Assembly (NCBI RefSeq): GCF_000743715.1
Contig: NZ_JQEY01000005.1
Span: 31,710 to 95,709, forward strand
Source of the DNA: Palleronia rufa
GTDB taxonomy: Bacteria > Pseudomonadota > Alphaproteobacteria > Rhodobacterales > Rhodobacteraceae
Length of the DNA stretch: 64,000 nt
Direction: 5' to 3'
The notes below the pieces were generated by a model. The model was not told the origin of the DNA. It made no database searches and saw only the letters and a list, made by a program, of their open reading frames with translations. How positions within the stretch are numbered: position 1 is the stretch's first letter; each line of letters starts with the position of its first letter. A program made the position numbers and the translations under genes. Below, piece after piece: positions 1-64,000 of this stretch.

Positions 1-591
1 GGCATCGGCGCGGTGATCAACACCGCCAAGGTCGAGCCGGGCTCCCGCGCGGTGGTGTTCGGGCTGGGCGGCATCGGTCTGAACGTGATCCAGGGGCTGC
101 GGCTGGTGGGCGCCGAGATGATCGTCGGCGTGGACATCAATCCGGCGCGCAAGGAGATGGGCGAGCGCTTCGGCATGACCCATTTCGTCAACCCCAACGA
201 GGTCGAGGGCGATCTCGTCCCGTATCTGGTGGACCTGACCAAGGGCGGCGCGGACTATTCGTTCGAATGCATCGGCAAGACGCCGCTGATGCGCCAGGCG
301 CTGGAATGCTGCCACAAGGGCTGGGGCGAGAGCGTCATCATCGGCGTCGCCGGCGCGGGCGAGGAAATCTCGACGCGGCCGTTCCAGCTGGTCACCGGCC
401 GGGTCTGGCGCGGCTCTGCCTTCGGCGGCGCGCGGGGCCGGACCGACGTGCCCAGGATCGTGGACTGGTACATGGCCGGCAAGATCGAGATCGACCCGAT
501 GATCACCCACAAGCTCACCCTCGACGAGATCAACCACGGCTTCGACCTCATGCACGAGGGCAAATCCATCCGCGCCGTGGTGGAATACTGA
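1..591 (+). CDS. S-(hydroxymethyl)glutathione dehydrogenase (class III alcohol dehydrogenase), 3' part
   Basis: The reading frame is open from the first base, so this is the C-terminal ~196 residues of a longer gene. It shows the Rossmann NAD-binding signature GLGGIGLN near residues 23-30, followed by the acidic VGVDIN strand that binds the adenosine ribose. It ends with the INHGFDLMHEGKSIR segment typical of glutathione-dependent formaldehyde dehydrogenase. This family oxidises S-hydroxymethylglutathione to S-formylglutathione in the cytoplasm. Its place directly before a cytochrome c gene and xoxF fits removal of the formaldehyde made by methanol oxidation (Paracoccus flhA type). The catalytic zinc-binding N-terminal half lies outside the window. 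Confidence 0.93.
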   Translation, partial: GIGAVINTAKVEPGSRAVVFGLGGIGLNVIQGLRLVGAEMIVGVDINPARKEMGERFGMTHFVNPNEVEGDLVPYLVDLTKGGADYSFECIGKTPLMRQALECCHKGWGESVIIGVAGAGEEISTRPFQLVTGRVWRGSAFGGARGRTDVPRIVDWYMAGKIEIDPMITHKLTLDEINHGFDLMHEGKSIRAVVEY

Positions 592-627
592 AAGGGTGCG
601 CCGTTGCGACCCAGAACAAGGACGAAG

Positions 628-1041
628 ATGCCCATGAAGACCCTCACCCTTACCCTTGCCGCGATCCTGGCGCTGCCCGCCGGGGTGGTCCTTGCCGGAT
701 CCCACGTCCCCGGCGACCCGGCGGCCGGCGAGAAGGTGTTCCGCAAGTGCATGGCCTGCCACGCCGTCGGCGAGGGCGCCAAGACGAAGGTCGGGCCGGT
801 GCTCAACGGCGTGGTCGGGCGCGACGTCGCGGCAAATGCGGACTTCGCCTATTCCGAGGCGATGGTCGAATGGGGCGCCGACAAGCAATGGACGCCGGAG
901 GTCCTGTCCACATACCTGGAAAACCCGCGCGGCACGGTGAAGGGCACCAAGATGGCCTTTGCCGGCCTGCGCAAGGAGGACGAACGCCAGGACGTGATCG
1001 CGTATCTCGCCACGTTCGGCAGCCAAGAGGAGGGAGAGTAA
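628..1041 (+). CDS. Small class I c-type cytochrome (cytochrome c550-like, CycB/XoxG type)
   Basis: A 137-residue protein with an N-terminal signal peptide ([18 protein letters not shown]) and one CMACH haem motif at residues 41-45. The likely distal ligand is Met109 in GTKMAF. These features describe a soluble periplasmic class I cytochrome c. An AAGGA motif five bases upstream supports the ATG at 628; an ATG two codons later is possible. Lying between the formaldehyde dehydrogenase and xoxF, it is the natural electron acceptor candidate for the methanol dehydrogenase, like Paracoccus CycB. The acceptor role is inferred from position and family. Confidence 0.88.
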
Positions 1042-1165
1042 CGACGACGCCGGTACGCCGCGCGCGCCCGACGGAACGCGTTCGACACACCGGTGCCACC
1101 ACACGGCCGGGCCGTCCGCTCTGGACCCGCGCAACGGTCGCGACCATCACCAAGGGAGATGAACA

Positions 1166-2974
1166 ATGAAAAAGCTACTGCTTCTCACATCGGGCATCGC
1201 GCTCGCAACGGCCCTGCCGGCCAGTGCGAACGAAGAGCTGATGACCCAGATGGACAATGCCGACCAGTGGGCGATCCAGACCGGCGACTACGCCAACCAG
1301 CGCTACTCCGAACTCGATTCGATCAACACCGAGAATGTCGGCGACCTGCAGGTTGCCTGGACCTTCTCGACGGGGGTGCTGCGCGGACACGAGGGCTCTC
1401 CTCTGGTGATCGGCGACACGATGTATCTCAACACCCCGTTCCCGAACATCGTCTACGCGCTGGATCTGGCCAATGAGGGCAAGATCAAGTGGAAGTACGA
1501 GCCGCGCCAGGATCAGGACGTCATTCCGGTGATGTGCTGCGATACGGTCAACCGCGGCGTCGCCTATGCCAACGGCAAGATCTTCCTGCACCAGGCCGAC
1601 ACCAAGATCGTCGCGCTCGACGCCGAATCCGGCGAGGTGCTGTGGGAGCAGCAGAACGGCGACCCGTCCAAGGGTGAGACGAACACCGCCACCGTACTGC
1701 CGGTCAAGGACAAGATCATCGTCGGCATCTCCGGCGGCGAATTCGGCGTCCGCGGCCATGTCACCGCCTACAACATGGAAACCGGCGAGCGGGAATGGCG
1801 CGCCTACTCCATGGGCCCTGACGAGGAGATGCTCGTCGACCCGCAGAACACGACCCATCTCGGCAAGCCGATCGGAGAGGATTCGTCGCTGAAGACCTGG
1901 GAGGGCGACCAGTGGCAGATCGGCGGCGGCACCACCTGGGGCTGGTATTCCTACGACCCGGAGGCCGACCTGATCTATTACGGCACCGGCAACCCGTCCA
2001 CCTGGAACCCTGCGCAGCGTCCGGGCGACAACCGCTGGTCGATGACCATCATGGCCCGCGATCCCGACGACGGGATGGCCAAGTGGTTCTACCAGATGAC
2101 GCCCCATGACGAATGGGACTACGACGGCGTCAACGAGATGATCCTGACCGACCAGGAGTTCGAGGGCGAGGAGCGCAAGCTGCTGACCCATTTCGACCGC
2201 AACGGCCTGGCCTATACGATGGACCGGATCTCGGGCGAACTGCTGGTGGCGGAGAAGTTCGACCCGACCGTGAACTGGACCACGGGCGTGGACATGGACC
2301 CGGAGTCCGACACCTACGGGCGTCCGGAGGTCGTGGCCCAGTACTCGACCGAGCAGAACGGCGAGGACGTGAACTCGACCGGCATCTGCCCGGCCGCGCT
2401 CGGCACCAAGGACCAGCAGCCGGCGGCCTACTCGCCCAAGACAGAGATGTTCTACGTCCCCACCAACCACGTGTGCATGGACTATGAGCCGTTCCGCGTC
2501 GCCTACACCGCCGGTCAGCCCTATGTCGGCGCCACGCTGGCGATGTATCCCGCACCGAACAGCCATGGCGGCATGGGCAACTTCATCGCCTGGGACAACG
2601 TCAAGGGCGAGATCAAGTGGTCGATCCCCGAGCAGTTCTCGGTCTGGTCGGGCGCCCTGGCCACCGCGGGCGACGTCGTGTTCTACGGCACGCTCGAAGG
2701 CTATCTCAAGGCGGTCGACGCCAAGACGGGTGAGGAACTCTACAAGTTCAAGACCCCGTCCGGCATCATCGGCAACGGCATGACCTACACCCAGGACGGC
2801 AAGCAGTATGTCGCCGTCCTGTCGGGGGTGGGCGGCTGGGCCGGCATCGGTCTTGCGGCCGGTCTGACCAACCCCAACGACGGCCTGGGTGCGGTCGGCG
2901 GATACGCGGCGCTCAGCGACTACACCGCGCTGGGCGGACAGCTGACGGTCTTCACGCTGCCCGACGACGCATAG
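1166..2974 (+). CDS. xoxF: Lanthanide-dependent PQQ methanol dehydrogenase, XoxF type
   Basis: A 602-residue periplasmic quinoprotein with a clear signal peptide ([19 protein letters not shown]). The vicinal disulfide pair that stacks on PQQ is Cys124-Cys125 ([10 protein letters not shown]). The catalytic Asp318 is followed two residues later by Asp320 in WDYDGVNE. In the calcium enzyme MxaF the second position is Ala, and the extra Asp is the established marker of lanthanide-binding XoxF. The beta-propeller tryptophan-docking repeats run the full length. It oxidises methanol, and probably formaldehyde, passing electrons to cytochrome c. RBS AAGGGAGA precedes the ATG. No mxaF/mxaI is seen in the window. 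Confidence 0.97.
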
Positions 2975-2992
2975 GGCGGCCAAGAGTACCGG

Positions 2993-3018
2993 CCGGCGCG
3001 CGAGCGATCGCGCGCCGG
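2993..3018 (+). promoter_or_regulatory. GC-rich hairpin with GNRA-type loop after xoxF
   Basis: A perfect 11-bp stem (2993-3003 with 3008-3018) encloses a GCGA loop, a GNRA tetraloop at RNA level. No T-run follows, so it is not a classic intrinsic terminator. It lies between xoxF and the downstream cytochrome gene, where it could stabilise the xoxF mRNA 3' end or attenuate read-through. Function is inferred only. Confidence 0.5.
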
Positions 3019-3067
3019 TTGCCCTGTTCCCCGATTTTCCGGCTTTGCCTCAGAAGGACCCTTGGAC

Positions 3068-4063
3068 ATGACACGCACCGGCACGCGGCTCATTGCGGCC
3101 ACCGCCCTCACCCTTGCTCTCGGCGGGTTCGCCATCGCGGCCCAGCACGAGACCGCCGAGAGCGACTGCCCCGAGGATATGAACACCTCCGAGGGCTGCC
3201 AGCTCGACGGCGCCGAGGAGAGCGAACGCCAGCCCGTTCCCGGCGCCGCGACGGCTCCGGTGCCCGAAGGCGTCGGCGATGACGGGACCACGACCATGGA
3301 CATGCCCGCCGCCGATCCCGAGGCCGATGCGGCCGGCGACGGCGGCACGGCCGACAGCACCGACGCCACGAACGGCACCGACGCCACGGACAGCACCGAC
3401 GCCCAGGAGAGCGAGCGCCAGCCCGTTCCCGGCGCCGCGACGGCCCCGGTCCCGGAGGGCACGGGCGATCAGGGCACCACGACCATGGAGGCGCCCGCCG
3501 CGGATCCCGAATCCGAACCGGACGCGGCCGGCGCGACCGGCGGCGGCGCGTCCGACGCGGGCGCATCGCAGGACGGCTCGGACACAGGCATGTCGCAGGA
3601 CAGCTCCGATGCCGCGCCGCAGGTCCAGCCGGACGATCCGAACATCGCCGTCGCCTATGAGGAAGGCGGCCGCTACTGGACGGCGGATGACGTGCCGACC
3701 TTCAACGTCGCCGCCGACGGCACCGTGGACTGGCTGACCTTCTCCGGATACCGCCGGTACAATTCCGAATGCATCGTCTGCCACGGCCCCGACGGCGAAG
3801 GGTCGACCTATGCGCCGGCGATCAAGAACTCGGCCGTGCAGATGGGCTACTACGATTTCGTCGGAGTGGTGGTGAACGGGCGCAAGAACGGCAACTCGGT
3901 CATGCCGCAATTCGGGGACAACCTGAACGTCATGTGCTACCTCGACGACATCTACGTCTATCTCAAGGCCCGCGGCGTGGACGCGATCCCGCGCGGACGC
4001 CCCGGTTCCAAGGAAGCCAAGTCCGACATGATCCAGGAGGAAGAGAATGTCTGCATGGGCTGA
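3068..4063 (+). CDS. c-type cytochrome, methanol-metabolism-related, with repeated acidic linker
   Basis: A 331-residue exported protein. After the signal peptide (residues 1-27) comes a long low-complexity Pro/Ala/Asp/Thr-rich region to about residue 195, then a single-haem domain with CIVCH at 235-239. The linker holds two near-identical 35-residue copies (51-85 and 114-148) starting ESERQPVPGAATAPVPEG. The haem domain resembles the methanol-metabolism-related cytochrome family found in xox/PQQ clusters. AAGGA at 3054-3058 favours the ATG at 3068 over an upstream TTG. The gene overlaps the next start by 17 bases. The haem domain is ordinary; the repeated linker is not. Confidence 0.85.
   Translation: MTRTGTRLIAATALTLALGGFAIAAQHETAESDCPEDMNTSEGCQLDGAEESERQPVPGAATAPVPEGVGDDGTTTMDMPAADPEADAAGDGGTADSTDATNGTDATDSTDAQESERQPVPGAATAPVPEGTGDQGTTTMEAPAADPESEPDAAGATGGGASDAGASQDGSDTGMSQDSSDAAPQVQPDDPNIAVAYEEGGRYWTADDVPTFNVAADGTVDWLTFSGYRRYNSECIVCHGPDGEGSTYAPAIKNSAVQMGYYDFVGVVVNGRKNGNSVMPQFGDNLNVMCYLDDIYVYLKARGVDAIPRGRPGSKEAKSDMIQEEENVCMG
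3218..3511 (+). repeat. Two 105-bp in-frame direct repeats within the cytochrome gene
   Basis: Copy 1 spans 3218-3322 and copy 2 spans 3407-3511. Both encode the same 35-residue segment with a few substitutions (VGDDG against TGDQG, MDM against MEA). The spacer between them is a D/A/T-rich run with NGTDATD-like units. The arrangement indicates internal tandem duplication of a flexible linker. Confidence 0.8.
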
Positions 4064-4889
4064 CCGCCTGCGCAGCTTCGTCCTGCCGGTTCTGCTGGCC
4101 CTCACCACAGGATCGGCGCAGGCGCAGACCTCGGACCTCGTGTCGAAGGACACGCTCCGGGTCTGCGCCGACCCGGCCAATGCGCCCATGTCCGACGATC
4201 AGGCGGGCGGCTACGAAAACCGCCTGGCCGAATTCGTGGCAGAGACGCTGGGCCGCGACCTGTCCTATACATGGTATCCGATGGCCACCGGCTTCGTGCG
4301 CAACACGCTCAAGGCCAACAAATGCGACGTGATCATCGGCTATGCCCAGGGCCACGAGCTGGTGCTCAACACCAACCACTACATGACGTCGGCCTACACG
4401 CTGGTCACGCAGCGGGACGGCCCGCTGTCCGGCGTCGACCGCCTGAGCGATCCGGCGCTGAAGGACGCGCGCATCGGCATCATCGCCGGGTCCCCGCCCG
4501 CGACCCATATGGCCCGCAACGGCCTGCTGGGCGCGGCACGGTCCTACGACCTGGTGGTGGATCGGCGCTACGAAAGCCCGGCGGTGAACATGCTCGACGA
4601 TCTCGAAGCGGACAGGATCGACGCCGCGGTGCTCTGGGGTCCGATCGCCGGCCCCCTGGTCAAGGCGGATCACCCCGGCATGATCGTGACGCCGCTCCTG
4701 AACGAGACCCTGCCGCCGAAACTCTTCTACCGGATCACCATGGGGGTCCGGCAGGGCGAAAAGGTCTGGCAGCGCCAGCTGAATTCCCTCATCCGCCGCA
4801 ACCAGGACCGGATCGACGCGATCCTGACCGAGGCCGGGGTGCCGCTGGTCAGCGACATGGGCACGTCGATGAAGGACCTGGGCCAGTGA
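4047..4889 (+). CDS. xoxJ: XoxJ/MxaJ-like periplasmic solute-binding-type protein
   Basis: A 280-residue protein with a signal peptide ending near AQAQ and a bacterial extracellular solute-binding (family 3-like) fold. The start LRVCADPANAPMSDD is typical of the quinoprotein-dehydrogenase-associated binding proteins MxaJ/XoxJ. The family is thought to help activation or maturation of the methanol dehydrogenase rather than import. AGGAGGAAGAG lies just upstream of the ATG, inside the end of the preceding gene. The 3' end overlaps the next gene by four bases (GTGA), so translation is coupled. The symbol rests on family and locus, not on experiment. Confidence 0.85.
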   Translation: MSAWADRLRSFVLPVLLALTTGSAQAQTSDLVSKDTLRVCADPANAPMSDDQAGGYENRLAEFVAETLGRDLSYTWYPMATGFVRNTLKANKCDVIIGYAQGHELVLNTNHYMTSAYTLVTQRDGPLSGVDRLSDPALKDARIGIIAGSPPATHMARNGLLGAARSYDLVVDRRYESPAVNMLDDLEADRIDAAVLWGPIAGPLVKADHPGMIVTPLLNETLPPKLFYRITMGVRQGEKVWQRQLNSLIRRNQDRIDAILTEAGVPLVSDMGTSMKDLGQ

Positions 4890-5437
4890 ACCGCGCGGCG
4901 CTGGCCGTCGCCGTTCTGGCCCTTGCCGGCCTGTTTCCCATCGCCGCCCGGGCCGTGGAAGAGCCCGCCGGCTACCGCGACGAACCCTACCGGGGCGCCG
5001 TTCCCGCCACGCTCGAAGGCGCCCGCGTCATCGGTCCCGAAGAGGCCTTCGCCCTCTGGGAGGCGGGCGAGACCGCCTTTGTCGACGTGCTTCCGCAGGC
5101 GCCCCGGCCCCGGGGCCTGCCCGACGGAACGATCTGGCGCGACAAGCCGCGCGATTCGATCCCCGGCGCCATCTGGCTGCCCAATGTCGGCTACGCGAAA
5201 CTCGCCCCGGCCATGGAGGACTACTTCCGCGCCGGCCTCGAGACGGCGACCGGCGGCGATCCCGACCGGCCCATCGCGATCTTCTGCCTGGAGGACTGCT
5301 GGATGAGCTGGAACGCCGCCAAGCGCGCCCTGGCCTACGGCTACACGGACGTCTCCTGGCTGCCGGAGGGCACCGACGGCTGGGTGCTCTGGGGCTATCC
5401 GCTGGAGAGGGTCACGCCGCTGCCGGGCCACCCCTAG
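4886..5437 (+). CDS. PQQ-dependent catabolism-associated CXXCW-motif (rhodanese-like) protein
   Basis: A 183-residue exported protein with a GTG start that overlaps the previous stop. After the signal peptide (ALAVAVLALAGLFPIAARA) it has a rhodanese-like layout: VIGPEEAFALWE, FVDVLP, SIPGAIWLPN. The characteristic motif Cys134-Leu-Glu-Asp-Cys138-Trp is followed by MSWNAAKRAL. This family occurs with PQQ dehydrogenases of alcohol and methanol metabolism; its exact reaction is unknown to me. A redox or sulfur-handling role is inferred from the cysteines and the nearby SoxYZ-like gene. It converges on the next, minus-strand gene with 54 bases between. Confidence 0.85.
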   Translation: MNRAALAVAVLALAGLFPIAARAVEEPAGYRDEPYRGAVPATLEGARVIGPEEAFALWEAGETAFVDVLPQAPRPRGLPDGTIWRDKPRDSIPGAIWLPNVGYAKLAPAMEDYFRAGLETATGGDPDRPIAIFCLEDCWMSWNAAKRALAYGYTDVSWLPEGTDGWVLWGYPLERVTPLPGHP

Positions 5438-5491
5438 ACCCTGCGTGCCCCGGCGCGATCCGGCCGGAAGCGGACCGCCGCGGCGCCCTGC

Positions 5492-6280
5492 CTAGAACCC
5501 CGGCAGGTCCTTGCCGGCGCGGGTCACGGTGCCGTCGGTATCCGTCATGGTCACCGCGACCGACTGGGTGCGCAGCGGGACCGACAGGCTGACCCGCGGA
5601 TCCTCGCTCAGCGAAATGGACCCCGTGACCGTGGCGTATGCCGCGCCGTCAAGCTCCACGTCCAGCGTCTCGACATAGCGCATCGGGATGAACAGCAGCG
5701 TGATCTGGTCCTTCTGCATCCCCGACAGGGACGGGTGCGACAGGTCGATGTCGAGCCGCCGGACCCGGGCGCGCAATGCGGCCAGCGTGTCGCCCGTGCC
5801 GCCGTCCACGGACAACTCCATCCGCCCCAGGCTCGCCAGCGCCAGCTTCGGGTCGGTGCCCGGCGGCGCGGCGCAGGCCCCCTGACCGGACGTCTTGACG
5901 TAGCCCTCGGTCACGAACAGCTGCCCGTCCGTGGTCTCGGCCACGACATGCACCGGGGTCGGGCCGTTCACCCGCATGGTGACGTCGAAGAAGAACCGCT
6001 CCTGCGGGGCATCCAGCGTGAACACGGCCGACACCGGCATCGGGTTCTCGTCCAGCACGACGGTCACCTCCCCCAGCCGCAGCCCCTCGGGCGCCCGGAT
6101 CCGGGCGGCCATCTGCGTGCGCGCGTCGTCGGGCGTCCGGTAGGGGACGTCCAGGGCGATGACCGCACCGCCGTCCTGAAGCACCCGGCCGGGATAGAGC
6201 TGGTCGCGCACCGACTCCCACGCCTCCGACGCCAGGACCGGGGCCGGCCAGAGCAGGGCGGCGGCAAGCAGTAGTCTCAT
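5492..6280 (-). CDS. Quinoprotein dehydrogenase-associated SoxYZ-like carrier protein
   Basis: A 262-residue exported protein with signal peptide LLLAAALLWPAPVLA. The N-terminal half resembles SoxY: an Ig-like sandwich ending in the sulfur-carrier-like segment VKTSGQGACAAPPG with one conserved Cys. The C-terminal half resembles SoxZ (HPSLSGMQKDQIT, FIPMRYVETLDVELDG). This fused SoxY-SoxZ-related family is known from PQQ dehydrogenase clusters. GGGAGA lies ten bases upstream of the ATG at 6280. A carrier role is implied by homology; the bound group is not known. Confidence 0.85.
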   Translation of the reverse strand: MRLLLAAALLWPAPVLASEAWESVRDQLYPGRVLQDGGAVIALDVPYRTPDDARTQMAARIRAPEGLRLGEVTVVLDENPMPVSAVFTLDAPQERFFFDVTMRVNGPTPVHVVAETTDGQLFVTEGYVKTSGQGACAAPPGTDPKLALASLGRMELSVDGGTGDTLAALRARVRRLDIDLSHPSLSGMQKDQITLLFIPMRYVETLDVELDGAAYATVTGSISLSEDPRVSLSVPLRTQSVAVTMTDTDGTVTRAGKDLPGF

Positions 6281-6536
6281 GGGGCGTCTCCCAGGTTGAA
6301 GCGGCCAAGGGCGCGCGGCCACTCCCCTGGCCGGATCTCCGGCGCGCCGGTGGCGATCCGGCCGGGGACTATTGTCGAACCGGTCGTCCGCCACGACAGG
6401 GGCGCCGCCGCTCTCATCCCCCGCGCGGCGGTCTCCGTCCGCGATCGTGGCAAGCGTCTGCGGGCCGAACACGCTGACGGATCCCGCGCTGGTCATGGCC
6501 CGGGCCGCCTGCGTGGCGCGCGGCAGGCCGGTCAGG
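6281..6536 (-). other. Gap of 256 bases with no assigned gene
   Basis: No recognisable protein is encoded here. One minus-strand frame ends with TGA overlapping the SoxYZ-like ATG (GAPEIRPGEWPRALGRFNLGDAP then stop). Another frame carries a plausible stretch (RAMTSAGSVSVFGPQTLA). This could be a frameshifted remnant or simple read-through, and I do not call it. Confidence 0.4.
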
Positions 6537-7079
6537 TCACGTGCCCGGCGCACCGAATCTCTCGACCAGCGCGCCCATGCCCGCCTTATAGATGCCGGTC
6601 ACGGCGGCGACGGCGGCGGCATCGTTCAACTCCGCCGGCGGATCGTTGCCGGGATCGCCGCGATCGAACGCGCCGCTCCATTCCACCGTGGACCCGCCAC
6701 CGTCGCGCGGCATCACCGTCAGGCGCGACGCATAGTTCGTGACCGGCAGCGTCTCTACCGCCACCTCGGCGATGCGGTAGGAATAGTTCATCTTTCCGGC
6801 ATCGTACCCGTCGAGAACCTCGTCGATGGTCGGCCCGCCCGCTTCGCCCAGCACAAGCCGGCGCGTGGCGCCGATGTCGTTGCCGCCCGCCCCGGTCTGC
6901 GAAAACACCGCCGGATGCCAGGTCAGGTCCTGGAAATCGCCGATATAGGCCCAGACCTCGTCCGGCCCGGCGGCCAGATCGGCGGTCACGGTGGCACTCT
7001 GGCGCGACGGCCCCTCTGCCAGCGCCAGACCGGGAACCAGCGCCAGGACCGCGGCCAGCTTCAACAGCTTGCGTCTCAC
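6537..7079 (-). CDS. SRPBCC-family periplasmic protein of the xox locus
   Basis: A 180-residue protein starting with GTG at 7079, overlapping the stop of the upstream gene (GTGA). A GGGAGGAG ribosome site lies seven bases before it. A signal peptide (LLKLAAVLALVPGLALA) is followed by a START/polyketide-cyclase-like (SRPBCC) domain: VTADLAAGPDEVWAYIGDF, DLTWHPAV, and a C-terminal helix with AAAVAAVTGIYKAGM. Such exported SRPBCC proteins are common beside PQQ dehydrogenases. The ligand is unknown. It is probably co-transcribed with the flanking minus-strand genes. Confidence 0.75.
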   Translation of the reverse strand: MRRKLLKLAAVLALVPGLALAEGPSRQSATVTADLAAGPDEVWAYIGDFQDLTWHPAVFSQTGAGGNDIGATRRLVLGEAGGPTIDEVLDGYDAGKMNYSYRIAEVAVETLPVTNYASRLTVMPRDGGGSTVEWSGAFDRGDPGNDPPAELNDAAAVAAVTGIYKAGMGALVERFGAPGT

Positions 7080-7588
7080 TCGGTCTCCTCCCTGAAGATC
7101 GCGTTGTCCAGAAGGTAGCGGATCCCCCGCGCCCAGCTGTCGTCCGTGTTCGAGCGGATCTCCACCGACCGGCCCGCGACCATCTCTCCCGAGGGGACGG
7201 CGCGAAGCTGCAGGTTTATCGCCAGGATCAGGTTCGACACCTTCTGGATCTCGCCCACCAGCACGTAATCGGCGCCCAGTTCCGCGGCCATCCGCGTGTC
7301 GCAGCCGTAGCACTTGGCCGGGTTGACCGTGGCCTGCAGCCGCTCCTCGACCGGTGCCGTGTCCAGGAACCCGTAGCCTTCGGCCGCGAAGCGGTCCGTC
7401 ACCATCTTCTCGGCCATCTCGACGCGCGCCAGTTCGTCGGGGTTCTCGCCGAAGGTCTCGCCCTCCTGCGACGTGTCCAGATAGGTCATCCCGAGAAAGG
7501 CGATCCGCGCATCGGCGGCGACCGGGCTTTCGGCCAGGGCGGGTCCGATGGCCAGGCCAAGCCCGACGCTCAGGATGAGGCGCAACAT
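7076..7588 (-). CDS. Exported DUF3280/DUF2380-like protein
   Basis: A 170-residue protein with signal peptide LRLILSVGLGLAIGPALA. The rest resembles the DUF3280 (DUF2380-related) family: RIAFLGMTYLDTS near the start, AKCYGCDTRMAAELGADYVLVGEIQKVSN in the middle and a C-terminal GIRYLLDNAIF. The two cysteines of CYGC are the notable residues. The start at 7588 was chosen for the signal peptide; a TTG twelve codons upstream with an AGGA before it is the alternative. It is the first gene of the minus-strand group and faces 7716 divergently. Function unknown. Confidence 0.75.
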   Translation of the reverse strand: MLRLILSVGLGLAIGPALAESPVAADARIAFLGMTYLDTSQEGETFGENPDELARVEMAEKMVTDRFAAEGYGFLDTAPVEERLQATVNPAKCYGCDTRMAAELGADYVLVGEIQKVSNLILAINLQLRAVPSGEMVAGRSVEIRSNTDDSWARGIRYLLDNAIFREETE

Positions 7589-7715
7589 GGCGCGGATGAT
7601 GGGCGCCCGCGCCGGGCGGCTCAACTGATCCTAAGGTCGCGGTTCACCCCCGCCGGCCGGGGCCGTCAGATGGCGTGAGGGCCGCCGCCGCAACCGGGGG
7701 CCGGGGGAGGACCGC
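7589..7715. promoter_or_regulatory. Divergent intergenic region between xox accessory operons
   Basis: The 127 bases separate two divergent operons and must hold promoters for both if they are independently transcribed. The sequence is very GC-rich and I see no convincing -35/-10 pair. A GGGGGAGGA ribosome site lies before the GTG at 7716. Confidence 0.35.
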
Positions 7716-8900
7716 GTGACCCGCATCGCCGCGCTGCTTCTCGGCGCAATCGCCGTTCTTTGGCTGTCCGCGCCCGCGCGGGCGCTGGAGGTGCGGGCGG
7801 CGGTCCTGCGGGTGGACACGCCCACGCTCGCGCCGATCTCCCGGCTCGACGCCGTGCCGGACGACCTGGGCTTTGCCGGGGCCGCGCTGGCCGATCAGGA
7901 CAACGGCACCACCGGGCAGTTCCTGGGCCAGACCTATGAGACGCGCACCCTGGCCGTGACCCCCGAAGAGGCGGAGGGCGCGCTCGACGGCCTTCTGGCC
8001 GAGGGCATCGGCCTGATCGTGGTCCTGGCCGGGCAAGAGGATCTGCTGCGTCTGGCCGACCGGGCCGGCGCCGACGCGCTGATCCTGAACGCCCGCGCGC
8101 GCGACGCCGCCCTCCGCGACGCGGACTGCCGCGCCAACGTGCTGCATGTGGCGCCCTCCGCCCCCATGCTGGCCGACGCGATCGTGCAATTCGCCGCATG
8201 GAAGAAATGGTCCCGCGCGCTGCTGGTGCAGGGCTCCAACCCGCCCGACCGCGCCCTGGGCGACGCCTACCGCCGCGCGATCGCCAAGTTCGGCCTGAAA
8301 CTGGTCGAAGAGCGTGAGTTCGAGGATACCGGAGGCTCCCGCCGCACCGACACCGGCCATGTGCTGGTGCAGCGGCAACTGCCGATCTTCATGCAGGGCG
8401 CGCGGGACCACGACATCGTCCTTGCCGCCGACGCGTCGGACGTGTTCGCGCCCTATCTGCCCTATCATCTGTGGGATCCGCGCCCCGTGATGGGCTCCGG
8501 CGGGCTGCGGCCGGTGACCTTTCACCCGGCGCTGGAGGCCTGGGGCGCCACCCAGTTCCAGCGCCGGTTCGAGGAGCTGACCGGCCGCTACATCCGCGAG
8601 GAGGACTACCAGGTGTGGCTGGCGCTCCGCGTCATCGGCGAATCCGTGGTCCGCACCGGCGCCGCCGACCCCGCCGCCCTGCGTGACTACGCCCTGTCGG
8701 ACGCATTCGAGCTGGCCGCCTTCAAGGGGCAGCCCGTCACCTTCCGCGACTGGAACGGCCAGCTGCGCCAGCCCATCCTGCTCTACGACGGGCGCATCAA
8801 CGTCTCGGTCTCTCCGCAGGAGGGGTTCCTGCATCAGGTCTCGCCCCTCGACACGCTGGGGCTCGACCGTCCAGAAAGCAGCTGCGACCAGTTCAACTGA
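7716..8900 (+). CDS. PQQ-associated ABC transporter substrate-binding protein (Liv-like)
   Basis: A 394-residue protein with a GTG start and signal peptide ending APARALE. It has a type I periplasmic-binding (receptor-family ligand binding) fold: VLHVAPSAPMLADAIVQFAAWKKW, LAADASDVFAPYLPYHLWDPRPV, and C-terminal ILLYDGRINVSVSPQEGFLHQ. The family is the PQQ-dependent catabolism-associated binding protein that accompanies quinoprotein alcohol dehydrogenases. No permease or ATPase follows directly, so it may act alone or with distant partners. The beta-propeller gene starts ten bases after its stop, indicating an operon. Confidence 0.82.
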   Translation: MTRIAALLLGAIAVLWLSAPARALEVRAAVLRVDTPTLAPISRLDAVPDDLGFAGAALADQDNGTTGQFLGQTYETRTLAVTPEEAEGALDGLLAEGIGLIVVLAGQEDLLRLADRAGADALILNARARDAALRDADCRANVLHVAPSAPMLADAIVQFAAWKKWSRALLVQGSNPPDRALGDAYRRAIAKFGLKLVEEREFEDTGGSRRTDTGHVLVQRQLPIFMQGARDHDIVLAADASDVFAPYLPYHLWDPRPVMGSGGLRPVTFHPALEAWGATQFQRRFEELTGRYIREEDYQVWLALRVIGESVVRTGAADPAALRDYALSDAFELAAFKGQPVTFRDWNGQLRQPILLYDGRINVSVSPQEGFLHQVSPLDTLGLDRPESSCDQFN

Positions 8901-8909
8901 GGAACCGCC

Positions 8910-9896
8910 ATGCGTCCCGTCCAGATTGCCGCCGTCCCGATTGCCGCCGCCCTGATCGCCCTGGCCGGGCCCGTCCATGCCAACAAGGTCTTCGTGTCGA
9001 ACGAAAAGGGCAACACCGTCACCGTCATCGACAGCGACACCTGGGAGGTGCTGGAGGAGTTCCCCGCCGGCAACCGTCCCCGCGGCATCACCATCAGCCC
9101 GGACGGCGCAAAGGTCTATGTCGCGGCCTCCGACGACGATACCGTGCGCGTCTTCGACGCCGACACCTACCAGGAGCTCTACACCCTGCCCTCCGGTCCC
9201 GACCCGGAGCTGTTCGTGCTGAACCACGGTGGCAACCCGCTCTACATCGCCAATGAGGACGACAACCTGGTGACCGTCACCGACACCGAAAGCCACACCA
9301 TCCTGGCGGAGGTCCCCGTGGGGGTCGAGCCGGAGGGGATGGGCATCAGCCCGGACGGCAAATGGGTGGTCAACACCTCCGAAACCACCAACATGGCGCA
9401 TTTCATCTCGACCGAGGACTACCAGATCAAGTACAATATCCTGGTGGACCAGCGCCCCCGCTACGCCCAGTTCACCGACGACGGCACCCGCCTCTACGTG
9501 TCGTCTGAGATCGGCGGCACCGTGTCGGTGATCGACATCGCCGCCGACGGCACGCCCACGCTGGTGGACAAGATCGCCTTCGAGGTGCCCGGCGTGCTGC
9601 CCGAATGGCTCCAGCCCGTGGGGGTCAAGGTGACCGCGGACGGCAGCCGGGTGTTCGTGGCGCTCGGCCCCGCCAACCGCGTGGCGGTGATCGACGGCGA
9701 GACGCTGGAGGTCGTCGACTACATCATCACCGGCCAGCGGGTCTGGCAGCTCGCCTTCACGCCGGACCAGAAGTACCTCATCACCACCAACGGCAATTCC
9801 AACGACGTCACCGTGATCGACGTGGCCGCCGAAAAGGCGATCCGCTCGGTCCAGGTGGGCCAGCAACCCTGGGGCGTCGTGGTGGCGCCGGACTGA
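8910..9896 (+). CDS. PQQ-associated YVTN beta-propeller repeat protein
   Basis: A 328-residue exported protein made almost entirely of YVTN-type repeats. The pattern (V/I)xxxxTWEVLEEFPAGNRPRGITISPDG-KVYVA recurs about seven times, which predicts a single seven-bladed propeller. It matches the PQQ-dependent catabolism-associated beta-propeller family that travels with the binding protein just upstream. Location is periplasmic by its signal peptide (PVQIAAVPIAAALIALAGPVHA). No catalytic residues are evident; a binding or scaffolding role is inferred. Confidence 0.85.
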   Translation: MRPVQIAAVPIAAALIALAGPVHANKVFVSNEKGNTVTVIDSDTWEVLEEFPAGNRPRGITISPDGAKVYVAASDDDTVRVFDADTYQELYTLPSGPDPELFVLNHGGNPLYIANEDDNLVTVTDTESHTILAEVPVGVEPEGMGISPDGKWVVNTSETTNMAHFISTEDYQIKYNILVDQRPRYAQFTDDGTRLYVSSEIGGTVSVIDIAADGTPTLVDKIAFEVPGVLPEWLQPVGVKVTADGSRVFVALGPANRVAVIDGETLEVVDYIITGQRVWQLAFTPDQKYLITTNGNSNDVTVIDVAAEKAIRSVQVGQQPWGVVVAPD

Positions 9897-9908
9897 AAGG
9901 ACCCGCCC

Positions 9909-10331
9909 GTGAAACGCATCGCCCTCATCGCCCTGCTGGCCGCCACCCCCGCGGCCGCCCATGAATACGGCTTCGCCGGCATCCTGTCGAACACCAACAA
10001 GGCGGACATGCCGGGCCTGACCCTGTCGGTCGGCACGCCCATCGCCGACGGGCCGATCACGCTGAAATCCGGCACCATGTACGAGCTGGAGATCGCGGCC
10101 GACGGCTCGGGTGAGCTGGCGCTGGAGGCGCCGGGCTTTTTCCGCGCCATCTGGGTCAACGAGGTGGTCGTCAACGGGCTGGAGATCCGTCCCTTCGGCC
10201 TCGAATCGGTCGAGTTCGACCAGGCCGGCACGATGGAGATCGAGTTCCTTGCCATCAGGCCCGGCCAGTATGAAATCCGCATCCCCGGCGCCCGCGGCGA
10301 CAGCCAGCGCGTCAGCGTGACGATCCAGTAG
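9909..10331 (+). CDS. Exported cupredoxin-fold-like protein of the PQQ locus
   Basis: A 140-residue protein starting at GTG, with GAAAGGAC ahead of it. After the signal peptide (KRIALIALLAATPAAA) the sequence is rich in beta strands with alternating hydrophobics: TMYELEIAADGSGELALEAPGFF, then AGTMEIEFLAIRPGQYEIRIPGARG. The outline is cupredoxin-like, but I see no Cys or Met copper ligand near the C-terminus and only one His. Metal binding is therefore unlikely. It lies 13 bases after the propeller gene and probably belongs to the same operon. Confidence 0.65.
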   Translation: MKRIALIALLAATPAAAHEYGFAGILSNTNKADMPGLTLSVGTPIADGPITLKSGTMYELEIAADGSGELALEAPGFFRAIWVNEVVVNGLEIRPFGLESVEFDQAGTMEIEFLAIRPGQYEIRIPGARGDSQRVSVTIQ

Positions 10332-10353
10332 CCCCGGGGCCGGCAGCCTCCGT

Positions 10354-10554
10354 TCAGATCGCGGTGCCGTCCGGCACCGGACGGCACCGCCACTGGCGGA
10401 TCTCGAACGCCGGGTGCGTCCCGATCCATCTGGCCAGCGCCGGTTGCGCGTCGGTCATGCATTGCTGCGCAGACACGTCCGTAAAGATCAGGCTACGCTC
10501 CTGGCACTGGTCGGGGGCGGTGCTGAGGCAGGTGATGAAGAGAAGTTCGATCAT
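10354..10554 (-). CDS. Small cysteine-containing protein of unknown function
   Basis: A 66-residue protein starting MIELLFITCLS with an AGAGGA ribosome site upstream. It has four cysteines (TCLS, DQCQ, QQCM, WRCR), two tryptophans, and a hydrophobic N-terminus that may be a signal segment. I do not recognise the family. It lies between the propeller operon and the sensor kinase and is oriented opposite to both. The cysteine spacing and the good ribosome site make it more credible than a chance frame. Confidence 0.6.
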   Translation of the reverse strand: MIELLFITCLSTAPDQCQERSLIFTDVSAQQCMTDAQPALARWIGTHPAFEIRQWRCRPVPDGTAI

Positions 10555-10719
10555 CCGGCGGGTCCTCTCGGGTCTTGCGTCCGGTTCCGTCCTCGCATCG
10601 CGCGGACCCGCCGGCCAGGAAACTGCGCCGTCCCCGATGCCGGGCGGCACAGCCTGCACGGACACCGGGCGGGCGTGCCGCGCCGTCGCCCGTCCGGGGC
10701 TCGGGGTCCGGCTTTGCGG

Positions 10720-12300
10720 ATGAGGATAGCCCCAACGTCGCTGCGGTCAAAGCTCGCGCTTGGGGCCGCGCTGCTCTGTCTCACGACCCTCACCGTTGCG
10801 ATCTTGTCGGTCTGGGCGACGGACCGCATGGGCCGCCGCCTTGACGCGGCACTGTCGGCGGAGGCCCGCGTCGCGCGCTACGCAGAGCTCTCGACGGAGG
10901 TGTCCAGCTTCATCGTCATCGCCGCGGAGACGGTCCAGAGCGGCCTTCCCGCCGCCGACCGCGCCGCCCGGCTGGACACGCTGGCCGCCTCCATCGCCGG
11001 CACCTTCGCCCGGCTCCGCGCCGACCTCGGCGCGGCGGTCGAAGCGGCCCGCGCCCTGGGACTGGACGAGGCGTCGCGCCGCGCCACCCAGTCCCTGGGG
11101 ATCGCGCGGATGGAGGCGCAGTTCGACGCCACGTTGCGCGCCTTCACCACCGGGGACGCCGCCCCGGAGCGCCTGCGCGGCACGCTCGACGCCTTCGCCA
11201 CCGGGTTCGATCCGCTTCTGAACGGCGTCGTGGCCGAGGAGATCCGCGCCCGCACGGTCCTTCTGGACGGCATCGACGCCCTGCGCCGGCAACTGACGCT
11301 CGGCGCGCTCGCGCTTTCCGGGCTGGCGGTTCTGGCCGCGCTCGCCTTCTACGCCGGGCTGGTGCGTCCCCATTTCCGCCGCATCGACATGGTGGTGGAG
11401 GCCGCGCGCCGCATCGGCCAGGAGGATTTCGCCGTCACGCTTCCCGACACCAGACCGGATGAGATCGGCCGCCTGATGGAAGAGACCGCGCGCGCGGCCG
11501 CGGCGCTCAGAGCCCGCCGCGACGCGGTGGACGCCGAATGGCGCCGGCTCAGCGACACCGTCGCCGCGCGCACCGCGGACCTTCGCGCCGCCAACGACCG
11601 CCTGGCGCGCGTCGACGGGGACCGCCGCCGCTTCTTCGCCGACATCAGCCATGAGCTGCGCACGCCGCTCACCGTCATCGCCATGGAGGCCGAGATCGGC
11701 CGCGCCGCGGGCGGCGACACCGCAGCCGCCTTCGCCACCATCCAGTCCCGCGCCGCCGGTCTCAACCGCCGCATCGACGACCTGTTGCGCATCGCGCGTT
11801 CCGACACCGGGCGGCTGGCGCTGGAGGAGGCCGCCCTGGACCTGGCCGCGGTCGCCGGCTCCGCGTTGGAGGAAACCGGCGCGATCCTGGCCAACGCCGG
11901 TCTCACCGTTGCCGCCGTGCCGGAGGGCCCGCTGCCCTGTCGGGGCGATCCGAACTGGCTGCGGCAGGTTATCGCCACGCTGATCGCCAATGCCGCGCGC
12001 CATGCGAAAGGCGGCCGCCTGCTGGCGCTGGAAGGCGCGGCGGATGCGGGGGCCGTCCGCCTGGCCATCATCGACAACGGCCCCGGCCTGCCGGCGCACG
12101 CCGACCTCTTCGACCGCTTCGCGCAGGGCGCCGGGCCGATGCGGGGGCAGGGGTTCGGCATCGGTCTGGCGCTGGCGCGCTGGGTGGTCGAGGCCCATGG
12201 CGGCACCCTGACGCTGACCAGCCCGGTCCCGCCCGGCCGCGCGCTTGGGACCAATCCCGGCACCATGGTGGATCTGTCCCTCCCCGCGGACCCGCGCTAA
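10720..12300 (+). CDS. Sensor histidine kinase of the xox/pqq locus
   Basis: A 526-residue membrane kinase. A first transmembrane helix lies near residues 13-32 and a long helical periplasmic part follows. A second helix (~190-213, LGALALSGLAVLAALAFYAGL) leads to a HAMP linker. The DHp helix carries the phosphoryl-accepting His311 in ISHELRTPLTV. The ATP domain has an N-box (IANAARHAKGG), DNGPGLP and GFGIGLALARWVV. The ATG at 10720 was chosen because upstream in-frame sequence is not protein-like. The response regulator starts ten bases downstream. Control of the methanol genes is inferred from position. Confidence 0.88.
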   Translation: MRIAPTSLRSKLALGAALLCLTTLTVAILSVWATDRMGRRLDAALSAEARVARYAELSTEVSSFIVIAAETVQSGLPAADRAARLDTLAASIAGTFARLRADLGAAVEAARALGLDEASRRATQSLGIARMEAQFDATLRAFTTGDAAPERLRGTLDAFATGFDPLLNGVVAEEIRARTVLLDGIDALRRQLTLGALALSGLAVLAALAFYAGLVRPHFRRIDMVVEAARRIGQEDFAVTLPDTRPDEIGRLMEETARAAAALRARRDAVDAEWRRLSDTVAARTADLRAANDRLARVDGDRRRFFADISHELRTPLTVIAMEAEIGRAAGGDTAAAFATIQSRAAGLNRRIDDLLRIARSDTGRLALEEAALDLAAVAGSALEETGAILANAGLTVAAVPEGPLPCRGDPNWLRQVIATLIANAARHAKGGRLLALEGAADAGAVRLAIIDNGPGLPAHADLFDRFAQGAGPMRGQGFGIGLALARWVVEAHGGTLTLTSPVPPGRALGTNPGTMVDLSLPADPR

Positions 12301-12309
12301 CCCCGGGGC

Positions 12310-12987
12310 ATGACCGACACCCGCCCCGTTCTGATCGTGGACGATGAGCCGCAGATCGCCTCGGCCCTGTCCCGCGGCCTGGCGCTCCACGGCTTCGCCA
12401 CGGTGGCCGAGCACGACGCGGAGGGCGCGCTGGCCCGCCTGCGGGGCGGCGGGCTGCGCGCGGCCGTGATCGACGTGATGCTCGGACCGGACAGCGGGCT
12501 CAGGCTTGTCGCGCGGGCCCGCGAACTGGGCGTTGGCCTGCCGATCCTGATGCTCTCCGCCCTGAGCGAGGTCGAGGACCGTACCGCCGGGCTGGACGCC
12601 GGGGCCGACGATTACGTGGTCAAGCCGTTCTCGCTCGATGAGCTGGTCGCCCGCCTCCGCGTGCAGGAACGCCGCGTGTCGCAGACCCGCTCGGAACTGG
12701 TCCGCGCCGAACGCGCCGTGCGCGGCGCCGGCCGGGAGGTCGTGCTGACAGAGCGCGAATTCGCCCTTCTGTCGCTCCTCGCCGCCCATGCCGGAGAGGT
12801 CCTGTCCCGGGGCTATATTTTCGACACGCTCTGGTCGAAGGAGGGCACGTCCTCGGAGAACATCGTCGATGTCTATGTGGGCTACCTGCGCAAGAAGATG
12901 GACCCGATGACCGGCTTCGGATTCGAGATCCACACCCTGCGCAACCGCGGCTTCCGCCTGACCGGAACGCGCCCTCAGATCGCCTGA
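12310..12987 (+). CDS. OmpR-family response regulator
   Basis: A 225-residue two-domain regulator. The receiver domain has the acidic pocket VDDEP, phospho-acceptor Asp55 (VIDVMLGPDSG), Ser in MLSALSE and Lys in VVKPFSLDEL. The C-terminal winged helix carries LTEREFALLSLLAAHAGEVLSR and IVDVYVGYLRKKMDP. It pairs with the upstream kinase and ends 160 bases before pqqA, so regulation of PQQ synthesis and of xoxF is plausible. The two-component pair occupies the same type of position as the MxaYX and FlhSR regulators of methylotrophs; I do not claim orthology. Confidence 0.9.
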   Translation: MTDTRPVLIVDDEPQIASALSRGLALHGFATVAEHDAEGALARLRGGGLRAAVIDVMLGPDSGLRLVARARELGVGLPILMLSALSEVEDRTAGLDAGADDYVVKPFSLDELVARLRVQERRVSQTRSELVRAERAVRGAGREVVLTEREFALLSLLAAHAGEVLSRGYIFDTLWSKEGTSSENIVDVYVGYLRKKMDPMTGFGFEIHTLRNRGFRLTGTRPQIA

Positions 12988-13147
12988 GAGCGCGGTCGCG
13001 CTGCCGTGCCCAACGTCATGGGACCAAAGGCTTATTATTTCTTAGGCATGAGTCTTTGCGCAGCCCTGCGTTCCCTGTCATTCTAGAGTGGCAATGAGTC
13101 GGCGGGACGGTCCCGCCCGCGTCACGCAATCTGTAGGAGGATCCCTC
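12988..13147 (+). promoter_or_regulatory. pqqA upstream region
   Basis: The 160 bases between the regulator and pqqA are locally AT-richer (TTATTATTTCTTAGG near 13032-13046) than the surroundings and are the likely promoter/leader of the pqq operon. An AGGAGG ribosome site lies at 13135-13140. No terminator hairpin with T-run was seen. Confidence 0.4.
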
Positions 13148-13243
13148 ATGGCCTGGAGCAAACCCAGCATCCGCGAGATCGAGTGCGGCATGGAAATCAA
13201 CATGTACGGCCCGGACGAAGACGGCGGCGTCGTCCTGTTCTGA
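13148..13243 (+). CDS. pqqA: Coenzyme PQQ precursor peptide PqqA
   Basis: A 31-residue peptide too short for ordinary gene finding, with a strong AGGAGG seven bases before its ATG. It contains the conserved Glu-Ile-Asn-Met-Tyr core (E16 and Y20). These are the glutamate and tyrosine that PqqE crosslinks and that become the PQQ skeleton. The N-terminal WSKPSIREIE resembles the WxKPxxxExxxG leader seen in this family. The C-terminal tail (GPDEDGGVVLF) is longer and more acidic than in many homologues. It lies directly upstream of pqqB. Confidence 0.93.
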   Translation: MAWSKPSIREIECGMEINMYGPDEDGGVVLF

Positions 13244-13265
13244 TCCGGTTGCGCGCGGGCCTCGC

Positions 13266-14159
13266 ATGACGCTCCGCGCGCGCATCCTTGGGGCGGCTGC
13301 CGGTGGCGGACTGCCCCAATGGAACTGTGGGTGCGACAACTGCGCCTTGGCCCGCCGGGGCGACATCCCGGCACAGACGCAAAGCTCGCTCGCCGTGTCG
13401 GCCGACGGCGCCGCCTGGGCAGTCCTCAACGCCTCTCCGGACATCCGCGACCAGCTTGCCCGCACGCCGGAGCTGCATCCCACGGGCCTGCGCGAGATAC
13501 CCTTGCGGGCGGTGCTGGTGACCAACGGCGACATCGACCATATCGCCGGCCTGCTGACCCTGCGGGAGATGCAGCCCTTCACCCTCTTCGCCACGCCACA
13601 GATCCATGAGGTGCTGCGCGCCAACCCGGTGTTCGACGCGCTGAACGATTCGGTCGTGGAGCGGGTGCGGATCTCGCTGGAGCAGCCGTTCGACCTGCTG
13701 CCCGGCCTGACGGCGACGCTGTTCGCGGTTCCGGGCAAGGTTCCGCTCTACATGGAGGGGGAGGAGGTGCAGACCGACATGATGGGCGAACAGACGGTCG
13801 GGGTCCTACTGGACTCTTACAAGACTCTTACGGTTTTCATACCCGGCTGCGCCCACCTTTCGGACGGGCTCAGGGCGCGGATCGCGGGGGCCGACACGGT
13901 GTTCTTCGATGGCACGCTCTGGCAGGACGATGAGATGATCCGGGCAGGGCTGGGCCGCAAGACCGGCGCCAGGATGGGGCATATGTCCATGTCCGGCCCG
14001 GACGGGTCCATCGCCGCCTTCGACGGGATGGACATCGGGCGCAAGGTGTTCATTCACATGAACAATACCAATCCGGTTCTGCGCCCGGACAGCCCCGAAC
14101 GCGCCCGTGCGGAGGCCGCCGGATGGATGATCGGACAGGACGGAATGGAGATCCCATGA
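13266..14159 (+). CDS. pqqB: PQQ biosynthesis protein PqqB
   Basis: A 297-residue metallo-beta-lactamase-fold protein with the PqqB pattern LGAAAGGGLPQWNCGCDNC near the start and TNGDIDHIAGLLTLRE in the metal-site region. The C-terminal half has FFDGTLWQDDEMI, GHMSMSGPDGS and VFIHMNNTNPVL. PqqB is an iron-dependent hydroxylase-like enzyme acting on the tyrosine part of the PQQ precursor. It follows pqqA by 22 bases with a weak ribosome site, so expression probably depends on the pqqA promoter. Its stop overlaps pqqC by four bases. Confidence 0.96.
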   Translation: MTLRARILGAAAGGGLPQWNCGCDNCALARRGDIPAQTQSSLAVSADGAAWAVLNASPDIRDQLARTPELHPTGLREIPLRAVLVTNGDIDHIAGLLTLREMQPFTLFATPQIHEVLRANPVFDALNDSVVERVRISLEQPFDLLPGLTATLFAVPGKVPLYMEGEEVQTDMMGEQTVGVLLDSYKTLTVFIPGCAHLSDGLRARIAGADTVFFDGTLWQDDEMIRAGLGRKTGARMGHMSMSGPDGSIAAFDGMDIGRKVFIHMNNTNPVLRPDSPERARAEAAGWMIGQDGMEIP

Positions 14160-14905
14160 CCCAGACCAGGCACGCGTTCGAAGCCCGCCTGCGCCAGATC
14201 GGCGCCGAGCGCTATCACGACCGCCATCCGTTCCACGACCTGCTGCACGGCGGCGGATGCAGCCCCGACCAGGTCCGCGCCTGGGTGATAAATCGTTATT
14301 ATTATCAACACTCTATCCCTATGAAGGACGCGGCCTTCATGTCCCGCGTGGAGGATCCCGCCCTCCGCCGCCAGTGGCGCAGCCGGATCGAGGACCACGA
14401 CGGCACCGACACGAACGAGGGCGGCATCCGCCGCTGGCTGCGCCTGGCCCGCGCCGTGGGCCTGGACCCGGATTACGTCGCCTCTACCCAGGGGGTTCTT
14501 CCGGCCACGAAATTCGCCGTGGATGCCTATGTCCGCTTCGTCCGCGACAAGACCCTGCTGGAGGCCGTCGCCGCCTCCCTGACCGAGCTTTTCGCCCCCA
14601 AGATCCACAAGGACCGCATCGCGGGGCTTCTGCAAAACTATGATTTCGCTGACGATTCCTCGCTCTCATACTTCCAGAACCGGCTGGCGGAGGCGCCCAA
14701 GGACGTGGCCTTCGGCCTTGCCTGGGTGCTCGACCACGCCGATACGGCCGAAAAGCAGGACGCCGCCGCCAACGCATTGATCTTCAAGACCGATGTGCTC
14801 TGGTCCCAGCTCGACGCGCTCCACGCCGCCTATGTCGCGCCCGCCCGGATCCCGCCCGGCGCATGGCAGCCCGGTACGGGCCTTCTGGCCGGACGGGCGG
14901 CCTGA
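14156..14905 (+). CDS. pqqC: Pyrroloquinoline-quinone synthase PqqC
   Basis: A 249-residue TENA/HO-like helical bundle enzyme that performs the final ring closure and eight-electron oxidation to PQQ. Diagnostic segments are YHDRHPFHDLLHGG at the N-terminus, WVINRYYYQHSIPMKDAAFMSR, and the late LDHADTAEKQDAA. The active-site His and Tyr/Arg residues of the family lie in these blocks. The ATG at 14156 overlaps the pqqB stop (ATGA), which supports this start over an in-frame codon 11 codons earlier. It overlaps pqqD by one base at its stop. Confidence 0.96.
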   Translation: MTQTRHAFEARLRQIGAERYHDRHPFHDLLHGGGCSPDQVRAWVINRYYYQHSIPMKDAAFMSRVEDPALRRQWRSRIEDHDGTDTNEGGIRRWLRLARAVGLDPDYVASTQGVLPATKFAVDAYVRFVRDKTLLEAVAASLTELFAPKIHKDRIAGLLQNYDFADDSSLSYFQNRLAEAPKDVAFGLAWVLDHADTAEKQDAAANALIFKTDVLWSQLDALHAAYVAPARIPPGAWQPGTGLLAGRAA

Positions 14906-15180
14906 TGGACCCCGACGCCATCCCCTTCCTGCCCCGCGGCGTGCGCCTGCATCACGACCGGGTGCGCGATGCCTGGGTGCTGCTGGCGCCTGAGCGCGCC
15001 GTGTCGCTCGACCCCGTGGCCCATGCGGTCCTTTCGGAGGTCGACGGCACCCGCAGCCTGCGACAGATCACGGCGGCGCTGGCGGCCCGGTACGACGCCC
15101 CCGCCGAAGAAATCACCAAGGATTCCAGCGGCTTTTTCAAGGCGCTCCATGACCGCCGCTTTCTGGAGGTGCGCCCGTGA
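14905..15180 (+). CDS. pqqD: PqqA-binding chaperone PqqD
   Basis: A 91-residue protein with the PqqD (RiPP recognition element) fold: FLPRGVRLHHDRVRDAWVLLAPERAVSLD forms the beta-hairpin, and LRQITAALAARY with a C-terminal FFKALHDRRFLEV forms the helices. It binds PqqA and presents it to PqqE. The ATG overlaps the pqqC stop (TGATG) and its own stop overlaps the pqqE start. The whole pqqBCDE unit is therefore translationally coupled. Confidence 0.95.
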   Translation: MDPDAIPFLPRGVRLHHDRVRDAWVLLAPERAVSLDPVAHAVLSEVDGTRSLRQITAALAARYDAPAEEITKDSSGFFKALHDRRFLEVRP

Positions 15181-16286
15181 CCGACACCCGCCCGCCCATC
15201 GCCATGCTGGCCGAGCTGACTCATCGCTGCCCGCTGGCCTGCCCCTACTGCTCCAACCCGCTGGATCTGGCGCGCCAGGAGCAGGAGCTCGACACCGACA
15301 CCTGGGCGCGCGTGTTCGCGCAGGCCGCCGATCTCGGCGTGCTGCAACTCCACCTCTCGGGCGGGGAGCCTGCCTCCCGCCGCGATCTTGAGCCGCTGGT
15401 GACGGCGGCGCGGGACGCGGGCCTCTACACCAACCTCATCACCAGCGGGATCGGGCTGACCGAACGACGGTTGCAGGCCCTCGACGCCGCCGGTCTGGAC
15501 CATGTGCAACTGTCGCTGCAAGGGACCGACGCCACCATGGCCGACACCATCGGTGGCTATCGCGGCGGGTTCGACCGCAAGATGAAGGTGGCGGAGTGGA
15601 TCGGCACCATCGGCTTTCCGCTGACCCTGAACGCGGTGCTGCATCGGCGCAACCTGCATCAGCTGCCCCGCGCCATCGAGATGGCGGTGGAGATGGGCGC
15701 GCGGCGGATCGAGGTCGCCACCGTCCAGTTCCACGGCTGGGCGCTCCGGAACCGCGACGCGATGATGCCCACGCGCGAGCAGGCGCGCGAAGCCGACGCC
15801 ATCGTGGCCGAGGCGCGCGCCCGGCTGAAGGGCACGCTGGTGATCGACTACGTGCCCGCCGACTACCATTCCGACTATCCGAAGAGATGCATGGGCGGCT
15901 GGGGCTCCACCGGACTGGTGGTCGCCCCCGACGGGCAGGTGATGCCCTGCCACGCCGCCTCCACGATCCCGTCGCTCACGTTTCAGAACGTCCGCGACAC
16001 CGCGCTGCGCGACATCTGGTACGACGGCCCGGCCTTCAACGCCTATCGCGGCACCGGCTGGATGCAGGAACCCTGCGCGTCGTGCGAGCGCAAGACCGTC
16101 GATTTCGGCGGCTGCCGGTGTCAGGCCATGGCGATCGTGGGCGATCCCGCCGCCACCGATCCGGTCTGCATCAAGTCGCCCCACCGCGACGCTCTGACCG
16201 CGCAGGCCGACGCCCATGCCGCGGCTTCAGCCGATCTGGTCTATCGCATCGCGCCGGGCAAGCCGGTGCCGGAACCTGCGGACTAG
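15177..16286 (+). CDS. pqqE: Radical SAM PqqA peptide cyclase PqqE
   Basis: A 369-residue radical SAM/SPASM enzyme. The SAM-cluster cysteines are Cys18, Cys22 and Cys25 (CPLACPYC), followed by the GGEP motif (LHLSGGEPASRRD). The C-terminal SPASM region has CMGGWG, MPCHAA, CASCERKTVDFGGCRCQ and a late VCIKSPH. It forms the carbon-carbon bond between Glu and Tyr of PqqA. Its TAG stop (16284-16286) is built from the TA target duplication plus the first base of the IS630 element, so the insertion leaves the protein unchanged. Confidence 0.96.
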   Translation: MTDTRPPIAMLAELTHRCPLACPYCSNPLDLARQEQELDTDTWARVFAQAADLGVLQLHLSGGEPASRRDLEPLVTAARDAGLYTNLITSGIGLTERRLQALDAAGLDHVQLSLQGTDATMADTIGGYRGGFDRKMKVAEWIGTIGFPLTLNAVLHRRNLHQLPRAIEMAVEMGARRIEVATVQFHGWALRNRDAMMPTREQAREADAIVAEARARLKGTLVIDYVPADYHSDYPKRCMGGWGSTGLVVAPDGQVMPCHAASTIPSLTFQNVRDTALRDIWYDGPAFNAYRGTGWMQEPCASCERKTVDFGGCRCQAMAIVGDPAATDPVCIKSPHRDALTAQADAHAAASADLVYRIAPGKPVPEPAD

Positions 16287-17331
16287 AGCATGATGAGATT
16301 AGCTTGAAGCGTATCCAGTATTGGCGAGGTAGTTCGCGCACTCCTGTGGGCTGAAGCGGTCGAGCAGTGTCCCGATCCTGCGCCACGTTGCCTCCATTGT
16401 GCGCTCGGCTGCGTTGCGGAGCATGTGTTTGAGCTTCGAGAAGACCTGTTCAATCGGGTTCAGGTCGGGGCTGTAGGGCGGCAGAAAAAGTAGATGCGCT
16501 TTCGCGTTACGGATCGCCTGCCGCACGGCTTGCCCTTTGTGGCTGCCCAGATTGTCCATAACCACCACATCGCCCGGGCGCAGGGTTGGGACGAGCACGT
16601 GCGCGACATAAGCCCGGAACGCTTCGCCGTTGACGGGACCGTCCAAAACAAAGGGCGCGTCGATCCGATCATGACGCAGCGCTGCGATAAAGGTCATGGT
16701 GCGCCAGTGACCATGCGGGGCCCGCCCGATCAGGCGTTCACCTCTGGGAGCCCAGCCGCGCAGCGGGGCCATGTTGGTCTTGGCCCAGGTTTCATCAATG
16801 AACACGAGACGACGGGGGTCGATCCGGCCCTGGTGCCGCTTCCAGCGCACACGGCGGCGGCTCACGTCGGGGCGGTTCTGCTCCTCGGCGAGTTGGGTCT
16901 TTTTTTGAACGAGTAGCCCGTGCGGCGCACGAAGGCCCAGACGGTGCGGTAGTCGACCTTGAGCCCGCGCTCGGCCAGTTCCACCACCAGTCCGCGCAGT
17001 GTGAACGGCTCCGTTATCCGCTCCAGAAGCCACGCCTCATGCCCGCCTGCAATCTTGCGTGGCGGGTGGCCGCCTGTCCCTGCCGGAGCGCAACTCCCGG
17101 TCGCACGCAAACGCTGCGACCACTTCACAACACTGGACGGAGCCACATCCAGGGCCGCTGCGACCTGACGCACGCTCTCGCCCCCCAACAGCCGCGCCAT
17201 TGCCCTCTCTCGAAGGTCCATTGAAAGTGCTCTACCCACTACTCGCCCTCCATCTTGTGGTCGGCAACAGTGAATCACCAAAATGCAGGCCTGTGAATCC
17301 TCTATCGATTCAGGCTGATTTCATCCCGCTC
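16286..17331 (-). mobile_element. IS630-family insertion sequence, copy 1
   Basis: A 1046-bp element present twice in this window (second copy 23,805 bases downstream) with no difference I could find. Its ends are imperfect inverted repeats of about 25 bp, GAGCATGATGAGATTAGCTT on the left and GAGCGGGATGAAATCAGCCT on the reverse of the right end. It is flanked by a TA duplication (16284-16285 and 17332-17333) inside the sequence CTAG, as expected for IS630/Tc1-like elements. It carries one transposase in two frames. It sits at the convergent ends of pqqE and the ketopantoate-reductase-like gene. Confidence 0.95.
16299..17221 (-). CDS. IS630-family transposase, two frames joined by a -1 frameshift
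   Basis: Frame A (16862-17221) starts [19 protein letters not shown] and encodes the helix-turn-helix part. Frame B (16299-17033) carries the DDE catalytic domain: [30 protein letters not shown] and [11 protein letters not shown]. The frames overlap at a run of seven A on the coding strand (16900-16906). A -1 slip there gives an in-frame product of about 307 residues, reading GYSFKK then [12 protein letters not shown]. Such slippage is typical of IS630. A TTG at 17281 could extend frame A by 20 residues, but the ATG at 17221 fits the family better. Confidence 0.9.
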
Positions 17332-18308
17332 TAGTCGTAAAGACCGGCGACCCGTGCGCGCAGACGGATCAGGGCCAGCACGGTGTCGATGGTCGGGGTC
17401 GGCGTGTCGGTCAGCCGGCCAAGCTCCTGCACCGATGTCACCAGCGCGTCGATCTCCATGGGCCGTCCGCTGTCCAGATCCTGAAGCATCGACGTGCGGT
17501 GCGCACCTACATCGGCACCGCCCCTGATCCGCCGATCCACGTCGATCGGAAAGGTCACGCCCAGCTTCTCTGCGATCTGCTGCGCCTCTACCATCATGTC
17601 GCGGGCGACCATGCGCGTTCCCTCATCCGTGCAAAGGACGTCGAGCGTCGCATGGGTCAGCGCCGAGATCGGGTTGAACGACAGATTGCCCCAGAGCTTG
17701 AGCCAGATCTCATCGCGCAGCTTGGGCCGTACCGGCGCCTTCAGTCCGGCCGAGGTCAGCGCCTTCGACAGCGCCTGAGCGCGATCGGACCGCGACCCGT
17801 CCGGCTCGCCCAGGGAGAAACGGTTGCCCTCCACGTGCTTGACCACGCCAAGTTCGACCACCTCCGCCGCCGGGTAGACCACGCAGCCCAGCACCCGGTC
17901 GGGTCCGAAGCCGTCCCACTGAGCGTTGCCGGGATCGACACTGGACAGGCGGGTTCCTTCATACGGGCCGCCGATCTTGTGGAAATACCACCACGGAACG
18001 CCGTTCACGCCGGACACGACGGTCGTGCCGTCGCCGATCAGGGGCTGCATCTTCGCCACGACGCCCGGCACGGAATGGGCCTTGAGCGTGACGATCACGT
18101 AATCCTGCGGCCCCAGGTCCCGGGGCGCCTCCGAGACGGCGACGGGCACGGTCGTCCGGTCTCCGTCCTCGATTAGGGTCAGACCGTTCTTCTGCATCGC
18201 CGCCAGGTGCGGACCCCGCGCCACAAGGCTCACATCCGCCCCCGCCTGGGCGAGCTTCGCGCCCATATACCCGCCGATGGCGCCGGCTCCGAACACGCAT
18301 ATCCTCAT
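17331..18308 (-). CDS. 2-dehydropantoate 2-reductase family protein (PanE/ApbA-like)
   Basis: A 325-residue NADPH-dependent oxidoreductase. The N-terminal GAGAIGGYMGAKLAQAGADV is the nucleotide-binding motif, and the C-terminal helical domain has LWGNLSFNPISALTHATLDVL and TSMLQDLDSGRPMEIDALV. The family includes ketopantoate reductase, but many members reduce other 2-oxoacids. The neighbouring acyl-CoA synthetase suggests a catabolic rather than pantothenate role, and I cannot decide. The ATG at 18308 follows a GGGAGGC ribosome site. The TAG stop at 17331-17333 includes the last base of the IS630 copy and the TA target. Confidence 0.85.
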   Translation of the reverse strand: MRICVFGAGAIGGYMGAKLAQAGADVSLVARGPHLAAMQKNGLTLIEDGDRTTVPVAVSEAPRDLGPQDYVIVTLKAHSVPGVVAKMQPLIGDGTTVVSGVNGVPWWYFHKIGGPYEGTRLSSVDPGNAQWDGFGPDRVLGCVVYPAAEVVELGVVKHVEGNRFSLGEPDGSRSDRAQALSKALTSAGLKAPVRPKLRDEIWLKLWGNLSFNPISALTHATLDVLCTDEGTRMVARDMMVEAQQIAEKLGVTFPIDVDRRIRGGADVGAHRTSMLQDLDSGRPMEIDALVTSVQELGRLTDTPTPTIDTVLALIRLRARVAGLYD

Positions 18309-18342
18309 CGTCGTGCCTCCCGTGTGACGCATCGCGCCGCCG

Positions 18343-19875
18343 TCATGCGTCGTCCGCCAGCCCCAGCTTCTTTGCCAGTCCGATCCGCTGCAGCTTGCCG
18401 GTCGCGCCCTTGGGGATCTCTTCCAGGATCAGCACCCTGCGCGGAACCTTGAAATCCGCCAGGCGCTCTGCCGCGAAATCGCGAATGTCGCGCTCCGTCA
18501 CCTCGGCGCCGTCATGCAGGACGATAGCCGCCGCCACCTCCTCCCCCAGCTTGGGATGGGGCACGGCGAAGGTCACCACCTGCGCGATCGCCGGATGGTC
18601 CGACAGCACGCCGTCCACTTCCAGCGGGCTGATCTTTTCGCCGCCGCGGTTGATGATTTCCTTCAGCCGGCCGGTCAGGCACAGATAGCCCTCATCGTCG
18701 AAGGCGCCCTGGTCGCCGGTCCGGAACCAGCGCTTTCCCTCCGCCTGGAAGAAGCTCTTGGCGTTCGCCTCTGGATTGCCCTCGTAGCCGGGGGTGACGT
18801 TCGGACCGGAAATCACCACCTCTCCGGTGCCCTCGACCAGCCGATCCTCTGCCTCATGGGCCGTCCGGACCTCCGGACCCGCGGCCACGCCGACGGCGCC
18901 GGGTTTCTGCGCCCGCGGCGGCAGCGGGTTCGAGCACATCTGATGCGCCGCCTCCGTCATTCCGTAGGCCTCGATCACCGGTACGCCGAAGGTTTCGGTG
19001 AGCTTGGTCATCACCGGTCCCGGCAGCGACGCCGATGACGATCGCATGAACCGCAGCCGCGTCGCGGCGATGGCATCCGCGTTGCGGCCCGCGCGCGACA
19101 GGATCGCCTGATGCATGGTCGGAACGGCGGTGTACCAGGTCGGGTCGGCATCTCCGAGCCAGCCGTAGTACTTGAGCGCATCGAACCCCGGAGCACACCA
19201 GATCGACCCCCCGGCGGCCAGGGACGCCGAGACCGCGGCGATCAGGCCATGGATGTGGAACAGCGGCATGACGTTCAGACAGCGGTCGTCGGGCGTCAGC
19301 GCCAGCGACACGCCGACATTGCGGGCGGAGGCCGCGACATTGCCCTGCCTCAGCGGCACGATCTTGGGCCGGGAGGTGGTGCCGGAGGTGTGCAGGATCA
19401 GCGCCACATCATCCGCGCCGGGGGAACCCTCCGGTGCGGGCGCCGTCTCGCCCTCCGCATGGAGGGTGAAATCGCCGGCCGGCCTGCCATCGTCCGTCCG
19501 AAGCCTGATAACGGTCAGGCCGGCCTTTTCGGCGGCGGCCAGAGCGGGACCGTCGTAGCCCTGCGCGACCACGATGGCCTTGGCGCCGAGGTCCTCCAGG
19601 TAGAAGGCGAATTCCTCTTCCCGATAGGCGGGGTTCAGCGGCGCGGTGGTCGCGGCCTGCGCGATCGTGACGAAGGCGGTCGCCATCTCCGGCCCGTTCG
19701 CAAGGACGATCGCCACCCGGTCCTGCGCTCCGACGCCGACCTGCCGCAGCGCCGTCGCGGTCCGTTCCGCAAGGTCGCGAAGTGCCCCGTAGCGCAACCA
19801 GTCCCGGCCCGGCGCGCCGATGGCAGGCGCGTCCTCGGGATGCGGCGCCAGAAGGCGGGCGATCGTGTCGGCCAT
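18343..19875 (-). CDS. AMP-forming acyl-CoA synthetase (Pcs60/oxalyl-CoA synthetase-like)
   Basis: A 510-residue member of the ANL superfamily. The AMP-binding P-loop-like motif is LILHTSGTTSRPKIVPL, followed by LNVMPLFHIHGL, EAYGMTEAAHQM, WFRTGDQGAFDDEGYLCLTGRLKEIINRGGEKISP and the catalytic Lys in GATGKLQRIGL. The blocks PLNPAYREEEFAFYLEDLGAK and HTSGTTSRPK resemble the Pcs60/AAE3 oxalyl-CoA synthetase group. Substrate is therefore a short-chain acid by analogy, not by proof. It lies 34 bases upstream of the PanE-like gene on the same strand and is likely co-transcribed. Confidence 0.88.
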   Translation of the reverse strand: MADTIARLLAPHPEDAPAIGAPGRDWLRYGALRDLAERTATALRQVGVGAQDRVAIVLANGPEMATAFVTIAQAATTAPLNPAYREEEFAFYLEDLGAKAIVVAQGYDGPALAAAEKAGLTVIRLRTDDGRPAGDFTLHAEGETAPAPEGSPGADDVALILHTSGTTSRPKIVPLRQGNVAASARNVGVSLALTPDDRCLNVMPLFHIHGLIAAVSASLAAGGSIWCAPGFDALKYYGWLGDADPTWYTAVPTMHQAILSRAGRNADAIAATRLRFMRSSSASLPGPVMTKLTETFGVPVIEAYGMTEAAHQMCSNPLPPRAQKPGAVGVAAGPEVRTAHEAEDRLVEGTGEVVISGPNVTPGYEGNPEANAKSFFQAEGKRWFRTGDQGAFDDEGYLCLTGRLKEIINRGGEKISPLEVDGVLSDHPAIAQVVTFAVPHPKLGEEVAAAIVLHDGAEVTERDIRDFAAERLADFKVPRRVLILEEIPKGATGKLQRIGLAKKLGLADDA

Positions 19876-20241
19876 GTGTTTCCTCCCCGGTCAAACGATG
19901 CGTCATCGACGCCTCCTGGAACCATATGTCGGACTGTCCCGGCTTGCCAGCGGCGTTCGGGGGGGCCGCTGTGGTGCCCGGACCCGTTTCGGGTCAACCG
20001 ATGGCGCGCCGAGGTCCGGCTGCCTCAGTTGTGTGCCTTTTGCTTGGGGGCTTGGGGCGGCCAGGCAAGGTCGCGGGCGGCAGTAACGCCGGGACACGGC
20101 CCGCAACGCGCCATGTCTGTGGCACCAAGCACCCCCGCGAAACTTGTCCTTGCAGCCGTCGCATCCGCCTCTCGGCTGGCCGCACCCGGCGTGACGGTCA
20201 CCTCCGGCGTTGTGAGCACCGGAGGCGTTCCGGCGCGGCGG
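19876..20241. other. Intergenic region, 366 bases, no gene seen
   Basis: The stretch lies between the start of the acyl-CoA synthetase and the end of the DsbA-like gene, both on the minus strand. All open frames are short and of biased composition. It should contain the promoter of the synthetase operon and the 3' end of the redox operon, but no distinct element stood out. Confidence 0.4.
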
Positions 20242-20958
20242 TTATTCCGCCCGCGCCTCCTCGACCAGATCCTGAAGACGTTCGAGCGGGACGAGGCCGG
20301 GCACCAGAGCATCGCCGATGACGAAGGACGGCGTTCCGTTGAACCCCAGCGCCGAGGCCAGACGCATCGACGTTTCGATATGCGCGTCGATTTCCGGCGC
20401 TTCCATGTCCGCGCGCAGCCGCTCGACATCCAGCCCGACCTCTTCGGCCGTTTTGATCACCGTGTCCTCCGTGGCGCGGCCCGCCAGATCCATCAGCGCC
20501 CAGTGGAAGGGCGCGTAGAGGTCCTGCTCGCGCGCCGCCAGCGCGGCACGGGCAGCGAAGACCGAACCTTCGCCAAGGATCGGCCATTCGCGATACACGA
20601 CCTTGACCTCATCATCGCCTTCGATCAGCGCCTCCACATCGGGGGCGACGCGCTTGCAGTAGGGGCAGTTGTAATCGAAGAACTCCACCACGACCGCATC
20701 GCCTTCCGGATTGCCCATCACCGGCGCGTTCGGATCGTCCTCAAGAAGCTCGCGTTCGTCCTCCAGGACCCGAGCGATGCTGGACTGCTGTGCCTCGGCC
20801 TCGCGCTGGTCCAGAAGCTGGATCGCTTCCATCAGGATCTCGGGCCGCTCCAGGATAGCGTCGAGCGCCAGTTGCTTGATCTCTTCGTCGCTGCGGTCCT
20901 GTGCAAGGGCCGCGATCGGGGCAAACGCGACGAGCGCGATCGGCATCAAGTGCTTCAT
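20242..20958 (-). CDS. DsbA-family thiol:disulfide oxidoreductase
   Basis: A 238-residue exported protein (signal peptide [17 protein letters not shown]). The thioredoxin-fold domain begins near residue 85 and carries Cys98-Pro-Tyr-Cys101 ([16 protein letters not shown]). The helical insertion and late cis-Pro segment [17 protein letters not shown] are typical of DsbA/BdbD-like proteins. An N-terminal helical region ([26 protein letters not shown]) precedes it, as in ScsC-like and Com1-like proteins. The ATG overlaps the stop of the upstream cytochrome (ATGA). The context suggests disulfide handling for the cytochromes and copper oxidase encoded upstream. Confidence 0.9.
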
Positions 20959-21431
20959 GAGGGATTTCCCATTGTTTCGGTCCGGGTTCTTTCGGCTTGC
21001 GCATCGCGGGCGCGCTCGGACCATGTTGATTTGATGAAAGCGATGATATCGTAAATTTCCTGATCCGTCAGCGTGTCGCCGAACCCCGGCATCCCGCTGT
21101 CGAAATCGCCGATTCCGGCATCGGCCATCGCCGCCGCGCCACCGTTTTTCGTATAGGCGAAAAGCAGCCCGTCGCCATGATGCCACGTATGACCGGTTTC
21201 GTCATGCGGCGGTGCCGGCAGACGTCCGTCGGGACCGGGGCTGCGCCAATCCGCCTGACCTTCCAGGTTGGCGCCGTGGCAACTGGCGCAGTTCTCCGCG
21301 TAGAGGCTGGCGCCGGCGGCGATATCGACGGGTCCGGCAGGGCCGGCGGTTTCGCCCCCGTCAGGGGTCAGCACCACCAGAGCGACCAGGGCCGCTAGGC
21401 CGGACGCCGCTATGGCAAGATACCGGATCAT
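20955..21431 (-). CDS. Membrane-anchored or exported mono-haem cytochrome c
   Basis: A 158-residue protein with an N-terminal hydrophobic helix ([17 protein letters not shown]) and a CASCH haem site in [17 protein letters not shown]. The likely Met ligand is in [23 protein letters not shown] loop with [20 protein letters not shown] lies between, a pattern seen in cytochromes of copper/multicopper-oxidase clusters. It begins with ATG at 21431 overlapping the stop of the multicopper oxidase gene and ends overlapping the DsbA-like start. The three genes form a coupled unit. Confidence 0.88.
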
Positions 21432-22813
21432 CCGACCCGCACCCATTGCATCATGCCCGACGCCGCATGGCCCAGCATGTGACAGTGAAACAGCCAGTCG
21501 CCCGGATTGTCGGCGACGAACGCGATTTCGCGCCGTTCTCGCGCGCCGACAAGGAGCGTGTCGCGCATCGGACCCATGGCGCCATCTTGCAGGACCTCAC
21601 GGAAATGCATGCCGTGCAGATGCATGGCATGGGCGAACACCGTGTCGTTCGCGATAGGGATGCGGACCGTTTCGCCCATGTCCGCCGCGACCAGAGGGGC
21701 GTCGTGCAATCCGGCCTGCCCGGCCATGGTCCAGTATTGACCACGGTCGATCATGTCGCCGAACCCCATCTCGCGGCCCTCGAAGCTGGCGCGGGACACC
21801 CGTCCCATCGCCCCGCCTTCGATCCGCATCGGAACGCTGCGCGCCGAGGCCAGGGCGCCGATGGTGTGGCTTGGGTTGGGCGGCAACGGCGAGGGGGCCT
21901 TGCGGCGAACCAGTGAGGCCTGCCCCGACACAGGAAACGACGCCTGCACCGCACGTCCGTCTTGGGTCAGTCGCACGAGACCGGCTATCGCCCCGTCCTC
22001 GGCGACGACATCCACCAGCAGATCGATGCGTTGTGCTGGACCGATCACCAACTCGGACGAGACTTTCTCGGGCTGGTCGAGCGGCATTCCGTCATAGGCG
22101 ACAATCCAGCCGTCCAGACCGTCGAGCGCCACGGGAAAGATGCGCGCGTTGGCGGAATTGATCAGCCGCAGGCGCAGGCGCTGGTACTTCTGGACCTCCC
22201 GGCTGAAATCGTACCGGGCATTCGTGGTCACGAAATTGCCGATGCGCCCGCCATGGGACATCTGCATCGGCAGGGCGAAATCGGGGTCTATCTCTGCCTG
22301 GTCGGTCAGCAGCCAGTCATCGAGAACCAGCGTCACATCGGCGTCGATATCCGGTGCGCCCTCGGCCTCGTCGACGATCAGCGGCCCGTGCAGACCACGC
22401 CCCACCTGTTCGGGAGAGGCCCAGTGGGCGTGGTACCAGTAGCTGCCGGCATCGGGCAGAGCGAACTCATACTCGAACTCCGCACCGGGTTCGACAGCGT
22501 CCTGGGTCAGGTCCGGGACGCCATCCATCGCGTTCGGCACGCGGATCCCGTGCCAATGGATCGTGGTCGGCTGATCCAGCCCGTTCACCAGCCGACGCCG
22601 AAGCGTGTCCCCCTGACGATATCGCAGCTCCGGACCCGGCAGGGCACCGTCGTAGCCCCAGATCTCTGTGGCCGGATAGCCGTCGGGCGCAAGCTGGTGC
22701 CGCGCGGCGCGCGGCGCGATCACCGACGGGCCGCTTGCGGCGGCCCGTGCGAATGGCGGCAGGCCGACGATCGCGGCGCCGCCTGCAAGGAAGGATCGTC
22801 GCGTCGGTGTCAT
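21428..22813 (-). CDS. Tat-exported multicopper oxidase (laccase-like)
   Basis: A 461-residue three-cupredoxin oxidase. The N-terminus has a twin-arginine signal ([11 protein letters not shown]), which implies export after folding and copper loading. All four copper-binding blocks are present: [23 protein letters not shown] and the C-terminal [13 protein letters not shown] with Cys between His residues and an axial Met. The enzyme should reduce O2 to water while oxidising metals or organic substrates. No long Met-rich insertion like that of CueO is seen. It is coupled by ATGA overlaps to the dihaem cytochrome upstream and the mono-haem cytochrome downstream. Confidence 0.93.
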
Positions 22814-23706
22814 TGCGTTTCGTCCTCGTTCAACAAGTAGATCGCCATGGCCTCGCGATCCGCGTCCGACATGAAGGACGTGCCGTAGGTGACGACTTCG
22901 CCCATGGACCCGCCGAAGGCGTCGCCGTCCGGCATGATGCCGGTTTTCAGCGCGTAGGCCAGATCGGAAACGCTCCAGCCGCCCTCGCGCAGGGCTTCTG
23001 GCGTGATCGCGGGCGACCTTCCGCCCCCGGGCAGGCCGTCGAAGCCGCGGAACTTCTCCTCCAGCTTCCGTCCACCGGCGAAATTGCGCCCCGTATGGCA
23101 CGCCGCGCAATGGGTCACGCCCTCGACCAACTGGCGCCCGCGGTTCCATTCATCGGACTTTCCCTCGACGGGCCGGGTGGACGGGGGAAACATGTAGGCG
23201 GCACGCCAGAGTTTCAGCCCCCAGCGCTGGTCGTAGGGAAAGGAGACGTCGTTCGCCGGCGCCGGTTCGTCCACCGCGGGCACTGTCTGGAATGCCGCCC
23301 AGAGATCGGCGATATCCTGGTCCGAGAGGTTGGCGTAAAAGGGGTAGGGGAAGGCTGGGTAATACGGGTCGCCTTCGGGCGAGACGCCCTGCCGCAGGGC
23401 CGCGGCGAATTGCTCGGCCGTCCAGTTGCCGATGCCCGCGCCCTTCGACGTCGTCAGGTTCGGCGGATAGAACGTGCCGAACGCCGTCACGAGGGGTGCG
23501 CCGCCGGCCAGCGGCTTGCCCCCGCCGTCCCAGTTGGTGTGGCAGGCGATGCACCCGCCGGCCCGCGCAAGATAGGCGCCGCGCTGCGCGTCGCCCGTCA
23601 TTTCTATCGCATCGACCGGGTTCTTGATGGGCCAGGCGACCACCACGCCCACGCCTGCGATGCCCGCAGCGGCAAGCGCCACTGCGGAAAGTATCAGTTT
23701 TCTCAT
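22810..23706 (-). CDS. Dihaem c-type cytochrome
   Basis: A 298-residue protein with an N-terminal membrane/signal helix (LILSAVALAAAGIAGVGVVVA) and two CxxCH sites: CIACH in GGCIACHTNWDGGGKPLAGG and CAACH in VTHCAACHTGRNFAGG. The architecture and the TFYPPNLTTSKGAGIGNWTAEQFAAAL block resemble the cytochrome subunits of membrane alcohol/gluconate dehydrogenases, which normally carry three haems. Here only two are present. It could pass electrons from periplasmic donors to the oxidase encoded next. Its stop overlaps the multicopper oxidase start. Confidence 0.88.
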   Translation of the reverse strand: MRKLILSAVALAAAGIAGVGVVVAWPIKNPVDAIEMTGDAQRGAYLARAGGCIACHTNWDGGGKPLAGGAPLVTAFGTFYPPNLTTSKGAGIGNWTAEQFAAALRQGVSPEGDPYYPAFPYPFYANLSDQDIADLWAAFQTVPAVDEPAPANDVSFPYDQRWGLKLWRAAYMFPPSTRPVEGKSDEWNRGRQLVEGVTHCAACHTGRNFAGGRKLEEKFRGFDGLPGGGRSPAITPEALREGGWSVSDLAYALKTGIMPDGDAFGGSMGEVVTYGTSFMSDADREAMAIYLLNEDETQ

Positions 23707-23710
23707 CGGC

Positions 23711-24292
23711 TCAGTCCCTCTCGGCGCGGAACCGGGTGTGGCAGGACGAGCAGCTCTGGCTGATTTCCGCGAACACGTCGTCGGCGGGCATCTGGGCCAG
23801 TTCCTCCATCGAAACTTCGGATGAAGTGCCGCCCATCATGGCTGAGGTATCGCCACCCATCATGGCTGAGGCATCGCCACCCATCATCGCGCCGGTATCG
23901 GCCTGCGCTTCGTCGGCGGACAGTCCGTTGTCGGCCGCCTGCGCCAAGCCCTGCGACAGGGTTTCGAGCCGCACGGCGAGGCGCTCGAACTCTTCCCAGT
24001 CCTCCCAGATGGCGGGTTTCGCATAGGATTTTTCGTTCGCGTTATCCCTGGGGAAAAGCTCGGTCATTGCCGTGCCTGAATGTTCCTCGAACGTTTGCGC
24101 GGCGGCGCGGACCGTGTCGGCGTCATAGTCCGCTTCGCCCCGCATGATCGGCGTCACTTTCTTGACCGCTTCGCTCATCGCGCTCATCGCCTGCATCCGT
24201 TCCAGCACGATGCCGGTGGCGCCGCTGTGGGCCAGAGCGCCCATGGCTACGCTGCTCGCGGCCGCGGCCGCCAGAATTGTCTTCAGTTTCAT
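23711..24292 (-). CDS. Cytochrome c'-like protein with Met-rich repeat insert
   Basis: A 193-residue exported protein (signal peptide ending GALAHS). It has the class II cytochrome c layout: an N-terminal helix (VLERMQAMSAMSEAVKKVTPIM) and a single C-terminal CSSCH followed by RFR. The middle carries an insertion absent from ordinary cytochrome c': three repeats of the type AMMGGD(A/T)S around residues 131-155. The repeat is Met-rich and close to a copper-oxidase gene, so soft-metal binding is possible but unproved. It is four bases upstream of the dihaem cytochrome. Confidence 0.85.
   Translation of the reverse strand: MKLKTILAAAAASSVAMGALAHSGATGIVLERMQAMSAMSEAVKKVTPIMRGEADYDADTVRAAAQTFEEHSGTAMTELFPRDNANEKSYAKPAIWEDWEEFERLAVRLETLSQGLAQAADNGLSADEAQADTGAMMGGDASAMMGGDTSAMMGGTSSEVSMEELAQMPADDVFAEISQSCSSCHTRFRAERD
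23832..23903. repeat. Tandem 24-bp repeat inside the cytochrome c'-like gene
   Basis: Units begin CCCATCATGGCTGAG on the plus strand at 23832 and 23856, with a third diverged unit at 23880. Each encodes eight residues on the minus strand (AMMGGDTS-like). The exact 24-base period keeps the reading frame. Confidence 0.8.
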
Positions 24293-24331
24293 CTTCTTCA
24301 GATCCTCAATCCATGAAAGTCCGGTGTTCGC

Positions 24332-24661
24332 TCAGCCGAACCCGTCTCGCGGCACTGGAGGATCGAGGATGAAAGTGCGGTCCGTCAGCCGCGCGACCAG
24401 GACCTCACGCCGTTGCGCACGCGTGTCAGGAGCGGCAAGCGGGTCGAAACGGTGCAGGTCGTTCGCGACTACCAGACAATCGGGACCGGGGTGGCATTCC
24501 TCGCCGGAGGCCGCGCTGACATGATCGGACGGCGACGGCCCGTCTGCGTCCGCCGCACCGGCATCCGTATGGGTGCCGTCAGCATGGGCGGGCGGAGCCA
24601 GCACCGACAGCGAAAGGAACGCCCAGATCAGGCAGACCAGAATGAAACCGAAGCGCTTCAC
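24332..24661 (-). CDS. Small exported protein of unknown function
   Basis: A 109-residue protein with GTG start at 24661 overlapping the upstream stop (TAGTG). It has a signal peptide (FGFILVCLIWAFLSLSVLAPPAHA), then an Asp/Ala/His-rich part with DGTHTDAGAADADG and one EECHPGPDC cysteine pair. It ends ARLTDRTFILDPPVPRDGFG. No family recognised. The His- and Cys-containing segment and its place in the copper/cytochrome operon suggest a periplasmic metal-related accessory, which is inference only. Confidence 0.6.
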   Translation of the reverse strand: MKRFGFILVCLIWAFLSLSVLAPPAHADGTHTDAGAADADGPSPSDHVSAASGEECHPGPDCLVVANDLHRFDPLAAPDTRAQRREVLVARLTDRTFILDPPVPRDGFG

Positions 24662-25116
24662 TATTGAATGCCGTTCTCTCTCTGGAGCGCCCTGACGTAG
24701 GCCACGATGGTTCCCACGTCGGATCCGGTGAGCCCTTCGATCGCGGGCATGTTGCCGAACGTCCAGTGATGCGACTGGACCCCGTTGGCGACGGCGCGCT
24801 GGAACGCTTCCTCGCCGTGGTGTCCGGGTTCGTAGATCTTGTGGACCAGCGGCGGCGCGACGCCATTCTGCCCTGCCGCATTCGTCCCGTGGCAGTCGGC
24901 GCAGATCGCGTTGAACGCACGCTCCCCCATCTTTTCCTTCTCGGTCAGTTCGGCCGGAACGGAGACCGCGACGATCGCATCGCCTGCGGCGATCTCGCTG
25001 GTGTCGGGCGGTGTCATCGAATGCCCCGCGGTCCGTGACGGCGCACTCGCCCACCAGAGCAGGGCGCCGACACCGGCGATGAGAGCGACTGCAAAGGTGA
25101 TGAGCTTGGTCGGCAT
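24661..25116 (-). CDS. Exported mono-haem cytochrome c
   Basis: A 151-residue protein with an N-terminal helix (LITFAVALIAGVGALLWWAS) and one CADCH haem site in AFNAICADCHGTNAAGQNGVAPPLVHKIYEPGHHGEE. The Met ligand candidate is in WTFGNMPAIEGLTGSDVG. A His-rich loop (PGHHGEE, QSHHWTF) surrounds the haem, much like the neighbouring cytochrome at 20955. I chose the ATG at 25116, preceded by GGGGAC; in-frame ATG at 25128 is possible. It is the first gene of the minus-strand redox operon. Confidence 0.85.
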   Translation of the reverse strand: MPTKLITFAVALIAGVGALLWWASAPSRTAGHSMTPPDTSEIAAGDAIVAVSVPAELTEKEKMGERAFNAICADCHGTNAAGQNGVAPPLVHKIYEPGHHGEEAFQRAVANGVQSHHWTFGNMPAIEGLTGSDVGTIVAYVRALQRENGIQ

Positions 25117-25598
25117 TGTTGTCCCCATATCGCAAAGCCTGGCGTCGTTCGGCCCCACGGCACCTTTTCCAACGTGCAACCGGTCAGATTAGAAAGATGT
25201 ATACGCCCAGCGGATTTCCGGGCATTCCCTCATCGACCGCGTCGCGCGCCCCGGCAGGGCATCGACCTTGCCGACCGTCCTGAAGCGTTGCCTGCCATGA
25301 GTGCGAAATGCGGAAGCATGACGGCGGGTCTGCCACCCGCTGCCGTCCCGTGCAAAACCACTCGACGAGGCCACCAGACGGCCTGCCGCCATCCCAGCCG
25401 CAGCGGAGCACCGGACCCGTGCCTGCATCCTGCTCATTTTTCCGCTCCTCAAGAATTTTTCCCAGCCTGTCCCTCGTTCCACCGCTGGAATGTCAAACGT
25501 ATCATTGTCACGAGACAGTGATCGCAGCGGCTTGAAAACGCTTGACCTTACCGTGCTGGAAATCACCAGTCACGCCATAGCAGGCCGGGAGCATACAG
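25117..25598. promoter_or_regulatory. Divergent promoter region with MerR-type promoter candidate
   Basis: This 482-base region separates the minus-strand redox operon from the plus-strand gene at 25599. At 25541-25560 it contains CTTGACCTTACCGTGCTGGA. That combines a TTGACC -35 element with an imperfect dyad (CCTT...CTGGAA) of the sort recognised by CueR-like MerR regulators, which act on promoters with long spacers. It points toward the plus-strand gene. I see no good -10, so this is only a candidate. No gene is recognisable in the rest. Confidence 0.35.
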
Positions 25599-25913
25599 AT
25601 GAAGAACGAGTCGGAAAAAGCCGCGATCCAAGGCACCGTGATGAAATGGGGAATGATGGCATGCTGCGCCATAATGCTGCTCCCGGTCGGATCGTTCCTG
25701 CTGGCGGGCGGGACGATTGCCGGTCTCTGGACCAACGCCGGGCTCTTCGCCCCGATCGCAATTTGCGTCGGTGCCCATCTCGTCATGCATCGCATGATGG
25801 GCAAGTCGTGCCACGGCGATCGGGTGAAGGCGCAGGACCCTGTCGAACAGCCGAATATCGGCGCGGGGAAGCGGCCACAGCCGGCCGCCATGGATATTGC
25901 AAGGAGCGCGTGA
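25599..25913 (+). CDS. Small membrane protein, DUF2933-like, probably metal-associated
   Basis: A 104-residue protein with two predicted transmembrane helices (~15-39, MMACCAIMLLPVGSFLLAGG, and ~45-62, LFAPIAICVGAHLVM). They are followed by a metal-ligand-like HRMMGKSCHGD segment. The Cys-Cys in the first helix and the His/Met/Cys cluster resemble small membrane proteins found with copper or heavy-metal resistance genes. GGGAGC precedes the ATG. The upstream MerR-type promoter candidate fits metal induction. The function is not established. Confidence 0.7.
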   Translation: MKNESEKAAIQGTVMKWGMMACCAIMLLPVGSFLLAGGTIAGLWTNAGLFAPIAICVGAHLVMHRMMGKSCHGDRVKAQDPVEQPNIGAGKRPQPAAMDIARSA

Positions 25914-26125
25914 TCTTGCGACTTGCAGCCTTGGCGCCGCTTCTGCTTGGCGCTTGCAGCGGAGCACTGGCCCAATGTCCGGAAAAATCGCGCGTTCTGA
26001 CCGCCGATTTGCCAGGCGGATGCCGGGTCGTCTCCGACGGAGCCTCTTCGCTTGATATGATCAGCTGCGAGGACGGACGAACCGGCTTCGCGACCTCTGT
26101 CCCCGTGGTGGGAGAGACGCCGTGA
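25910..26125 (+). CDS. Small putative lipoprotein
   Basis: A 71-residue protein starting at GTG 25910 (or TTG 25916), overlapping the previous stop (GTGA), with AAGGAG just upstream. The N-terminus ends in a lipobox (LLLGAC), and a second AQC follows. The mature part has three more cysteines (KSRVLTADLPGGCRVV, SCEDG). Coupling to the preceding membrane-protein gene supports reality; no family recognised. Confidence 0.5.
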   Translation: MILRLAALAPLLLGACSGALAQCPEKSRVLTADLPGGCRVVSDGASSLDMISCEDGRTGFATSVPVVGETP

Positions 26126-26534
26126 AGGGTGCGGATCACGCCCTACGCGATGGGCGCGCCCGGTCTCGGACTTCTGTGGATTTGCGGGCGGTCGCTGGCG
26201 GCGCGACACGGTCGGCGCCGGTTCGGGGTAACGGCGTCAGCGGCAAAGATGGGCGTGTTTTCGCGGACCAGCGTGGTGGGAAAGACGCAATGCCGCGATC
26301 TGCGCGTGCTGCGGGTTTGCTGGCGGACGGACCGAACTTTCCGATGCCGCCGCCAGGTGCTACCTTGGAAAACAGCCGGTGCCCGACGCCGGCATGGCAG
26401 GTCTCAGGGCGGCGGACGGGTTCGGGCACCATACACCACTGCCGCTGCCGGAAAGACCTTTCCCGATACTCGGATCGGTGAAACGGATCCGGGCAGGGAC
26501 GTAGCAACAGCGAAATAACGAAAGTTTCGAGGAC
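26126..26534. other. Intergenic region, 409 bases, no gene seen
   Basis: No open frame here resembles a protein. Immediately before the DsbD-like ATG the sequence is purine- and A-rich (AACAGCGAAATAACGAAAG), giving a poor ribosome site. The region presumably carries the promoter of that gene. Confidence 0.35.
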
Positions 26535-28661
26535 ATGCGTAGATCGAAGATCGTGACAAGAACGTGGTCGCGTACGGTTTCGGCGGCCCTGGCTGCCGGT
26601 TTGTCGATTGCGGCGGCGCTGCCTTCGGCTGTGTCGGCCGCCTCCTCTCCGCGGGTCGAAAACGAAATCCTTCAGGCACGTCTGCTGACGGCAGAGAACG
26701 GCGTGTCCCAGGACGCATCGACCTTGTCTGCCGGGCTGAGCATCGACCTGGCGGAAGGCTGGAAAACCTACTGGCGCTCTCCGGGGGAGGTCGGCATTCC
26801 GCCCAGCGTCGACTGGTCGGCATCCGAAAACGTGGCCGATGTGGAATTTTACTGGCCCGCGCCAGACCGGTTTCGCGCCTTCGGCATCGAAAACTTCGGC
26901 TATGCCGATCAGGTCACCTTTCCGCTGGGGGTGACGTTGCAGGAACCCGGCGCGCCCGCGCGGCTGGCCGGGACCCTGGACATCCTGGTGTGCTCGGATA
27001 TCTGCGTGCCCCAGACCGTCGATCTGGCCCTGGACCTGCCCGCTGGCAGCGGCGGCGGTATCGACACCGGCTCGGCCGAGGTGATCGCCGCGGCGATGGC
27101 TCGCGTCCCCGACGCGGCGCGCGCAGGGATGGGTGAGGCAGGCGCCTATCTGGACGCCGACGCAGAGACGATGGTCGTGACAGTCCGCGCGGAGCAGCCC
27201 TTCGCCGCTCCGGACGTCTTTCCCGAACTCGGTGCCACCACCGCCTTCGGCGCGCCGGACATCCGGCTTGGGGACGGCGGACGGCTCTTGTGGGCCGAGC
27301 TGCCGATCCTGGCGCGCTCCGACAGTTCGCGCGATCTTGCGGTGACCGTCACCGACGGAGACCGCGCGGCGACGCTGACCCCCGCGTGGCTTACCGCGGC
27401 ACCGGCGCCGCCCTTCTCGATTTCGCGGGCGGTGCCCGATCTCGGGGCTCTTGCCTGGATCGCACTTGTCGCGTTTCTGGGCGGCGCGATCCTGAACGTC
27501 ATGCCCTGCGTCTTGCCCGTGCTGTCGATCAAGATGTCGTCTGCCATGCAGGCCAGAGAACGGGGTGAGGACCACGTGCGCCGCGGCTTCCTGATGTCGG
27601 CCCTTGGCGTCATGACGTTCATGTGGGCGCTCGCCGCCGTTCTGGTGGCGTTGAAGGCGGCGGGATACGCCGTCGGGTGGGGCCTGCAGTTCCAGAACCC
27701 GGTGTTCCTGTCGGCGATGTTTCTGGTCCTCGTGCTGTTCGCCGGCAATCTCTTCGGCGCGTTCGAGATTTCGCTGCCGCAGTCCTGGACGACCCGCCTT
27801 GCCAATGCAGAGGCGCGACCGGGCCATTCCGGTGACTTCGCCACAGGCGCCTTCGCCGCGATCCTTGCCACACCATGTTCGGCACCGTTCCTTGGAACCG
27901 CCGTCGCCTTTGCGCTGGCCGGACGCAGCATGGACGTGGCGGTGGTTTTCACGGCGCTGGGACTGGGGCTTTCCCTGCCTTACCTGGCGTTGGCCCTTCG
28001 TCCTGGCTGGGTCCGGCGCCTTCCCAAACCGGGCCGCTGGATGGTCGCAATACGGATTGTGCTCGGGGCGTTGCTTGCGCTCACGGCGGCCTGGCTCTTG
28101 TGGGTGCTTCTGGGAGTGGCCGGTGCGACGGCTGGTTGGCTTGTCGCAGGATTGTCGGCGCTGACTCTCGCCATCCTCGTGTTGTCATCACGGATGAAGA
28201 ATATCGTCGTTGCCGGGACCGTGGCCCTGCTGGGAACAGCGACGCTCGCCGCGCCCGTTCTGGCGCCGACCGACACGGCCCCGGCGGCTGTCGCCGCATC
28301 CTGGACACCCTTCGACCGCGCCGAAATCCCGGTCCACGTCTCGAAGGGCCATGTGGTCTTTGTCGATGTGACTGCAGATTGGTGCCTCACCTGCAAGGCC
28401 AACAAGACGCTGGTTCTGGATCGCGGAGCGGTGGCCCAGGCGTTGGCCCGCGAGGATATAATCCCCATGCAGGCGGACTGGACCCGGCCCGATCCCGCGA
28501 TCAGCCGCTATCTTGAATCCAACGGCCGATACGGCATCCCCTTCAACGCGGTGTACGGCCCCGGCGCGCCCGAAGGCATCGTACTGTCGGAGATCCTCAG
28601 CGAATCCGCGGTGCTCGACGCGATCGCCAAGGCGGGACGGTCCGAAATCGCGCTCGATTGA
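26535..28661 (+). CDS. DsbD/ScsB-type membrane thiol:disulfide reductase
   Basis: A 708-residue protein in three parts. After the signal peptide an N-terminal DsbD-alpha-like domain (~37-300) carries CSDICVP. A membrane domain with about eight helices (~300-585) contains the two redox cysteines in MPCVLPVLSIK and TPCSAPFLGTA. The C-terminal thioredoxin-like domain has DVTADWCLTCKANK. This cascade moves electrons from cytoplasmic thioredoxin to periplasmic proteins. The long N-terminal domain matches the ScsB-like (suppressor of copper sensitivity) branch. That fits the neighbouring DsbA-like protein and copper oxidase. Confidence 0.92.
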   Translation: MRRSKIVTRTWSRTVSAALAAGLSIAAALPSAVSAASSPRVENEILQARLLTAENGVSQDASTLSAGLSIDLAEGWKTYWRSPGEVGIPPSVDWSASENVADVEFYWPAPDRFRAFGIENFGYADQVTFPLGVTLQEPGAPARLAGTLDILVCSDICVPQTVDLALDLPAGSGGGIDTGSAEVIAAAMARVPDAARAGMGEAGAYLDADAETMVVTVRAEQPFAAPDVFPELGATTAFGAPDIRLGDGGRLLWAELPILARSDSSRDLAVTVTDGDRAATLTPAWLTAAPAPPFSISRAVPDLGALAWIALVAFLGGAILNVMPCVLPVLSIKMSSAMQARERGEDHVRRGFLMSALGVMTFMWALAAVLVALKAAGYAVGWGLQFQNPVFLSAMFLVLVLFAGNLFGAFEISLPQSWTTRLANAEARPGHSGDFATGAFAAILATPCSAPFLGTAVAFALAGRSMDVAVVFTALGLGLSLPYLALALRPGWVRRLPKPGRWMVAIRIVLGALLALTAAWLLWVLLGVAGATAGWLVAGLSALTLAILVLSSRMKNIVVAGTVALLGTATLAAPVLAPTDTAPAAVAASWTPFDRAEIPVHVSKGHVVFVDVTADWCLTCKANKTLVLDRGAVAQALAREDIIPMQADWTRPDPAISRYLESNGRYGIPFNAVYGPGAPEGIVLSEILSESAVLDAIAKAGRSEIALD

Positions 28662-28673
28662 GGCGCCGCCGCC

Positions 28674-29111
28674 TCACGCGAACGGATTGCGCCCGCCCAT
28701 GATCTGCAGAAGGTAGCTGCCGGAGGCCGTGATGAGCAAAAAGCCGTGGAACGCCTCTATCGACGCGATGAAGCGCAGGTGCCCGGAGGGGATCAGATCC
28801 CCGCGCCCCAGCGTGGTGTAGTTGACGAGCGAGAAGTAGTAGTAGTCCATGAAGGCAAGGTCGCTGCCCGCATCCGGCGGAGCGGCCGTGAGGTTGCCGA
28901 TGCCCAGTCCATGGACGACCAGCCAGAAGCCCCCCGCATAGAAAAGCGCCTCGATCAGATGGGCCAGCGTCAATGCGGACACCGCAAGCGCCAGGCAGCG
29001 TCCCGGATGGAGCGAGGGATTTACGTAGGCCGCGGCGCCGCGCATCGCCAGATAGTGGATCGTGGTGTTTAGGGCGACGAGAAACGCAGAGACCAGCATT
29101 ACGATCAGCAT
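28674..29111 (-). CDS. Two-helix potassium-channel-like protein
   Basis: A 145-residue membrane protein. The C-terminal half has a pore-loop arrangement: YYYFSLVNYTTLGRGDLIPSG, where TTLGRGD replaces the usual TxGYGD selectivity filter, followed by a final helix (FIASIEAFHGFLLITASGSYLLQIM). Two helices precede it. It resembles the Ion_trans_2 two-pore-domain channel family. The Tyr-to-Arg change in the filter could alter selectivity. It converges on the DsbD-like gene with 12 bases between stops. Confidence 0.82.
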   Translation of the reverse strand: MLIVMLVSAFLVALNTTIHYLAMRGAAAYVNPSLHPGRCLALAVSALTLAHLIEALFYAGGFWLVVHGLGIGNLTAAPPDAGSDLAFMDYYYFSLVNYTTLGRGDLIPSGHLRFIASIEAFHGFLLITASGSYLLQIMGGRNPFA

Positions 29112-29649
29112 TCTATTTCAAGTCCGGTGGTTGAGTGCGGTCGCCGGACGCTGGGCCACTTTTCCAGGGGCTGCAAGGCGATGCTGTTTCTGAGCGTGCG
29201 TCCGAATTCCCGCCCCTCAAGGTTCGCGGACCCGATCGTTCAATTGACCGCTGGGCCCATGGGTCGGCCCGACCGGCTGCCGATCGCCGAGAGGGAGATC
29301 AGGATGCCGCCTTTTCGGAGCACGGCCCGATAGTCCGCGGCAGTTGTGCGATGGCCTGCTCCCATGAAACGTCCTCGATCTGCGGTCAGCCTGTGCTCCG
29401 ATCGAGGAGACAGGATCAGCGACACGACGTTGTGGCGCTGGTTCCATCGCTCGGCGGCCAGTAGATGGAGATGCTTGCGCACCGGCACTTGAACCGCGTC
29501 GGCCGCGTCCGCGCCGTCGATCAAAAATCGCCACCGCTCCGTAGCTTGCAACAGGTTGCGCCGCAATTCTCATCGATCTGCCCGGTCCGCCTGTCGGGGG
29601 CCATTGACAGTCCGCCGGGCCGCGCGCAACTTGCGCCGGGGAGGCCAAG
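29112..29649. other. Intergenic region, 538 bases, possible gene remnant
   Basis: No confident gene. A minus-strand frame (29240-29566) encodes 108 residues (LQATERWRFLIDGADAADAV, then ADYRAVLRKGGILISLSA) with reasonable composition but no recognised family and no good start. It may be a decayed gene. The last 15 bases hold the GGGGAGG ribosome site of the ABC ATPase gene. Confidence 0.35.
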
Positions 29650-30397
29650 CTGAATACCGATTTCGCCTTAGAAACGTCGAATCTGACGAAATCGTTCGCG
29701 GGCTTCACCGCGGTCGATAACGTGTCTTTGCAGGTAAGGCGCGGGACCATCCACGCGCTGATCGGTCCCAACGGGGCCGGCAAGAGCACGATGTTCAACC
29801 TGATCACCAAGTTTCTCGAGCCGACCACCGGAACGATCCTTCTGAACGGCGAAGACATCACCAAGGCCAAGCCCGCCGCGATCGCCCGCAAGGGGGCGGT
29901 ACGGTCATTCCAGATATCTTCGGTATTTCCGCATCTAAGCCTGCTCGACAATATCCGCGTATCGTTGCAGCGGCGGATGAACAATTCCTACAACTTCTGG
30001 ACATCCGATCGGCGGCTGGACGGGCTGAACGACGACGCCCGCGCAATCCTGGCCGAGGTCGGGCTGGAGGATTCGGAGGATCTGCCGGCGATCGAACTGC
30101 CCTATGGGCGCAAGCGTTTGCTGGAACTGGCCACCACCCTGGCGCTGAAGCCGAAGGTCATGCTGCTGGACGAACCCATGGCGGGCATGGGCACCGGCGA
30201 CGTGAAGCGCGTCGCGGAAATCATCCGGCGCGTTGCCAAGAACCGCACCGTCCTGATGGTCGAGCACAATCTGGACGTGGTGGCGGATCTGTCGGACCGG
30301 ATCAGTGTGCTGCAGGCGGGGGCGATCCTGGCCGAGGGGACCTATGAGGAGGTCAGCAACAATCCCGATGTGCGCTCGGCCTACATGGGGACCGACG

Positions 30398-30405
<8 letters not shown>
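29650..30405 (+). CDS. Branched-chain-amino-acid-type ABC transporter ATPase (LivG-like)
   Basis: A 251-residue ATPase of the LivG type. Motifs are Walker A GPNGAGKS, a LivG-typical FQISSVFPHLSLLDN, signature region ELPYGRKRLLELATTLA and Walker B VMLLDEPMAGMG. Only from 29722 is there a conventional start (GTG), which would cut off the first beta strand. The frame extends upstream to a CTG at 29650 preceded by GGGGAGG with a five-base gap. That gives the expected N-terminus (ALETSNLTKSFAGFTAVDNV), so a CTG start is the best reading. It overlaps the next gene by eight bases. Confidence 0.85.
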
Positions 30406-31102
<697 letters not shown>

Positions 31103-31138
31103 CCGGGACGCCATCGAATGTTCAACGGGAGGAAGACC

Positions 31139-32353
31139 ATGACACGGACGAAAGCCACATTGCTTGCAGGCGCAGCGAGCCTGCTCGCCACCGCGGCAAG
31201 CGCCCAGGGTATCAGCAACGACACCGTAAAGATCGGGATGATTCTCGACATGTCGGGTGCCTATTCGGCGCTGGACGGTGAGGGTTCGATCGCCGCCGTC
31301 AGGATGGCGATAGAGGAGATGGGCGGAGAGATCGACGGCAAGCCCATCGAACTGCTGACCGCCGATCACCAGAACAAGGCCGACATCGGTTCCAACCTGG
31401 CGCGGCAATGGGCCGACCAGGAGAATGTCGACATGATCCTTGGCGGTGCCAATTCGGGCGTCGGCATCGCGCTGCAGGACATCACCAGCGAGAAGGGCAT
31501 CGCCTATATCAACAACGGGGCCGCCACGGCCGCGCTGACGAACGAGAACTGCGCCCCCGAGACGGGGCTTCACTGGACCTACGACACCGACGCGCTGGCC
31601 AACGGCACGGCGGTCGCGATGGTCAAGGAAGGCAAGAAGTCGTGGTATTTCATCACCGCCGATTACACCTTCGGCCAGAAACTGCAGGAAAACGCGTCCG
31701 AAGCGGTCAAGGCCAACGGCGGCGAAGTCCTGGGAAGCGTCGCCGCGCCCTTCCCGACGCAGGATTTCTCTTCCTTCATCCTGCAGGCCCAGGCATCGGG
31801 CGCGCAGGTAATCGGTCTGGCCAATGCGGGCACCGACACCCAGAACTCGGTCAAGCAGGCCCAGGAATTCGGTGTCGTGCAGGGCGGCCAGTCGCTGGCG
31901 TCGCTGCTGCTGTTCCTGACGGATGTGGACGCGATCGGCCTGGATGTCGCGCAGGGGCTGACCCTGACGACCGGCTTCTACTGGGATCAGGACGAGGAGG
32001 CCCGCGCGTGGAGCAGCAAATTCGAAGAGCGGTTCGGCGCAAAGCCGACGATGGTGCAGGCCGGGATGTATTCGTCGGCGCTGAACTACCTCAAGGCGGT
32101 GCAGGAAGCCGGAACCGATGACGCCAAAACCGTCGTGGCGCAACTGAAGGAGATGCCGATCGAGGACGCCTTCGCCCGCAACGGCCGCGTGCGTGAGGAT
32201 GGCCTGATGGTGCACGACATGTTCCTGGCCGAGGTGAAGACCCCCGACGAGAGCGAAGGGCGCTGGGACTACTACAACATCATCCGCACCATTCCCGGCG
32301 ACGAGGCGTTTCGCTCGATCGAGGACGGCACCTGCGAAGCGGTCAAAGGGTAG
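31139..32353 (+). CDS. Liv-type periplasmic substrate-binding protein
   Basis: A 404-residue exported protein (signal peptide KATLLAGAASLLATAASAQ). It is a type I periplasmic-binding fold: VKIGMILDMSGAYSALDGEGS, ANSGVGIALQDITSEKGI, FITADYTFGQKLQENASEAV and late RVREDGLMVHDMFLAEVK. GGGAGGA at 31128 supports the ATG at 31139 over 31118. A hairpin after the gene may raise its expression over the permease genes. The genes around it form a complete uptake system. Confidence 0.9.
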   Translation: MTRTKATLLAGAASLLATAASAQGISNDTVKIGMILDMSGAYSALDGEGSIAAVRMAIEEMGGEIDGKPIELLTADHQNKADIGSNLARQWADQENVDMILGGANSGVGIALQDITSEKGIAYINNGAATAALTNENCAPETGLHWTYDTDALANGTAVAMVKEGKKSWYFITADYTFGQKLQENASEAVKANGGEVLGSVAAPFPTQDFSSFILQAQASGAQVIGLANAGTDTQNSVKQAQEFGVVQGGQSLASLLLFLTDVDAIGLDVAQGLTLTTGFYWDQDEEARAWSSKFEERFGAKPTMVQAGMYSSALNYLKAVQEAGTDDAKTVVAQLKEMPIEDAFARNGRVREDGLMVHDMFLAEVKTPDESEGRWDYYNIIRTIPGDEAFRSIEDGTCEAVKG

Positions 32354-32366
32354 CAACCCCCAGACA

Positions 32367-32392
32367 GCGCGGCGGCATCCGGGCCGCCGCGC
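32367..32392 (+). promoter_or_regulatory. GC-rich hairpin between binding-protein and permease genes
   Basis: A perfect 10-bp stem, GCGCGGCGGC against GCCGCCGCGC, with a six-base loop, 14 bases after the binding-protein stop and without a T-run. Such intercistronic hairpins commonly stabilise the upstream message, giving excess binding protein. Role inferred. Confidence 0.5.
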
Positions 32393-32419
32393 GCCCACCC
32401 CCAGGCCGAGGCCGGTTCG

Positions 32420-33307
32420 ATGATGGATCTTCTAGGCATTCCGCTTCCCGTGCTGATGGGACAGCTTCTGATCGGGCTGATCAACGGGGCTTTCTATGCG
32501 GTGCTCAGCCTGGGCCTGGCGCTGATCTTCGGGCTGCTGAACATCGTGAACTTCGCCCACGGCGCGCTTTACATGGTCGGCGCGTTCGTGGCCTTCCTGC
32601 TGCTGGACGTGCTCGGCATCGGCTACTGGTGGGCGCTCCTGCTTTCGCCGGTCATCGTGGGCCTGTTCGGCATGGTGATCGAACGCTTCCTGCTGCGCCC
32701 CATCGCGGATCTGGACCATCTCTACGGCTTGCTGCTGACCTTCGGTCTGGCGCTTCTTCTGGAGGGGCTGTTCCGGCAGGTCTACGGCGTGGCGGGCGAG
32801 ACCTACGCCATCCCCGACTCGCTGCAGGGCGGCTACAACCTCGGCTTCATGTTCCTTCCCACCTATCGCGCCTGGGTGCTGGCGGCGTCGATCGTCGTCT
32901 GCGCGGCCACCTGGTATCTCATCGAGATGACGCGGCTGGGCGCCACGATGCGCGCCGCGGTCGAGAACGCCGACCTGGTCCGCGCCTTCGGCGTGAACGT
33001 GCCGCTTCTGGTGACGGTGACCTACGGGTTCGGCGTGGCGCTGGCCGCCTTCGCCGGTGTGCTGGCCGCGCCGATCTATTCCGTCAATCCACTGATGGGA
33101 TCGAACATCATCATCGTGGTCTTCGCCATCGTCGTCATCGGCGGGCTGGGGTCCATCAAAGGGGCGATCATCTCCGGCTTTCTGCTGGGCCTGTTCGAGG
33201 GGCTGACGCGCGTCTTCTATCCAGAGGCGTCCAACATCATCATCTTCGTGGTCATGGCTATCGTGCTGATCGTGCGACCGGCTGGCCTGTTCGGAAAGGC
33301 GGCGTGA
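32420..33307 (+). CDS. Liv-type ABC permease (LivH-like)
   Basis: A 295-residue inner-membrane protein with about eight helices. The family block GLINGAFYAVLSLGLALIFGLLNIVNFAHGALYM is at the N-terminus, and RAAVENADLVRAFGVNVP marks the EAA-like cytoplasmic loop that contacts the ATPases. A GG-rich VVIGGLGSIKGA follows. It is the first permease half of the transporter and lies four bases before the second. Confidence 0.92.
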   Translation: MMDLLGIPLPVLMGQLLIGLINGAFYAVLSLGLALIFGLLNIVNFAHGALYMVGAFVAFLLLDVLGIGYWWALLLSPVIVGLFGMVIERFLLRPIADLDHLYGLLLTFGLALLLEGLFRQVYGVAGETYAIPDSLQGGYNLGFMFLPTYRAWVLAASIVVCAATWYLIEMTRLGATMRAAVENADLVRAFGVNVPLLVTVTYGFGVALAAFAGVLAAPIYSVNPLMGSNIIIVVFAIVVIGGLGSIKGAIISGFLLGLFEGLTRVFYPEASNIIIFVVMAIVLIVRPAGLFGKAA

Positions 33308-33311
33308 CGTC

Positions 33312-34286
33312 ATGAGCGACGAGACCAGATCCACCGCCGGAACGGCGTCGAAAGGCTGGCTGTCGGACGTGCGCCTCTGGGCCGCGATCGGCTTCGTCGC
33401 GCTGCTGATCGCGCCGCAATTCCTGTATCCGGTGATGGTTGCCAAGATCCTCTGCTTTGCGCTGTTCGCAGCGGCCTTCAACTTGCTGCTGGGTTTTGCG
33501 GGGTTGCTGTCCTTTGGCCATGCGGCGTTCTTCGGCTTCGCGGCCTACGTGACCGGCTACGCGTTGCAGACGCTCCGGTTCTCGGCCGAACTGGGGATCC
33601 TGGCGGGCGTCGCGGTTGCCGCTCTGCTGGGGCTCGTGATGGGGTTGCTCGCGATCCGGCGGCAGGGCATCTACTTTGCGATGATCACCCTGGCGCTGTC
33701 GCAGATGGTCTATTTCGTGGCGCTTCAGGCTCCGTTCACCGGAGGCGAGGACGGCCTGCAGGGCGTGCCGCGCCGGCCGCTCTTCGGCATCTTCGACCTT
33801 TCGACGAACATGGAAGTCTATTATCTGGTCCTCGCCATCTTCTGCATCGGCATCTTCATCATCTACCGAACGGTCAATTCGCCCTTCGGCCAGGTCCTCA
33901 AATCCATCAGAGAGAACGAGGACCGCGCCATTTCACTGGGATACGACGCCGACCGCTACAAGCTGCTGGCCTTCGTCCTCTCCGCAGCCCTGTCGGGCCT
34001 TGCCGGATCCACCAAGGTCATGGTGTTCCAGCTGGCATCGCTCACCGACGTGCAATGGCAGATGAGCGGCGAGGTCGTGCTGATGGCCGTTCTGGGTGGC
34101 ATCGGGACGATGCTTGGCCCGATCCTGGGCGCGACGATCATCGTGACGTTGCAGAACGAACTGGCGCAGGTGGGCTCCCTGTCGACCATCGTGCAGGGGG
34201 CGGTGTTCGTCGTATGCGTCCTGCTTTTCCGACGCGGCATCGTGGGTGAGATCGGGCCGCGCCTCCGCCGCTGGCGGAACCGCTAG
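33312..34286 (+). CDS. Liv-type ABC permease (LivM-like)
   Basis: A 324-residue permease with NLLLGFAGLLSFGHAAFFGFAAY, ITLALSQMVYFVALQ and the coupling loop SIRENEDRAISLGYDADRYKLLAFVLSAALSGLAG. It is about 25 residues longer than many LivM proteins at the N-terminus (a polar start, SDETRSTAGTASKGWLSD). It completes the five-gene transporter. The operon order here (livG-livF-livJ-livH-livM) puts the ATPases first. Confidence 0.92.
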   Translation: MSDETRSTAGTASKGWLSDVRLWAAIGFVALLIAPQFLYPVMVAKILCFALFAAAFNLLLGFAGLLSFGHAAFFGFAAYVTGYALQTLRFSAELGILAGVAVAALLGLVMGLLAIRRQGIYFAMITLALSQMVYFVALQAPFTGGEDGLQGVPRRPLFGIFDLSTNMEVYYLVLAIFCIGIFIIYRTVNSPFGQVLKSIRENEDRAISLGYDADRYKLLAFVLSAALSGLAGSTKVMVFQLASLTDVQWQMSGEVVLMAVLGGIGTMLGPILGATIIVTLQNELAQVGSLSTIVQGAVFVVCVLLFRRGIVGEIGPRLRRWRNR

Positions 34287-34641
34287 ACCGGGCGGGGTGC
34301 CGGGGCGGCCTGTCCCGCGACGCGCAGGTTCGCATCGGCTGGGGACACAAAGCCAGTCCATGCGCGGGCGCCGCTGCGTTTCGTGCCAGCTAAATGGCGC
34401 CAGACCGATCCTTGATCTACAATTGAGCCCAGCCGGAATGGCGCGCGTCTCGAACGGAGAGGGTGGGGCGCAGCGGCGCATGGAACCGTCCTTGGTCGGC
34501 CTTCGACCCGCGATCCGCGCCCGGTTCAACGCGTGGCCGACGCCTTCGCTCGGAAGGGAGTCGAACCGCGAGGCGTGACGACCGCGCTCGCGGCGCTATT
34601 GTCAGTCGGGTTCGTACGATTCCATGCGGGAGCCGGCCGAT
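34287..34641. other. Intergenic region, 355 bases, no gene seen
   Basis: No frame here resembles a protein. The centre (34381-34440) is AT-richer than the flanks (AAATGGCGCC, TTGATCTACAATTGAG) and may hold a promoter for the membrane protein/PQQ dehydrogenase pair. No clear terminator for the Liv operon was found. Confidence 0.35.
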
Positions 34642-34971
34642 ATGACCGCCAGAACCGTTTTCTCCGTTGCCGCGACCCTTGCCGCGCTCCTTGGGCTGGC
34701 GGCGTCGATCTCCGCTTATCTGAGTCCGGCCACCGGCGTCGACGACACGGCCGGCCCGCTGCTGACCGCACTTGGAAATGCGGGGATGGCCGGATTGGCG
34801 CTGGTCCTTTTGTTCGTGGCCTGGGGACGGGCCGCGCTGGTGACCCTCTATCTCACGACGGCGCTTGCGACCTGCCTGGCCGCGCTTCTCCTGCAACAAC
34901 CGCTGATCCTGTTTCCCGCCCTGGTGGCCCTCATCATCCTGCCCCTTGGCCATCTGATCGGAGACGGCTGA
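34642..34971 (+). CDS. Small four-helix membrane protein coupled to a PQQ dehydrogenase
   Basis: A 109-residue protein that is almost entirely hydrophobic, with about four transmembrane segments (TVFSVAATLAALLGLAASISAY, AGMAGLALVLLFVAWG, ALVTLYLTTALATCLAALLL, ILFPALVALIILPLGHLI). Its stop overlaps the start of the next gene by one base (TGATG), so the two products are made together. Membrane-bound glucose/quinate-type quinoproteins normally have an N-terminal domain of five helices. Here the helices are on a separate protein, which I infer to be the anchor or quinone-binding subunit. An in-frame ATG lies at 34624. Confidence 0.7.
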   Translation: MTARTVFSVAATLAALLGLAASISAYLSPATGVDDTAGPLLTALGNAGMAGLALVLLFVAWGRAALVTLYLTTALATCLAALLLQQPLILFPALVALIILPLGHLIGDG

Positions 34972-36859
34972 TGACCCGTACCATCGCATATTTCATTCTT
35001 CTGTGCCTGAGCGCGACGCCACTGGTCGCGCAGGATCGCTGGGACACGTTTCACGGTCAGCTGTCGGCGCAGAAATACGCGCCCGCGGACCAGATCACGG
35101 CCCGGAACGTCGGCAACCTGAAGCGTCAGTGGACTGTCCATACCGGCGATATGTCCGACGGAAGCGGGGACCTGCCGCCCACCGTATGGTCGGCCACCCC
35201 GATCTATGCCAACGACGCCCTCTATTTCGGCACGCCTTTCTACCGGATCCTTGCGCTCGACCCCGCAACCGGTGAAGAGAAGTGGAGCTACGACAGCCGG
35301 TCGCGCCTTGAGGCGTTGACTCAGCCCGCGTTGAAGAACCGCGGCGTCGCCTACTGGGAGGCTGCCCAGCCCGAAGCGGGCCAGCCCTGCCAAAGGCGCG
35401 TCTATCTGGGGACCATGACCGCGACGCTTCACGCTGTCGACGCGGATACCGGGCAGCCCTGCGCCGGGTTCGCGCAGAACGGCATCCTCGACGTAAATCA
35501 GTGGAACACCACCAACGCCCGCTGGCCGCTGTCGCTGCTGCAACCGCCGACCGTGGTGGGCGACACGCTGGTGCTGGGCTGGGCGGGCAAAGACTGGGCG
35601 CTGTCAGAGGCGCCGCCGGGTACCGTCTTCGGCATCGATGCGCGCAGCGGCGCGTTGAAGTGGACGGTCGAATTCATCCCCGAGGAGATCCGCCAGCGCA
35701 CCGGCACGGCCAATGTCTGGACGGCGATGAGCGCGGATCCGGATCTGGGACTGGTTTACATGCCGGTCTCCTCTCCGTCGCCCAACTACTGGGGCGGCAA
35801 TCGCACCCAGGAGATCCCGCTTGCCACATCCGTCACTGCCGTAGAGGTGGAAAGCGGCAACATCGCCTGGTCGCGCCAGCTTATCCATCACGACATCTGG
35901 GATTACGACACCAACGCCGCGCCGGTTCTGATCGACATCGAACGCGATGGCAGGATGATTCCGGCGTTGGTGCAGACCACCAAGCAGGGCTTTCTCTACG
36001 TCCTCGACCGCCGGACCGGAGAGCCGTTGTTCGACTGGAAAGAGACTGCCGTGCCGGCGTCGGACGCCATGGGCGAAGCCGCCGCGCCGACGCAGCCCTT
36101 TCCCGTCGCGCCGCCGCCCACCAATGACCCGGAGGCATGGCCCGGCACCTGGTGGCTGGCAGATCTGGTCTCGTTCGGCGGCTGCTCCCGCAGGGCCGGT
36201 AAAATGCGCTACGACGGACTCTACAGCCCGCCGTCTGTCGAAGGCACGCTCACCTATCCCGGCACGTCTGGCGGCATGCGGTGGGGCGCCGGCAGTTTCG
36301 ATCCCGAAACCGGCCTGTTCTATGTCAATGCCAGCCGCGTCGTGCAGATCTATCGCCTGGTCCCGCGCGAAGAATATCAGAAGATCGCCGGCGGCTCCGG
36401 CAATGAGGCCGGCTACTACCCGCAGGAGGGAGCGCCCTATGGCTTCTATCTCTCCAACTTCCAGAACTGGGCCGGTATGCCCTGCTGGAAGCCGCCCTTC
36501 GGCACCATGTCGGCCTATGACATCGCCAAAGGGGAAAAGGTCTGGGAGGTCCCTTTCGGGCGGGTGCAGCGCTACGGCTTCTACATGCCCGCCAGCTGGG
36601 CCCCCCCACGATCGGCGGCCCGGCCGTCACCGGGGGCGGAGTGATCTTTATTGGCGCGTCGATCGACGCACGGGTACGCGCGCTCGACGCCTCGACGGGC
36701 AAGGAGTTATGGTACGACAACGTCATGGCCCCAGCAGTCGCCAACCCGGCGGTGTTCGAGCACCAGGGCCGCCAATGGGTCGTCTTCGCGGCCGGCGGCA
36801 ACTCCATACTGAAACCCGAAGTCGGCGATCAGATCGCCGCCTATGCACTGCCCGACTAG
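34971..36859 (+). pseudogene. PQQ-dependent dehydrogenase (glucose/quinate dehydrogenase-like), frameshifted
   Basis: The first frame (34971-36644) encodes 557 residues with a signal peptide and quinoprotein beta-propeller repeats. It resembles the soluble domain of membrane glucose/quinate dehydrogenases: NVGNLKRQWTVHTGD, NRGVAYWEA, HHDIWDYDTNAAPVLIDI. At a run of seven C (36601-36607) the frame is lost. The missing C-terminal blades continue in another frame (36641-36859: GASIDARVRALDASTGKELW to IAAYALPD). One added C, or two removed, restores a continuous protein. It is either a sequencing slip or a true loss of function. Confidence 0.8.
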
Positions 36860-37824
36860 CTCGATGTGTCGACACAGGTCTCGGCGTTGCACGCTGCCAT
36901 TGGCATGACCTGCTCGTCCGCAGAACAACGGGCTCGCATGCGCGAACCAGTCTCGGGCGCCGGGTTGCCAGTAGCGCAGGGCCAGCCCAGCACGGAGAGG
37001 CGGGCGTCGGGTCCAGAGGCTCGTCGCCTCGCGCCGTTCCGGCGGCCAGCGCCGCGACACGCCGCGCAGCTCGCGCTCGGCCGCGGCGTCGTCCGTGGTC
37101 CGCAGGTGATCGCCCACCCCCGTCGCCAAGAACGCGCAAGGCGCCATGTCACAAGCGAAGGTACGGCGAACGGCGGCGATGACATTCGGACCGATGCCGC
37201 TGTCTGGGAAGTCTTTGCGCCAGACATTGTCGGACTGGCGAAGGGCCCGCGCCGGGTCGTCCACCGGGCTCACGGGTGGCTCGAAGCAGAAGTGCCGCTC
37301 CACCGAGACGTCGGCATCCATGCGCGCGCCCGCGGTTGAGATTTGTCCCTGTATACCCTGACCGTCGAACACCAGGTCCAACGTCGCTCGCGTGGGCGAC
37401 AACGCCCATGTCGCCCGCGAGGACCGGATCCGCGCTCAAACGACAGGAGCCGTCGGGTGTCAGCACCTCACGCATGTCCCGGCGGCGACACGGTTCTCTT
37501 GCCGCGGAGGGCGATCGGCATGCCCGCGAGCGGTGTCTACCGGCATCCGTCCGACCTGTCGGACAGACATCGCGATCGAGCTGCGGGCGGACGCGGGCCG
37601 CGCCGCCGGAGGCTCCGACAGCTGGCCCCGGACGGCCCGCCCGGTACCCGCCTGGCGACCGGAGGTGCGGAACATCGGCCACGGTCATCCGGCAACGCGG
37701 ACCGGCCTGGTCCGCCTGCCACATCGTGCCGGGCGTCCGCACAAGCGACTTGAAACTTGCCGGCCCCGATTAAGTTCATGCCATACGAGTGCGATCTCAT
37801 GTGCCAAGTAAAGGAGTGACGTCA
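36860..37824. other. Low-information region, 965 bases, possibly a decayed gene
   Basis: No intact gene is evident. On the minus strand, several frames give partly protein-like segments. One near 37250 reads SVERHFCFEPPVSPVDDP and loosely resembles the C-terminal part of aldose-1-epimerase-like proteins (FFCxEPxSHxxD). The frames change several times, so if this was a gene it is broken. The last 14 bases carry AAGGAG (37811-37816) for egtB. Confidence 0.3.
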
Positions 37825-39087
37825 ATGAATGTCGCCCCCCTGCCCCTTCCCCTTCCTGAAGCCATGGACCTTTTCACCCGCACGCGTGCGCGGTCCCGGG
37901 CTCTTGCTGCGCCGCTCAGTCCAGAGGACACCATGCTGCAAAGCATGGAAGATGCGTCGCCCGCCAAATGGCACCTGGCCCATACCACGTGGTTCTTCGA
38001 GGAGTTCATCCTCAAGCCGCGTCTGCCCGGCTACGCCTCACCCGACGACCGTTTCGCGGTGTTGTTTAACTCCTACTACACCCAGGCCGGGCCCCGACAC
38101 GCACGCGACCGGCGCGGCCTGGTCTCGCGTCCCGGCGGCGACGCGGTGCGCGACTATCGCGCCCATGTAGAAGACAGCCTGACCGACCTGATGACCGCGC
38201 GGCGCGATGACGCAGAGGAAATCGCCGCGCTGGTCGAACTGGGCTGCCACCACGAAATGCAGCATCAGGAGCTCCTGATCACCGATCTGCTGCATGGACT
38301 CAGCTTCAACCCGCTGCTGCCCGCCTACAAGGATCCCGAACCCCTACCCGTCACGTCGGAGGTGCCGCTGACCTTCGCCCGCCACGACGGCGGGCTGGTC
38401 GAAATCGGCCACCACGGCGGCGGCTTTGCCTATGATTGCGAGGGGCCGCGCCACAGGCTCTGGCTCGACCCGTTCGAGATCGCCAGCCGCCCCGTCACCA
38501 ACCGCGACTGGATCGCGTTCATGGATGACGGCGGCTATGCCGACAGCCGGCTGTGGCTGATGGAGGGCCACGCGGTCGCCACGCGTGAAGGATGGGAGCA
38601 TCCGCTTTACTGGTGGCATCAGGACGGTGCCTGGTGGAGCTTTACCCTACGCGGCCCGCAGCCCGTGGCGCTGGACGCCCCGGTGGTGCATGTCAGCTAT
38701 TACGAGGCGGACGCCTTTGCCCGCTGGGCCGGCGCCCGCCTACCGACAGAGGCCGAGCACGAGACCGCCTTTCGCAAGGTGCCGGTGGGGGGCAACCTGA
38801 TGGGCGATGCCGAGGCGCTCGGCGCCCTCCGCCCGCTGCCCGGTCCAGGCATCTGGGGCGACGTGTGGGAGTGGACCGCATCGGACTTCGCGCCCTATCC
38901 GGGTTTCCGGCCTCCGGACGGCGCTTTGGGCGAATACAACGGCAAGTTCATGGTGAACCAGCGGGTATTGCGGGGCGGGTCCTGCGCCACGCCAAAGGAC
39001 CAGCTGCGCCCGACCTACCGGACCTTCTTCTACCCCCACCAGCGCTGGCAAATGCTCGGTCTGCGCCTTGCCCGGGACGCATCGTGA
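37825..39087 (+). CDS. egtB: Ergothioneine biosynthesis sulfoxide synthase EgtB
   Basis: A 420-residue two-domain protein. The N-terminal DinB-like part supplies the iron ligands: HLAHTTWFFEEF and the HHEMQHQELL motif. The C-terminal formylglycine-generating-enzyme-like domain has FEIASRPVTNRDWIAFMDDGGY, LPTEAEHETAFRK, GDVWEWTASDFAPYPGF and RGGSCATP. EgtB joins trimethylhistidine (hercynine) to a cysteine-containing thiol using O2 and iron. AAGGAG eight bases before the ATG fixes the start. It overlaps egtD by four bases. No egtA/C is adjacent, so the thiol donor may be free cysteine. Confidence 0.92.
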   Translation: MNVAPLPLPLPEAMDLFTRTRARSRALAAPLSPEDTMLQSMEDASPAKWHLAHTTWFFEEFILKPRLPGYASPDDRFAVLFNSYYTQAGPRHARDRRGLVSRPGGDAVRDYRAHVEDSLTDLMTARRDDAEEIAALVELGCHHEMQHQELLITDLLHGLSFNPLLPAYKDPEPLPVTSEVPLTFARHDGGLVEIGHHGGGFAYDCEGPRHRLWLDPFEIASRPVTNRDWIAFMDDGGYADSRLWLMEGHAVATREGWEHPLYWWHQDGAWWSFTLRGPQPVALDAPVVHVSYYEADAFARWAGARLPTEAEHETAFRKVPVGGNLMGDAEALGALRPLPGPGIWGDVWEWTASDFAPYPGFRPPDGALGEYNGKFMVNQRVLRGGSCATPKDQLRPTYRTFFYPHQRWQMLGLRLARDAS

Positions 39088-40091
39088 CCGTTCTGCGCGC
39101 GCCGGCGTCCTCCGGCGCCGCCCGGGAAGCCGCTCAGGAATCCGTCCGGAACGCGGCCCTGCGCGCAGAGGCGATCGCGGGGCTGACGGCCCGCGAAAAG
39201 TCGCTCGCGCCCAAGTGGCTCTACGACGAACGCGGCAGCGCACTCTTCGAACGCATCACCGGTCTGCCGGAGTACTATCCGACCCGGACCGAGACGGCGA
39301 TCCTGCGCCGCCACGCTGCCCAGCTGGGATCACTGGTGCCGCCGGGCGGCGCGCTGGTGGAGCTGGGGTCCGGCGCCTCCGTCAAGACCCGGATCCTGCT
39401 GGACGCGGGCGCGCATTTCGGCGCCTACGTCCCGATAGACATTTCGCCGGAATTTCTGACCCGCACGGCAGAGGACCTGCGGCGCCGCTATCGGGACCTG
39501 CCGATCATCCCGCTCACGGGGGATTTCTCCCGCCCCCTGAACCTTCCGGGCGCGGCGTTGGACCTGCCAAAGATCGGGTTCTTCCCCGGATCGACCATCG
39601 GCAATCTGGATCCGGCAGCCGCGCGGGCGTTGCTGGAACGCGTCCGCGGCTGGCCGGGAACGGAGGGCTTCATCCTCGGTGTGGATCTGGTCAAGGACCC
39701 GGAGGAGCTCGTCGCGGCCTACGACGACGCCCAGGGCGTCACGGCCGCGTTCATATCCAACATCCTGGTGCGGCTGAACCGCGAAGCCGGGGCGAATTTC
39801 GATCCAGACGCTTTCGCCTACGAAGCGCTCTGGAACGCGGACCTGGCGCGCATCGACATGCGCCTCGTCTCGACCCGGAAACAGGTCGTGTATCTGTCCG
39901 GCACAAGGATCGATTTCGCTGCCGATGAGCCGATCCACGTAAGCGCGTCGCGGAAATACACCGGCGACAGTCTGGCCGCCCTGGCGACCGCGTCCGGGTG
40001 GCGCGTGGCACAGTCTTTCGCGGACGAGGGGAACAGGTTTCTCGTCGCCTGCCTCGTCCCGGGCCGCCCCTCTTCCGGAACTGAATCCTAG
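39084..40091 (+). CDS. egtD: L-histidine N-alpha-methyltransferase EgtD
   Basis: A 335-residue SAM-dependent methyltransferase (GTG start, overlapping egtB). Family blocks include KSLAPKWLYDERGSALFERITGLPEYYPTRTE, VELGSGASVKTRILLDA, YVPIDISPEFL, FFPGSTIGNLDP and the C-terminal SRKYT. It trimethylates histidine to hercynine, the first step of ergothioneine synthesis. The TAG stop at 40089-40091 again consists of the TA duplication of the second IS630 copy plus its first base, so the coding region is intact. Confidence 0.93.
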   Translation: MTVLRAPASSGAAREAAQESVRNAALRAEAIAGLTAREKSLAPKWLYDERGSALFERITGLPEYYPTRTETAILRRHAAQLGSLVPPGGALVELGSGASVKTRILLDAGAHFGAYVPIDISPEFLTRTAEDLRRRYRDLPIIPLTGDFSRPLNLPGAALDLPKIGFFPGSTIGNLDPAAARALLERVRGWPGTEGFILGVDLVKDPEELVAAYDDAQGVTAAFISNILVRLNREAGANFDPDAFAYEALWNADLARIDMRLVSTRKQVVYLSGTRIDFAADEPIHVSASRKYTGDSLAALATASGWRVAQSFADEGNRFLVACLVPGRPSSGTES

Positions 40092-41136
40092 AGCATGATG
40101 AGATTAGCTTGAAGCGTATCCAGTATTGGCGAGGTAGTTCGCGCACTCCTGTGGGCTGAAGCGGTCGAGCAGTGTCCCGATCCTGCGCCACGTTGCCTCC
40201 ATTGTGCGCTCGGCTGCGTTGCGGAGCATGTGTTTGAGCTTCGAGAAGACCTGTTCAATCGGGTTCAGGTCGGGGCTGTAGGGCGGCAGAAAAAGTAGAT
40301 GCGCTTTCGCGTTACGGATCGCCTGCCGCACGGCTTGCCCTTTGTGGCTGCCCAGATTGTCCATAACCACCACATCGCCCGGGCGCAGGGTTGGGACGAG
40401 CACGTGCGCGACATAAGCCCGGAACGCTTCGCCGTTGACGGGACCGTCCAAAACAAAGGGCGCGTCGATCCGATCATGACGCAGCGCTGCGATAAAGGTC
40501 ATGGTGCGCCAGTGACCATGCGGGGCCCGCCCGATCAGGCGTTCACCTCTGGGAGCCCAGCCGCGCAGCGGGGCCATGTTGGTCTTGGCCCAGGTTTCAT
40601 CAATGAACACGAGACGACGGGGGTCGATCCGGCCCTGGTGCCGCTTCCAGCGCACACGGCGGCGGCTCACGTCGGGGCGGTTCTGCTCCTCGGCGAGTTG
40701 GGTCTTTTTTTGAACGAGTAGCCCGTGCGGCGCACGAAGGCCCAGACGGTGCGGTAGTCGACCTTGAGCCCGCGCTCGGCCAGTTCCACCACCAGTCCGC
40801 GCAGTGTGAACGGCTCCGTTATCCGCTCCAGAAGCCACGCCTCATGCCCGCCTGCAATCTTGCGTGGCGGGTGGCCGCCTGTCCCTGCCGGAGCGCAACT
40901 CCCGGTCGCACGCAAACGCTGCGACCACTTCACAACACTGGACGGAGCCACATCCAGGGCCGCTGCGACCTGACGCACGCTCTCGCCCCCCAACAGCCGC
41001 GCCATTGCCCTCTCTCGAAGGTCCATTGAAAGTGCTCTACCCACTACTCGCCCTCCATCTTGTGGTCGGCAACAGTGAATCACCAAAATGCAGGCCTGTG
41101 AATCCTCTATCGATTCAGGCTGATTTCATCCCGCTC
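40091..41136 (-). mobile_element. IS630-family insertion sequence, copy 2
   Basis: Same length, ends and orientation as the copy at 16286. The TA duplication is at 40089-40090 and 41137-41138, again within CTAG. The lack of visible differences between the copies implies recent transposition. It is inserted at the last codon of egtD and separates it from the decayed region that follows. Two copies in direct orientation 23.8 kb apart could recombine and delete the segment between. Confidence 0.95.
40104..41026 (-). CDS. IS630-family transposase, two frames joined by a -1 frameshift (copy 2)
   Basis: Same product as in copy 1. Frame A (to 40667) supplies the helix-turn-helix part from [11 protein letters not shown] and frame B (40104-40838) the DDE domain. 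The slippery run of seven A on the coding strand is at 40705-40711. Both frames are intact, so the element is probably active. Confidence 0.9.
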
Positions 41137-41138
41137 TA

Positions 41139-41658
41139 GCCGCGAACCCCGGGGTAAACCGGCTTGGCCGCTTGGCGCAGACACGCCCCGGCGTCGCCGA
41201 GCGCGGGGTCGATGCTGAGGGGCGGGCACCAGCGATCAGGACCGGGTTTCGCGCCCGGCTGCAGGTACAAGAGGAGAACCGTATCCGAGATCGCTACAGC
41301 GAACGAGCGGGATCTAACCCGATTTCGGCTAGCCGACCCCTGTTTGACCAGTGGTGGCAGGGCGTTGAAGATGCTTTTCTGAACAAGGCAAAGCGCTCGT
41401 ACACTCGATATGAAGATTTGGATTTCAAACAATAAACAAGGTGGTTGCGGGCGAGAGCCGATGGGAGGGGAAGGGTCACGTCCGGGCGCTCCCGAAGCAA
41501 AAGCACGACCCGCTCAGACCGTCGACGTACAAGCGAAAGAAACGTGCAAGTTGCAACACGCTCATTGAGCAAACGGACGCAGCTACGCAACGTCATAAAT
41601 CATTTCGGTAGAAACCGACCTATATCAGCAAGTTTGGGTTACGCGAGTAAGATTTAGT
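41139..41658. other. Intergenic accessory region, 520 bases, no confident gene
   Basis: Base composition is lower in GC than the window average. A plus-strand frame at 41172-41435 ends RPLFDQWWQGVEDAFLNKAKRSYTRYEDLDFKQ-like and could be a fragment of a protein, but it has no start signal or recognised family. The rest shows nothing definite. Confidence 0.3.
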
Positions 41659-41871
41659 ATGGCTAATTCAGAACAACCGCCCGACGAAGAATCCGACCCC
41701 GACAGGGCCGACAAAGCGCCCGAAGACTCGGACCCGGCGATCCAGGGGTTGGACAGGGACGATTGGGACCGTATCCTTCACGCCGTCAGAATGTTCAGCA
41801 TCAACCGCGATTTCGCACGGACGATCGAGAAGGTCGAGCGAATTTATGCAAGGATCGAACGCGATCGGTGA
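41659..41871 (+). CDS. Small acidic protein upstream of a decayed nuclease gene
   Basis: A 70-residue protein. The first half is acidic and low in complexity (EQPPDEESDPDRADKAPEDSD) and the second is helical (DDWDRILHAVRMFSINRDFARTIEKVERIYARIERDR). No ribosome site is obvious. Such small proteins can accompany nuclease/ATPase operons, and this one sits just before the broken pair. It may itself be a survivor of that operon. No family recognised. Confidence 0.4.
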   Translation: MANSEQPPDEESDPDRADKAPEDSDPAIQGLDRDDWDRILHAVRMFSINRDFARTIEKVERIYARIERDR

Positions 41872-41916
41872 AGCGTACCGGGGCGCTTTCATCGCACCCC
41901 ACAAGGTCCTTCGGAG

Positions 41917-42775
41917 ACCGAACTCCGCTTCGTCCACAGCGCCGATCTGCACCATGGGCGGACCTTCGGCCGGTTCGAAGAGGCCGATCGCCTTCGCTTC
42001 GCGCGGCTCTAAGCCATTGCGACCGCTGCCCCGATCGCCCGGTCGCAAGCGGCGCCGCACGTGCTCATCGCCGGCGATCTTTTCGACACGGTCAACCCCG
42101 CCACCGGTAGATGGCGAAAGGCCGCCGCGATCATGTCGTAGGCCGCGCATGTGACCTGGTGGCTCCTGCCCGGGAACCACGACGATTGCGGGACGGGCAG
42201 GGACGGCGGCCGTCGCACATGGGAACAGATCCGGGCACTCGACCAGCCGAATGTCAACGTGATCGAAAAGCCGGTGCCGATGGCGGTGCGTGAGGACGCC
42301 GTACCGCTTCCTGCGCCGCTCATGCATCGGCATGTGTCGGACCGATCCGACCGCATGGATCACCGATCACCACGCACGTCAGGACCTATTTAGGATCGGG
42401 ATCGCGCATGGGTCGATCCGGGGGTTTTCCGAAGGCGATGCGCCCTCTGACATCATCGCGCCCGACCGGGACCGGCAGGCGCGGCTGGACTGCCTTGCCT
42501 TGGGCGACTGGCATGGCGCCATGAAGGCGTCCGACCGCTGCTACTACGCCGGGGCGCCGGAACGGACCCGTTTCCGCCACGACGGCGCAGGCGTCTGTCT
42601 GGTCGCGGCGCCCGGGGCGGTGCCCAAGGTCGAGCGTCACCGCGGCGGTCAGCTTGAGTGGCGGCAGGTCGAACTGGACCTTCTTCCCACCGACGTTCCC
42701 GAAGCCATGCTGACAGCGCGTCTCCCCCAGGGACCGCGGCGCAACCGACCCGGTCACCATAGGGCCGATCGGTGA
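41917..42775 (+). pseudogene. Decayed metallophosphoesterase (SbcD/YhaO-like DNA repair nuclease)
   Basis: The reading frame begins with LRFVHSADLHHGRTFGRFEE, the metal-site start of SbcD-like nucleases. It continues with PHVLIAGDLFDT and VTWWLLPGNHDD, but is interrupted by in-frame stops at 42010-42012 and 42139-42141. Near 42330-42340 the frame shifts to one coding RTDPTAWITDHHA, RIGIAHGSI, LDCLALGDWHG and YYAGAPERTRF. All domain segments are in the right order, so this is a once-functional gene. It should have acted with the ATPase whose fragments follow. Confidence 0.8.
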
Positions 42776-42782
42776 CGGGCTG

Positions 42783-42965
42783 ATGCTGCGGTCCGAGCCA
42801 AACGAGGCTGGAAAATCGGCACTCTTCGATGCTCTCCGAGCGCTTCACCGCAGCACCAAGGCGGACGCCAGGGCGCTTCAGTCCCGATCCGGCGGCACGG
42901 TCGTCGTCGGACTGGAGGCAGAGCACGAAGGTTTCCGCTGGCGGATCCGCAAGCAATGGCTCTGA
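42783..42965 (+). pseudogene. 5' fragment of an SbcC/YhaN-like ATPase gene
   Basis: Only about 60 residues remain. The Walker A region reads SEPNEAGKSALFDALRAL, matching GxNEAGKSTL of AAA-type repair ATPases but with the first Gly changed. VVVGLEAEHEGFRWRIRKQWL, the usual second beta-strand block, follows. The frame ends at TGA right at the left end of the IS110-type element. The C-terminal piece is on the other side of the element. Confidence 0.75.
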
Positions 42966-43036
42966 TGGTGTGACCGCCCCCCGACGGCATCTGGTGTGCC
43001 AAGGTTGGTCAGCGACGATCCACGAGGAGGGCGGTC

Positions 43037-44065
43037 ATGTCGGAGATTACTACGGTCGGGCTCGATCTGGCGAAGAATGTGTTTCAACTGCATGGCGCGG
43101 ACGCGTCTGGACGGGCGGTGCTGCGGCGCAAGCTGCGGCGCGGTCAGGTGCTCGAGGTGCTGGCGGGGCTGCCGCGATGCACAGTGGCGATGGAGGCGTG
43201 CGGCGGGGCGCACTACTGGGGCCGGGAGATCGGCAAGCTGGGTCATGAGGTCCGGCTGATCCCGCCGGCCTACGTGAAGCCATTCGTGCGGCGGCAAAAG
43301 AACGATGCGGCCGACGCGGAGGCGATCTGCGAGGCGGCGCAGCGGCCGAACATGCGCTTTGTGTCAGTGAAGAGCGACGAGAAGCAGGGGGCGGCGGCCG
43401 TCTTTCGGATGCGCGAGCTGCTGATCCGGCAGCGCACGCAAACGATCAACGCATTGCGCGGCCACCTGACCGAGTTTGGTGAGGTCGTCCCGCAAGGTGC
43501 CGCGAGTATGCGTCGGCTGATCGCACTGATCGAAGAGCCCGACAGCGATCTGCCCGAGACGGCACGGGCGACGTTGCAGGTCCTTGTGGACGGCCTGCGC
43601 CATCTCGATGAGCGGATCGCCGGGCTCGACGCTGAGATCGCCCGCCGGGCCCGCGAAGACGACACCGCACGGCGGCTGATGACGATCCCCGGGATCGGGC
43701 CGCTGATCGCCACGGCGCTGGCCACGCTGGCACCGCCGCCGGAGACATTCCGGAAGGCACGTGACTTCGCCGCCTGGTTGGGCCTCACGCCGAGGCAGCA
43801 TTCCACGGGTGGCAAACAGCGGCTTGGGGCGACCACGAAGATGGGCGAGCGCTCGCTCAGGCGACTTCTGATCATCGGGGCCAACAGCGTCATCATCAAA
43901 CGGCACACCCACGCTGCGGCCAAGCCCGGCACCTGGCTGGGCGGTCTGCTCGCACGCAAGTCGGGGATGCTGGTGCGGGTGGCGCTCGCGAACAAGATGG
44001 CGCGGATCGTCTGGGCCTTGATGGCCCGGGGCGGCGTTTACAGGGCTCCGGTCGCGACGGCGTAA
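43037..44065 (+). CDS. IS110-family transposase (DEDD recombinase)
   Basis: A 342-residue protein with the N-terminal RuvC-like DEDD domain: VGLDLAKNVFQLHG (first Asp), VAMEACGGAHYW (Glu), VRRQKNDAADAEAI (Asp-Asp). The C-terminal Tnp2 domain has MTIPGIGPLIATALATL, FAAWLGLTPRQHSTGGKQRLG with the candidate nucleophilic Ser, and KMGERSLRRLLIIGANS. The ATG follows GAGGAGGGCGG. The gene appears intact. It catalyses RNA-guided recombination in characterised relatives. Confidence 0.93.
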   Translation: MSEITTVGLDLAKNVFQLHGADASGRAVLRRKLRRGQVLEVLAGLPRCTVAMEACGGAHYWGREIGKLGHEVRLIPPAYVKPFVRRQKNDAADAEAICEAAQRPNMRFVSVKSDEKQGAAAVFRMRELLIRQRTQTINALRGHLTEFGEVVPQGAASMRRLIALIEEPDSDLPETARATLQVLVDGLRHLDERIAGLDAEIARRAREDDTARRLMTIPGIGPLIATALATLAPPPETFRKARDFAAWLGLTPRQHSTGGKQRLGATTKMGERSLRRLLIIGANSVIIKRHTHAAAKPGTWLGGLLARKSGMLVRVALANKMARIVWALMARGGVYRAPVATA

Positions 44066-44308
44066 GCCGTCAGCGGTCGGGGGGGCGTCGGAGCGTAAGA
44101 GGGCAAGGAGCGGTATGGCGCAGCGATCATGAGACGGGATCGGGAGAACCAGGGCGCAACAGAGTGCCTTCGAGCACGCGGCTTTGATCTGGACCCGATC
44201 CTCGACCACCATACGGGCCCGCGGCATCCAAGGTCGCATCACGAGGCCGGATACATGTCAGCACCCGATGGCGCGTCAGACCAAGCTTTGAAGATCCCTC
44301 TTGCGCAC
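44066..44308 (+). ncRNA. Candidate guide (seek/bridge) RNA region of the IS1111-type element
   Basis: The 243 bases after the transposase are non-coding within the element. In characterised IS1111-group elements the guide RNA is encoded downstream of the transposase, whereas in the IS110 group it is upstream. This element has the long non-coding segment downstream. Short self-complementary stretches are present, but I did not fold the region. The call rests on position alone. Confidence 0.35.
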
Positions 44309-44333
44309 GGGGCGGTTATACATGTTGGACTGA

Positions 44334-44552
44334 GGCACGGGTGTGCGTGACGATGTGCTGCTCCACCAGGATGACGCTGCTGAGGCATGGATCAGCGTCT
44401 GTTCCGACGACGAGCGGATCGCGGCGAAGCTCGATGCGTCGCACCGGTCGTCAGAGAACCTGCAGATCATCACGCTGTCTTGCCGGCTTCGCGCGTTTCG
44501 GGAGCTTGCCGCGAGACGGGTCACAATCGAACGGACGCACCGCGACCAATGA
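44334..44552 (+). pseudogene. 3' fragment of the SbcC/YhaN-like ATPase gene
   Basis: The frame encodes RDDVLLHQDDAAEAW, the Walker B/D-loop-like end segment (usually LDDxLVxxDDxRAE), then LQIITLSCRLRAFRELAARRVTIERTHRDQ. The latter fits the C-terminal 'TCRERxF' switch region of YhaN-like ATPases. It belongs with the 5' fragment at 42783. The bulk of the protein, normally many hundreds of residues of coiled coil, is missing, so a deletion accompanied or followed the insertion. Confidence 0.65.
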
Positions 44553-44642
44553 GTTTGGGTGCATCCGACACGGCCTCGTTGCGCCGCTTTGCAACGTCAG
44601 CCGCACGCCGCACCCGACCATCGAAACGGGCGGGGCAGGCGT

Positions 44643-45536
44643 CTATTCCATCCGCAGCCCTTCGAACCCGAGCGCGGGCAGGATCGCCGGACTCTCCAGC
44701 ATCCCGCGGGCCGTGTGGCCGACGCCCTCGGCCTCGATCAGGCTCCATCCGAACGTCCAGCCCCTCTCGTCTGCGACGGCCCGCGCCATGTCAAATGTTT
44801 GGCGGCCGCGGTCGAGCCGGTCGTCGCCTTGCCGGTCGGCCTGCGCATTGCGGGTCAGGCTTTCGTCGCCGGTGTCTTCGGACCCCAGGTAGACAGTCAC
44901 CGGTGCTGCAAGGTAAGCCTGCAGGAGCGGGTCCGGATCCATCCCTTCGGGAAGGCCGCCGAAGCCATAGGGTGCGGCCTCGTCTGTCGTGGGCAGCACG
45001 TAGGTAGAGGGATTTGCAAGGACGATCCGTTCCACGTCGCGCGGTTCGGCATAGGCCGCATAGCGGGACAGGAACTGACCGCCAGCGGAATGGCCGAAAA
45101 GATAGATCGGCGCCCCAGCACCTTCGCGGTCACGGATCCAGTCGATGAGATCGCCCACCAGTTCGATGGTCCAGACCTCCGGATCGCGCAGCTGGCCGTC
45201 CTCGATCACACCGGCGCGATGGTAGCGCCAGTTGGGAAACCGTTCCTCGTCGAAAAGTGGCGCATAGATCGTGAAGCAGGAACGGTCCGCCACCGTCCGG
45301 GCAGAGTCCCGGTAAGATTCGGCGCCCCGTCCATTGCCGTGGAACACCACCAGCACTGCGGGTGCGGCGCATTCCGACGGGCGGTAGGAAAATATTTCCA
45401 TCGACAGTCCATCCACTTCGGCCACGGTCGCATCCACGCCGAAGCGCCGATCGACGCCTTCCGTTCCGCCGGGCGAGGCAAAAGCCGCCGAAAGCCCCGC
45501 AATCAGGATCAGCGCCCAAGGGGTTGAAATCTTCAT
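44643..45536 (-). CDS. Exported alpha/beta hydrolase (PHB-depolymerase/esterase-like)
   Basis: A 297-residue protein with a signal peptide (PWALILIAGLSAAFA). The hydrolase fold has VLVVFHGNGRGAESYRDSARTVA (oxyanion region), the nucleophile elbow FGHSAGGQFLSRYA, and a late GVGHTARGML holding the catalytic His. An acidic residue in VYLGSEDTGDESL is the probable third member. It resembles polyhydroxybutyrate depolymerase/feruloyl-esterase-like secreted hydrolases, but the substrate is unknown. It is transcribed away from the next operon; 187 bases separate them. Confidence 0.8.
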   Translation of the reverse strand: MKISTPWALILIAGLSAAFASPGGTEGVDRRFGVDATVAEVDGLSMEIFSYRPSECAAPAVLVVFHGNGRGAESYRDSARTVADRSCFTIYAPLFDEERFPNWRYHRAGVIEDGQLRDPEVWTIELVGDLIDWIRDREGAGAPIYLFGHSAGGQFLSRYAAYAEPRDVERIVLANPSTYVLPTTDEAAPYGFGGLPEGMDPDPLLQAYLAAPVTVYLGSEDTGDESLTRNAQADRQGDDRLDRGRQTFDMARAVADERGWTFGWSLIEAEGVGHTARGMLESPAILPALGFEGLRME

Positions 45537-45723
45537 TCTGCGTTCTTTCGCCTCCGGGGCCGTTCCGATATTCGGCGCCTCTCTGGACTTGTGTTTGCGG
45601 ACCCGGATCGGCAAGAGCCGATCGCATGTTTGCGGCCCTGGATCGCCAACAGCGGATCGCAGCGCGGTGGACTTTTCGTGCCCGGGCTCCAATAGATGAC
45701 TGCCGACCAAATGGACGCTGCGG

Positions 45724-46641
45724 ATGACCGTGCCGATTTCGACCGATAGCGAGGGCCTTGTGCCCGTCACACTGGAGTCACGCGGACGCCTTTCCGATCT
45801 GTTCGAGGCCAACGGCCGCGCCTGCTGGTTTCTCTATCCACCGTTTCTCCATCTGACCGGATTGCGCCGCGGGCATCGGATACTGGAAGAGGCCCATGAC
45901 GGAGCGGTGACCCTTTACAAGGCGCGGGATACGGAGTCGGGCCGCTCTCTTGAGCTTTTCGTTCCGCCCATACCGGCCACCCCCGCAACCCTGGCCCATG
46001 CCGTGGCCCGCGTGCGTGCCATCAGCCCTGCATCCCCTGTTCGCATCCGCCACGTCGAGGAACGCGACCTTGCCGCCGTCGCCCGCGCCGGCTTCGTCCT
46101 GCGCGACCGCGACGAAGAGTTCATCTACGATACGGCAAAGATCACGGCGCTTGAGGGATCGGACTTCAGGCGCTTGCGGCGGGAGATTGCCAAGACCTCC
46201 GCCCACTCCGGGTTGTCCGTGCGCGACTACGCCCCGGGCGACGAGGATGCCTGTCTTGCGGTGCTCGACCGTTGGCGGGAGCGTCTCAAGGCGGCCGATC
46301 TGCCCGCCGAAGGATACCGGCTGACCGCGAATTGCCTGCGCCACGCTTCGGGCTGGCCGCCGGACGCGATCCGGGGTCGAGTGTGCGAAGTCAACGGCGA
46401 AGTCCGTGGGTTTGCGTTCTCCGGTCCGATCAGTCGATCCTGCGGGAACATGTTCATCTGCATCACCGACACCGATCTGCGCGGTCTGGCATATCTCATG
46501 CGCTACGACCAGGTGACGCTCTGGCCGACTCTGGCGGAGTTCAACTCCGGCGGGGATGCCGGACGTACAGGGCTGAGTGAGCTCAAGCAGTCGTTCCGTC
46601 CGGTGCGCATGCAGCGGATCTACCGCGCAACCATGACATGA
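45724..46641 (+). CDS. DUF2156/LPG-synthase-C-like acyl or aminoacyltransferase, copy A
   Basis: A 305-residue protein with a tandem-GNAT-like layout resembling the C-terminal catalytic domain of lysyl-phosphatidylglycerol synthases (DUF2156). Features are YPPFLHLTGLRRGHRI, DEEFIYDTAKITALEGSDFRRLRREIAK, LTANCLRHASGW and GFAFSGPISRSCGNMFICITDTDLRGLAYLMRYDQ. Members of this fold use aminoacyl-tRNA or acyl-CoA donors. No membrane segment is present, so it acts in the cytoplasm. It overlaps its paralogue by four bases. The real acceptor is unknown; the downstream ATP-grasp enzyme suggests a peptide-like product. Confidence 0.72.
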   Translation: MTVPISTDSEGLVPVTLESRGRLSDLFEANGRACWFLYPPFLHLTGLRRGHRILEEAHDGAVTLYKARDTESGRSLELFVPPIPATPATLAHAVARVRAISPASPVRIRHVEERDLAAVARAGFVLRDRDEEFIYDTAKITALEGSDFRRLRREIAKTSAHSGLSVRDYAPGDEDACLAVLDRWRERLKAADLPAEGYRLTANCLRHASGWPPDAIRGRVCEVNGEVRGFAFSGPISRSCGNMFICITDTDLRGLAYLMRYDQVTLWPTLAEFNSGGDAGRTGLSELKQSFRPVRMQRIYRATMT

Positions 46642-47576
46642 GCGAAACGAGAACCGATATGGACGCATTGCCCGCCGCGCTCGACGGCCTCTCGCGGATA
46701 GAGGTCTCCGATTGTGAGGTCTTCGATGCGGCGGTGGCGGCGTCAGGTGCGACCGGATGGACCTACTATTTTCCTTACCTGCATTTCTTCAGCCAGCTTT
46801 CGGGTGGTGAGCGGGTACTTTTCGAGCGGACCGCGAACGCCGTGCTTGTCTATCGGCTTGTCCGGAAGCGGGATCGACTGACGCTTTCCCTTCTCGTACC
46901 GCCGTTTCCGTTCGACCACGACGCGCTGGACATCGCCGGCGCGCGGATGGCGGAGGTCAACCGCGACGGGAGGCAGCGCATCAGCCGGGTGCCGGAGGAA
47001 CTGGCCTGGGCGGTCGCGCGCGCTGGGTTCGAATTGCGGTTCAACGACGACGAATACATCTACGACGCGGCGCAGGTGCGTGAGATGGAAGGGCGGGGCT
47101 ACGCCTCCTTGCGCCGCAAGATCGGCCGGTTCGACCGGGATGCCATGGATATCCGTCCGTATGGCGCAGCCGAACGTGCGGGGTGCGAGGCGCTGCTGGA
47201 GGACTGGCGGCAGACCCTCACTGAGCGGGGAATCCGCATCGGACCGTACAAGACCTACGCACAGAGATGCCTTGCGAACGACGGAGCGTTCCACTCCTCC
47301 CGGCTGAGGGGCGAGGTGATCGAGATCGACGGTGCAATCGCGGCCTTTACCTTCGGAGGCCCGATCGACGCGGAGAGCGCAAGCCTGTTCATCACGGTAT
47401 CGGACCATCGCCAGCCCGGATTGGCCTATCTCCAGCGGCATCGGTTCATGGCGCACGATCCCGGCCCCCGTCTGTTCAACGATTTCGTTGACAGCGGCCG
47501 TGCCGGGCTGGCCCAGATGAAGCGGACGTTCCGCCCGGTCCGAATGCACACGCTGCTCAGCGCCCGCAGGTCATGA
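46638..47576 (+). CDS. DUF2156/LPG-synthase-C-like acyl or aminoacyltransferase, copy B
   Basis: A 312-residue paralogue of the preceding protein. It shares YYFPYLHFFSQLSGGERVLFE, NDDEYIYDAAQVREMEGRGYASLRRKIGRFDRD, YAQRCL, FGGPIDAESASLFITVSD and the same ending (MKRTFRPVRMH). The two copies align over their full length but are clearly diverged, so the duplication is old and the roles may differ. The ATG overlaps the upstream stop, giving coupled expression, perhaps of a heterodimer. Donor and acceptor are not known. Confidence 0.72.
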   Translation: MSETRTDMDALPAALDGLSRIEVSDCEVFDAAVAASGATGWTYYFPYLHFFSQLSGGERVLFERTANAVLVYRLVRKRDRLTLSLLVPPFPFDHDALDIAGARMAEVNRDGRQRISRVPEELAWAVARAGFELRFNDDEYIYDAAQVREMEGRGYASLRRKIGRFDRDAMDIRPYGAAERAGCEALLEDWRQTLTERGIRIGPYKTYAQRCLANDGAFHSSRLRGEVIEIDGAIAAFTFGGPIDAESASLFITVSDHRQPGLAYLQRHRFMAHDPGPRLFNDFVDSGRAGLAQMKRTFRPVRMHTLLSARRS

Positions 47577-47900
47577 AGGCTGCCCGCGCCTCGATTCGTC
47601 CGCGTCGCATCGCCGACCGAAGTTTGCCGTCGCAGAGATTTCCAGCTTTCTACCTATGCGTGTGGTGATCAATAATTGCACAACCATAGCATTAGCTCGG
47701 CCAGTGATTATGCATGTTGGGCAACCAGAAAAAATGTAGTCTTGCCAGACCATCCCCCTCAAAACCCGCATAAGTTGTTTCGGCGCCTTTTTTTAATGAA
47801 TTGTGCCGCAATTCGTTGCGGAACGCGAAAACAACAGTAAACCAGTGTTGGAATTGTGTGGCCTGCGTGTCCCATCCAAGAATTTTTGAGAGGTATTACC
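47577..47900 (+). promoter_or_regulatory. AT-rich leader upstream of the NTPase/export operon
   Basis: The 324 bases between the transferase pair and the NTPase gene are much richer in A/T than the surroundings (for example 47660-47740, GTGATCAATAATTGCAC). Several TTG/TAT-like promoter words occur, but I cannot pick one. GAGAGG at 47888-47893 is the ribosome site of the next gene. The composition suggests a regulated promoter or recently acquired DNA. Confidence 0.4.
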
Positions 47901-49679
47901 GTGGTCGCGATGCTGCCCAAGAAGCGAATCGACAATGCCAAGCGGGCGTTCAGCACACGCCGCGTGCCGACCGGCGACATGCGCCGGCTCTTGACCGGCG
48001 ATCTGCGCCCGGAGCCTGGCGACCTGGTGCTTGCCCGGGTGGATGAGATCCTGAAGCACACGAAGCTGGAACTCACCGACGGCCGGAAGGCGCACATGTT
48101 TCCCGGCGACGAGATCATCGTCGCGTTCGGGCACCGATATGCACCCGACCAGTACGAGGCGCAGATCGGTGAGGACCTGTCGCCTTGCGATCTGGTCGCT
48201 GCCGGCGGGCTCGCATCCGTCGAGATTTCACGCCATGAGCGGATGCTGCCGCCCACCCGCATCTCTCCGCTGGGCCTTCTGGCACGCGCTGACGGAACCC
48301 GGATGAATCTGGCCGATTACGGCGTGCGGGCCGGAGAGGGGCCCCCGCCCATCGCGGCGCTGCTGTCCCTGGGCACCTCGATGAACGCAGGCAAGACGCT
48401 CACGGCCATGTCGATGGTCCGCGGGCTCAAGCGCCTCGGCCACAAGGTCGCCGCGCTCAAGATCACCGGGACCGGCGCGGGTGGCGACATCTGGATCGTG
48501 CGCGACGCCGGGGCCGACGTGGTGGCCGATTTCACGGATGCCGGGTTCGCCAGCACCTATCTGACCCCGATCGAGGACATCGAGAGAGGATGCGCGCGGC
48601 TTCTCAACTACGCCGCCGACCAGGGCTGCGACATCGCGGTGATCGAGATCGCGGACGGTCTCCAGCAGCTCGAGACCTCGCGGCTGATCCACAGCCGCTC
48701 GATCCTGGACGTGACGCTGGGCACGGTCTTCGCAGCCTACGACGCCATGGGTGCGAAATACGGGGTCGATGTACTGAGAGCGGCGGGCCACAACGTCATC
48801 GCCATGAGCGGGCGTCTGGGCCGCTCTCCTCTTGGTGTGCGCGAGGCGGAGGCCGCTACCGGCCTTCGCGTGTTCAGCCCGTGGGAACTGCAGGACGGGA
48901 TGCTAATTCCGACGATCCGCAGCTGCGCCGTCGCGGCGCTCAAGGCCCAAGGTGGCGACGTTCCGCATCTTCACCGGCTGGCACGCGATGTGCTGGATCC
49001 GGCAGTCGTGCGGACATCGAATGTCGTAAACCTGATGTCGCCGGCCGCGGTACGGGAAGAGCAGGCCCGCGCCGTGCTGACCTGCGCGATCGAGCATGTC
49101 ATGTCCGCGGAGGTCGACGCGCTTTGCGGTGCGTCTTTCGGCGTGCGCGGCGCGACCCGGAAAAACCGGCGCAACGGATTCCGGCCGCGTCGTGTCGCGA
49201 CCGTCCTGGGCGATCTCTGGGTCCGGGTTCCGCGTCTGCGCCGGGGGGGCTATGGTCCTGGGGAAACGCTTTCGGTTGCCAGCCGTGAGGCGGTCGAGGC
49301 GGTGCTCTACTCCGCGAACGGCCCCGGTTTCGAGGCGGCCGTGTCCGCTCTGGTCGATGCGATCCGGCCCGAAACGGTGTCCGTTCCCGTGACGGGTTCT
49401 CTGGGTCAGGCGGTGATGTCCGCGATCCAGTCCGCCACTCAGACGACCGATCCGACCGTCGGACGCCTACCGCAGCAGGCCGCCGTGGCGGTAGATGACG
49501 GCGAGTTCGATAGCGATCTGGATGACGACGAGCAGGATTCGCTCGACCTTATGAACGAGTACGGGCATACTCGTCGGGCCGAAGGGTTCAACTCCTACGG
49601 GCGTCCGCCGTCCCGTGCCGCCGGCGGTGCGGCACCCGACTACGCTCCGCTTCGCTACATCCCGATTCCGGGCGAATGA
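47901..49679 (+). CDS. P-loop NTPase (DUF1611-like) fused to an IS256-transposase-like domain
   Basis: A 592-residue cytoplasmic protein with two unrelated parts. Residues ~1-145 are an uncharacterised N-terminal domain. Residues ~150-390 form a P-loop NTPase: G158-TSMNAG-K165-T, then VAALKITGTGAGGDIWIVRDAGADVVADFT, IAVIEIADGLQQ and a Ser/Gly-rich GRLGRSPLG, resembling DUF1611/MobB-like NTPases. Residues ~400-475 read like IS256-family transposase sequence (ATRKNRRNGFRPRR, LGDLWVRVPRLRRGGYGPG). A low-complexity acidic tail follows. GTG at 47901 fits GAGAGG best; the ATG at 47910 is possible. The function is unknown. Confidence 0.7.
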   Translation: MVAMLPKKRIDNAKRAFSTRRVPTGDMRRLLTGDLRPEPGDLVLARVDEILKHTKLELTDGRKAHMFPGDEIIVAFGHRYAPDQYEAQIGEDLSPCDLVAAGGLASVEISRHERMLPPTRISPLGLLARADGTRMNLADYGVRAGEGPPPIAALLSLGTSMNAGKTLTAMSMVRGLKRLGHKVAALKITGTGAGGDIWIVRDAGADVVADFTDAGFASTYLTPIEDIERGCARLLNYAADQGCDIAVIEIADGLQQLETSRLIHSRSILDVTLGTVFAAYDAMGAKYGVDVLRAAGHNVIAMSGRLGRSPLGVREAEAATGLRVFSPWELQDGMLIPTIRSCAVAALKAQGGDVPHLHRLARDVLDPAVVRTSNVVNLMSPAAVREEQARAVLTCAIEHVMSAEVDALCGASFGVRGATRKNRRNGFRPRRVATVLGDLWVRVPRLRRGGYGPGETLSVASREAVEAVLYSANGPGFEAAVSALVDAIRPETVSVPVTGSLGQAVMSAIQSATQTTDPTVGRLPQQAAVAVDDGEFDSDLDDDEQDSLDLMNEYGHTRRAEGFNSYGRPPSRAAGGAAPDYAPLRYIPIPGE

Positions 49680-49728
49680 TCCAATCCCGACCCCAACCGG
49701 GGCGGGACGCGCGATAGGGACCCGACCC

Positions 49729-51429
49729 ATGGCCCGACGCCGCAAGGCAGGTGAACGATCCACGATCGACAGGCTCTGGCGCGCATCGCGCGGCGGCTTG
49801 GCCGTGGTTCTGATTTTCAGCGCGTTCGTCAACGTGCTGAAGTTCGCGATGCCGCTGTATCTGCTGCAGGTTCTGGACCGGATCCCGGCCAGCCGCAGCC
49901 TTGAGACCCTGGTGATGCTCACCGCCATCACGGCTGTCGCGCTGGCGGCGGGCTATGCGCTGGATATCGTCCGCGGCCGGATGATGGGCCGATGGAGCGC
50001 ATGGATCGAGGCCAATCTGGGTCCGGAGATCATGCGCCTGGGAACGGGTTACGGCGACGCGCGCGACGAGCAAAACACAGATCAGGCGCTGACCGACCTT
50101 GCCGCCGTGAGCCGCTTTGCCGGCCGGTCGATGCTGCGCTGGCTGGATCTCATCTGGGCCCCGGTCTTCATCTTCGGCGTCTACCTGATCCATCCCGTTC
50201 TGGGATTCGTGGCGATCGGGGCGACGGCCCTGCTGGTCCTGATGGGCGTATTGCAGGACCGCACCACAAGCCCGTCGCGGCGGGCCGCCAGCGCCGCGCG
50301 CCGCGACGGGGGCGAACTCGTGCGCACGCTCGACCGGAACCGGGAATCGGTGGGCGGCCTTCAAATGGGGGAGAACCTGACCGCCCAATGGCGCCGCAAG
50401 GAGACCGGCCGCCTGGTCGAGCGGCAGACCACCGATGCCCGCGGCGACATGTTCCGCACGCTCATGGGGGGACTCGGCCAATATATGCGCATCGGCCTTC
50501 TGGCGGTCGGTGTCTGGCTGGTGGTGCTCGACCAGATAAGCCTGGGCAGCATCTTCGCCGCGCGGGTCATGGCGGGGTTCGGTTTTCGCCTGGTTGAGGG
50601 CGCGGTACGCAACTGGCGCGGGACGCGTGAAGCCCGCGATGCCTATGTCCGGCTGGTCAAGCACCTGTCACCCGCGGATGCCGCCCCTGTATCCGTGCTG
50701 AAGGGCATAGAGACCGCGCCGATGGTGCTCGATTCCGTGGGCCACCGGTATCCCTATCAGCGCAACAGCCTTTTCCGCAGGCTGTCGCTTTCCATCGAAC
50801 CGGGGGAATTTCTGCTGATCACTGGCCCGGCCGGCGCGGGCAAGACGACGTTGACGCGGATCCTGGTCGGCCTGATCGCGCCGCGCTACGGCACCGCCCG
50901 ACTGGGCGATGTGGACGTCACACGCCTGCCGCCGGACATGCGCGGACGGCTGATCGGTTACATGCCTCAACACACCGAGCTCTTCGACGCCACGATCCGC
51001 GAGAACATCGCCCGCATGGGCGACGCGCCGCTCGAAGAGGTCGTCGAGGTGGCGAAGCTGGTGGGTATCCACGACTTCGTGGTCGAACTGCCGGAAGGAT
51101 ACGATACCGTGATCGGCTCCGGCAACAGCGGCATCCTCAGCGGCAGCCAGAGAAAGCGCATCGGGATGGCCCGGGCGTTTTTCGGCCATCCCCGCCTGAT
51201 TGTCCTGGACGAGCCTTCGGCCAATCTGGACTCGCCGTCGCGCCGGGTCATGGAGGCCGCCATGAAGTCCCGCCGGGCGGCCGGTGCCACGATCATCGCG
51301 ACGCAGGCCATCGACTCGCCCCGGCTGTCCCGTCTGGCCGACCGCAACCTGACCCTGGGCGACAAGATCGAGATCACCGAGAAGCAACGCGGCTCATCCC
51401 GCCGGGCCAAGCTGAGGACGGTCAAATGA
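49729..51429 (+). CDS. PrtD-like type I secretion ABC transporter, altered H-loop
   Basis: A 566-residue exporter half: six membrane helices (~25-310) followed by the ATPase. Walker A is GPAGAGKT (366-373), the Q-loop lies in YMPQHTELFDATIREN, the signature is LSGSQRKRIGMARA and Walker B is LIVLDEPSANLD with catalytic Glu495. The conserved switch His is replaced by Gln526 (IIATQAID), which is unusual for this family. PrtD/LapB-like proteins export proteins or peptides through an HlyD adaptor and TolC. The HlyD gene follows with a four-base overlap; no TolC gene is in the window. Confidence 0.88.
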   Translation: MARRRKAGERSTIDRLWRASRGGLAVVLIFSAFVNVLKFAMPLYLLQVLDRIPASRSLETLVMLTAITAVALAAGYALDIVRGRMMGRWSAWIEANLGPEIMRLGTGYGDARDEQNTDQALTDLAAVSRFAGRSMLRWLDLIWAPVFIFGVYLIHPVLGFVAIGATALLVLMGVLQDRTTSPSRRAASAARRDGGELVRTLDRNRESVGGLQMGENLTAQWRRKETGRLVERQTTDARGDMFRTLMGGLGQYMRIGLLAVGVWLVVLDQISLGSIFAARVMAGFGFRLVEGAVRNWRGTREARDAYVRLVKHLSPADAAPVSVLKGIETAPMVLDSVGHRYPYQRNSLFRRLSLSIEPGEFLLITGPAGAGKTTLTRILVGLIAPRYGTARLGDVDVTRLPPDMRGRLIGYMPQHTELFDATIRENIARMGDAPLEEVVEVAKLVGIHDFVVELPEGYDTVIGSGNSGILSGSQRKRIGMARAFFGHPRLIVLDEPSANLDSPSRRVMEAAMKSRRAAGATIIATQAIDSPRLSRLADRNLTLGDKIEITEKQRGSSRRAKLRTVK

Positions 51430-52748
51430 CCCATGCCGACGACACTCCGACCGACACGGCGTTCCGGCACCCCTTCGGACCCGGCCTGGCCATCGCGGGC
51501 TTCGCGATCATCCTGTTTTTCGGCGGCACCTTCGCGGCCTGGTCCGTCATCGTTCCCATGGCCAGCGCGGTCGTCGCGCCGGGACTGGTCAGCGTCGACA
51601 CCAACGTGCGCACGGTCCAGCACCTGGAGGGCGGCATCATCCAGAGCATCGAGGTGCGCGAGGGCACGGAGGTCGAGGCCGGCGACATCCTGCTGCGCCT
51701 GGACAACACGATCCCCGCCGCCGTGATGACCGAGGTCCAGGCCCGGATATTCGAGCTTCAGGCGCTGGAGGCGCGGCTCCTGGCGGAACGCGACGGGGCG
51801 GACAAGGTGACGTTCCCGAAGGAGCTTCGGCTCAAGGTCGGTGACGCGGCCGCGCAGGAGGCCATGCAGGGGCAGAAGGAAGTCTTCGCCAGCCGGCGGG
51901 CGCTGCTGTCGGACCGGCTGACCGTCCTGGAGCAGACCCGTGCCGGTATCGAGAGCGAGATCGAGGGCCTGGAAGGGCAGATCGCATCGGCCGAGCGCCA
52001 GCTGTCCCTTCTGGGCGATGAGATGGAAACGGTGACCACCCTGCTCGACAGGCAGTTGGCCCAGCGCAGCCGCCTTCAGGAACTCCAGCGCGAGCAGGCC
52101 AAGCTGGAAGGAACGATCTCCTCCAACCGCGCGGCAATCGGGACCGCGCGCCAGAGGATGGAAGAGACGACCCTGCGCATGTCCGAACTGCGTGCGTCGG
52201 AAGCGAACTCCGTGGTCGAGGAACTTCGGGCGACGCGGGCCAACGCCTACGAGTTGCGCCAGAAACTGGCCGAAGCGCGCGACGTTCTGCGCCGGACAGA
52301 GATCATCGCGCCGATTCCCGGCGTCGTCGTCAATCTGGGCGTCAGCACCGTGGGCGGCGTCGTCGCGCCCGGTCAGGCATTGCTCGACCTTGTGCCGAGC
52401 GGCGACAAGCTGGTGATCCAGGCGACCATCGATCCGCTGGACATCGATCAGGTGTCCGTGGGGCTTCCGGCGACCGTCTGGCTGTCGGCGCTGAACAGGC
52501 GCAGCCAGACCGGGATCGAGGGCAGCGTCAAGACGATCTCGGCCGACCGGATCACCGACCCCCGCACGGGCGCGGCGTATTACCTGTCGCGGATTGAGCT
52601 CGACCCCGAGGACGTGGAGGGCAGCGAGGTTCCCCTGCAACCGGGAATGAGCGCCGAGATCATGATACGGACCGGGGAGCGCACGGCCTGGGATTATATC
52701 GCAGCGCCGATTTCGCGGGCGATTTCGCGGGGCCTGCGAGAAGAGTGA
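51426..52748 (+). CDS. HlyD-family membrane fusion protein (type I secretion adaptor)
   Basis: A 440-residue adaptor. One N-terminal helix (AIAGFAIILFFGGTFAAWSVI) anchors it. Then comes the lipoyl half-motif VQHLEGGIIQSIEVREGTEVEAGD, a long coiled coil (~100-290, rich in Leu/Glu heptads) and the return half RRTEIIAPIPGVVVNLGVSTVGGVV. The C-terminal beta-barrel has LQPGMSAEIMIRTGERT. It bridges the ABC transporter to an outer-membrane channel. The coupled start (ATGA) shows that it works with the ABC protein upstream. Confidence 0.92.
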   Translation: MTHADDTPTDTAFRHPFGPGLAIAGFAIILFFGGTFAAWSVIVPMASAVVAPGLVSVDTNVRTVQHLEGGIIQSIEVREGTEVEAGDILLRLDNTIPAAVMTEVQARIFELQALEARLLAERDGADKVTFPKELRLKVGDAAAQEAMQGQKEVFASRRALLSDRLTVLEQTRAGIESEIEGLEGQIASAERQLSLLGDEMETVTTLLDRQLAQRSRLQELQREQAKLEGTISSNRAAIGTARQRMEETTLRMSELRASEANSVVEELRATRANAYELRQKLAEARDVLRRTEIIAPIPGVVVNLGVSTVGGVVAPGQALLDLVPSGDKLVIQATIDPLDIDQVSVGLPATVWLSALNRRSQTGIEGSVKTISADRITDPRTGAAYYLSRIELDPEDVEGSEVPLQPGMSAEIMIRTGERTAWDYIAAPISRAISRGLREE

Positions 52749-52795
52749 GCTTTCGCTGCGGTTGCGGATTTTGTTCAGTGGTTTGAGAGGGCGGC

Positions 52796-55783
52796 ATGAA
52801 GATCGAGAGCATGAAGCGGCCGGCGTCGGGGAATTTCTGGTGCCGGCACCCCGTGGTCGTGGTGACCTTCGACGCGAACCCCGCCCTTTCGGCTGCGGAT
52901 CGACGGCGGCTACTGGCCGCGATCGGTCCCCAGAGGTCCGATATGCTCGACTTTCCGGCCTGGGCTACCCTGGGTGCGGCCACCGGTCCGGTTCCGGCGG
53001 CCCATGCGGTGGAAGTGCTGGCATTGCTGCTCCAGCGCAGCCTGTGGTGGCCGGTCGCCTACGGCCGGATGGGCCAAGAGGAGGGTGCCGTGTTCGAAAC
53101 GCGGAACCGTCAGGTGGGACGCATCGCGGCCCAGCGCGCCACGGATGTCGTGGCCCGCTGCATGTCCGGCGAGGACGGCCCGACGCTGCGGCAGACCTTC
53201 TTGTCGGCTCTGACCGGATTTCAAAAGCGCACGGCGCGCATGACCCCGGCATTCGATGCGCTGGCCCTTGCCGCAAGCGCCGAGGCAAGGGGCATCTCCT
53301 GGACTAGCGTGGCCGACTCCACATTCGTTCGCCTGGGCTCCGGGCGATTTTCCAAGGCCCTCCGCGGGTCCGAGTCCTCGGACACCTCACTCATGGGCAA
53401 GCGTCTGGCGAAGAAGAAGGCGGTGACCAACGCGATGCTGGCCGCCGCGGGCCTTCCGGTTCCGGAGCAACGGACTGTCCGCTCGGTCCGCAACGCCGTG
53501 CGTGCCTATGTCTCGCTGGGCCGCGAGGTCGTCGTCAAACCCACCGACGGAAATCAGGGCAAGGGCGTGACCGTGCGGCCCGGATCGGCTCTTCAGGTGG
53601 CGCGAGCCTTCGTGCGCGCACGCAAGGTTTCACGCTCGGTGCTGGTCGAGGCCTTCGTGCCGGGGGACGAGTACCGGCTGCTGGTGGTCGGTGGCCGGTT
53701 CCGTGCGGCCAGTCACCGTCGGCCGGCGCGCGTCACCGGAGACGGACGGACCTCCGTTCGTGAGCTTGTCGCCCGCGTGAACGCAGAGCCGCTGCGCGCG
53801 TCCGTGCCCCATGGCCGTCTTGCCGTGCGTCTGCCCATCCCTCTCGACGACAGCGCCGTGGCCCATCTGGCCGGCCAGGGACTGAACACGGAGAGCGTCC
53901 CGTCCGCGGGACAGGTGGTGGAGATCAACGGACTGTCCAATGTCAGCCAGGGCGGCGATACGGTGGACCTGACGGATCGTGTCCACCCGGAAATCCGCCG
54001 GACCGCAGAGCGCGCGGCCCAGCTTCTGGGTATCGACCTCTGCGGAATCGACTTTCTGACTACGGACCTTACCAAACCGCTGTCCGAAGCGCCCGGCGCC
54101 ATCTGCGAAGCCAACACCCAACCCGGACTGAGCCTGCACCTTGTGGTCACGGAGGGTCAGGCGCAGGACGTCGCGGCGCATTACGTGGACACGATGTTTC
54201 CGGAAGGTGCGCGGACCGGTATTCCCGTCGTCGCCCTCACCGGAGGCGCCGGGGCCACCCGGCTCGCCACGAAAATCGCCGTTGCCGCCCGTGAGCAGGG
54301 GCTGCAGGTGGGGCTGTTCCCTGCAGGACTGGCCGATGCGGTCCGGGAAGCGCTGCCGGACTTGGGGCATCCTCTGGCCTTGCCGAGTGTCGAGGCGCTG
54401 TCGTGGGAAGAAAGCATCGACGCCGCCCTCATCATGCTGCCGCCGAGCAGCATCGATCGGACGGGAATCGGACGGGACAAGGTGGATCTGGCCATCGTCC
54501 CTGCGGACCACCGCAAGCCGGCGACCGGCCGGGCCATCGCCGCGCTGGAACAGGCGGCGGATGGCCGGGTCATGTCCGCGGACAATCCAGCGGCCGTGGC
54601 GCGCGCGCTCGATGTGCTGGGCGTCGTCGCACCGGTGCTGCGTTCCGCGCCCGGATCCGCCGCGCCCACCCCGCTTCCGGAGGAGCGCTCAGAGGCGCGG
54701 GTGGTCACCTTCGTTGGCGATATCGGTTTCGGAGAGGCCTACCGGCACTATCCCAAGTGCCGCGACCTGCAACGCATCCTGGACCTGAACGGCTACGGAT
54801 ACTGCATGAGCCGGGTCCAGCATCTCATCTCCGAGTCAGACATGGTGATCGGCAATCTGGAGGTTCCCCTGGCCCCCCGGGTCGACGAACGCCTGCGGGG
54901 ACGCAAGAAGTTCTTGGGCTGGTGTGAGCCGCAGCGTACGCTCGACGCGCTGCGGTCGGCAGGTTTCACGGCATTGTCCCTTGCCAACAACCATGCGCTC
55001 GACTGCGGTCCGCTGGGGCTTGCGGCGACGCAGGACAGCCTGACCCGTGCCGGGATCGTCCCGTTCGGCGCCGGCCGTGACGCCGATATCGCAGCGCGGC
55101 CCATCGTCCGGCAGATCAGGATCGGCGGACGCACCAGATCCGTGGTGGTCTTCGCCGGGTTCGAGCATCGTGACCGCTACGACCGACGCTACAAATGGTA
55201 TGCCTCTGCCGGGTCCGAAGGTGTCGCCAGGCTGGAGCCAGCCGTGATCGCCGAGCATATCGCCGCGCTGCGGTCCGAGCTTGCCGATCCCATTTTTGTC
55301 GCGTTCCCCCATTGGGGGGTCGATTATCAGGATGTCACGGACGGGCAGAGGGACCTTGCCAAGGCTCTCATCGAGGGGGGCGTCGACGCGGTGATCGGCC
55401 ATGGCACCCATAGTTGTCAGAGGATCGAGGTCATCGATGGCCGCCCGGTCGTGTTCGGCCTGGGCAACTTTGTCTGGAACACGCCCGGAAGCGGCTTCGG
55501 CAAGCACGATGCGCCGCCTTTCGGCCTGGTGGTGGATCTGGCGCTGGGCGCCAGCGATGGGTTCACGCTGCGGGTTCATCCGATCCTGACGGACAATGCG
55601 CAGACCCGATTCCGCAACCGTCCTGCCACGGCGGAGGAATTCGATCGCGTGGCCAAGGCATTGCTGCCGGACGAAGGCACGGCCCCCGTCGGCCCCGCCG
55701 GTCGATTGCACATTGAGTTGATGTGCCAAGGGGCTGAGACCTGGGTTCGTCGGGCCGAGGCGGACAGAATCTCGGCGGGCTGA
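52796..55783 (+). CDS. ATP-grasp (cyanophycin-synthetase-like) and CapA-phosphoesterase fusion
   Basis: A 995-residue cytoplasmic protein with three sections. Residues ~1-190 resemble the cyanophycin synthetase N-domain. Residues ~195-465 are an ATP-grasp ligase (VVVKPTDGNQGKGVTV, DEYRLLVVGGRF, CGIDFLTTDL, GAICEANTQPGLSLH). Residues ~475-610 keep a Mur-ligase-like strand but with a broken P-loop, TGGAGATR in place of GTNGKTT. Residues ~632-975 form a CapA/PgsA-like calcineurin phosphoesterase (FVGDIGFGEAY, IGNLEVPL, SLANNHALDCG, FPHWGVDY, GHGTHSCQRIEV, FGLGNFVWN). It should ligate amino acids in an ATP-dependent way. Substrate unknown. Confidence 0.85.
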   Translation: MKIESMKRPASGNFWCRHPVVVVTFDANPALSAADRRRLLAAIGPQRSDMLDFPAWATLGAATGPVPAAHAVEVLALLLQRSLWWPVAYGRMGQEEGAVFETRNRQVGRIAAQRATDVVARCMSGEDGPTLRQTFLSALTGFQKRTARMTPAFDALALAASAEARGISWTSVADSTFVRLGSGRFSKALRGSESSDTSLMGKRLAKKKAVTNAMLAAAGLPVPEQRTVRSVRNAVRAYVSLGREVVVKPTDGNQGKGVTVRPGSALQVARAFVRARKVSRSVLVEAFVPGDEYRLLVVGGRFRAASHRRPARVTGDGRTSVRELVARVNAEPLRASVPHGRLAVRLPIPLDDSAVAHLAGQGLNTESVPSAGQVVEINGLSNVSQGGDTVDLTDRVHPEIRRTAERAAQLLGIDLCGIDFLTTDLTKPLSEAPGAICEANTQPGLSLHLVVTEGQAQDVAAHYVDTMFPEGARTGIPVVALTGGAGATRLATKIAVAAREQGLQVGLFPAGLADAVREALPDLGHPLALPSVEALSWEESIDAALIMLPPSSIDRTGIGRDKVDLAIVPADHRKPATGRAIAALEQAADGRVMSADNPAAVARALDVLGVVAPVLRSAPGSAAPTPLPEERSEARVVTFVGDIGFGEAYRHYPKCRDLQRILDLNGYGYCMSRVQHLISESDMVIGNLEVPLAPRVDERLRGRKKFLGWCEPQRTLDALRSAGFTALSLANNHALDCGPLGLAATQDSLTRAGIVPFGAGRDADIAARPIVRQIRIGGRTRSVVVFAGFEHRDRYDRRYKWYASAGSEGVARLEPAVIAEHIAALRSELADPIFVAFPHWGVDYQDVTDGQRDLAKALIEGGVDAVIGHGTHSCQRIEVIDGRPVVFGLGNFVWNTPGSGFGKHDAPPFGLVVDLALGASDGFTLRVHPILTDNAQTRFRNRPATAEEFDRVAKALLPDEGTAPVGPAGRLHIELMCQGAETWVRRAEADRISAG

Positions 55784-55932
55784 CGGCAGACTGGGGTGTC
55801 ATGGCGTGCCCCCGTGGCGAACGGACAAGATGTCGCGGAACGCCGGGCGGTCTTTGGAGTTACTGCAACCAAGCCGCGGGCTCCGTCCCGGTCGGATGCG
55901 CGCATGATCCATGCCCGCCATCAGTTTATGGA

Positions 55933-57000
55933 ATGCGCGTGTCAGTTTTTCTCCACGGGGTCGCCACGGCCCTCCCGGTCCACGACCTTCCCCAGGACAT
56001 CGTACAGGCCAGGGCGCAGGACCTGCTGGGGCCGAAATATCCGCAGTTTCAGCGGCTTCTGTCCACCTTCGCAAGTGCGGGGATCGAAACGCGGCACTCC
56101 GTCGTTCCTATAGAGTGGTTCGAAAGTCCCCACGGCTGGAAGGAGCGCAACGACGCCTACATCGCCGGCGCCACGCAGCTTTTCATCGACGCGGCCCGGG
56201 CGGCGCTGACGGCGTCGGACTGGCGTGCGGAGGATGTCGATTGCATTGTCACGGTTTCCTCGACGGGCATCGCCACACCGACCCTTGAAGCCCGCGCCAT
56301 GGAACAGATGGGCTTTCGGCAGGACGTCCGGCGGGTCCCGGTCTTCGGCCTGGGATGCGCAGGCGGCGTGTCCGGACTCTCGGTCGCGCAGTCCCTCGCC
56401 GCTGCCCGGCCGGAAGAGCGTGTCCTGCTGGTCGTGGTAGAGACCTGCACCCTGTCCTTCCGCACCGACCGTTTGCAGAAGGCCGACATCATCGCCACCG
56501 TGCTCTTCGGCGACGGGGCGGCCGCGGCGTGCCTGTCGGGCCTCCGCTCAGAACGGCAACGGGTGTCGCTGGGTGCAGGCACGCAGACGACATGGCCGGG
56601 AACGCTGGGGATCATGGGATGGGATGTGGACGACACCGGCCTTGGAGTCGTCTTCGACCGGTCGATTCCGGGGTTCGTGATCGACCACATGGGGGGCGCG
56701 GTGGATCGTGCCCTTGCGGCCACCGGTCTGGCGCGCGGCGACATCGCCCGTTTCGTCTGCCATCCGGGCGGAGCCAAGGTCGTCACAGCGATCGAGAGCG
56801 CGTTGCATCTTGAGCAGGGCGCGCTTCAGGCAGAGCGCGAGGTTCTGCGGACCGCGGGCAACATGTCCGCGCCGACCGTCCTTTTCGTGCTGGAGCGGGT
56901 GCTGAACGAGGGGGCGACAGGGCAGATGATGGCGTCGGCCCTTGGGCCCGGGTTCTCCGCCGCGTTCCTTCCGTTTCATGTCGAGGCTGCGGCCTCCTGA
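55933..57000 (+). CDS. Type III polyketide synthase (chalcone/alkylpyrone synthase family)
   Basis: A 355-residue ketosynthase with the complete type III catalytic triad: Cys142 (GLGCAGGVSGL), His277 (VCHPGGAK) and Asn310 (TAGNMSAPT). The WDVDDTGLGVVFDRSIPGFV block is typical of bacterial PKS of the BpsA/alkylresorcinol group. It condenses fatty-acyl-CoA with malonyl-CoA to make alkylpyrones or alkylresorcinols. I chose the ATG at 55933 because upstream in-frame sequence (55801-55932) is not protein-like. A methyltransferase-like gene follows with a one-base overlap, as in B. subtilis bpsA-bpsB. Confidence 0.9.
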   Translation: MRVSVFLHGVATALPVHDLPQDIVQARAQDLLGPKYPQFQRLLSTFASAGIETRHSVVPIEWFESPHGWKERNDAYIAGATQLFIDAARAALTASDWRAEDVDCIVTVSSTGIATPTLEARAMEQMGFRQDVRRVPVFGLGCAGGVSGLSVAQSLAAARPEERVLLVVVETCTLSFRTDRLQKADIIATVLFGDGAAAACLSGLRSERQRVSLGAGTQTTWPGTLGIMGWDVDDTGLGVVFDRSIPGFVIDHMGGAVDRALAATGLARGDIARFVCHPGGAKVVTAIESALHLEQGALQAEREVLRTAGNMSAPTVLFVLERVLNEGATGQMMASALGPGFSAAFLPFHVEAAAS

Positions 57001-57485
57001 TGACCACCGGCGCTGCGCTGTTTCTGGGGTTCCTGGTGCTTCAGCGCCTGTCGGAACTGGTCATCGCCCGTCGCAATACCGCACGCCTTCTGGCGGCAGG
57101 GGCGCGAGAGGTCGCACCTGGCCACTATCCGGTCATCGTGGCGATGCACACCGCGTGGATCCTGTGCCTGATGCTGTTCGGATACGATGAATCCGTCCGT
57201 CCCATATAGCTGGTGCTGTTCGCGATCCTCCAGGGGTTGCGGGTCTGGATCCTGGCGACGCTGGGGCGGCGCTGGACGACGCGGATCATCGTGACCGACA
57301 CGCCGCTTGTGGCGGGCGGTCCATACCGATGGCTCAGCCATCCGAACTATCTGCTGGTCGTGACCGAAATCGCCATCGCCCCCCTGGTGCTGGGCCAATG
57401 GTGGATCGCACTGGTCTTCACGCTGCTGAACGCTGTCGTTCTGACGATCCGGATCCGTGCAGAGGACCGGGCGATCCGTCCCTGA
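57000..57485 (+). pseudogene. Isoprenylcysteine carboxyl-methyltransferase (ICMT)-family protein with in-frame amber codon
   Basis: Two frame-matched halves are separated only by a TAG at 57207-57209. The first (69 residues) has LFLGFLVLQRLSELVIARRNT and HYPVIVAMHTAWILCLMLFG. The second has LQGLRVWILATLGRRWTTRIIV, GGPYRWLSHPNYLLVV and the C-terminal IRAEDRAIRP. Together they make a standard ~160-residue ICMT-like membrane methyltransferase that in related operons O-methylates the polyketide. Where relatives often have Trp, TGG to TAG is a one-base change. It is a recent nonsense mutation, a suppressed stop or an error. Confidence 0.8.
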
Positions 57486-57597
57486 CGGCGCCTGCGTGTC
57501 GCTCCGCATTATTTGGACCCCTGTCCACGGATCGTGCGACCCTTGCGTTCCCCTTCCGGGCCGTTTTCGCAGGCCGCACGCCGACGCGCTCTCCGCC

Positions 57598-58785
57598 CTA
57601 GCCCCTCAGGCGGGTCGCGATCCGGCGGAGGGGGGATGTCAAGCGATAGGACCGGCTGTCTCGGACCGCCTGAGTCTCCGCCTTGGCCGCCTCCGCGGCG
57701 ATCCGGGCTGTATGAAGCTCCTGTCGAAGATCTTCATTGGATCTGGTGATGACGCCCAGGCCGCGGGTCAAGTCGTCGATCTTCCGGTCGCGCTCCATCA
57801 GCATCTGGGCGCGATGGGTCAGCTCTTCCGTCAACGTGTCGATTTCCGCATTCGCGCCATCCCGCGCCGCGTCGGATGCGGCGCGATCCCTCGCGGACCG
57901 GACCAGCGGGTCGAACAGGGGCACCAGTGCATCGAGTTTCTTGCGGATCCCGTCCAAGACGGTGCGCTGTCCGGGATCCTCGCCATGCCGCGCCCACGTC
58001 ATGAGCACGTCTTGGATGTCCCGTATCCACGGCAGCTCTGGGTGGTCGCGATCCGCGTCGGCAAAGGTGAAATGGCGCATGGAGGGGGTCAGAAAGCTTT
58101 CGACCTCGGCGGTGGCAAGCGCGGATCGGCGGGGCAAGCGAAGGTCGAGACCATTCTCGATCCGCGCAACCTCTGCGGCCCAGTCGGACAGGAGTCGATC
58201 GAAGCTTACGAAAACGCGGGGCAGATCGCGTGACGCACGCTCACCCTCAAGTACGTAGCGCAACCAGATCAACCGCCCCAGAACCGTGTCGAAGCCGTTG
58301 CGCTCGGTCAGGGAGGCCGCGACATCCGCTGGGGACCGCACGGCGAACACCATTCGCGTATCATAGCCCGCGCGGCCGAGTACATCGACCCAAAAGGCGG
58401 TGAGAAGGCAGATGCGGGGATCCTTCAGCACGATCAGCGGCGAGGCACCGAACTCTGCCACGACCAGGGCCAACGCTTCCTGCGCAAAATACTCGTACCG
58501 CGGACTTTGGAGCCAGGCCGGGTTCACGCCGCTCCAATCGTTCCAGACGGTGCCGGCGGCTTCAAGGATCCGGTTGTTCAGATCGGTGATCGGAAAGGAT
58601 TCGTAGAACCCCTTGGCGTTACGGCCGTCGGCCGGCAGCGGCGTCGCCGGCGCGTCGCAGCCGAGCCGGTTGAGAAGGCCCGAAATGGCCGACGTGCCAG
58701 AGCGGTGCATACCCATGATCAGGACCGCAACGCGCCGGCTGGCGGCAGGCTGCGGCGTCCGGGTCTGGGGGGGCGATGGCATCAT
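57598..58785 (-). CDS. Sulfotransferase-family protein with C-terminal coiled coil
   Basis: A 395-residue cytoplasmic protein. The N-terminal sulfotransferase part has the PAPS 5'-phosphosulfate loop (LIMGMHRSGTSAISGLLNRLG), then FYESFPITDLNNRIL, LIVLKDPRICLLTAFW (3'-phosphate region) and VFAVRSPADVAASLTERN. From ~295 to 395 it is helical and charged with coiled-coil spacing (EIDTLTEELTHRAQMLMERDRKIDDL). The tail SYRLTSPLRRIATRLRG resembles those of glycan-synthesis proteins. AGAGGA five bases upstream supports ATG 58785. It probably modifies the glycan made by the neighbouring glycosyltransferase. Confidence 0.85.
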   Translation of the reverse strand: MMPSPPQTRTPQPAASRRVAVLIMGMHRSGTSAISGLLNRLGCDAPATPLPADGRNAKGFYESFPITDLNNRILEAAGTVWNDWSGVNPAWLQSPRYEYFAQEALALVVAEFGASPLIVLKDPRICLLTAFWVDVLGRAGYDTRMVFAVRSPADVAASLTERNGFDTVLGRLIWLRYVLEGERASRDLPRVFVSFDRLLSDWAAEVARIENGLDLRLPRRSALATAEVESFLTPSMRHFTFADADRDHPELPWIRDIQDVLMTWARHGEDPGQRTVLDGIRKKLDALVPLFDPLVRSARDRAASDAARDGANAEIDTLTEELTHRAQMLMERDRKIDDLTRGLGVITRSNEDLRQELHTARIAAEAAKAETQAVRDSRSYRLTSPLRRIATRLRG

Positions 58786-58858
58786 GGCTGTCCTCTGCGG
58801 CGCGGTTCTCTTGCCACGTCCGCCGCGCCAGCGCAAACCAGGCACGATGGGAACCGGA

Positions 58859-61800
58859 TCATGGCAAAAGATCGGCCAGCGGATGCGGATCCGTCAGCAC
58901 GTTGCGGCTGACCCACAGATGCTCTACGGCGCGCCGCCGCATCTCTGCCACGTCATTCCGCCGTTCAACGATGGCGGCCAGCGCGTCGTACCAGGCGTCC
59001 GGCGAGGGCCCGCAGCCGATGGCAAGCCCGTCCGCGACGGCTTGTCCGTACACTTCGCCCTCGGACACCACCGACAAAAGCCCCATGGCGCAATAGTCGA
59101 GAAACTTGACGTCCGACTTCGCGCCGTTGAAGGGCGACCGGGCAAGGGGCGCGAGACCCACGTCGAAAGACAGATTGCGGGTCACGTAACGCGCGAAGCC
59201 AGGATAGCTGCGTGCGGTCTGCGGAAGGCTGCACACCTCAAGCCACTCGGCCTCGGGGGGGGTCGATGTCACGCCGATGAGTGTCAGGATGAACTGTCCG
59301 GGATGCGTGGTTGCCAGACGCTCGAACGCGGGCAGGACCAGTTGGAGGTCCGCGTGATGGGTGGCCGTTCCCATATAAACAAAGCGGATGGGACCGTCCG
59401 TGAAAAGCGGGCTGACCGGATTGCGATAGTCGCGCCAGAATCGCGGATCCAGGTCGTTGCGCCGGACGCGGGCCTTGCGGGCCACGTCGGGATAGAGCTT
59501 TGCCAGTGCTGGGGTGGAGAACCAGACCTCTTGCGCGGCATCCATCAGACGGCGCAAGGCCGCATCGGCCGCGCGGTAGTCGTCATGGAGGTGAAAGGCG
59601 TCGTCGGTATCCACGTAGAGCGGGACGCTCCGCTCTCTCAGGCGGTCGATCAGCCGGGCGGCGTCGTCCGGATCGGAAACGGCGACACGCTGAACGATGC
59701 AGATGTCGCAGTGATCCAGTCGGGGATCGTCCGGGCCGTCCAGGGCGATGGGATCCAGGCCCGCGACGGAATGCGCATGATCCGTGGTCAACGGTCCGAT
59801 CAGGCGGATGAAGGCCGAGCTGGTCCACCAGGCCCGCCCCCTCTGAAGCAGCAGGCCGACGGTGCGGCGCCTGACGGCCGGTGCCAAATCCGGTGCCGGC
59901 GCCAACGCCAGCGCAGAAGCGGCTTCGGTCGGCAGAAGCGCCTCGCGGACAGCGTCCAGGATGGTCCCGGCCCGCGCGTTGAACGATTCGTGTTCCGCCA
60001 CGTGATCGGCAGCGGCGCGGCGCGTGTCGTCGGCCGGAAGCGGCTGGCTTACGGCCTGTAGAAACGCCTGCTCCGTCTCCACCGTCGCCACCGCATCTCC
60101 GAACATCGCGTCCACAGAGGGCAAGCGGTCCGAAACCAGGCGGCCGCCACTGGCCAGCACGTCGAAAACGCGGTTCGAGACGAAGCCGAAATCCTTCATC
60201 GACTGCCAGTGATCGTTCAGCACGAACCGCGCGGAGCGGTACTTGGCGGACAGCTCTGTGTTCGGCACATTCTGCCCCGCGATGCGCTCCGGAGGGATGA
60301 AACCCTCCCACAGAGTGCCGTAGATGTCGATCTCGACGTCGTTTTCCACGGACCAGCGCACCATCTGCCGGTACTCGCGCCGCGAATTTCCGACGAACAG
60401 CCCTCTGCCCTCCGAGTCGATCGGCGGCGCGTCCTGCGGCAGGTGAAATCGCTCCGTGTCGGTGCATTGCAGCAATGCGTGGACGGGACGCTCCAGGATC
60501 AGCGACAGCAGTGCCGCATAGGATCGCGAGGCCACCATCACCACGTTGCAGGCGGCATATTCCTCATAGGGGACCTGATCCGGGTGGCTGATGTTCCACA
60601 TGACGGTAATCTGGCTGGGCAGGGCGCGGTGCCCCTCCAGCCCGCGGATCACCAGGGCGACATCGTCCTTCCAGGCGGACGGAAGGCTCCAATCCCCCCG
60701 GAAGTCGATCCGGGCGTCATGGCCCCGGCGCTTCAGCGCATCGGACAGCGAGTCGGCATAGTGGAAGTCTCCCCATTCGGCGCGCTTCTCATAGGGAGCG
60801 GCGATCTTGATCGCGAAGGAAAGCGACAGCGCGTCCCATGTCTCGGCCGCCGTGGTACGTCCGAGCCGGTTTTTCTGGGCCACGACTTTCCGGAAGAGAT
60901 ACGGTTGCGAGACCGTGATGCGGTTCGCGTCGCCCACGGAGTCGAGATACAGGCATCCGACATAGGGCAGGTAGGCGACCTTGCGTCCCTTGGAATATCG
61001 CAGGATCAGATCCCAGTCGACGACCCTGCGCAAATGCTCGTCGAAACCGCCGCGTTCCGCCACCAGTCCGATGCGGTGGGCAAAGACGTTCATATCGACA
61101 TAGTTCGCCGAAAGACACGCTCTCCAGTCGAATGGCTCACCGCGATAGCCCAGAAGCTCTCCGGTCTCGGTCACCAGGCAGCTGGCGGCATAGGCACAAT
61201 CAGCGCCGGAGACATGCAGACCGGTCAGCATCAGTTTGACGTGGTCGTGCGTCCAGGTGTTGTCGGAGTCCAGATAGAACACCACGCTGCCGGTCGCATG
61301 GTTCAGCGCGACGTTGCGGGCCGCACTGACGCCGCGGTGGTCGGCTTCGAACACACGCAAACGGGGATCATCAATGCGGGCCAGACGCTCTATCGTGTCG
61401 TCGGTGCTGCCGTCGTCGACGACCAGCAGTTCGAGGTCGGAGTGGGACTGGGTCAGGACCGAGCGGACGGCGGCCCCGATCAGCCCGGCGCGGTTGTAGG
61501 TCGGCATGACGACCGATACTTTGATGGCGGCGCAGTCGGCATCGTAGAGCGCTTCGGCGGCGGCCGCGTAGCGGCGTGCGGCAACGGTGTCGAAGGTCGC
61601 CGTCATTTTGCGGGGGTTTGATGACGGCGGGTCGGTGACGCGGGCCATGGCCTTGCGCGCCTCGCGGACCGTCATCCGCCAGCCGCGGTTCGACAGGCCC
61701 GAGGCAGCGACAGCCTGGGCGGGGCTCGTCGCGAAACCGTCAGGCAAGGGAATCCGCCGGCCCTCGATCCGGCCGCTTTGCTCATAGTGCAAAAGCGGAT

Positions 61801-62047
61801 TGAGCCCGGCTCTTTTCACATCGCGATGGGCAGCGAGGTATCCAAGCGTGTCGAACGCTGGCCCCGGATTGCGGCCCAGGCTGACGCCGAACATCAGATA
61901 GTGTCGCGCGGGGTCGATGCCGCTCACGACGACGTCCGGATAGGTTTTGCGGTACCAGTCCGGATCGAAGAGCGGACTGCGGGAAATCAGCAGGACCGCA
62001 TCGTCGCGCCCGTACCAGGTGTCGAGGGGTCCAGCGGCCAAGGTCAT
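58859..62047 (-). CDS. Large multi-domain glycosyltransferase
   Basis: A 1062-residue protein. Residues ~25-100 are an N-terminal module common in big rhizobial/roseobacter glycosyltransferases (PLFDPDWYRKTYPDV, ARHYLMFGVSLGRNPGPAFD). A GT2 domain (~175-420) starts KVSVVMPTYNRAGLIGAAVRSVL and carries the metal-binding DSDN (VVFYLDSDNTW). The middle (~440-700) resembles CgeB/DUF3880-type transferases (VFDVLASGGRLVSDRLPSVDAMFG). The C-terminal third (~740-1062) is a GT1/GT4-like half (VYMGTATHHADLQLVLPAFERL, LLSVVSEGEVYGQAVADGLAIG). Three sugar-transfer modules in one chain suggest surface polysaccharide assembly. Confidence 0.85.
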   Translation of the reverse strand: MTLAAGPLDTWYGRDDAVLLISRSPLFDPDWYRKTYPDVVVSGIDPARHYLMFGVSLGRNPGPAFDTLGYLAAHRDVKRAGLNPLLHYEQSGRIEGRRIPLPDGFATSPAQAVAASGLSNRGWRMTVREARKAMARVTDPPSSNPRKMTATFDTVAARRYAAAAEALYDADCAAIKVSVVMPTYNRAGLIGAAVRSVLTQSHSDLELLVVDDGSTDDTIERLARIDDPRLRVFEADHRGVSAARNVALNHATGSVVFYLDSDNTWTHDHVKLMLTGLHVSGADCAYAASCLVTETGELLGYRGEPFDWRACLSANYVDMNVFAHRIGLVAERGGFDEHLRRVVDWDLILRYSKGRKVAYLPYVGCLYLDSVGDANRITVSQPYLFRKVVAQKNRLGRTTAAETWDALSLSFAIKIAAPYEKRAEWGDFHYADSLSDALKRRGHDARIDFRGDWSLPSAWKDDVALVIRGLEGHRALPSQITVMWNISHPDQVPYEEYAACNVVMVASRSYAALLSLILERPVHALLQCTDTERFHLPQDAPPIDSEGRGLFVGNSRREYRQMVRWSVENDVEIDIYGTLWEGFIPPERIAGQNVPNTELSAKYRSARFVLNDHWQSMKDFGFVSNRVFDVLASGGRLVSDRLPSVDAMFGDAVATVETEQAFLQAVSQPLPADDTRRAAADHVAEHESFNARAGTILDAVREALLPTEAASALALAPAPDLAPAVRRRTVGLLLQRGRAWWTSSAFIRLIGPLTTDHAHSVAGLDPIALDGPDDPRLDHCDICIVQRVAVSDPDDAARLIDRLRERSVPLYVDTDDAFHLHDDYRAADAALRRLMDAAQEVWFSTPALAKLYPDVARKARVRRNDLDPRFWRDYRNPVSPLFTDGPIRFVYMGTATHHADLQLVLPAFERLATTHPGQFILTLIGVTSTPPEAEWLEVCSLPQTARSYPGFARYVTRNLSFDVGLAPLARSPFNGAKSDVKFLDYCAMGLLSVVSEGEVYGQAVADGLAIGCGPSPDAWYDALAAIVERRNDVAEMRRRAVEHLWVSRNVLTDPHPLADLLP

Positions 62048-62381
62048 CGGAACATGGGCCCATCCTGCGATGCCCTGCGGCGATCATGGGCTGCGCCCGG
62101 ACCGAAATACTGAAATCTTACGGAACAGATGGCAATCAACGTCAAATACCGGCCTTCGGAAACCGTCCACGGCGTCTTATCCAATCTGCGCGGCGGATAC
62201 CATCCTCCAGCCGCAAAATTCCGGGCTCCGCCTGTTCCCGGCGGCGGTTGGCAGCCCGCATGTTTTCCCTTAGACCACACCGCGAGACAGGTGCGCAGCC
62301 TCCGCTGAAGGCGTCCGGGGGGGGGAAGAAAGCGGGTCCGGCGGCCGGCCGGATGGACATCAGCGACGGGCGGGCCATCAT
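62048..62381. promoter_or_regulatory. Divergent intergenic region, 334 bases
   Basis: This separates the glycosyltransferase (minus strand) from the methyltransferase (plus strand). A run of nine G occurs at 62321-62329 and AAGAAAGCGGG lies beyond it. No gene seems encoded. It should hold promoters for both sides; no motif is convincing. Confidence 0.35.
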
Positions 62382-63080
62382 ATGACGCCGACATGCAATA
62401 TCTGCGGTCGCTCCAGCTGGGGCGACATGGGCAAGCGCAAGAACGTCCGCTGCACGGCCTGCGGGTCCTTGGAGCGAACGCGGGTCATCAAGCTCTTCCT
62501 GGCCAGAGACTGGACCGCGGGTCCCGGGCGCCGCGTCTTCCACCTTGCCCCGGAGAAGGGTCTTTACGGCTATCTGGCCTCACTCGACCTGAAGGAATAT
62601 CGCGCGGTGGATTTCTGTCCGGAAAACTTCCGGTTCGCGGAAATAGAGCGCTTCGACCTGTGCAGCGACGGCCCGCAACTGCCGTCGAACCGATACGACC
62701 TGATCCTCCACGCACATGTGATGGAGCATATCCCCTGCAACGTCACCGCGGCGCTCGCCCATCTCCACCGCTCTCTGACCCCAGATGGGCTGCACCTGCT
62801 CTGCATCCCCTTCATGCACGGAGAGTCCGAAGAGGATCTGGCGGCCCTGAGCCCCGAAGAGGCGCAGCGCAGGTTCGGTCAGAGCGACCACGTCAGGAAA
62901 TTCGGCAAAGAAGATCTGGCGCGGAACCTCGGAATGGCCTTCAGTTTGCCAGAGCCGTACAGCCTGCTGAACTACTTTTCCGCTGACGTTCTGCGCACGA
63001 GCAACGTGCCGGAACGGGAATGGCACGGGCTGAACGGCACGTCAGTGTTCCCACTGCGAAAGTCTGATTACCTGCTCTGA
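62382..63080 (+). CDS. Zinc-ribbon SAM-dependent methyltransferase
   Basis: A 232-residue protein beginning with a zinc-ribbon-like Cys set (CNICGRSSWGD, VRCTACGSLERTR) and a class I methyltransferase domain: RVFHLAPEKGLYGYLASL (motif I region, modified), YRAVDFCPENF, DLILHAHVMEHIPCNVTAALAHLHRSLTPDG and LCIPFMHGESEEDL. Genes of this type occur in polysaccharide loci and methylate sugars. It faces away from the glycosyltransferase and probably serves the same surface glycan. The acceptor is unknown. Confidence 0.8.
   Translation: MTPTCNICGRSSWGDMGKRKNVRCTACGSLERTRVIKLFLARDWTAGPGRRVFHLAPEKGLYGYLASLDLKEYRAVDFCPENFRFAEIERFDLCSDGPQLPSNRYDLILHAHVMEHIPCNVTAALAHLHRSLTPDGLHLLCIPFMHGESEEDLAALSPEEAQRRFGQSDHVRKFGKEDLARNLGMAFSLPEPYSLLNYFSADVLRTSNVPEREWHGLNGTSVFPLRKSDYLL

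Positions 63081-64000
<920 letters not shown>

Follow-up and report, generated by a model that had tools for sequence, protein, structure and literature searches.

A rare seven-gene locus of Palleronia rufa, shared with a Microvirga plasmid and tentatively linked to an exported acidic poly(amino acid)

A seven-gene core in Palleronia rufa

Seven genes of Palleronia rufa form a rare unit that stays together and is co-inherited, because they recur on a Microvirga plasmid and no other copy of their DUF2156 gene pair was found in the genomes sampled. The core occupies positions 44,643-55,783 of the window (the whole 64,000-nucleotide stretch of contig NZ_JQEY01000005.1 that was analysed), from a hydrolase gene through a gene encoding an ATP-grasp/CapA fusion (Table 1). 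We tentatively propose, at somewhat less than an even chance, that the products of this core assemble an acidic poly(amino acid), export it, and trim it; from the genes, we deduce that the polymer is most likely polyaspartate-like.

An earlier note on this DNA had described eight plus-strand genes spanning 45724-57485. Those genes are present where it placed them, and profile searches bore out their domain assignments. The gene overlaps that it reported are also real (46638/46641 and 51426/51429, 4 bp each; 57000, 1 bp, TGATG). In contrast, the limits that it drew were wrong at both ends, and its gene set lacked the divergent hydrolase gene, which belongs to the core. The plus-strand genes probably form more than one transcription unit, since the P-loop NTPase gene probably starts at GTG 47901, with GAGAGG, after a 324-bp gap. 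This gap contains no small open reading frame in common with Microvirga, and a promoter scan of the region between the hydrolase and DUF2156a genes gave no sigma-70-type match.

Table 1. Features of the core locus and its downstream neighbour (window coordinates)
Feature	Position	Strand	Length or residues	Evidence or remark
Alpha/beta-hydrolase, PahZ1/LpqC family	44643..45536	-		PDB homology; likely Sec signal peptide
Intergenic region, hydrolase/DUF2156a	45537..45723			Candidate divergent promoter region
DUF2156a, LPG_synthase_C-type transferase	45724..46641	+	305 aa	PF09924, 47.4 bits (cut-off 27.5)
DUF2156b, second LPG_synthase_C-type transferase	46638..47576	+	312 aa	PF09924, 50 bits (cut-off 27.5)
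Gap, DUF2156b/NTPase	47577..47900		324 bp	Probable start of second transcription unit
DUF1611/MobB/BioD-like P-loop NTPase	47901..49679	+		LGTSMNAGKT; C-terminal IS256/Mutator N-terminal-type domain; low-confidence tail
IS256/Mutator N-terminal-type domain within NTPase	49044..49286	+		PF00872, E = 1.7e-11, profile positions 19-98 of 379
Type I secretion-type ABC exporter, PrtD-like	49729..51429	+		TIGR01842, 399 bits, under curated cut-off of 510
HlyD-family periplasmic adaptor	51426..52748	+		TIGR01843, 360 bits (cut-off 209)
Fusion: cyanophycin-synthetase-type N and G (ATP-grasp), vestigial M, CapA (PGA_cap)	52796..55783	+	995 aa	
CapA domain of fusion	54704..55480	+	Residues 637-895	PF09587, 176 bits (cut-off 27); MslH homology
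Type III polyketide synthase	55933..57000	+		Judged not core; stand-alone cassette elsewhere
ICMT-type methyltransferase	57000..57485	+		PKS cassette; in-frame TAG 57207-57209

The core recurs on a Microvirga plasmid

Orthologues of all seven core genes lie within 18 kb on the Microvirga ossetica plasmid NZ_CP016620.1 (346,174-364,278). When each gene was compared with 72,556 plasmids, the top match was this same stretch (37-53% identity), with 441 bits against 243 for the runner-up plasmid for the ABC gene and 388 against 268 for the HlyD gene; for both DUF2156 proteins, Microvirga was the sole record matched. The gene order ABC-HlyD-(TPR)-fusion is kept, as is the 4-bp ABC/HlyD overlap, and the two loci share two rare features, namely the ATP-grasp/CapA fusion and the joining of an IS256-type domain to the P-loop NTPase. 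The plasmid's host is a root-nodule bacterium from an order of Alphaproteobacteria other than Rhodobacterales. Recurrence of the set DUF2156-DUF2156-NTPase-ABC-HlyD-ATPgrasp/CapA as a unit in this other order supports the corresponding part of the earlier interpretation. Synteny in distant Rhodobacterales, the support that the earlier note had asked for, did not emerge: the DUF2156 subfamily turned up in none of 396 more genomes of the family, and the NTPase in none of 13 genomes of the genus. The DUF2156 pair had no further copy in genome samples of 385 and 397, and the viral contigs searched gave no match. Two complete loci are known, that of the window and that of Microvirga, and a literature search returned no paper describing this gene set.

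A chance neighbourhood of unrelated genes could be suspected from the insertion elements on the left side of the locus (IS630 and IS110), from the absence of the NTPase in the rest of the genus sample, and from the independence of the adjoining polyketide synthase (PKS) pair. However, the joint recurrence of the seven genes, with best-match margins far over the runner-up, refutes this explanation for the core and leaves it hardly any probability; it holds for the PKS-ICMT pair. Two further candidates were rejected: a RiPP precursor, as no small open reading frame is common to the two loci, and phage defence, as PADLOC gave no match.

The adjacent PKS-ICMT pair is not part of the core

The PKS and methyltransferase genes had been counted as members of the locus. 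We rejected this membership because the Microvirga exporter set has no PKS or ICMT gene nearby, the pair occurs without the exporter set in three other Rhodobacterales (Marinovum, Sulfitobacter, and Alloyangia), and the ICMT gene is broken in the window. Separate occurrence of the PKS pair and the exporter set is an outcome that the earlier note had itself named as refuting a joint system. The methyltransferase gene is located where the earlier note had it, but its reading frame is interrupted by a TAG that replaces a tryptophan conserved in three relatives, and the gene does not form a single open reading frame. We take the pair to be a BpsA/BpsB-type cassette: the PKS and ICMT genes are adjacent with overlapping stop and start codons, as in the three other Rhodobacterales, whereas the ICMT partner in the window is interrupted and the pair is independent of the core. 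The PKS-ICMT pair thus appears to be a separate, damaged unit.

The fusion protein combines a cyanophycin-synthetase-type ligase with CapA

Cyanophycin synthetase makes a poly-Asp backbone. Residues 13-568 of the fusion align to solved cyanophycin synthetases with E-values down to 1e-77; the fusion scores 357 bits against a cut-off of 850 for the NCBIfam model cya_phycin_syn. Its ATP-grasp domain is descended from that of cyanophycin synthetase. Residues K220, K261, R309, D431, and E450 of TeCphA1, which bind ATP, Mg, or phosphate, correspond to K208, K248, R294, D419, and E438 in the window and are kept in the Microvirga fusion too. Also conserved in both loci are N452 and the Asp-contacting residues R323 and N394, whereas E215 is changed. 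His267 of the P-loop G is replaced by glutamine in the window (Q254) and lysine in Microvirga, and the Asp-contacting Arg458 by serine in both (S446 in the window). The M domain is shortened to a remnant, and its P-loop-M Lys499 is lost (A487 in the window, Glu in Microvirga). Residue roles in TeCphA1 are taken from PMC9427784. Judged from these alignments, the second, Arg-adding active site is dead, and the monomer need not be Asp, because His267 and Arg458 of CphA are not conserved.

The fusion therefore resembles CphA1 and CphA2 in its N and G domains, which align over about 500 residues with the ATP/Mg residues kept, and it shares with CphA2 the absence of P-loop-M. It differs from these enzymes in its vestigial M domain, the changes at His267 and Arg458, and the CapA domain at its C-terminus. 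A further likeness to the cyanophycin systems is that the ligase gene clusters with a depolymerase-like gene; for cyanophycin, such clustering of synthetase and depolymerase is the rule, occurring in 81% of genomes with both (PMC10206079). In contrast to the cyanophycinase systems, the depolymerase of the window is of the PahZ1 type, and exporter and DUF2156 genes are present. The CapA domain and the exported acidic poly(amino acid) that we propose recall the Pgs/Cap poly-gamma-glutamate capsule. Unlike in that system, the ligase is an ATP-grasp enzyme fused to CapA, and profile searches of the locus proteins found neither a PgsB/CapB Mur-type ligase nor CapC. The CapA domain retains the MslH residues Glu44, Asn87, His88, Asp91, and His295, as read from the alignment (residue roles from PMC10406935).

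Instead of a polymer, the locus could yield a short peptide or a small amidated metabolite. The ATP-grasp domain would then form one amide bond, the DUF2156 proteins would supply aminoacyl groups taken from tRNA, and export together with maturation or self-protection would fall to the exporter and the hydrolase. The replacement of His267 and Arg458 of the polymerising CphA fits such a product, as does the fact that MslH, which has a CapA fold, acts on a peptide precursor (PMC10406935). A distant NTPase relative on a Priestia plasmid, which adjoins two dipeptide-ligase-like ATP-grasp genes and a PEP-mutase-family gene, points the same way. However, no small precursor open reading frame is conserved between the two loci, the locus lacks adenylation and carrier-protein genes, and the nearest characterised relative of the hydrolase is polymer-active. 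We consider a small product unlikely.

The divergent gene encodes a PahZ1-like hydrolase next to an exporter

The hydrolase has poly(aspartic acid) hydrolase-1 among its best relatives of solved structure (PDB 9o7u and 6ve6, E = 9e-31 and 5e-29), has the Ser motif GHSAGGQF, and is 50% identical to a Microvirga copy. PahZ1 cuts poly(Asp) internally at its beta-amide bonds; enzymes of this type are known from the breakdown of synthetic poly(Asp) and prefer the L-Asp/D-Asp junction (PMC4456602). The window protein shares with PahZ1 its sequence family, Ser motif, and likely secretion. In contrast to the known PahZ1, which was found with synthetic poly(Asp), its gene adjoins a candidate polymer ligase and an exporter. 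The window hydrolase resembles LpqC, a putative PHB depolymerase by name, just as closely and so could be an esterase.

The ABC and HlyD proteins are 48% and 50% identical to their Microvirga orthologues. Proteins are the normal cargo of PrtD/HlyD exporters, which tells against an exported poly(amino acid). As in a PrtD-HlyD-TolC type I secretion system, the ABC and adaptor genes overlap, and a TolC-like protein is encoded elsewhere in the genome. The window locus differs in that the ABC protein falls under the PrtD cut-off and its genes include no obvious candidate for a protein cargo bearing a type I signal.

These genes might alternatively constitute a hydrolase secretion system, in which the PahZ1-like enzyme is exported to scavenge polyamide or polyester from the environment while the other genes process the products taken up. 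One of the three Microvirga hydrolase copies, which adjoins ABC-HlyD, has a weak C-terminal Peptidase_M10_C secretion-type domain (18.4 against 20.7 bits), and other members of the family adjoin oligopeptide importers and peptidases. The window hydrolase, however, carries a probable Sec signal but lacks a type I secretion C-terminus, the locus contains no importer or exopeptidase, and such a role would leave the ATP-grasp ligase and both transferases unexplained. Such a system is, in our view, quite unlikely.

Two DUF2156 proteins and a P-loop NTPase complete the core

DUF2156a and DUF2156b are 37% and 47% identical to their Microvirga orthologues; the structure model of DUF2156b (pLDDT 53) was too poor for use. 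Both proteins carry the LPG_synthase_C domain found in MprF (47-50 bits against 27.5) but match PF09924 only, without the N-terminal membrane flippase domain. They might aminoacylate lipids or a surface glycan in an MprF-like manner, with the fusion attaching amino acids to the envelope. The above-cut-off PF09924 matches and the glycosyltransferase-like and sulfotransferase-like genes that adjoin the locus are consistent with envelope modification. We regard this role as improbable: the proteins lack an MprF-like flippase domain, the surroundings of the Microvirga set contain no comparable glycan genes, and envelope modification would not lead one to expect a CphA-type ligase or a relative of polyamide hydrolases.

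The NTPase has a MobB/BioD-type P-loop, as in DUF1611/DgcN, and one distant relative (L063) has arginine-biosynthesis neighbours. It differs from that family in scoring below the Pfam DUF1611 cut-off (14.6 bits against 25; 21.6 for the Microvirga copy), in its fused IS256-type domain, and in its coupling to exporters. The fold model is confident across about residues 1-350 only, and a fold search returned generic P-loop folds only (SRP GTPases and CTP and dethiobiotin synthetases).

Proposed pathway and implications

In the pathway that we propose for an acidic poly(amino acid), the CphA-type ATP-grasp domain would activate the C-terminal carboxyl of the growing chain with ATP and add an amino acid. 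The retained ATP/Mg residues, the changes at some substrate residues, and the dead Arg-adding M site point to a chain that is unbranched or built of preformed units. The fused CapA domain would then work on this chain, perhaps as an anchor or a metal-dependent epimerase, and the two DUF2156 proteins, judged by their family, would attach aminoacyl groups that start, cap, or decorate it. The DUF1611-like NTPase might modify or gate the substrate, and its IS256 DNA-binding-type domain might perhaps couple this step to regulation. The PrtD/HlyD-type exporter, together with the TolC-like protein, would move the product or the hydrolase out, and the PahZ1-like hydrolase, a homologue of poly(aspartic acid) hydrolases, would cleave the polymer outside the cytoplasm. 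The earlier suggestion of an exported polypeptide-like polymer gains weight from the depolymerase and the CphA-type ligase, although the product itself is an inference.

Bacteria are known to make poly(amino acids) by few routes, and we know of no earlier recognised pathway for a biogenic, exported polyaspartate-type polymer. That the core is a dedicated pathway for such a polymer, possibly of mixed D/L stereochemistry through the epimerase-like CapA domain, is unlikely; if true, it would supply a natural substrate for PahZ1-type hydrolases. The joint encoding of a CphA-type ligase-CapA fusion, a PahZ1-type depolymerase, and a dedicated exporter would represent a novel arrangement for producing an acidic polyamide outside the cell, relevant to biofilm biology, metal binding, and biodegradable polymers, and the locus would give poly(aspartic acid) hydrolases a natural context.

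Two complete copies of a seven-gene core

The earlier note had described eight consecutive plus-strand genes at this locus. Gene and domain calls recovered all eight with the positions and domains it gave them, and the three gene overlaps it listed were correct. However, its boundary has to be widened on the left, as the divergent minus-strand hydrolase gene also belongs to the set. The NTPase gene most likely starts at a GTG codon that follows a 324-bp gap. Therefore, the locus probably contains several transcription units: the hydrolase gene (-), the two DUF2156 genes (+), and the genes from the NTPase to the ATP-grasp/CapA fusion (+). Left of the locus are an IS110-type transposase and an IS630-type transposase ORF, apparently the same one twice.

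In a tblastn search of plasmids, one relative of the NTPase with an IS256 domain was identified; it is plasmid-borne in Microvirga ossetica (Hyphomicrobiales) and aligns to 74% of the query at 53% identity. Every core gene has an orthologue in the neighborhood of this gene, and the Microvirga stretch was the top match for each of them among 72,556 plasmids, by wide margins. Gene order is rearranged relative to the window. The ABC and HlyD genes retain a 4-bp overlap and are followed by an additional gene, encoding a TPR protein that is DUF2156-like at its C-terminus, and then by the fusion gene. No counterpart of the sulfotransferase-like gene and the large glycosyltransferase-like protein encoded right of the locus was seen near the Microvirga set.

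Coordinates of features, with identity of window proteins to their Microvirga orthologues
Feature	Stretch	Position	Strand	Identity
IS630-type ORF	window	16299-17033; 40104-40838
IS110-type transposase	window	43037-44065
Alpha/beta-hydrolase	window	44643-45536	-	50% (three Microvirga copies)
DUF2156a	window		+	37%
DUF2156b	window		+	47%
NTPase-IS256	window	start, GTG 47901	+	53% overall; 61% over NTPase part
ABC	window		+	48%
HlyD	window		+	50%
ATP-grasp/CapA fusion	window		+	41%, nearly full length
Type III PKS	window	55933-57000	+
ICMT-type methyltransferase	window	57000-57485	+
In-frame TAG	window	57207-57209	+
Sulfotransferase-like, glycosyltransferase-like	window	57598-62047	-
Microvirga set	NZ_CP016620.1	346174-364278
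Microvirga hydrolase, M10_C-type end	L022	3507-4712
DUF4956 and VTC-domain genes	L034	14908-16316
NTPase homologue among arg genes	L063	7089-10739
Priestia megaterium plasmid cluster	L055	6778-15478

Only these two complete loci were found. Across partial, partly overlapping genome samples, each searched with different queries, no other genome carried the full-length fusion (class sample, n = 385), the DUF2156 subfamily (class sample, n = 385; family sample, n = 397), or the NTPase-IS256 form (order sample, n = 150), and the NTPase was found in 0 of 13 congeners. The seven-gene unit is rare; together with the insertion sequences on its left, this rarity makes the core look like a horizontally moved unit.

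The PKS pair is a separate cassette

The type III PKS and methyltransferase had been proposed to form one system with the exporter genes. Close relatives of the PKS (62-75% identity) occur on Marinovum, Alloyangia, and Sulfitobacter plasmids, where the PKS and an ICMT-type gene form a two-gene cassette whose surroundings lack the type I exporter set, the NTPase, and the fusion gene. In a rhizobial relative, no annotated ICMT adjoins the PKS, and the Microvirga stretches read contain no annotated PKS. By the criterion set in the earlier note, the exporter set and the PKS pair, which occur apart, are two units, and the pair is judged to lie outside the core. The window methyltransferase gene contains an in-frame TAG, with conserved sequence continuing downstream. 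Since the TAG replaces a Trp aligned in all three ICMT relatives (61-74% identity), we judge this copy to be broken, either recently or through sequencing error.

A ligase-CapA fusion and a poly(Asp) hydrolase relative

The N-terminal 570 residues of the fusion align to solved cyanophycin synthetases. When mapped onto TeCphA1 (residue roles from PMC9427784), the ATP, Mg, and phosphate residues are conserved in both loci, as are Asn394 and Arg323, and Glu215, His267, and Arg458 are changed. The M domain has shrunk to a remnant that lacks the P-loop lysine in both loci. From this pattern, the fusion probably retains the backbone-forming ligase, with the Arg-adding site lost and substrate recognition altered. 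CphA2 likewise lacks the Arg-adding site. An alignment covering part of the metal ligands shows that the CapA domain keeps equivalents of MslH Glu44, Asn87, His88, Asp91, and His295 (roles in PMC10406935), consistent with a possible metal-dependent epimerase or related role.

The main clue to the core's function comes from the hydrolase. A search against solved structures placed poly(aspartic acid) hydrolase-1 (PahZ1; E about 1e-30) among its best relatives, with LpqC, a putative PHB depolymerase, equally close; the Microvirga copy gave the same result. PahZ1 is endo-acting on beta-amide bonds of synthetic poly(Asp) and prefers (L-Asp)-(D-Asp) junctions (PMC4456602). A Sec signal is likely in the window hydrolase, which lacks an M10_C-type tail. 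One Microvirga hydrolase, clustered with the ABC-HlyD genes, shows a weak match at its C-terminus to Peptidase_M10_C, a type I secretion domain, and the exporter may therefore carry the hydrolase.

The DUF2156 proteins exceed the Pfam cut-off; a domain search found no MprF flippase in them, and their closest solved relative is the uncharacterized protein 2hqy.

The NTPase family extends beyond the locus

The NTPase belongs to the MobB/BioD/DUF1611-like P-loop proteins, and its fold model is confident over approximately residues 1-350, which match generic P-loop folds, and has low confidence in the IS256 part. Full-length unfused homologues occur in 13 other Rhodobacterales genomes (sample of 150). 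In the neighborhoods read, from eleven such genomes and four plasmids, the unfused NTPase is usually accompanied by a PahZ1-like hydrolase, an ABC exporter of the CydDC-like kind, and a histidine kinase with its response regulator, with some loci lacking a part. This smaller set recurs in L033-L043, L023, L024, L026, and L061; the last is from a genome outside the class, where the NTPase is grouped with the ABC and hydrolase genes. In five genomes (L034, L035, L038, L040, L064), the small NTPase-ABC set has DUF4956 and VTC-domain genes in its vicinity. The NTPase is thus repeatedly paired with a PahZ1-like hydrolase and an exporter, and this supports counting the hydrolase as a genuine part of the system.

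Among distant homologues, one adjoins an M20 peptidase and another lies between argC/argB and argR, placed as if active in arginine or N-acylglutamate biosynthesis. A third, on the Priestia megaterium plasmid, clusters with two dipeptide-ligase-like ATP-grasp genes. The cluster further encodes two TPP enzymes, an ornithine carbamoyltransferase, and a member of the PEP-mutase family, and possibly represents a phosphonopeptide-type pathway.

A literature search of incomplete coverage found no published description of the gene set. Each domain is already known individually; what appears new is their overall combination and two fusions, ATP-grasp to CapA and NTPase to IS256. From a ligase related to poly-Asp synthetases, a hydrolase related to poly-Asp depolymerases, CapA, and an exporter, we infer an exported acidic poly(amino acid) as the simplest common denominator for the core's product.

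Follow-up and report, generated by a model that had tools for sequence, protein, structure and literature searches.

How did a complete P-loop NTPase of Palleronia rufa come to end in sequence that resembles a transposase, and is that sequence a part put to new use or the trace of an accident? The gene in question lies on the forward strand at 47901-49679 of the window, that is, the whole stretch of 64,000 nucleotides analysed here. As the sequence-only reading had it, the gene is a single uninterrupted open reading frame of 592 codons, and it is present in one unbroken copy in its own genome; a GAGAGG-type ribosome site serves the GTG start at 47901, which is consistent with the starts of the orthologues. 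The proposed complete NTPase was likewise confirmed. The Walker A motif GTSMNAGKT occupies residues 158-166 (48372-48398), residues G158, G164, K165, K187, D196 and E249 are invariant across 28 NTPase homologues, and the fold matches dethiobiotin synthetase, the SRP GTPases and the DUF1611 protein TM0796 (2g0t) with Z of about 15-17, so that this part of the protein combines the Walker A and the fold that define a SIMIBI P-loop NTPase. The conservation of the N-terminal beta-rich domain is shared with stand-alone NTPase relatives, some of which are labelled 'DUF1611' by NCBI. TM0796, a DUF1611/DgcN-like protein, may share the two-domain architecture of the fusion's NTPase (Z 15.8, range 61-342, a score tied with many SIMIBI folds); the Pfam DUF1611 profile (PF07755) reaches 14.6 bits, below its gathering score of 25, and gives weak matches to 10 of 11 fusions. 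DgcN itself acts in a pathway that racemises acidic D-amino acids. The SIMIBI P-loop fold and the P-loop sequence are also those of dethiobiotin synthetase (BioD) and MobB, but sequence alignment to them is limited to the P-loop region. Unlike the DUF1611/DgcN proteins, the fusion has an ABC exporter operon and a transposase-derived C terminus. The tail is acidic as claimed, with 15 D/E residues and a net charge of -9 in the last 75 residues. The coordinates of all these parts and of the neighbouring genes are collected in Table 1.

Table 1. Parts of the fusion gene and neighbouring genes, in window coordinates
Feature	Coordinates	Strand	Remarks
Alpha/beta hydrolase	44643..45536	-	Conserved neighbour: nearly all fusion loci, many stand-alone loci
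LPG_synthase_C/GNAT-fold acyl- or aminoacyl-transferase 1	45724..46641	+	PF09924, E 1.7e-12
LPG_synthase_C/GNAT-fold transferase 2	46638..47576	+	PF09924, E 2.8e-13
N-terminal beta-rich domain of NTPase	47901..48341	+	Residues 1-147; AF2 model pLDDT about 97
SIMIBI-class P-loop NTPase domain	48342..48950	+	Residues 148-350; fold matches and invariant residues
Variable linker	48951..49040	+	Residues 351-380; low pLDDT around 370-380; poor conservation
Helix matching alpha-2 of IS256 dimerisation domain	49041..49127	+	Residues 381-409; VIA alignment to 6xg8
NDB beta-hairpin of IS256 transposase	49128..49265	+	Residues 410-455; PF00872 and 6xg8 profile match
Three-helix remnant of IS256 HTH domain	49266..49448	+	Residues 456-516; recognition residues lost
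Acidic disordered tail and stop codon	49449..49679	+	Residues 517-592; pLDDT below 50
Type I secretion ABC permease/ATPase (PrtD-like)	49729..51429	+	TIGR01842, E 3.3e-119
HlyD-type membrane fusion protein	51426..52748	+	TIGR01843 above cut-off
CphA-like ATP-grasp ligase fused to CapA (PGA_cap)	52796..55783	+	NF010623 residues 67-568, PF09587 residues 637-895

The segment between linker and tail descends from an IS256-family transposase, of which it represents the N-terminal region. Pfam Transposase_mut (PF00872) matches residues 382-462 with 44.1 bits (E 1.6e-11), against a curated cut-off of 21 bits, and is matched by 8 of 11 fusions individually. When the C termini of 11 fusions were compared by hhalign with 9 genuine IS256 transposase N termini drawn from related genomes, 128 columns aligned (probability 99.3%, E 4.6e-20), spanning IS256 positions 17-146 and ending just short of the catalytic domain. 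The IS256 homology proposed from the letters alone thus stands, but the length given for it, about 75 residues, was too short: the segment really covers about 135 residues (approximately 381-515). A profile built from fusions only, with no IS256 sequence in it, was searched against the whole PDB with hmmsearch, and the sole significant chain was the ISCth4 transposase (6xg8, E 3.7e-8). The expected structural likeness to IS256 N-terminal regions was also borne out, as the ISCth4 transposase is the only strong PDB match of the predicted C-terminal fold (Foldseek E 3.1e-4, prob 1.00; VIA alignment to 6xg8 residues 27-110 with Z 9.6 and rmsd 2.6 Å over 79 residues) and the model contains the NDB fold of a helix and a long hairpin; this fold match is not independent, because the alignment behind the C-terminal model contained IS256 rows. 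Independent of such rows are the fusion-only profile search and the full-length AF2 model, which was made with no IS256 sequences and displays the identical order of helix, long hairpin (410-455, with the motifs RRNGFR and VRVPRLRRGGY) and three helices (462-470, 477-488 and 499-514). Chance similarity to a transposase is ruled out by the E-values and the fold match.

The domain names used here (dimerisation, NDB, HTH) are taken from the description of the IS256 transposase in PMC7780238, according to which the NDB of the ISCth4 transposase has no known structural homologues. With ISCth4 TnpA (IS256/Mutator; PDB 6xg8/6xgw/6xgx; PMC7780238) the fusion shares the order of dimerisation helix, NDB hairpin with RNG and VPR, and three HTH-like helices. 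It differs from IS256 transposases in sitting behind an NTPase and ahead of an acidic tail, in lacking the HTH and minor-groove contact residues, and in lacking the catalytic RNase H domain, whose absence had been noticed at the outset: the transposase match stops before it, and a DATY-type DDE motif sought in 20 fusions was found in none. No flanking terminal inverted repeats were found around 47400-50200.

We mapped the contact residues of 11 aligned fusions onto ISCth4 numbering. The equivalent of R70, the arginine of RNG and a DNA contact in ISCth4, is retained in 10 of them, P90 in all 11 and R91 in 10. Residues that define the fold, at the positions of G83, P90 and P99, persist across very divergent fusions. 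An RNG-type motif is found in 17 of the 20 fusions and VPR in 19; RNG is gone from L025, L031 and L056, the last two of which carry a later ERNG string outside the hairpin and were counted as lacking the motif. The net charge of the hairpin is +3 to +10 in most fusions, compared with +2 to +7 in real IS256 transposases. In contrast, the minor-groove anchor R104-Y105-R107 and the HTH residues Y120, G123, S125, T126 and R127 are lost in the aligned fusions, and the contact residues STR are absent from 20/20, whereas genuine IS256 sequences retain G-S-T-R almost throughout. When the counterpart of Y120, G123, T126 or R127 is mutated, the IS256 transposase binds DNA far less well or not at all (PMC7780238). 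Because the HTH residues for binding IS ends are gone in every fusion checked, end-specific DNA binding is unlikely and recognition of IS ends has very probably been lost. In most fusions the transposase module has been reduced to a basic hairpin carried by helices.

Such a remnant could still bind DNA, and the chief rival to the explanation that we prefer, in which the captured module is a protein- or polyanion-binding arm, is an autoregulator that acts through DNA binding. BirA and NadR are enzyme-repressor fusions; by analogy the NTPase would sense substrate or nucleotide, and the segment would bind its own promoter DNA and control the operon. All three would then consist of an enzyme joined to a DNA-binding module, although the module of the fusion is of transposase origin and has lost its target-recognition residues. 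The retained RNG-type and VPR motifs and a positive charge that in most members is at least that of real IS256 transposases fit this idea, as does the rarity of an adjacent two-component system, seen in 1 of 20 fusion loci versus 9 of 24 stand-alone loci (Fisher p 0.013, kinship ignored). Nevertheless, we regard it as unlikely, given the loss of the ISCth4 anchor and HTH equivalents and the absence of any upstream motif common to the fusions that is clearly above shuffled controls. An EM motif search for a common operator 5' of the fusions returned a weak GAATTnTGCCGC-like motif that scored little better than dinucleotide shuffles and lay on either strand at scattered positions; it was discarded as operator evidence, the shuffled controls being nearly as good. 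As a separate observation, the CtrA-box-like pattern TTAA-N6/7-TTAA occurs 5' of 4 of 18 fusion genes (L081, L082, L084 and L086; 0.3 expected from shuffles) and 5' of none of 38 stand-alone NTPase genes.

The history of the fusion can be read from its relatives. We collected 20 distinct fusions, mostly from Paracoccus but also from other Paracoccaceae/Rhodobacteraceae, from Microvirga and from a Mesorhizobium MAG, the last one degenerate in the scan of species genomes. The genus of P. isoporae (125 genomes sampled) yielded 13 fusions and 13 stand-alone NTPases, with both in one genome; in the family of the window (394 genomes sampled) the NTPase was found in 29 and the fusion in two. Its presence in only 1 of 14 genomes of its own genus marks the locus as accessory, and horizontal spread is probable. 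The 20 fusions group as a single clade of the NTPase tree (support 97/96) once most of the very-long-branch rows are left out; a first tree that included very long branches did not resolve the group but was compatible with one origin, and so is a tree of the transposase segment alone, with weak support (48/0). The order of modules is identical in all fusions, the segment is present in 20/20 members of the clade with no loss observed, and no IS-related DNA was found around the fusion gene. A local scar or recent IS insertion is ruled out by the orthologues with the same fusion. In 11 pairs, for which dN/dS values are rough given the high dS of several, the segment scored 0.04-0.46, the NTPase 0.01-0.28 and the fast-evolving tail, the least conserved part of the protein, about 0.1-1.1 and mostly 0.5-1.1; the segment is therefore retained, under looser constraint than the NTPase. 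A non-adaptive relic, i.e. a one-time read-through fusion kept merely as a tolerated C-terminal spacer, could account for this faster evolution and for the eroded motifs of L025, L031 and L056, and stand-alone relatives do manage without the segment. It is a weaker rival, and an improbable one, when set against a segment dN/dS well below 1 in all 11 comparisons, the G83, P90 and P99 equivalents kept in very divergent members and the universal presence of the segment in the clade. Altogether, a SIMIBI NTPase of the DUF1611/dethiobiotin-synthetase-like family gained the IS256 N-terminal region once, with its dimerisation helix, NDB hairpin and HTH helices, the catalytic domain being dropped and an acidic tail following. 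This evolutionary part, a single origin and domestication under selection, is well supported, and it upholds the initial view of a domesticated sequence rather than an insertion.

The surroundings of the gene are conserved as well. A type I secretion (T1SS) ABC protein and HlyD are found in 20/20 fusion loci, CphA/CapA and the alpha/beta hydrolase in most, and the PrtD-like ABC gene lies directly 3' of the fusion gene in most of them. The earlier label of a biosynthetic locus fits these genes less well than that of a secretion-linked operon that includes a CphA-like/CapA protein, and it is in such operons that the fusion has been kept under selection. In the window this protein (52796-55783) has the Mur-ligase C-terminal part of CphA largely replaced; the joining of a CphA-like (cyanophycin-synthetase-like) ATP-grasp part to CapA recurs across fusion loci. 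Directly 3' of it, at 55801-57000 (+), lies a chalcone-synthase-like type III polyketide synthase, a relative of which, 58% identical, occurs in fusion locus L110. A PADLOC scan for defence systems gave no match, and no biotin or Mo-cofactor genes were recognised adjoining the fusion gene. Elsewhere in the window, two ORFs that begin identically and are both 244 residues long (16299-17033 and 40104-40838, both on the minus strand) stand about 24 kb apart and probably represent a repeated mobile element.

At the 24 stand-alone NTPase loci the ABC exporter is of another kind, and its gene follows immediately in nearly every case; a hydrolase is frequent there, and some of these loci include an aspartyl beta-hydroxylase or a two-component system. 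Thus the extension goes with one exporter type. Loci L057-L067, L072 and L102-L120 display a conserved trio of alpha/beta hydrolase, DUF1611-like NTPase and ABC exporter, often joined by the aspartyl beta-hydroxylase, as a system of its own. PrtD-type exporters are known for substrates with C-terminal signals, and the extension is found only where the adjoining exporter is a PrtD-type ABC with HlyD, which would suit an extension acting as docking or secretion signal, its acidic Gly/Asp-rich tail engaging the ABC transporter. This weaker rival is equally improbable: cytosolic NTPases are not typical substrates, no part of the protein is less conserved than the tail, and in the tails, inspected by eye, no RTX repeats were noted and the conserved hydrophobic C-terminal motif of PrtD substrates was not seen.

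The explanation that we favour, with a chance close to even, is that the domesticated IS256 module serves as an adaptor, oligomerisation or polyanion-binding arm on an NTPase of a secretion-linked operon; its mechanism part is not well supported. An IS256-type element would have inserted in frame at the 3' end of the NTPase gene and been trimmed ahead of its catalytic domain. The NTPase would provide the chemistry, presumably ATP-dependent activation or N-modification of an amino-acid-like substrate, a reaction that we infer; a very distant homologue (L068:5777-9910, from a small-genome alphaproteobacterium) lies beside genes for an ArgB-like kinase, an ArgC-like reductase and an aminotransferase, and these neighbours hint at amino-acid chemistry. 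The module, no longer recognising IS ends, would form a C-terminal arm whose helices could pair subunits and whose basic hairpin could bind an acidic partner (its own acidic tail, a partner protein or a polyanionic product), and which would keep the enzyme assembled or close to the ABC/HlyD/CapA machinery. Several observations count against this adaptor: the R70-equivalent arginine retained in most fusions could reflect remaining DNA binding, RNG is lost in L025, L031 and L056, and the faster evolution of the segment relative to the NTPase may mean that it is only a tolerated spacer.

Eukaryotes offer familiar examples of entire transposases that have been domesticated. Rare is a clear case from bacteria in which an unrelated enzyme has gained the DNA-end-binding part alone as a stable domain, and no earlier report of such a capture was found in the literature searched, which was covered in part. 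That a transposase end-recognition module, the IS256 NDB and its helices, was exapted once into a metabolic NTPase and, within a secretion/peptide-capsule operon, now binds a protein or a polyanionic product in place of DNA ends is a tentative reading, with somewhat less than an even chance. So far the NDB fold has been described only in transposases. As the state before the change (ISCth4 with DNA), pre-fusion relatives and about 20 fusions are known, the change of function is directly testable. The finding also exposes an annotation trap: the fusion on a Microvirga ossetica plasmid (L073:11950-13713; NZ_CP016620.1, WP_099515943.1), an NTPase fusion without catalytic transposase domain, carries the RefSeq label 'transposase', and similar hybrids are therefore probably hidden among discarded mobile-element matches. 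No characterisation of the conserved operon of alpha/beta hydrolase, NTPase, ABC exporter and sometimes CphA/CapA was found in the literature searched, and as far as found this operon is itself a system new to description. Common to about 20 related bacteria, the hybrid is an inherited, repurposed part and not a random genetic scar.
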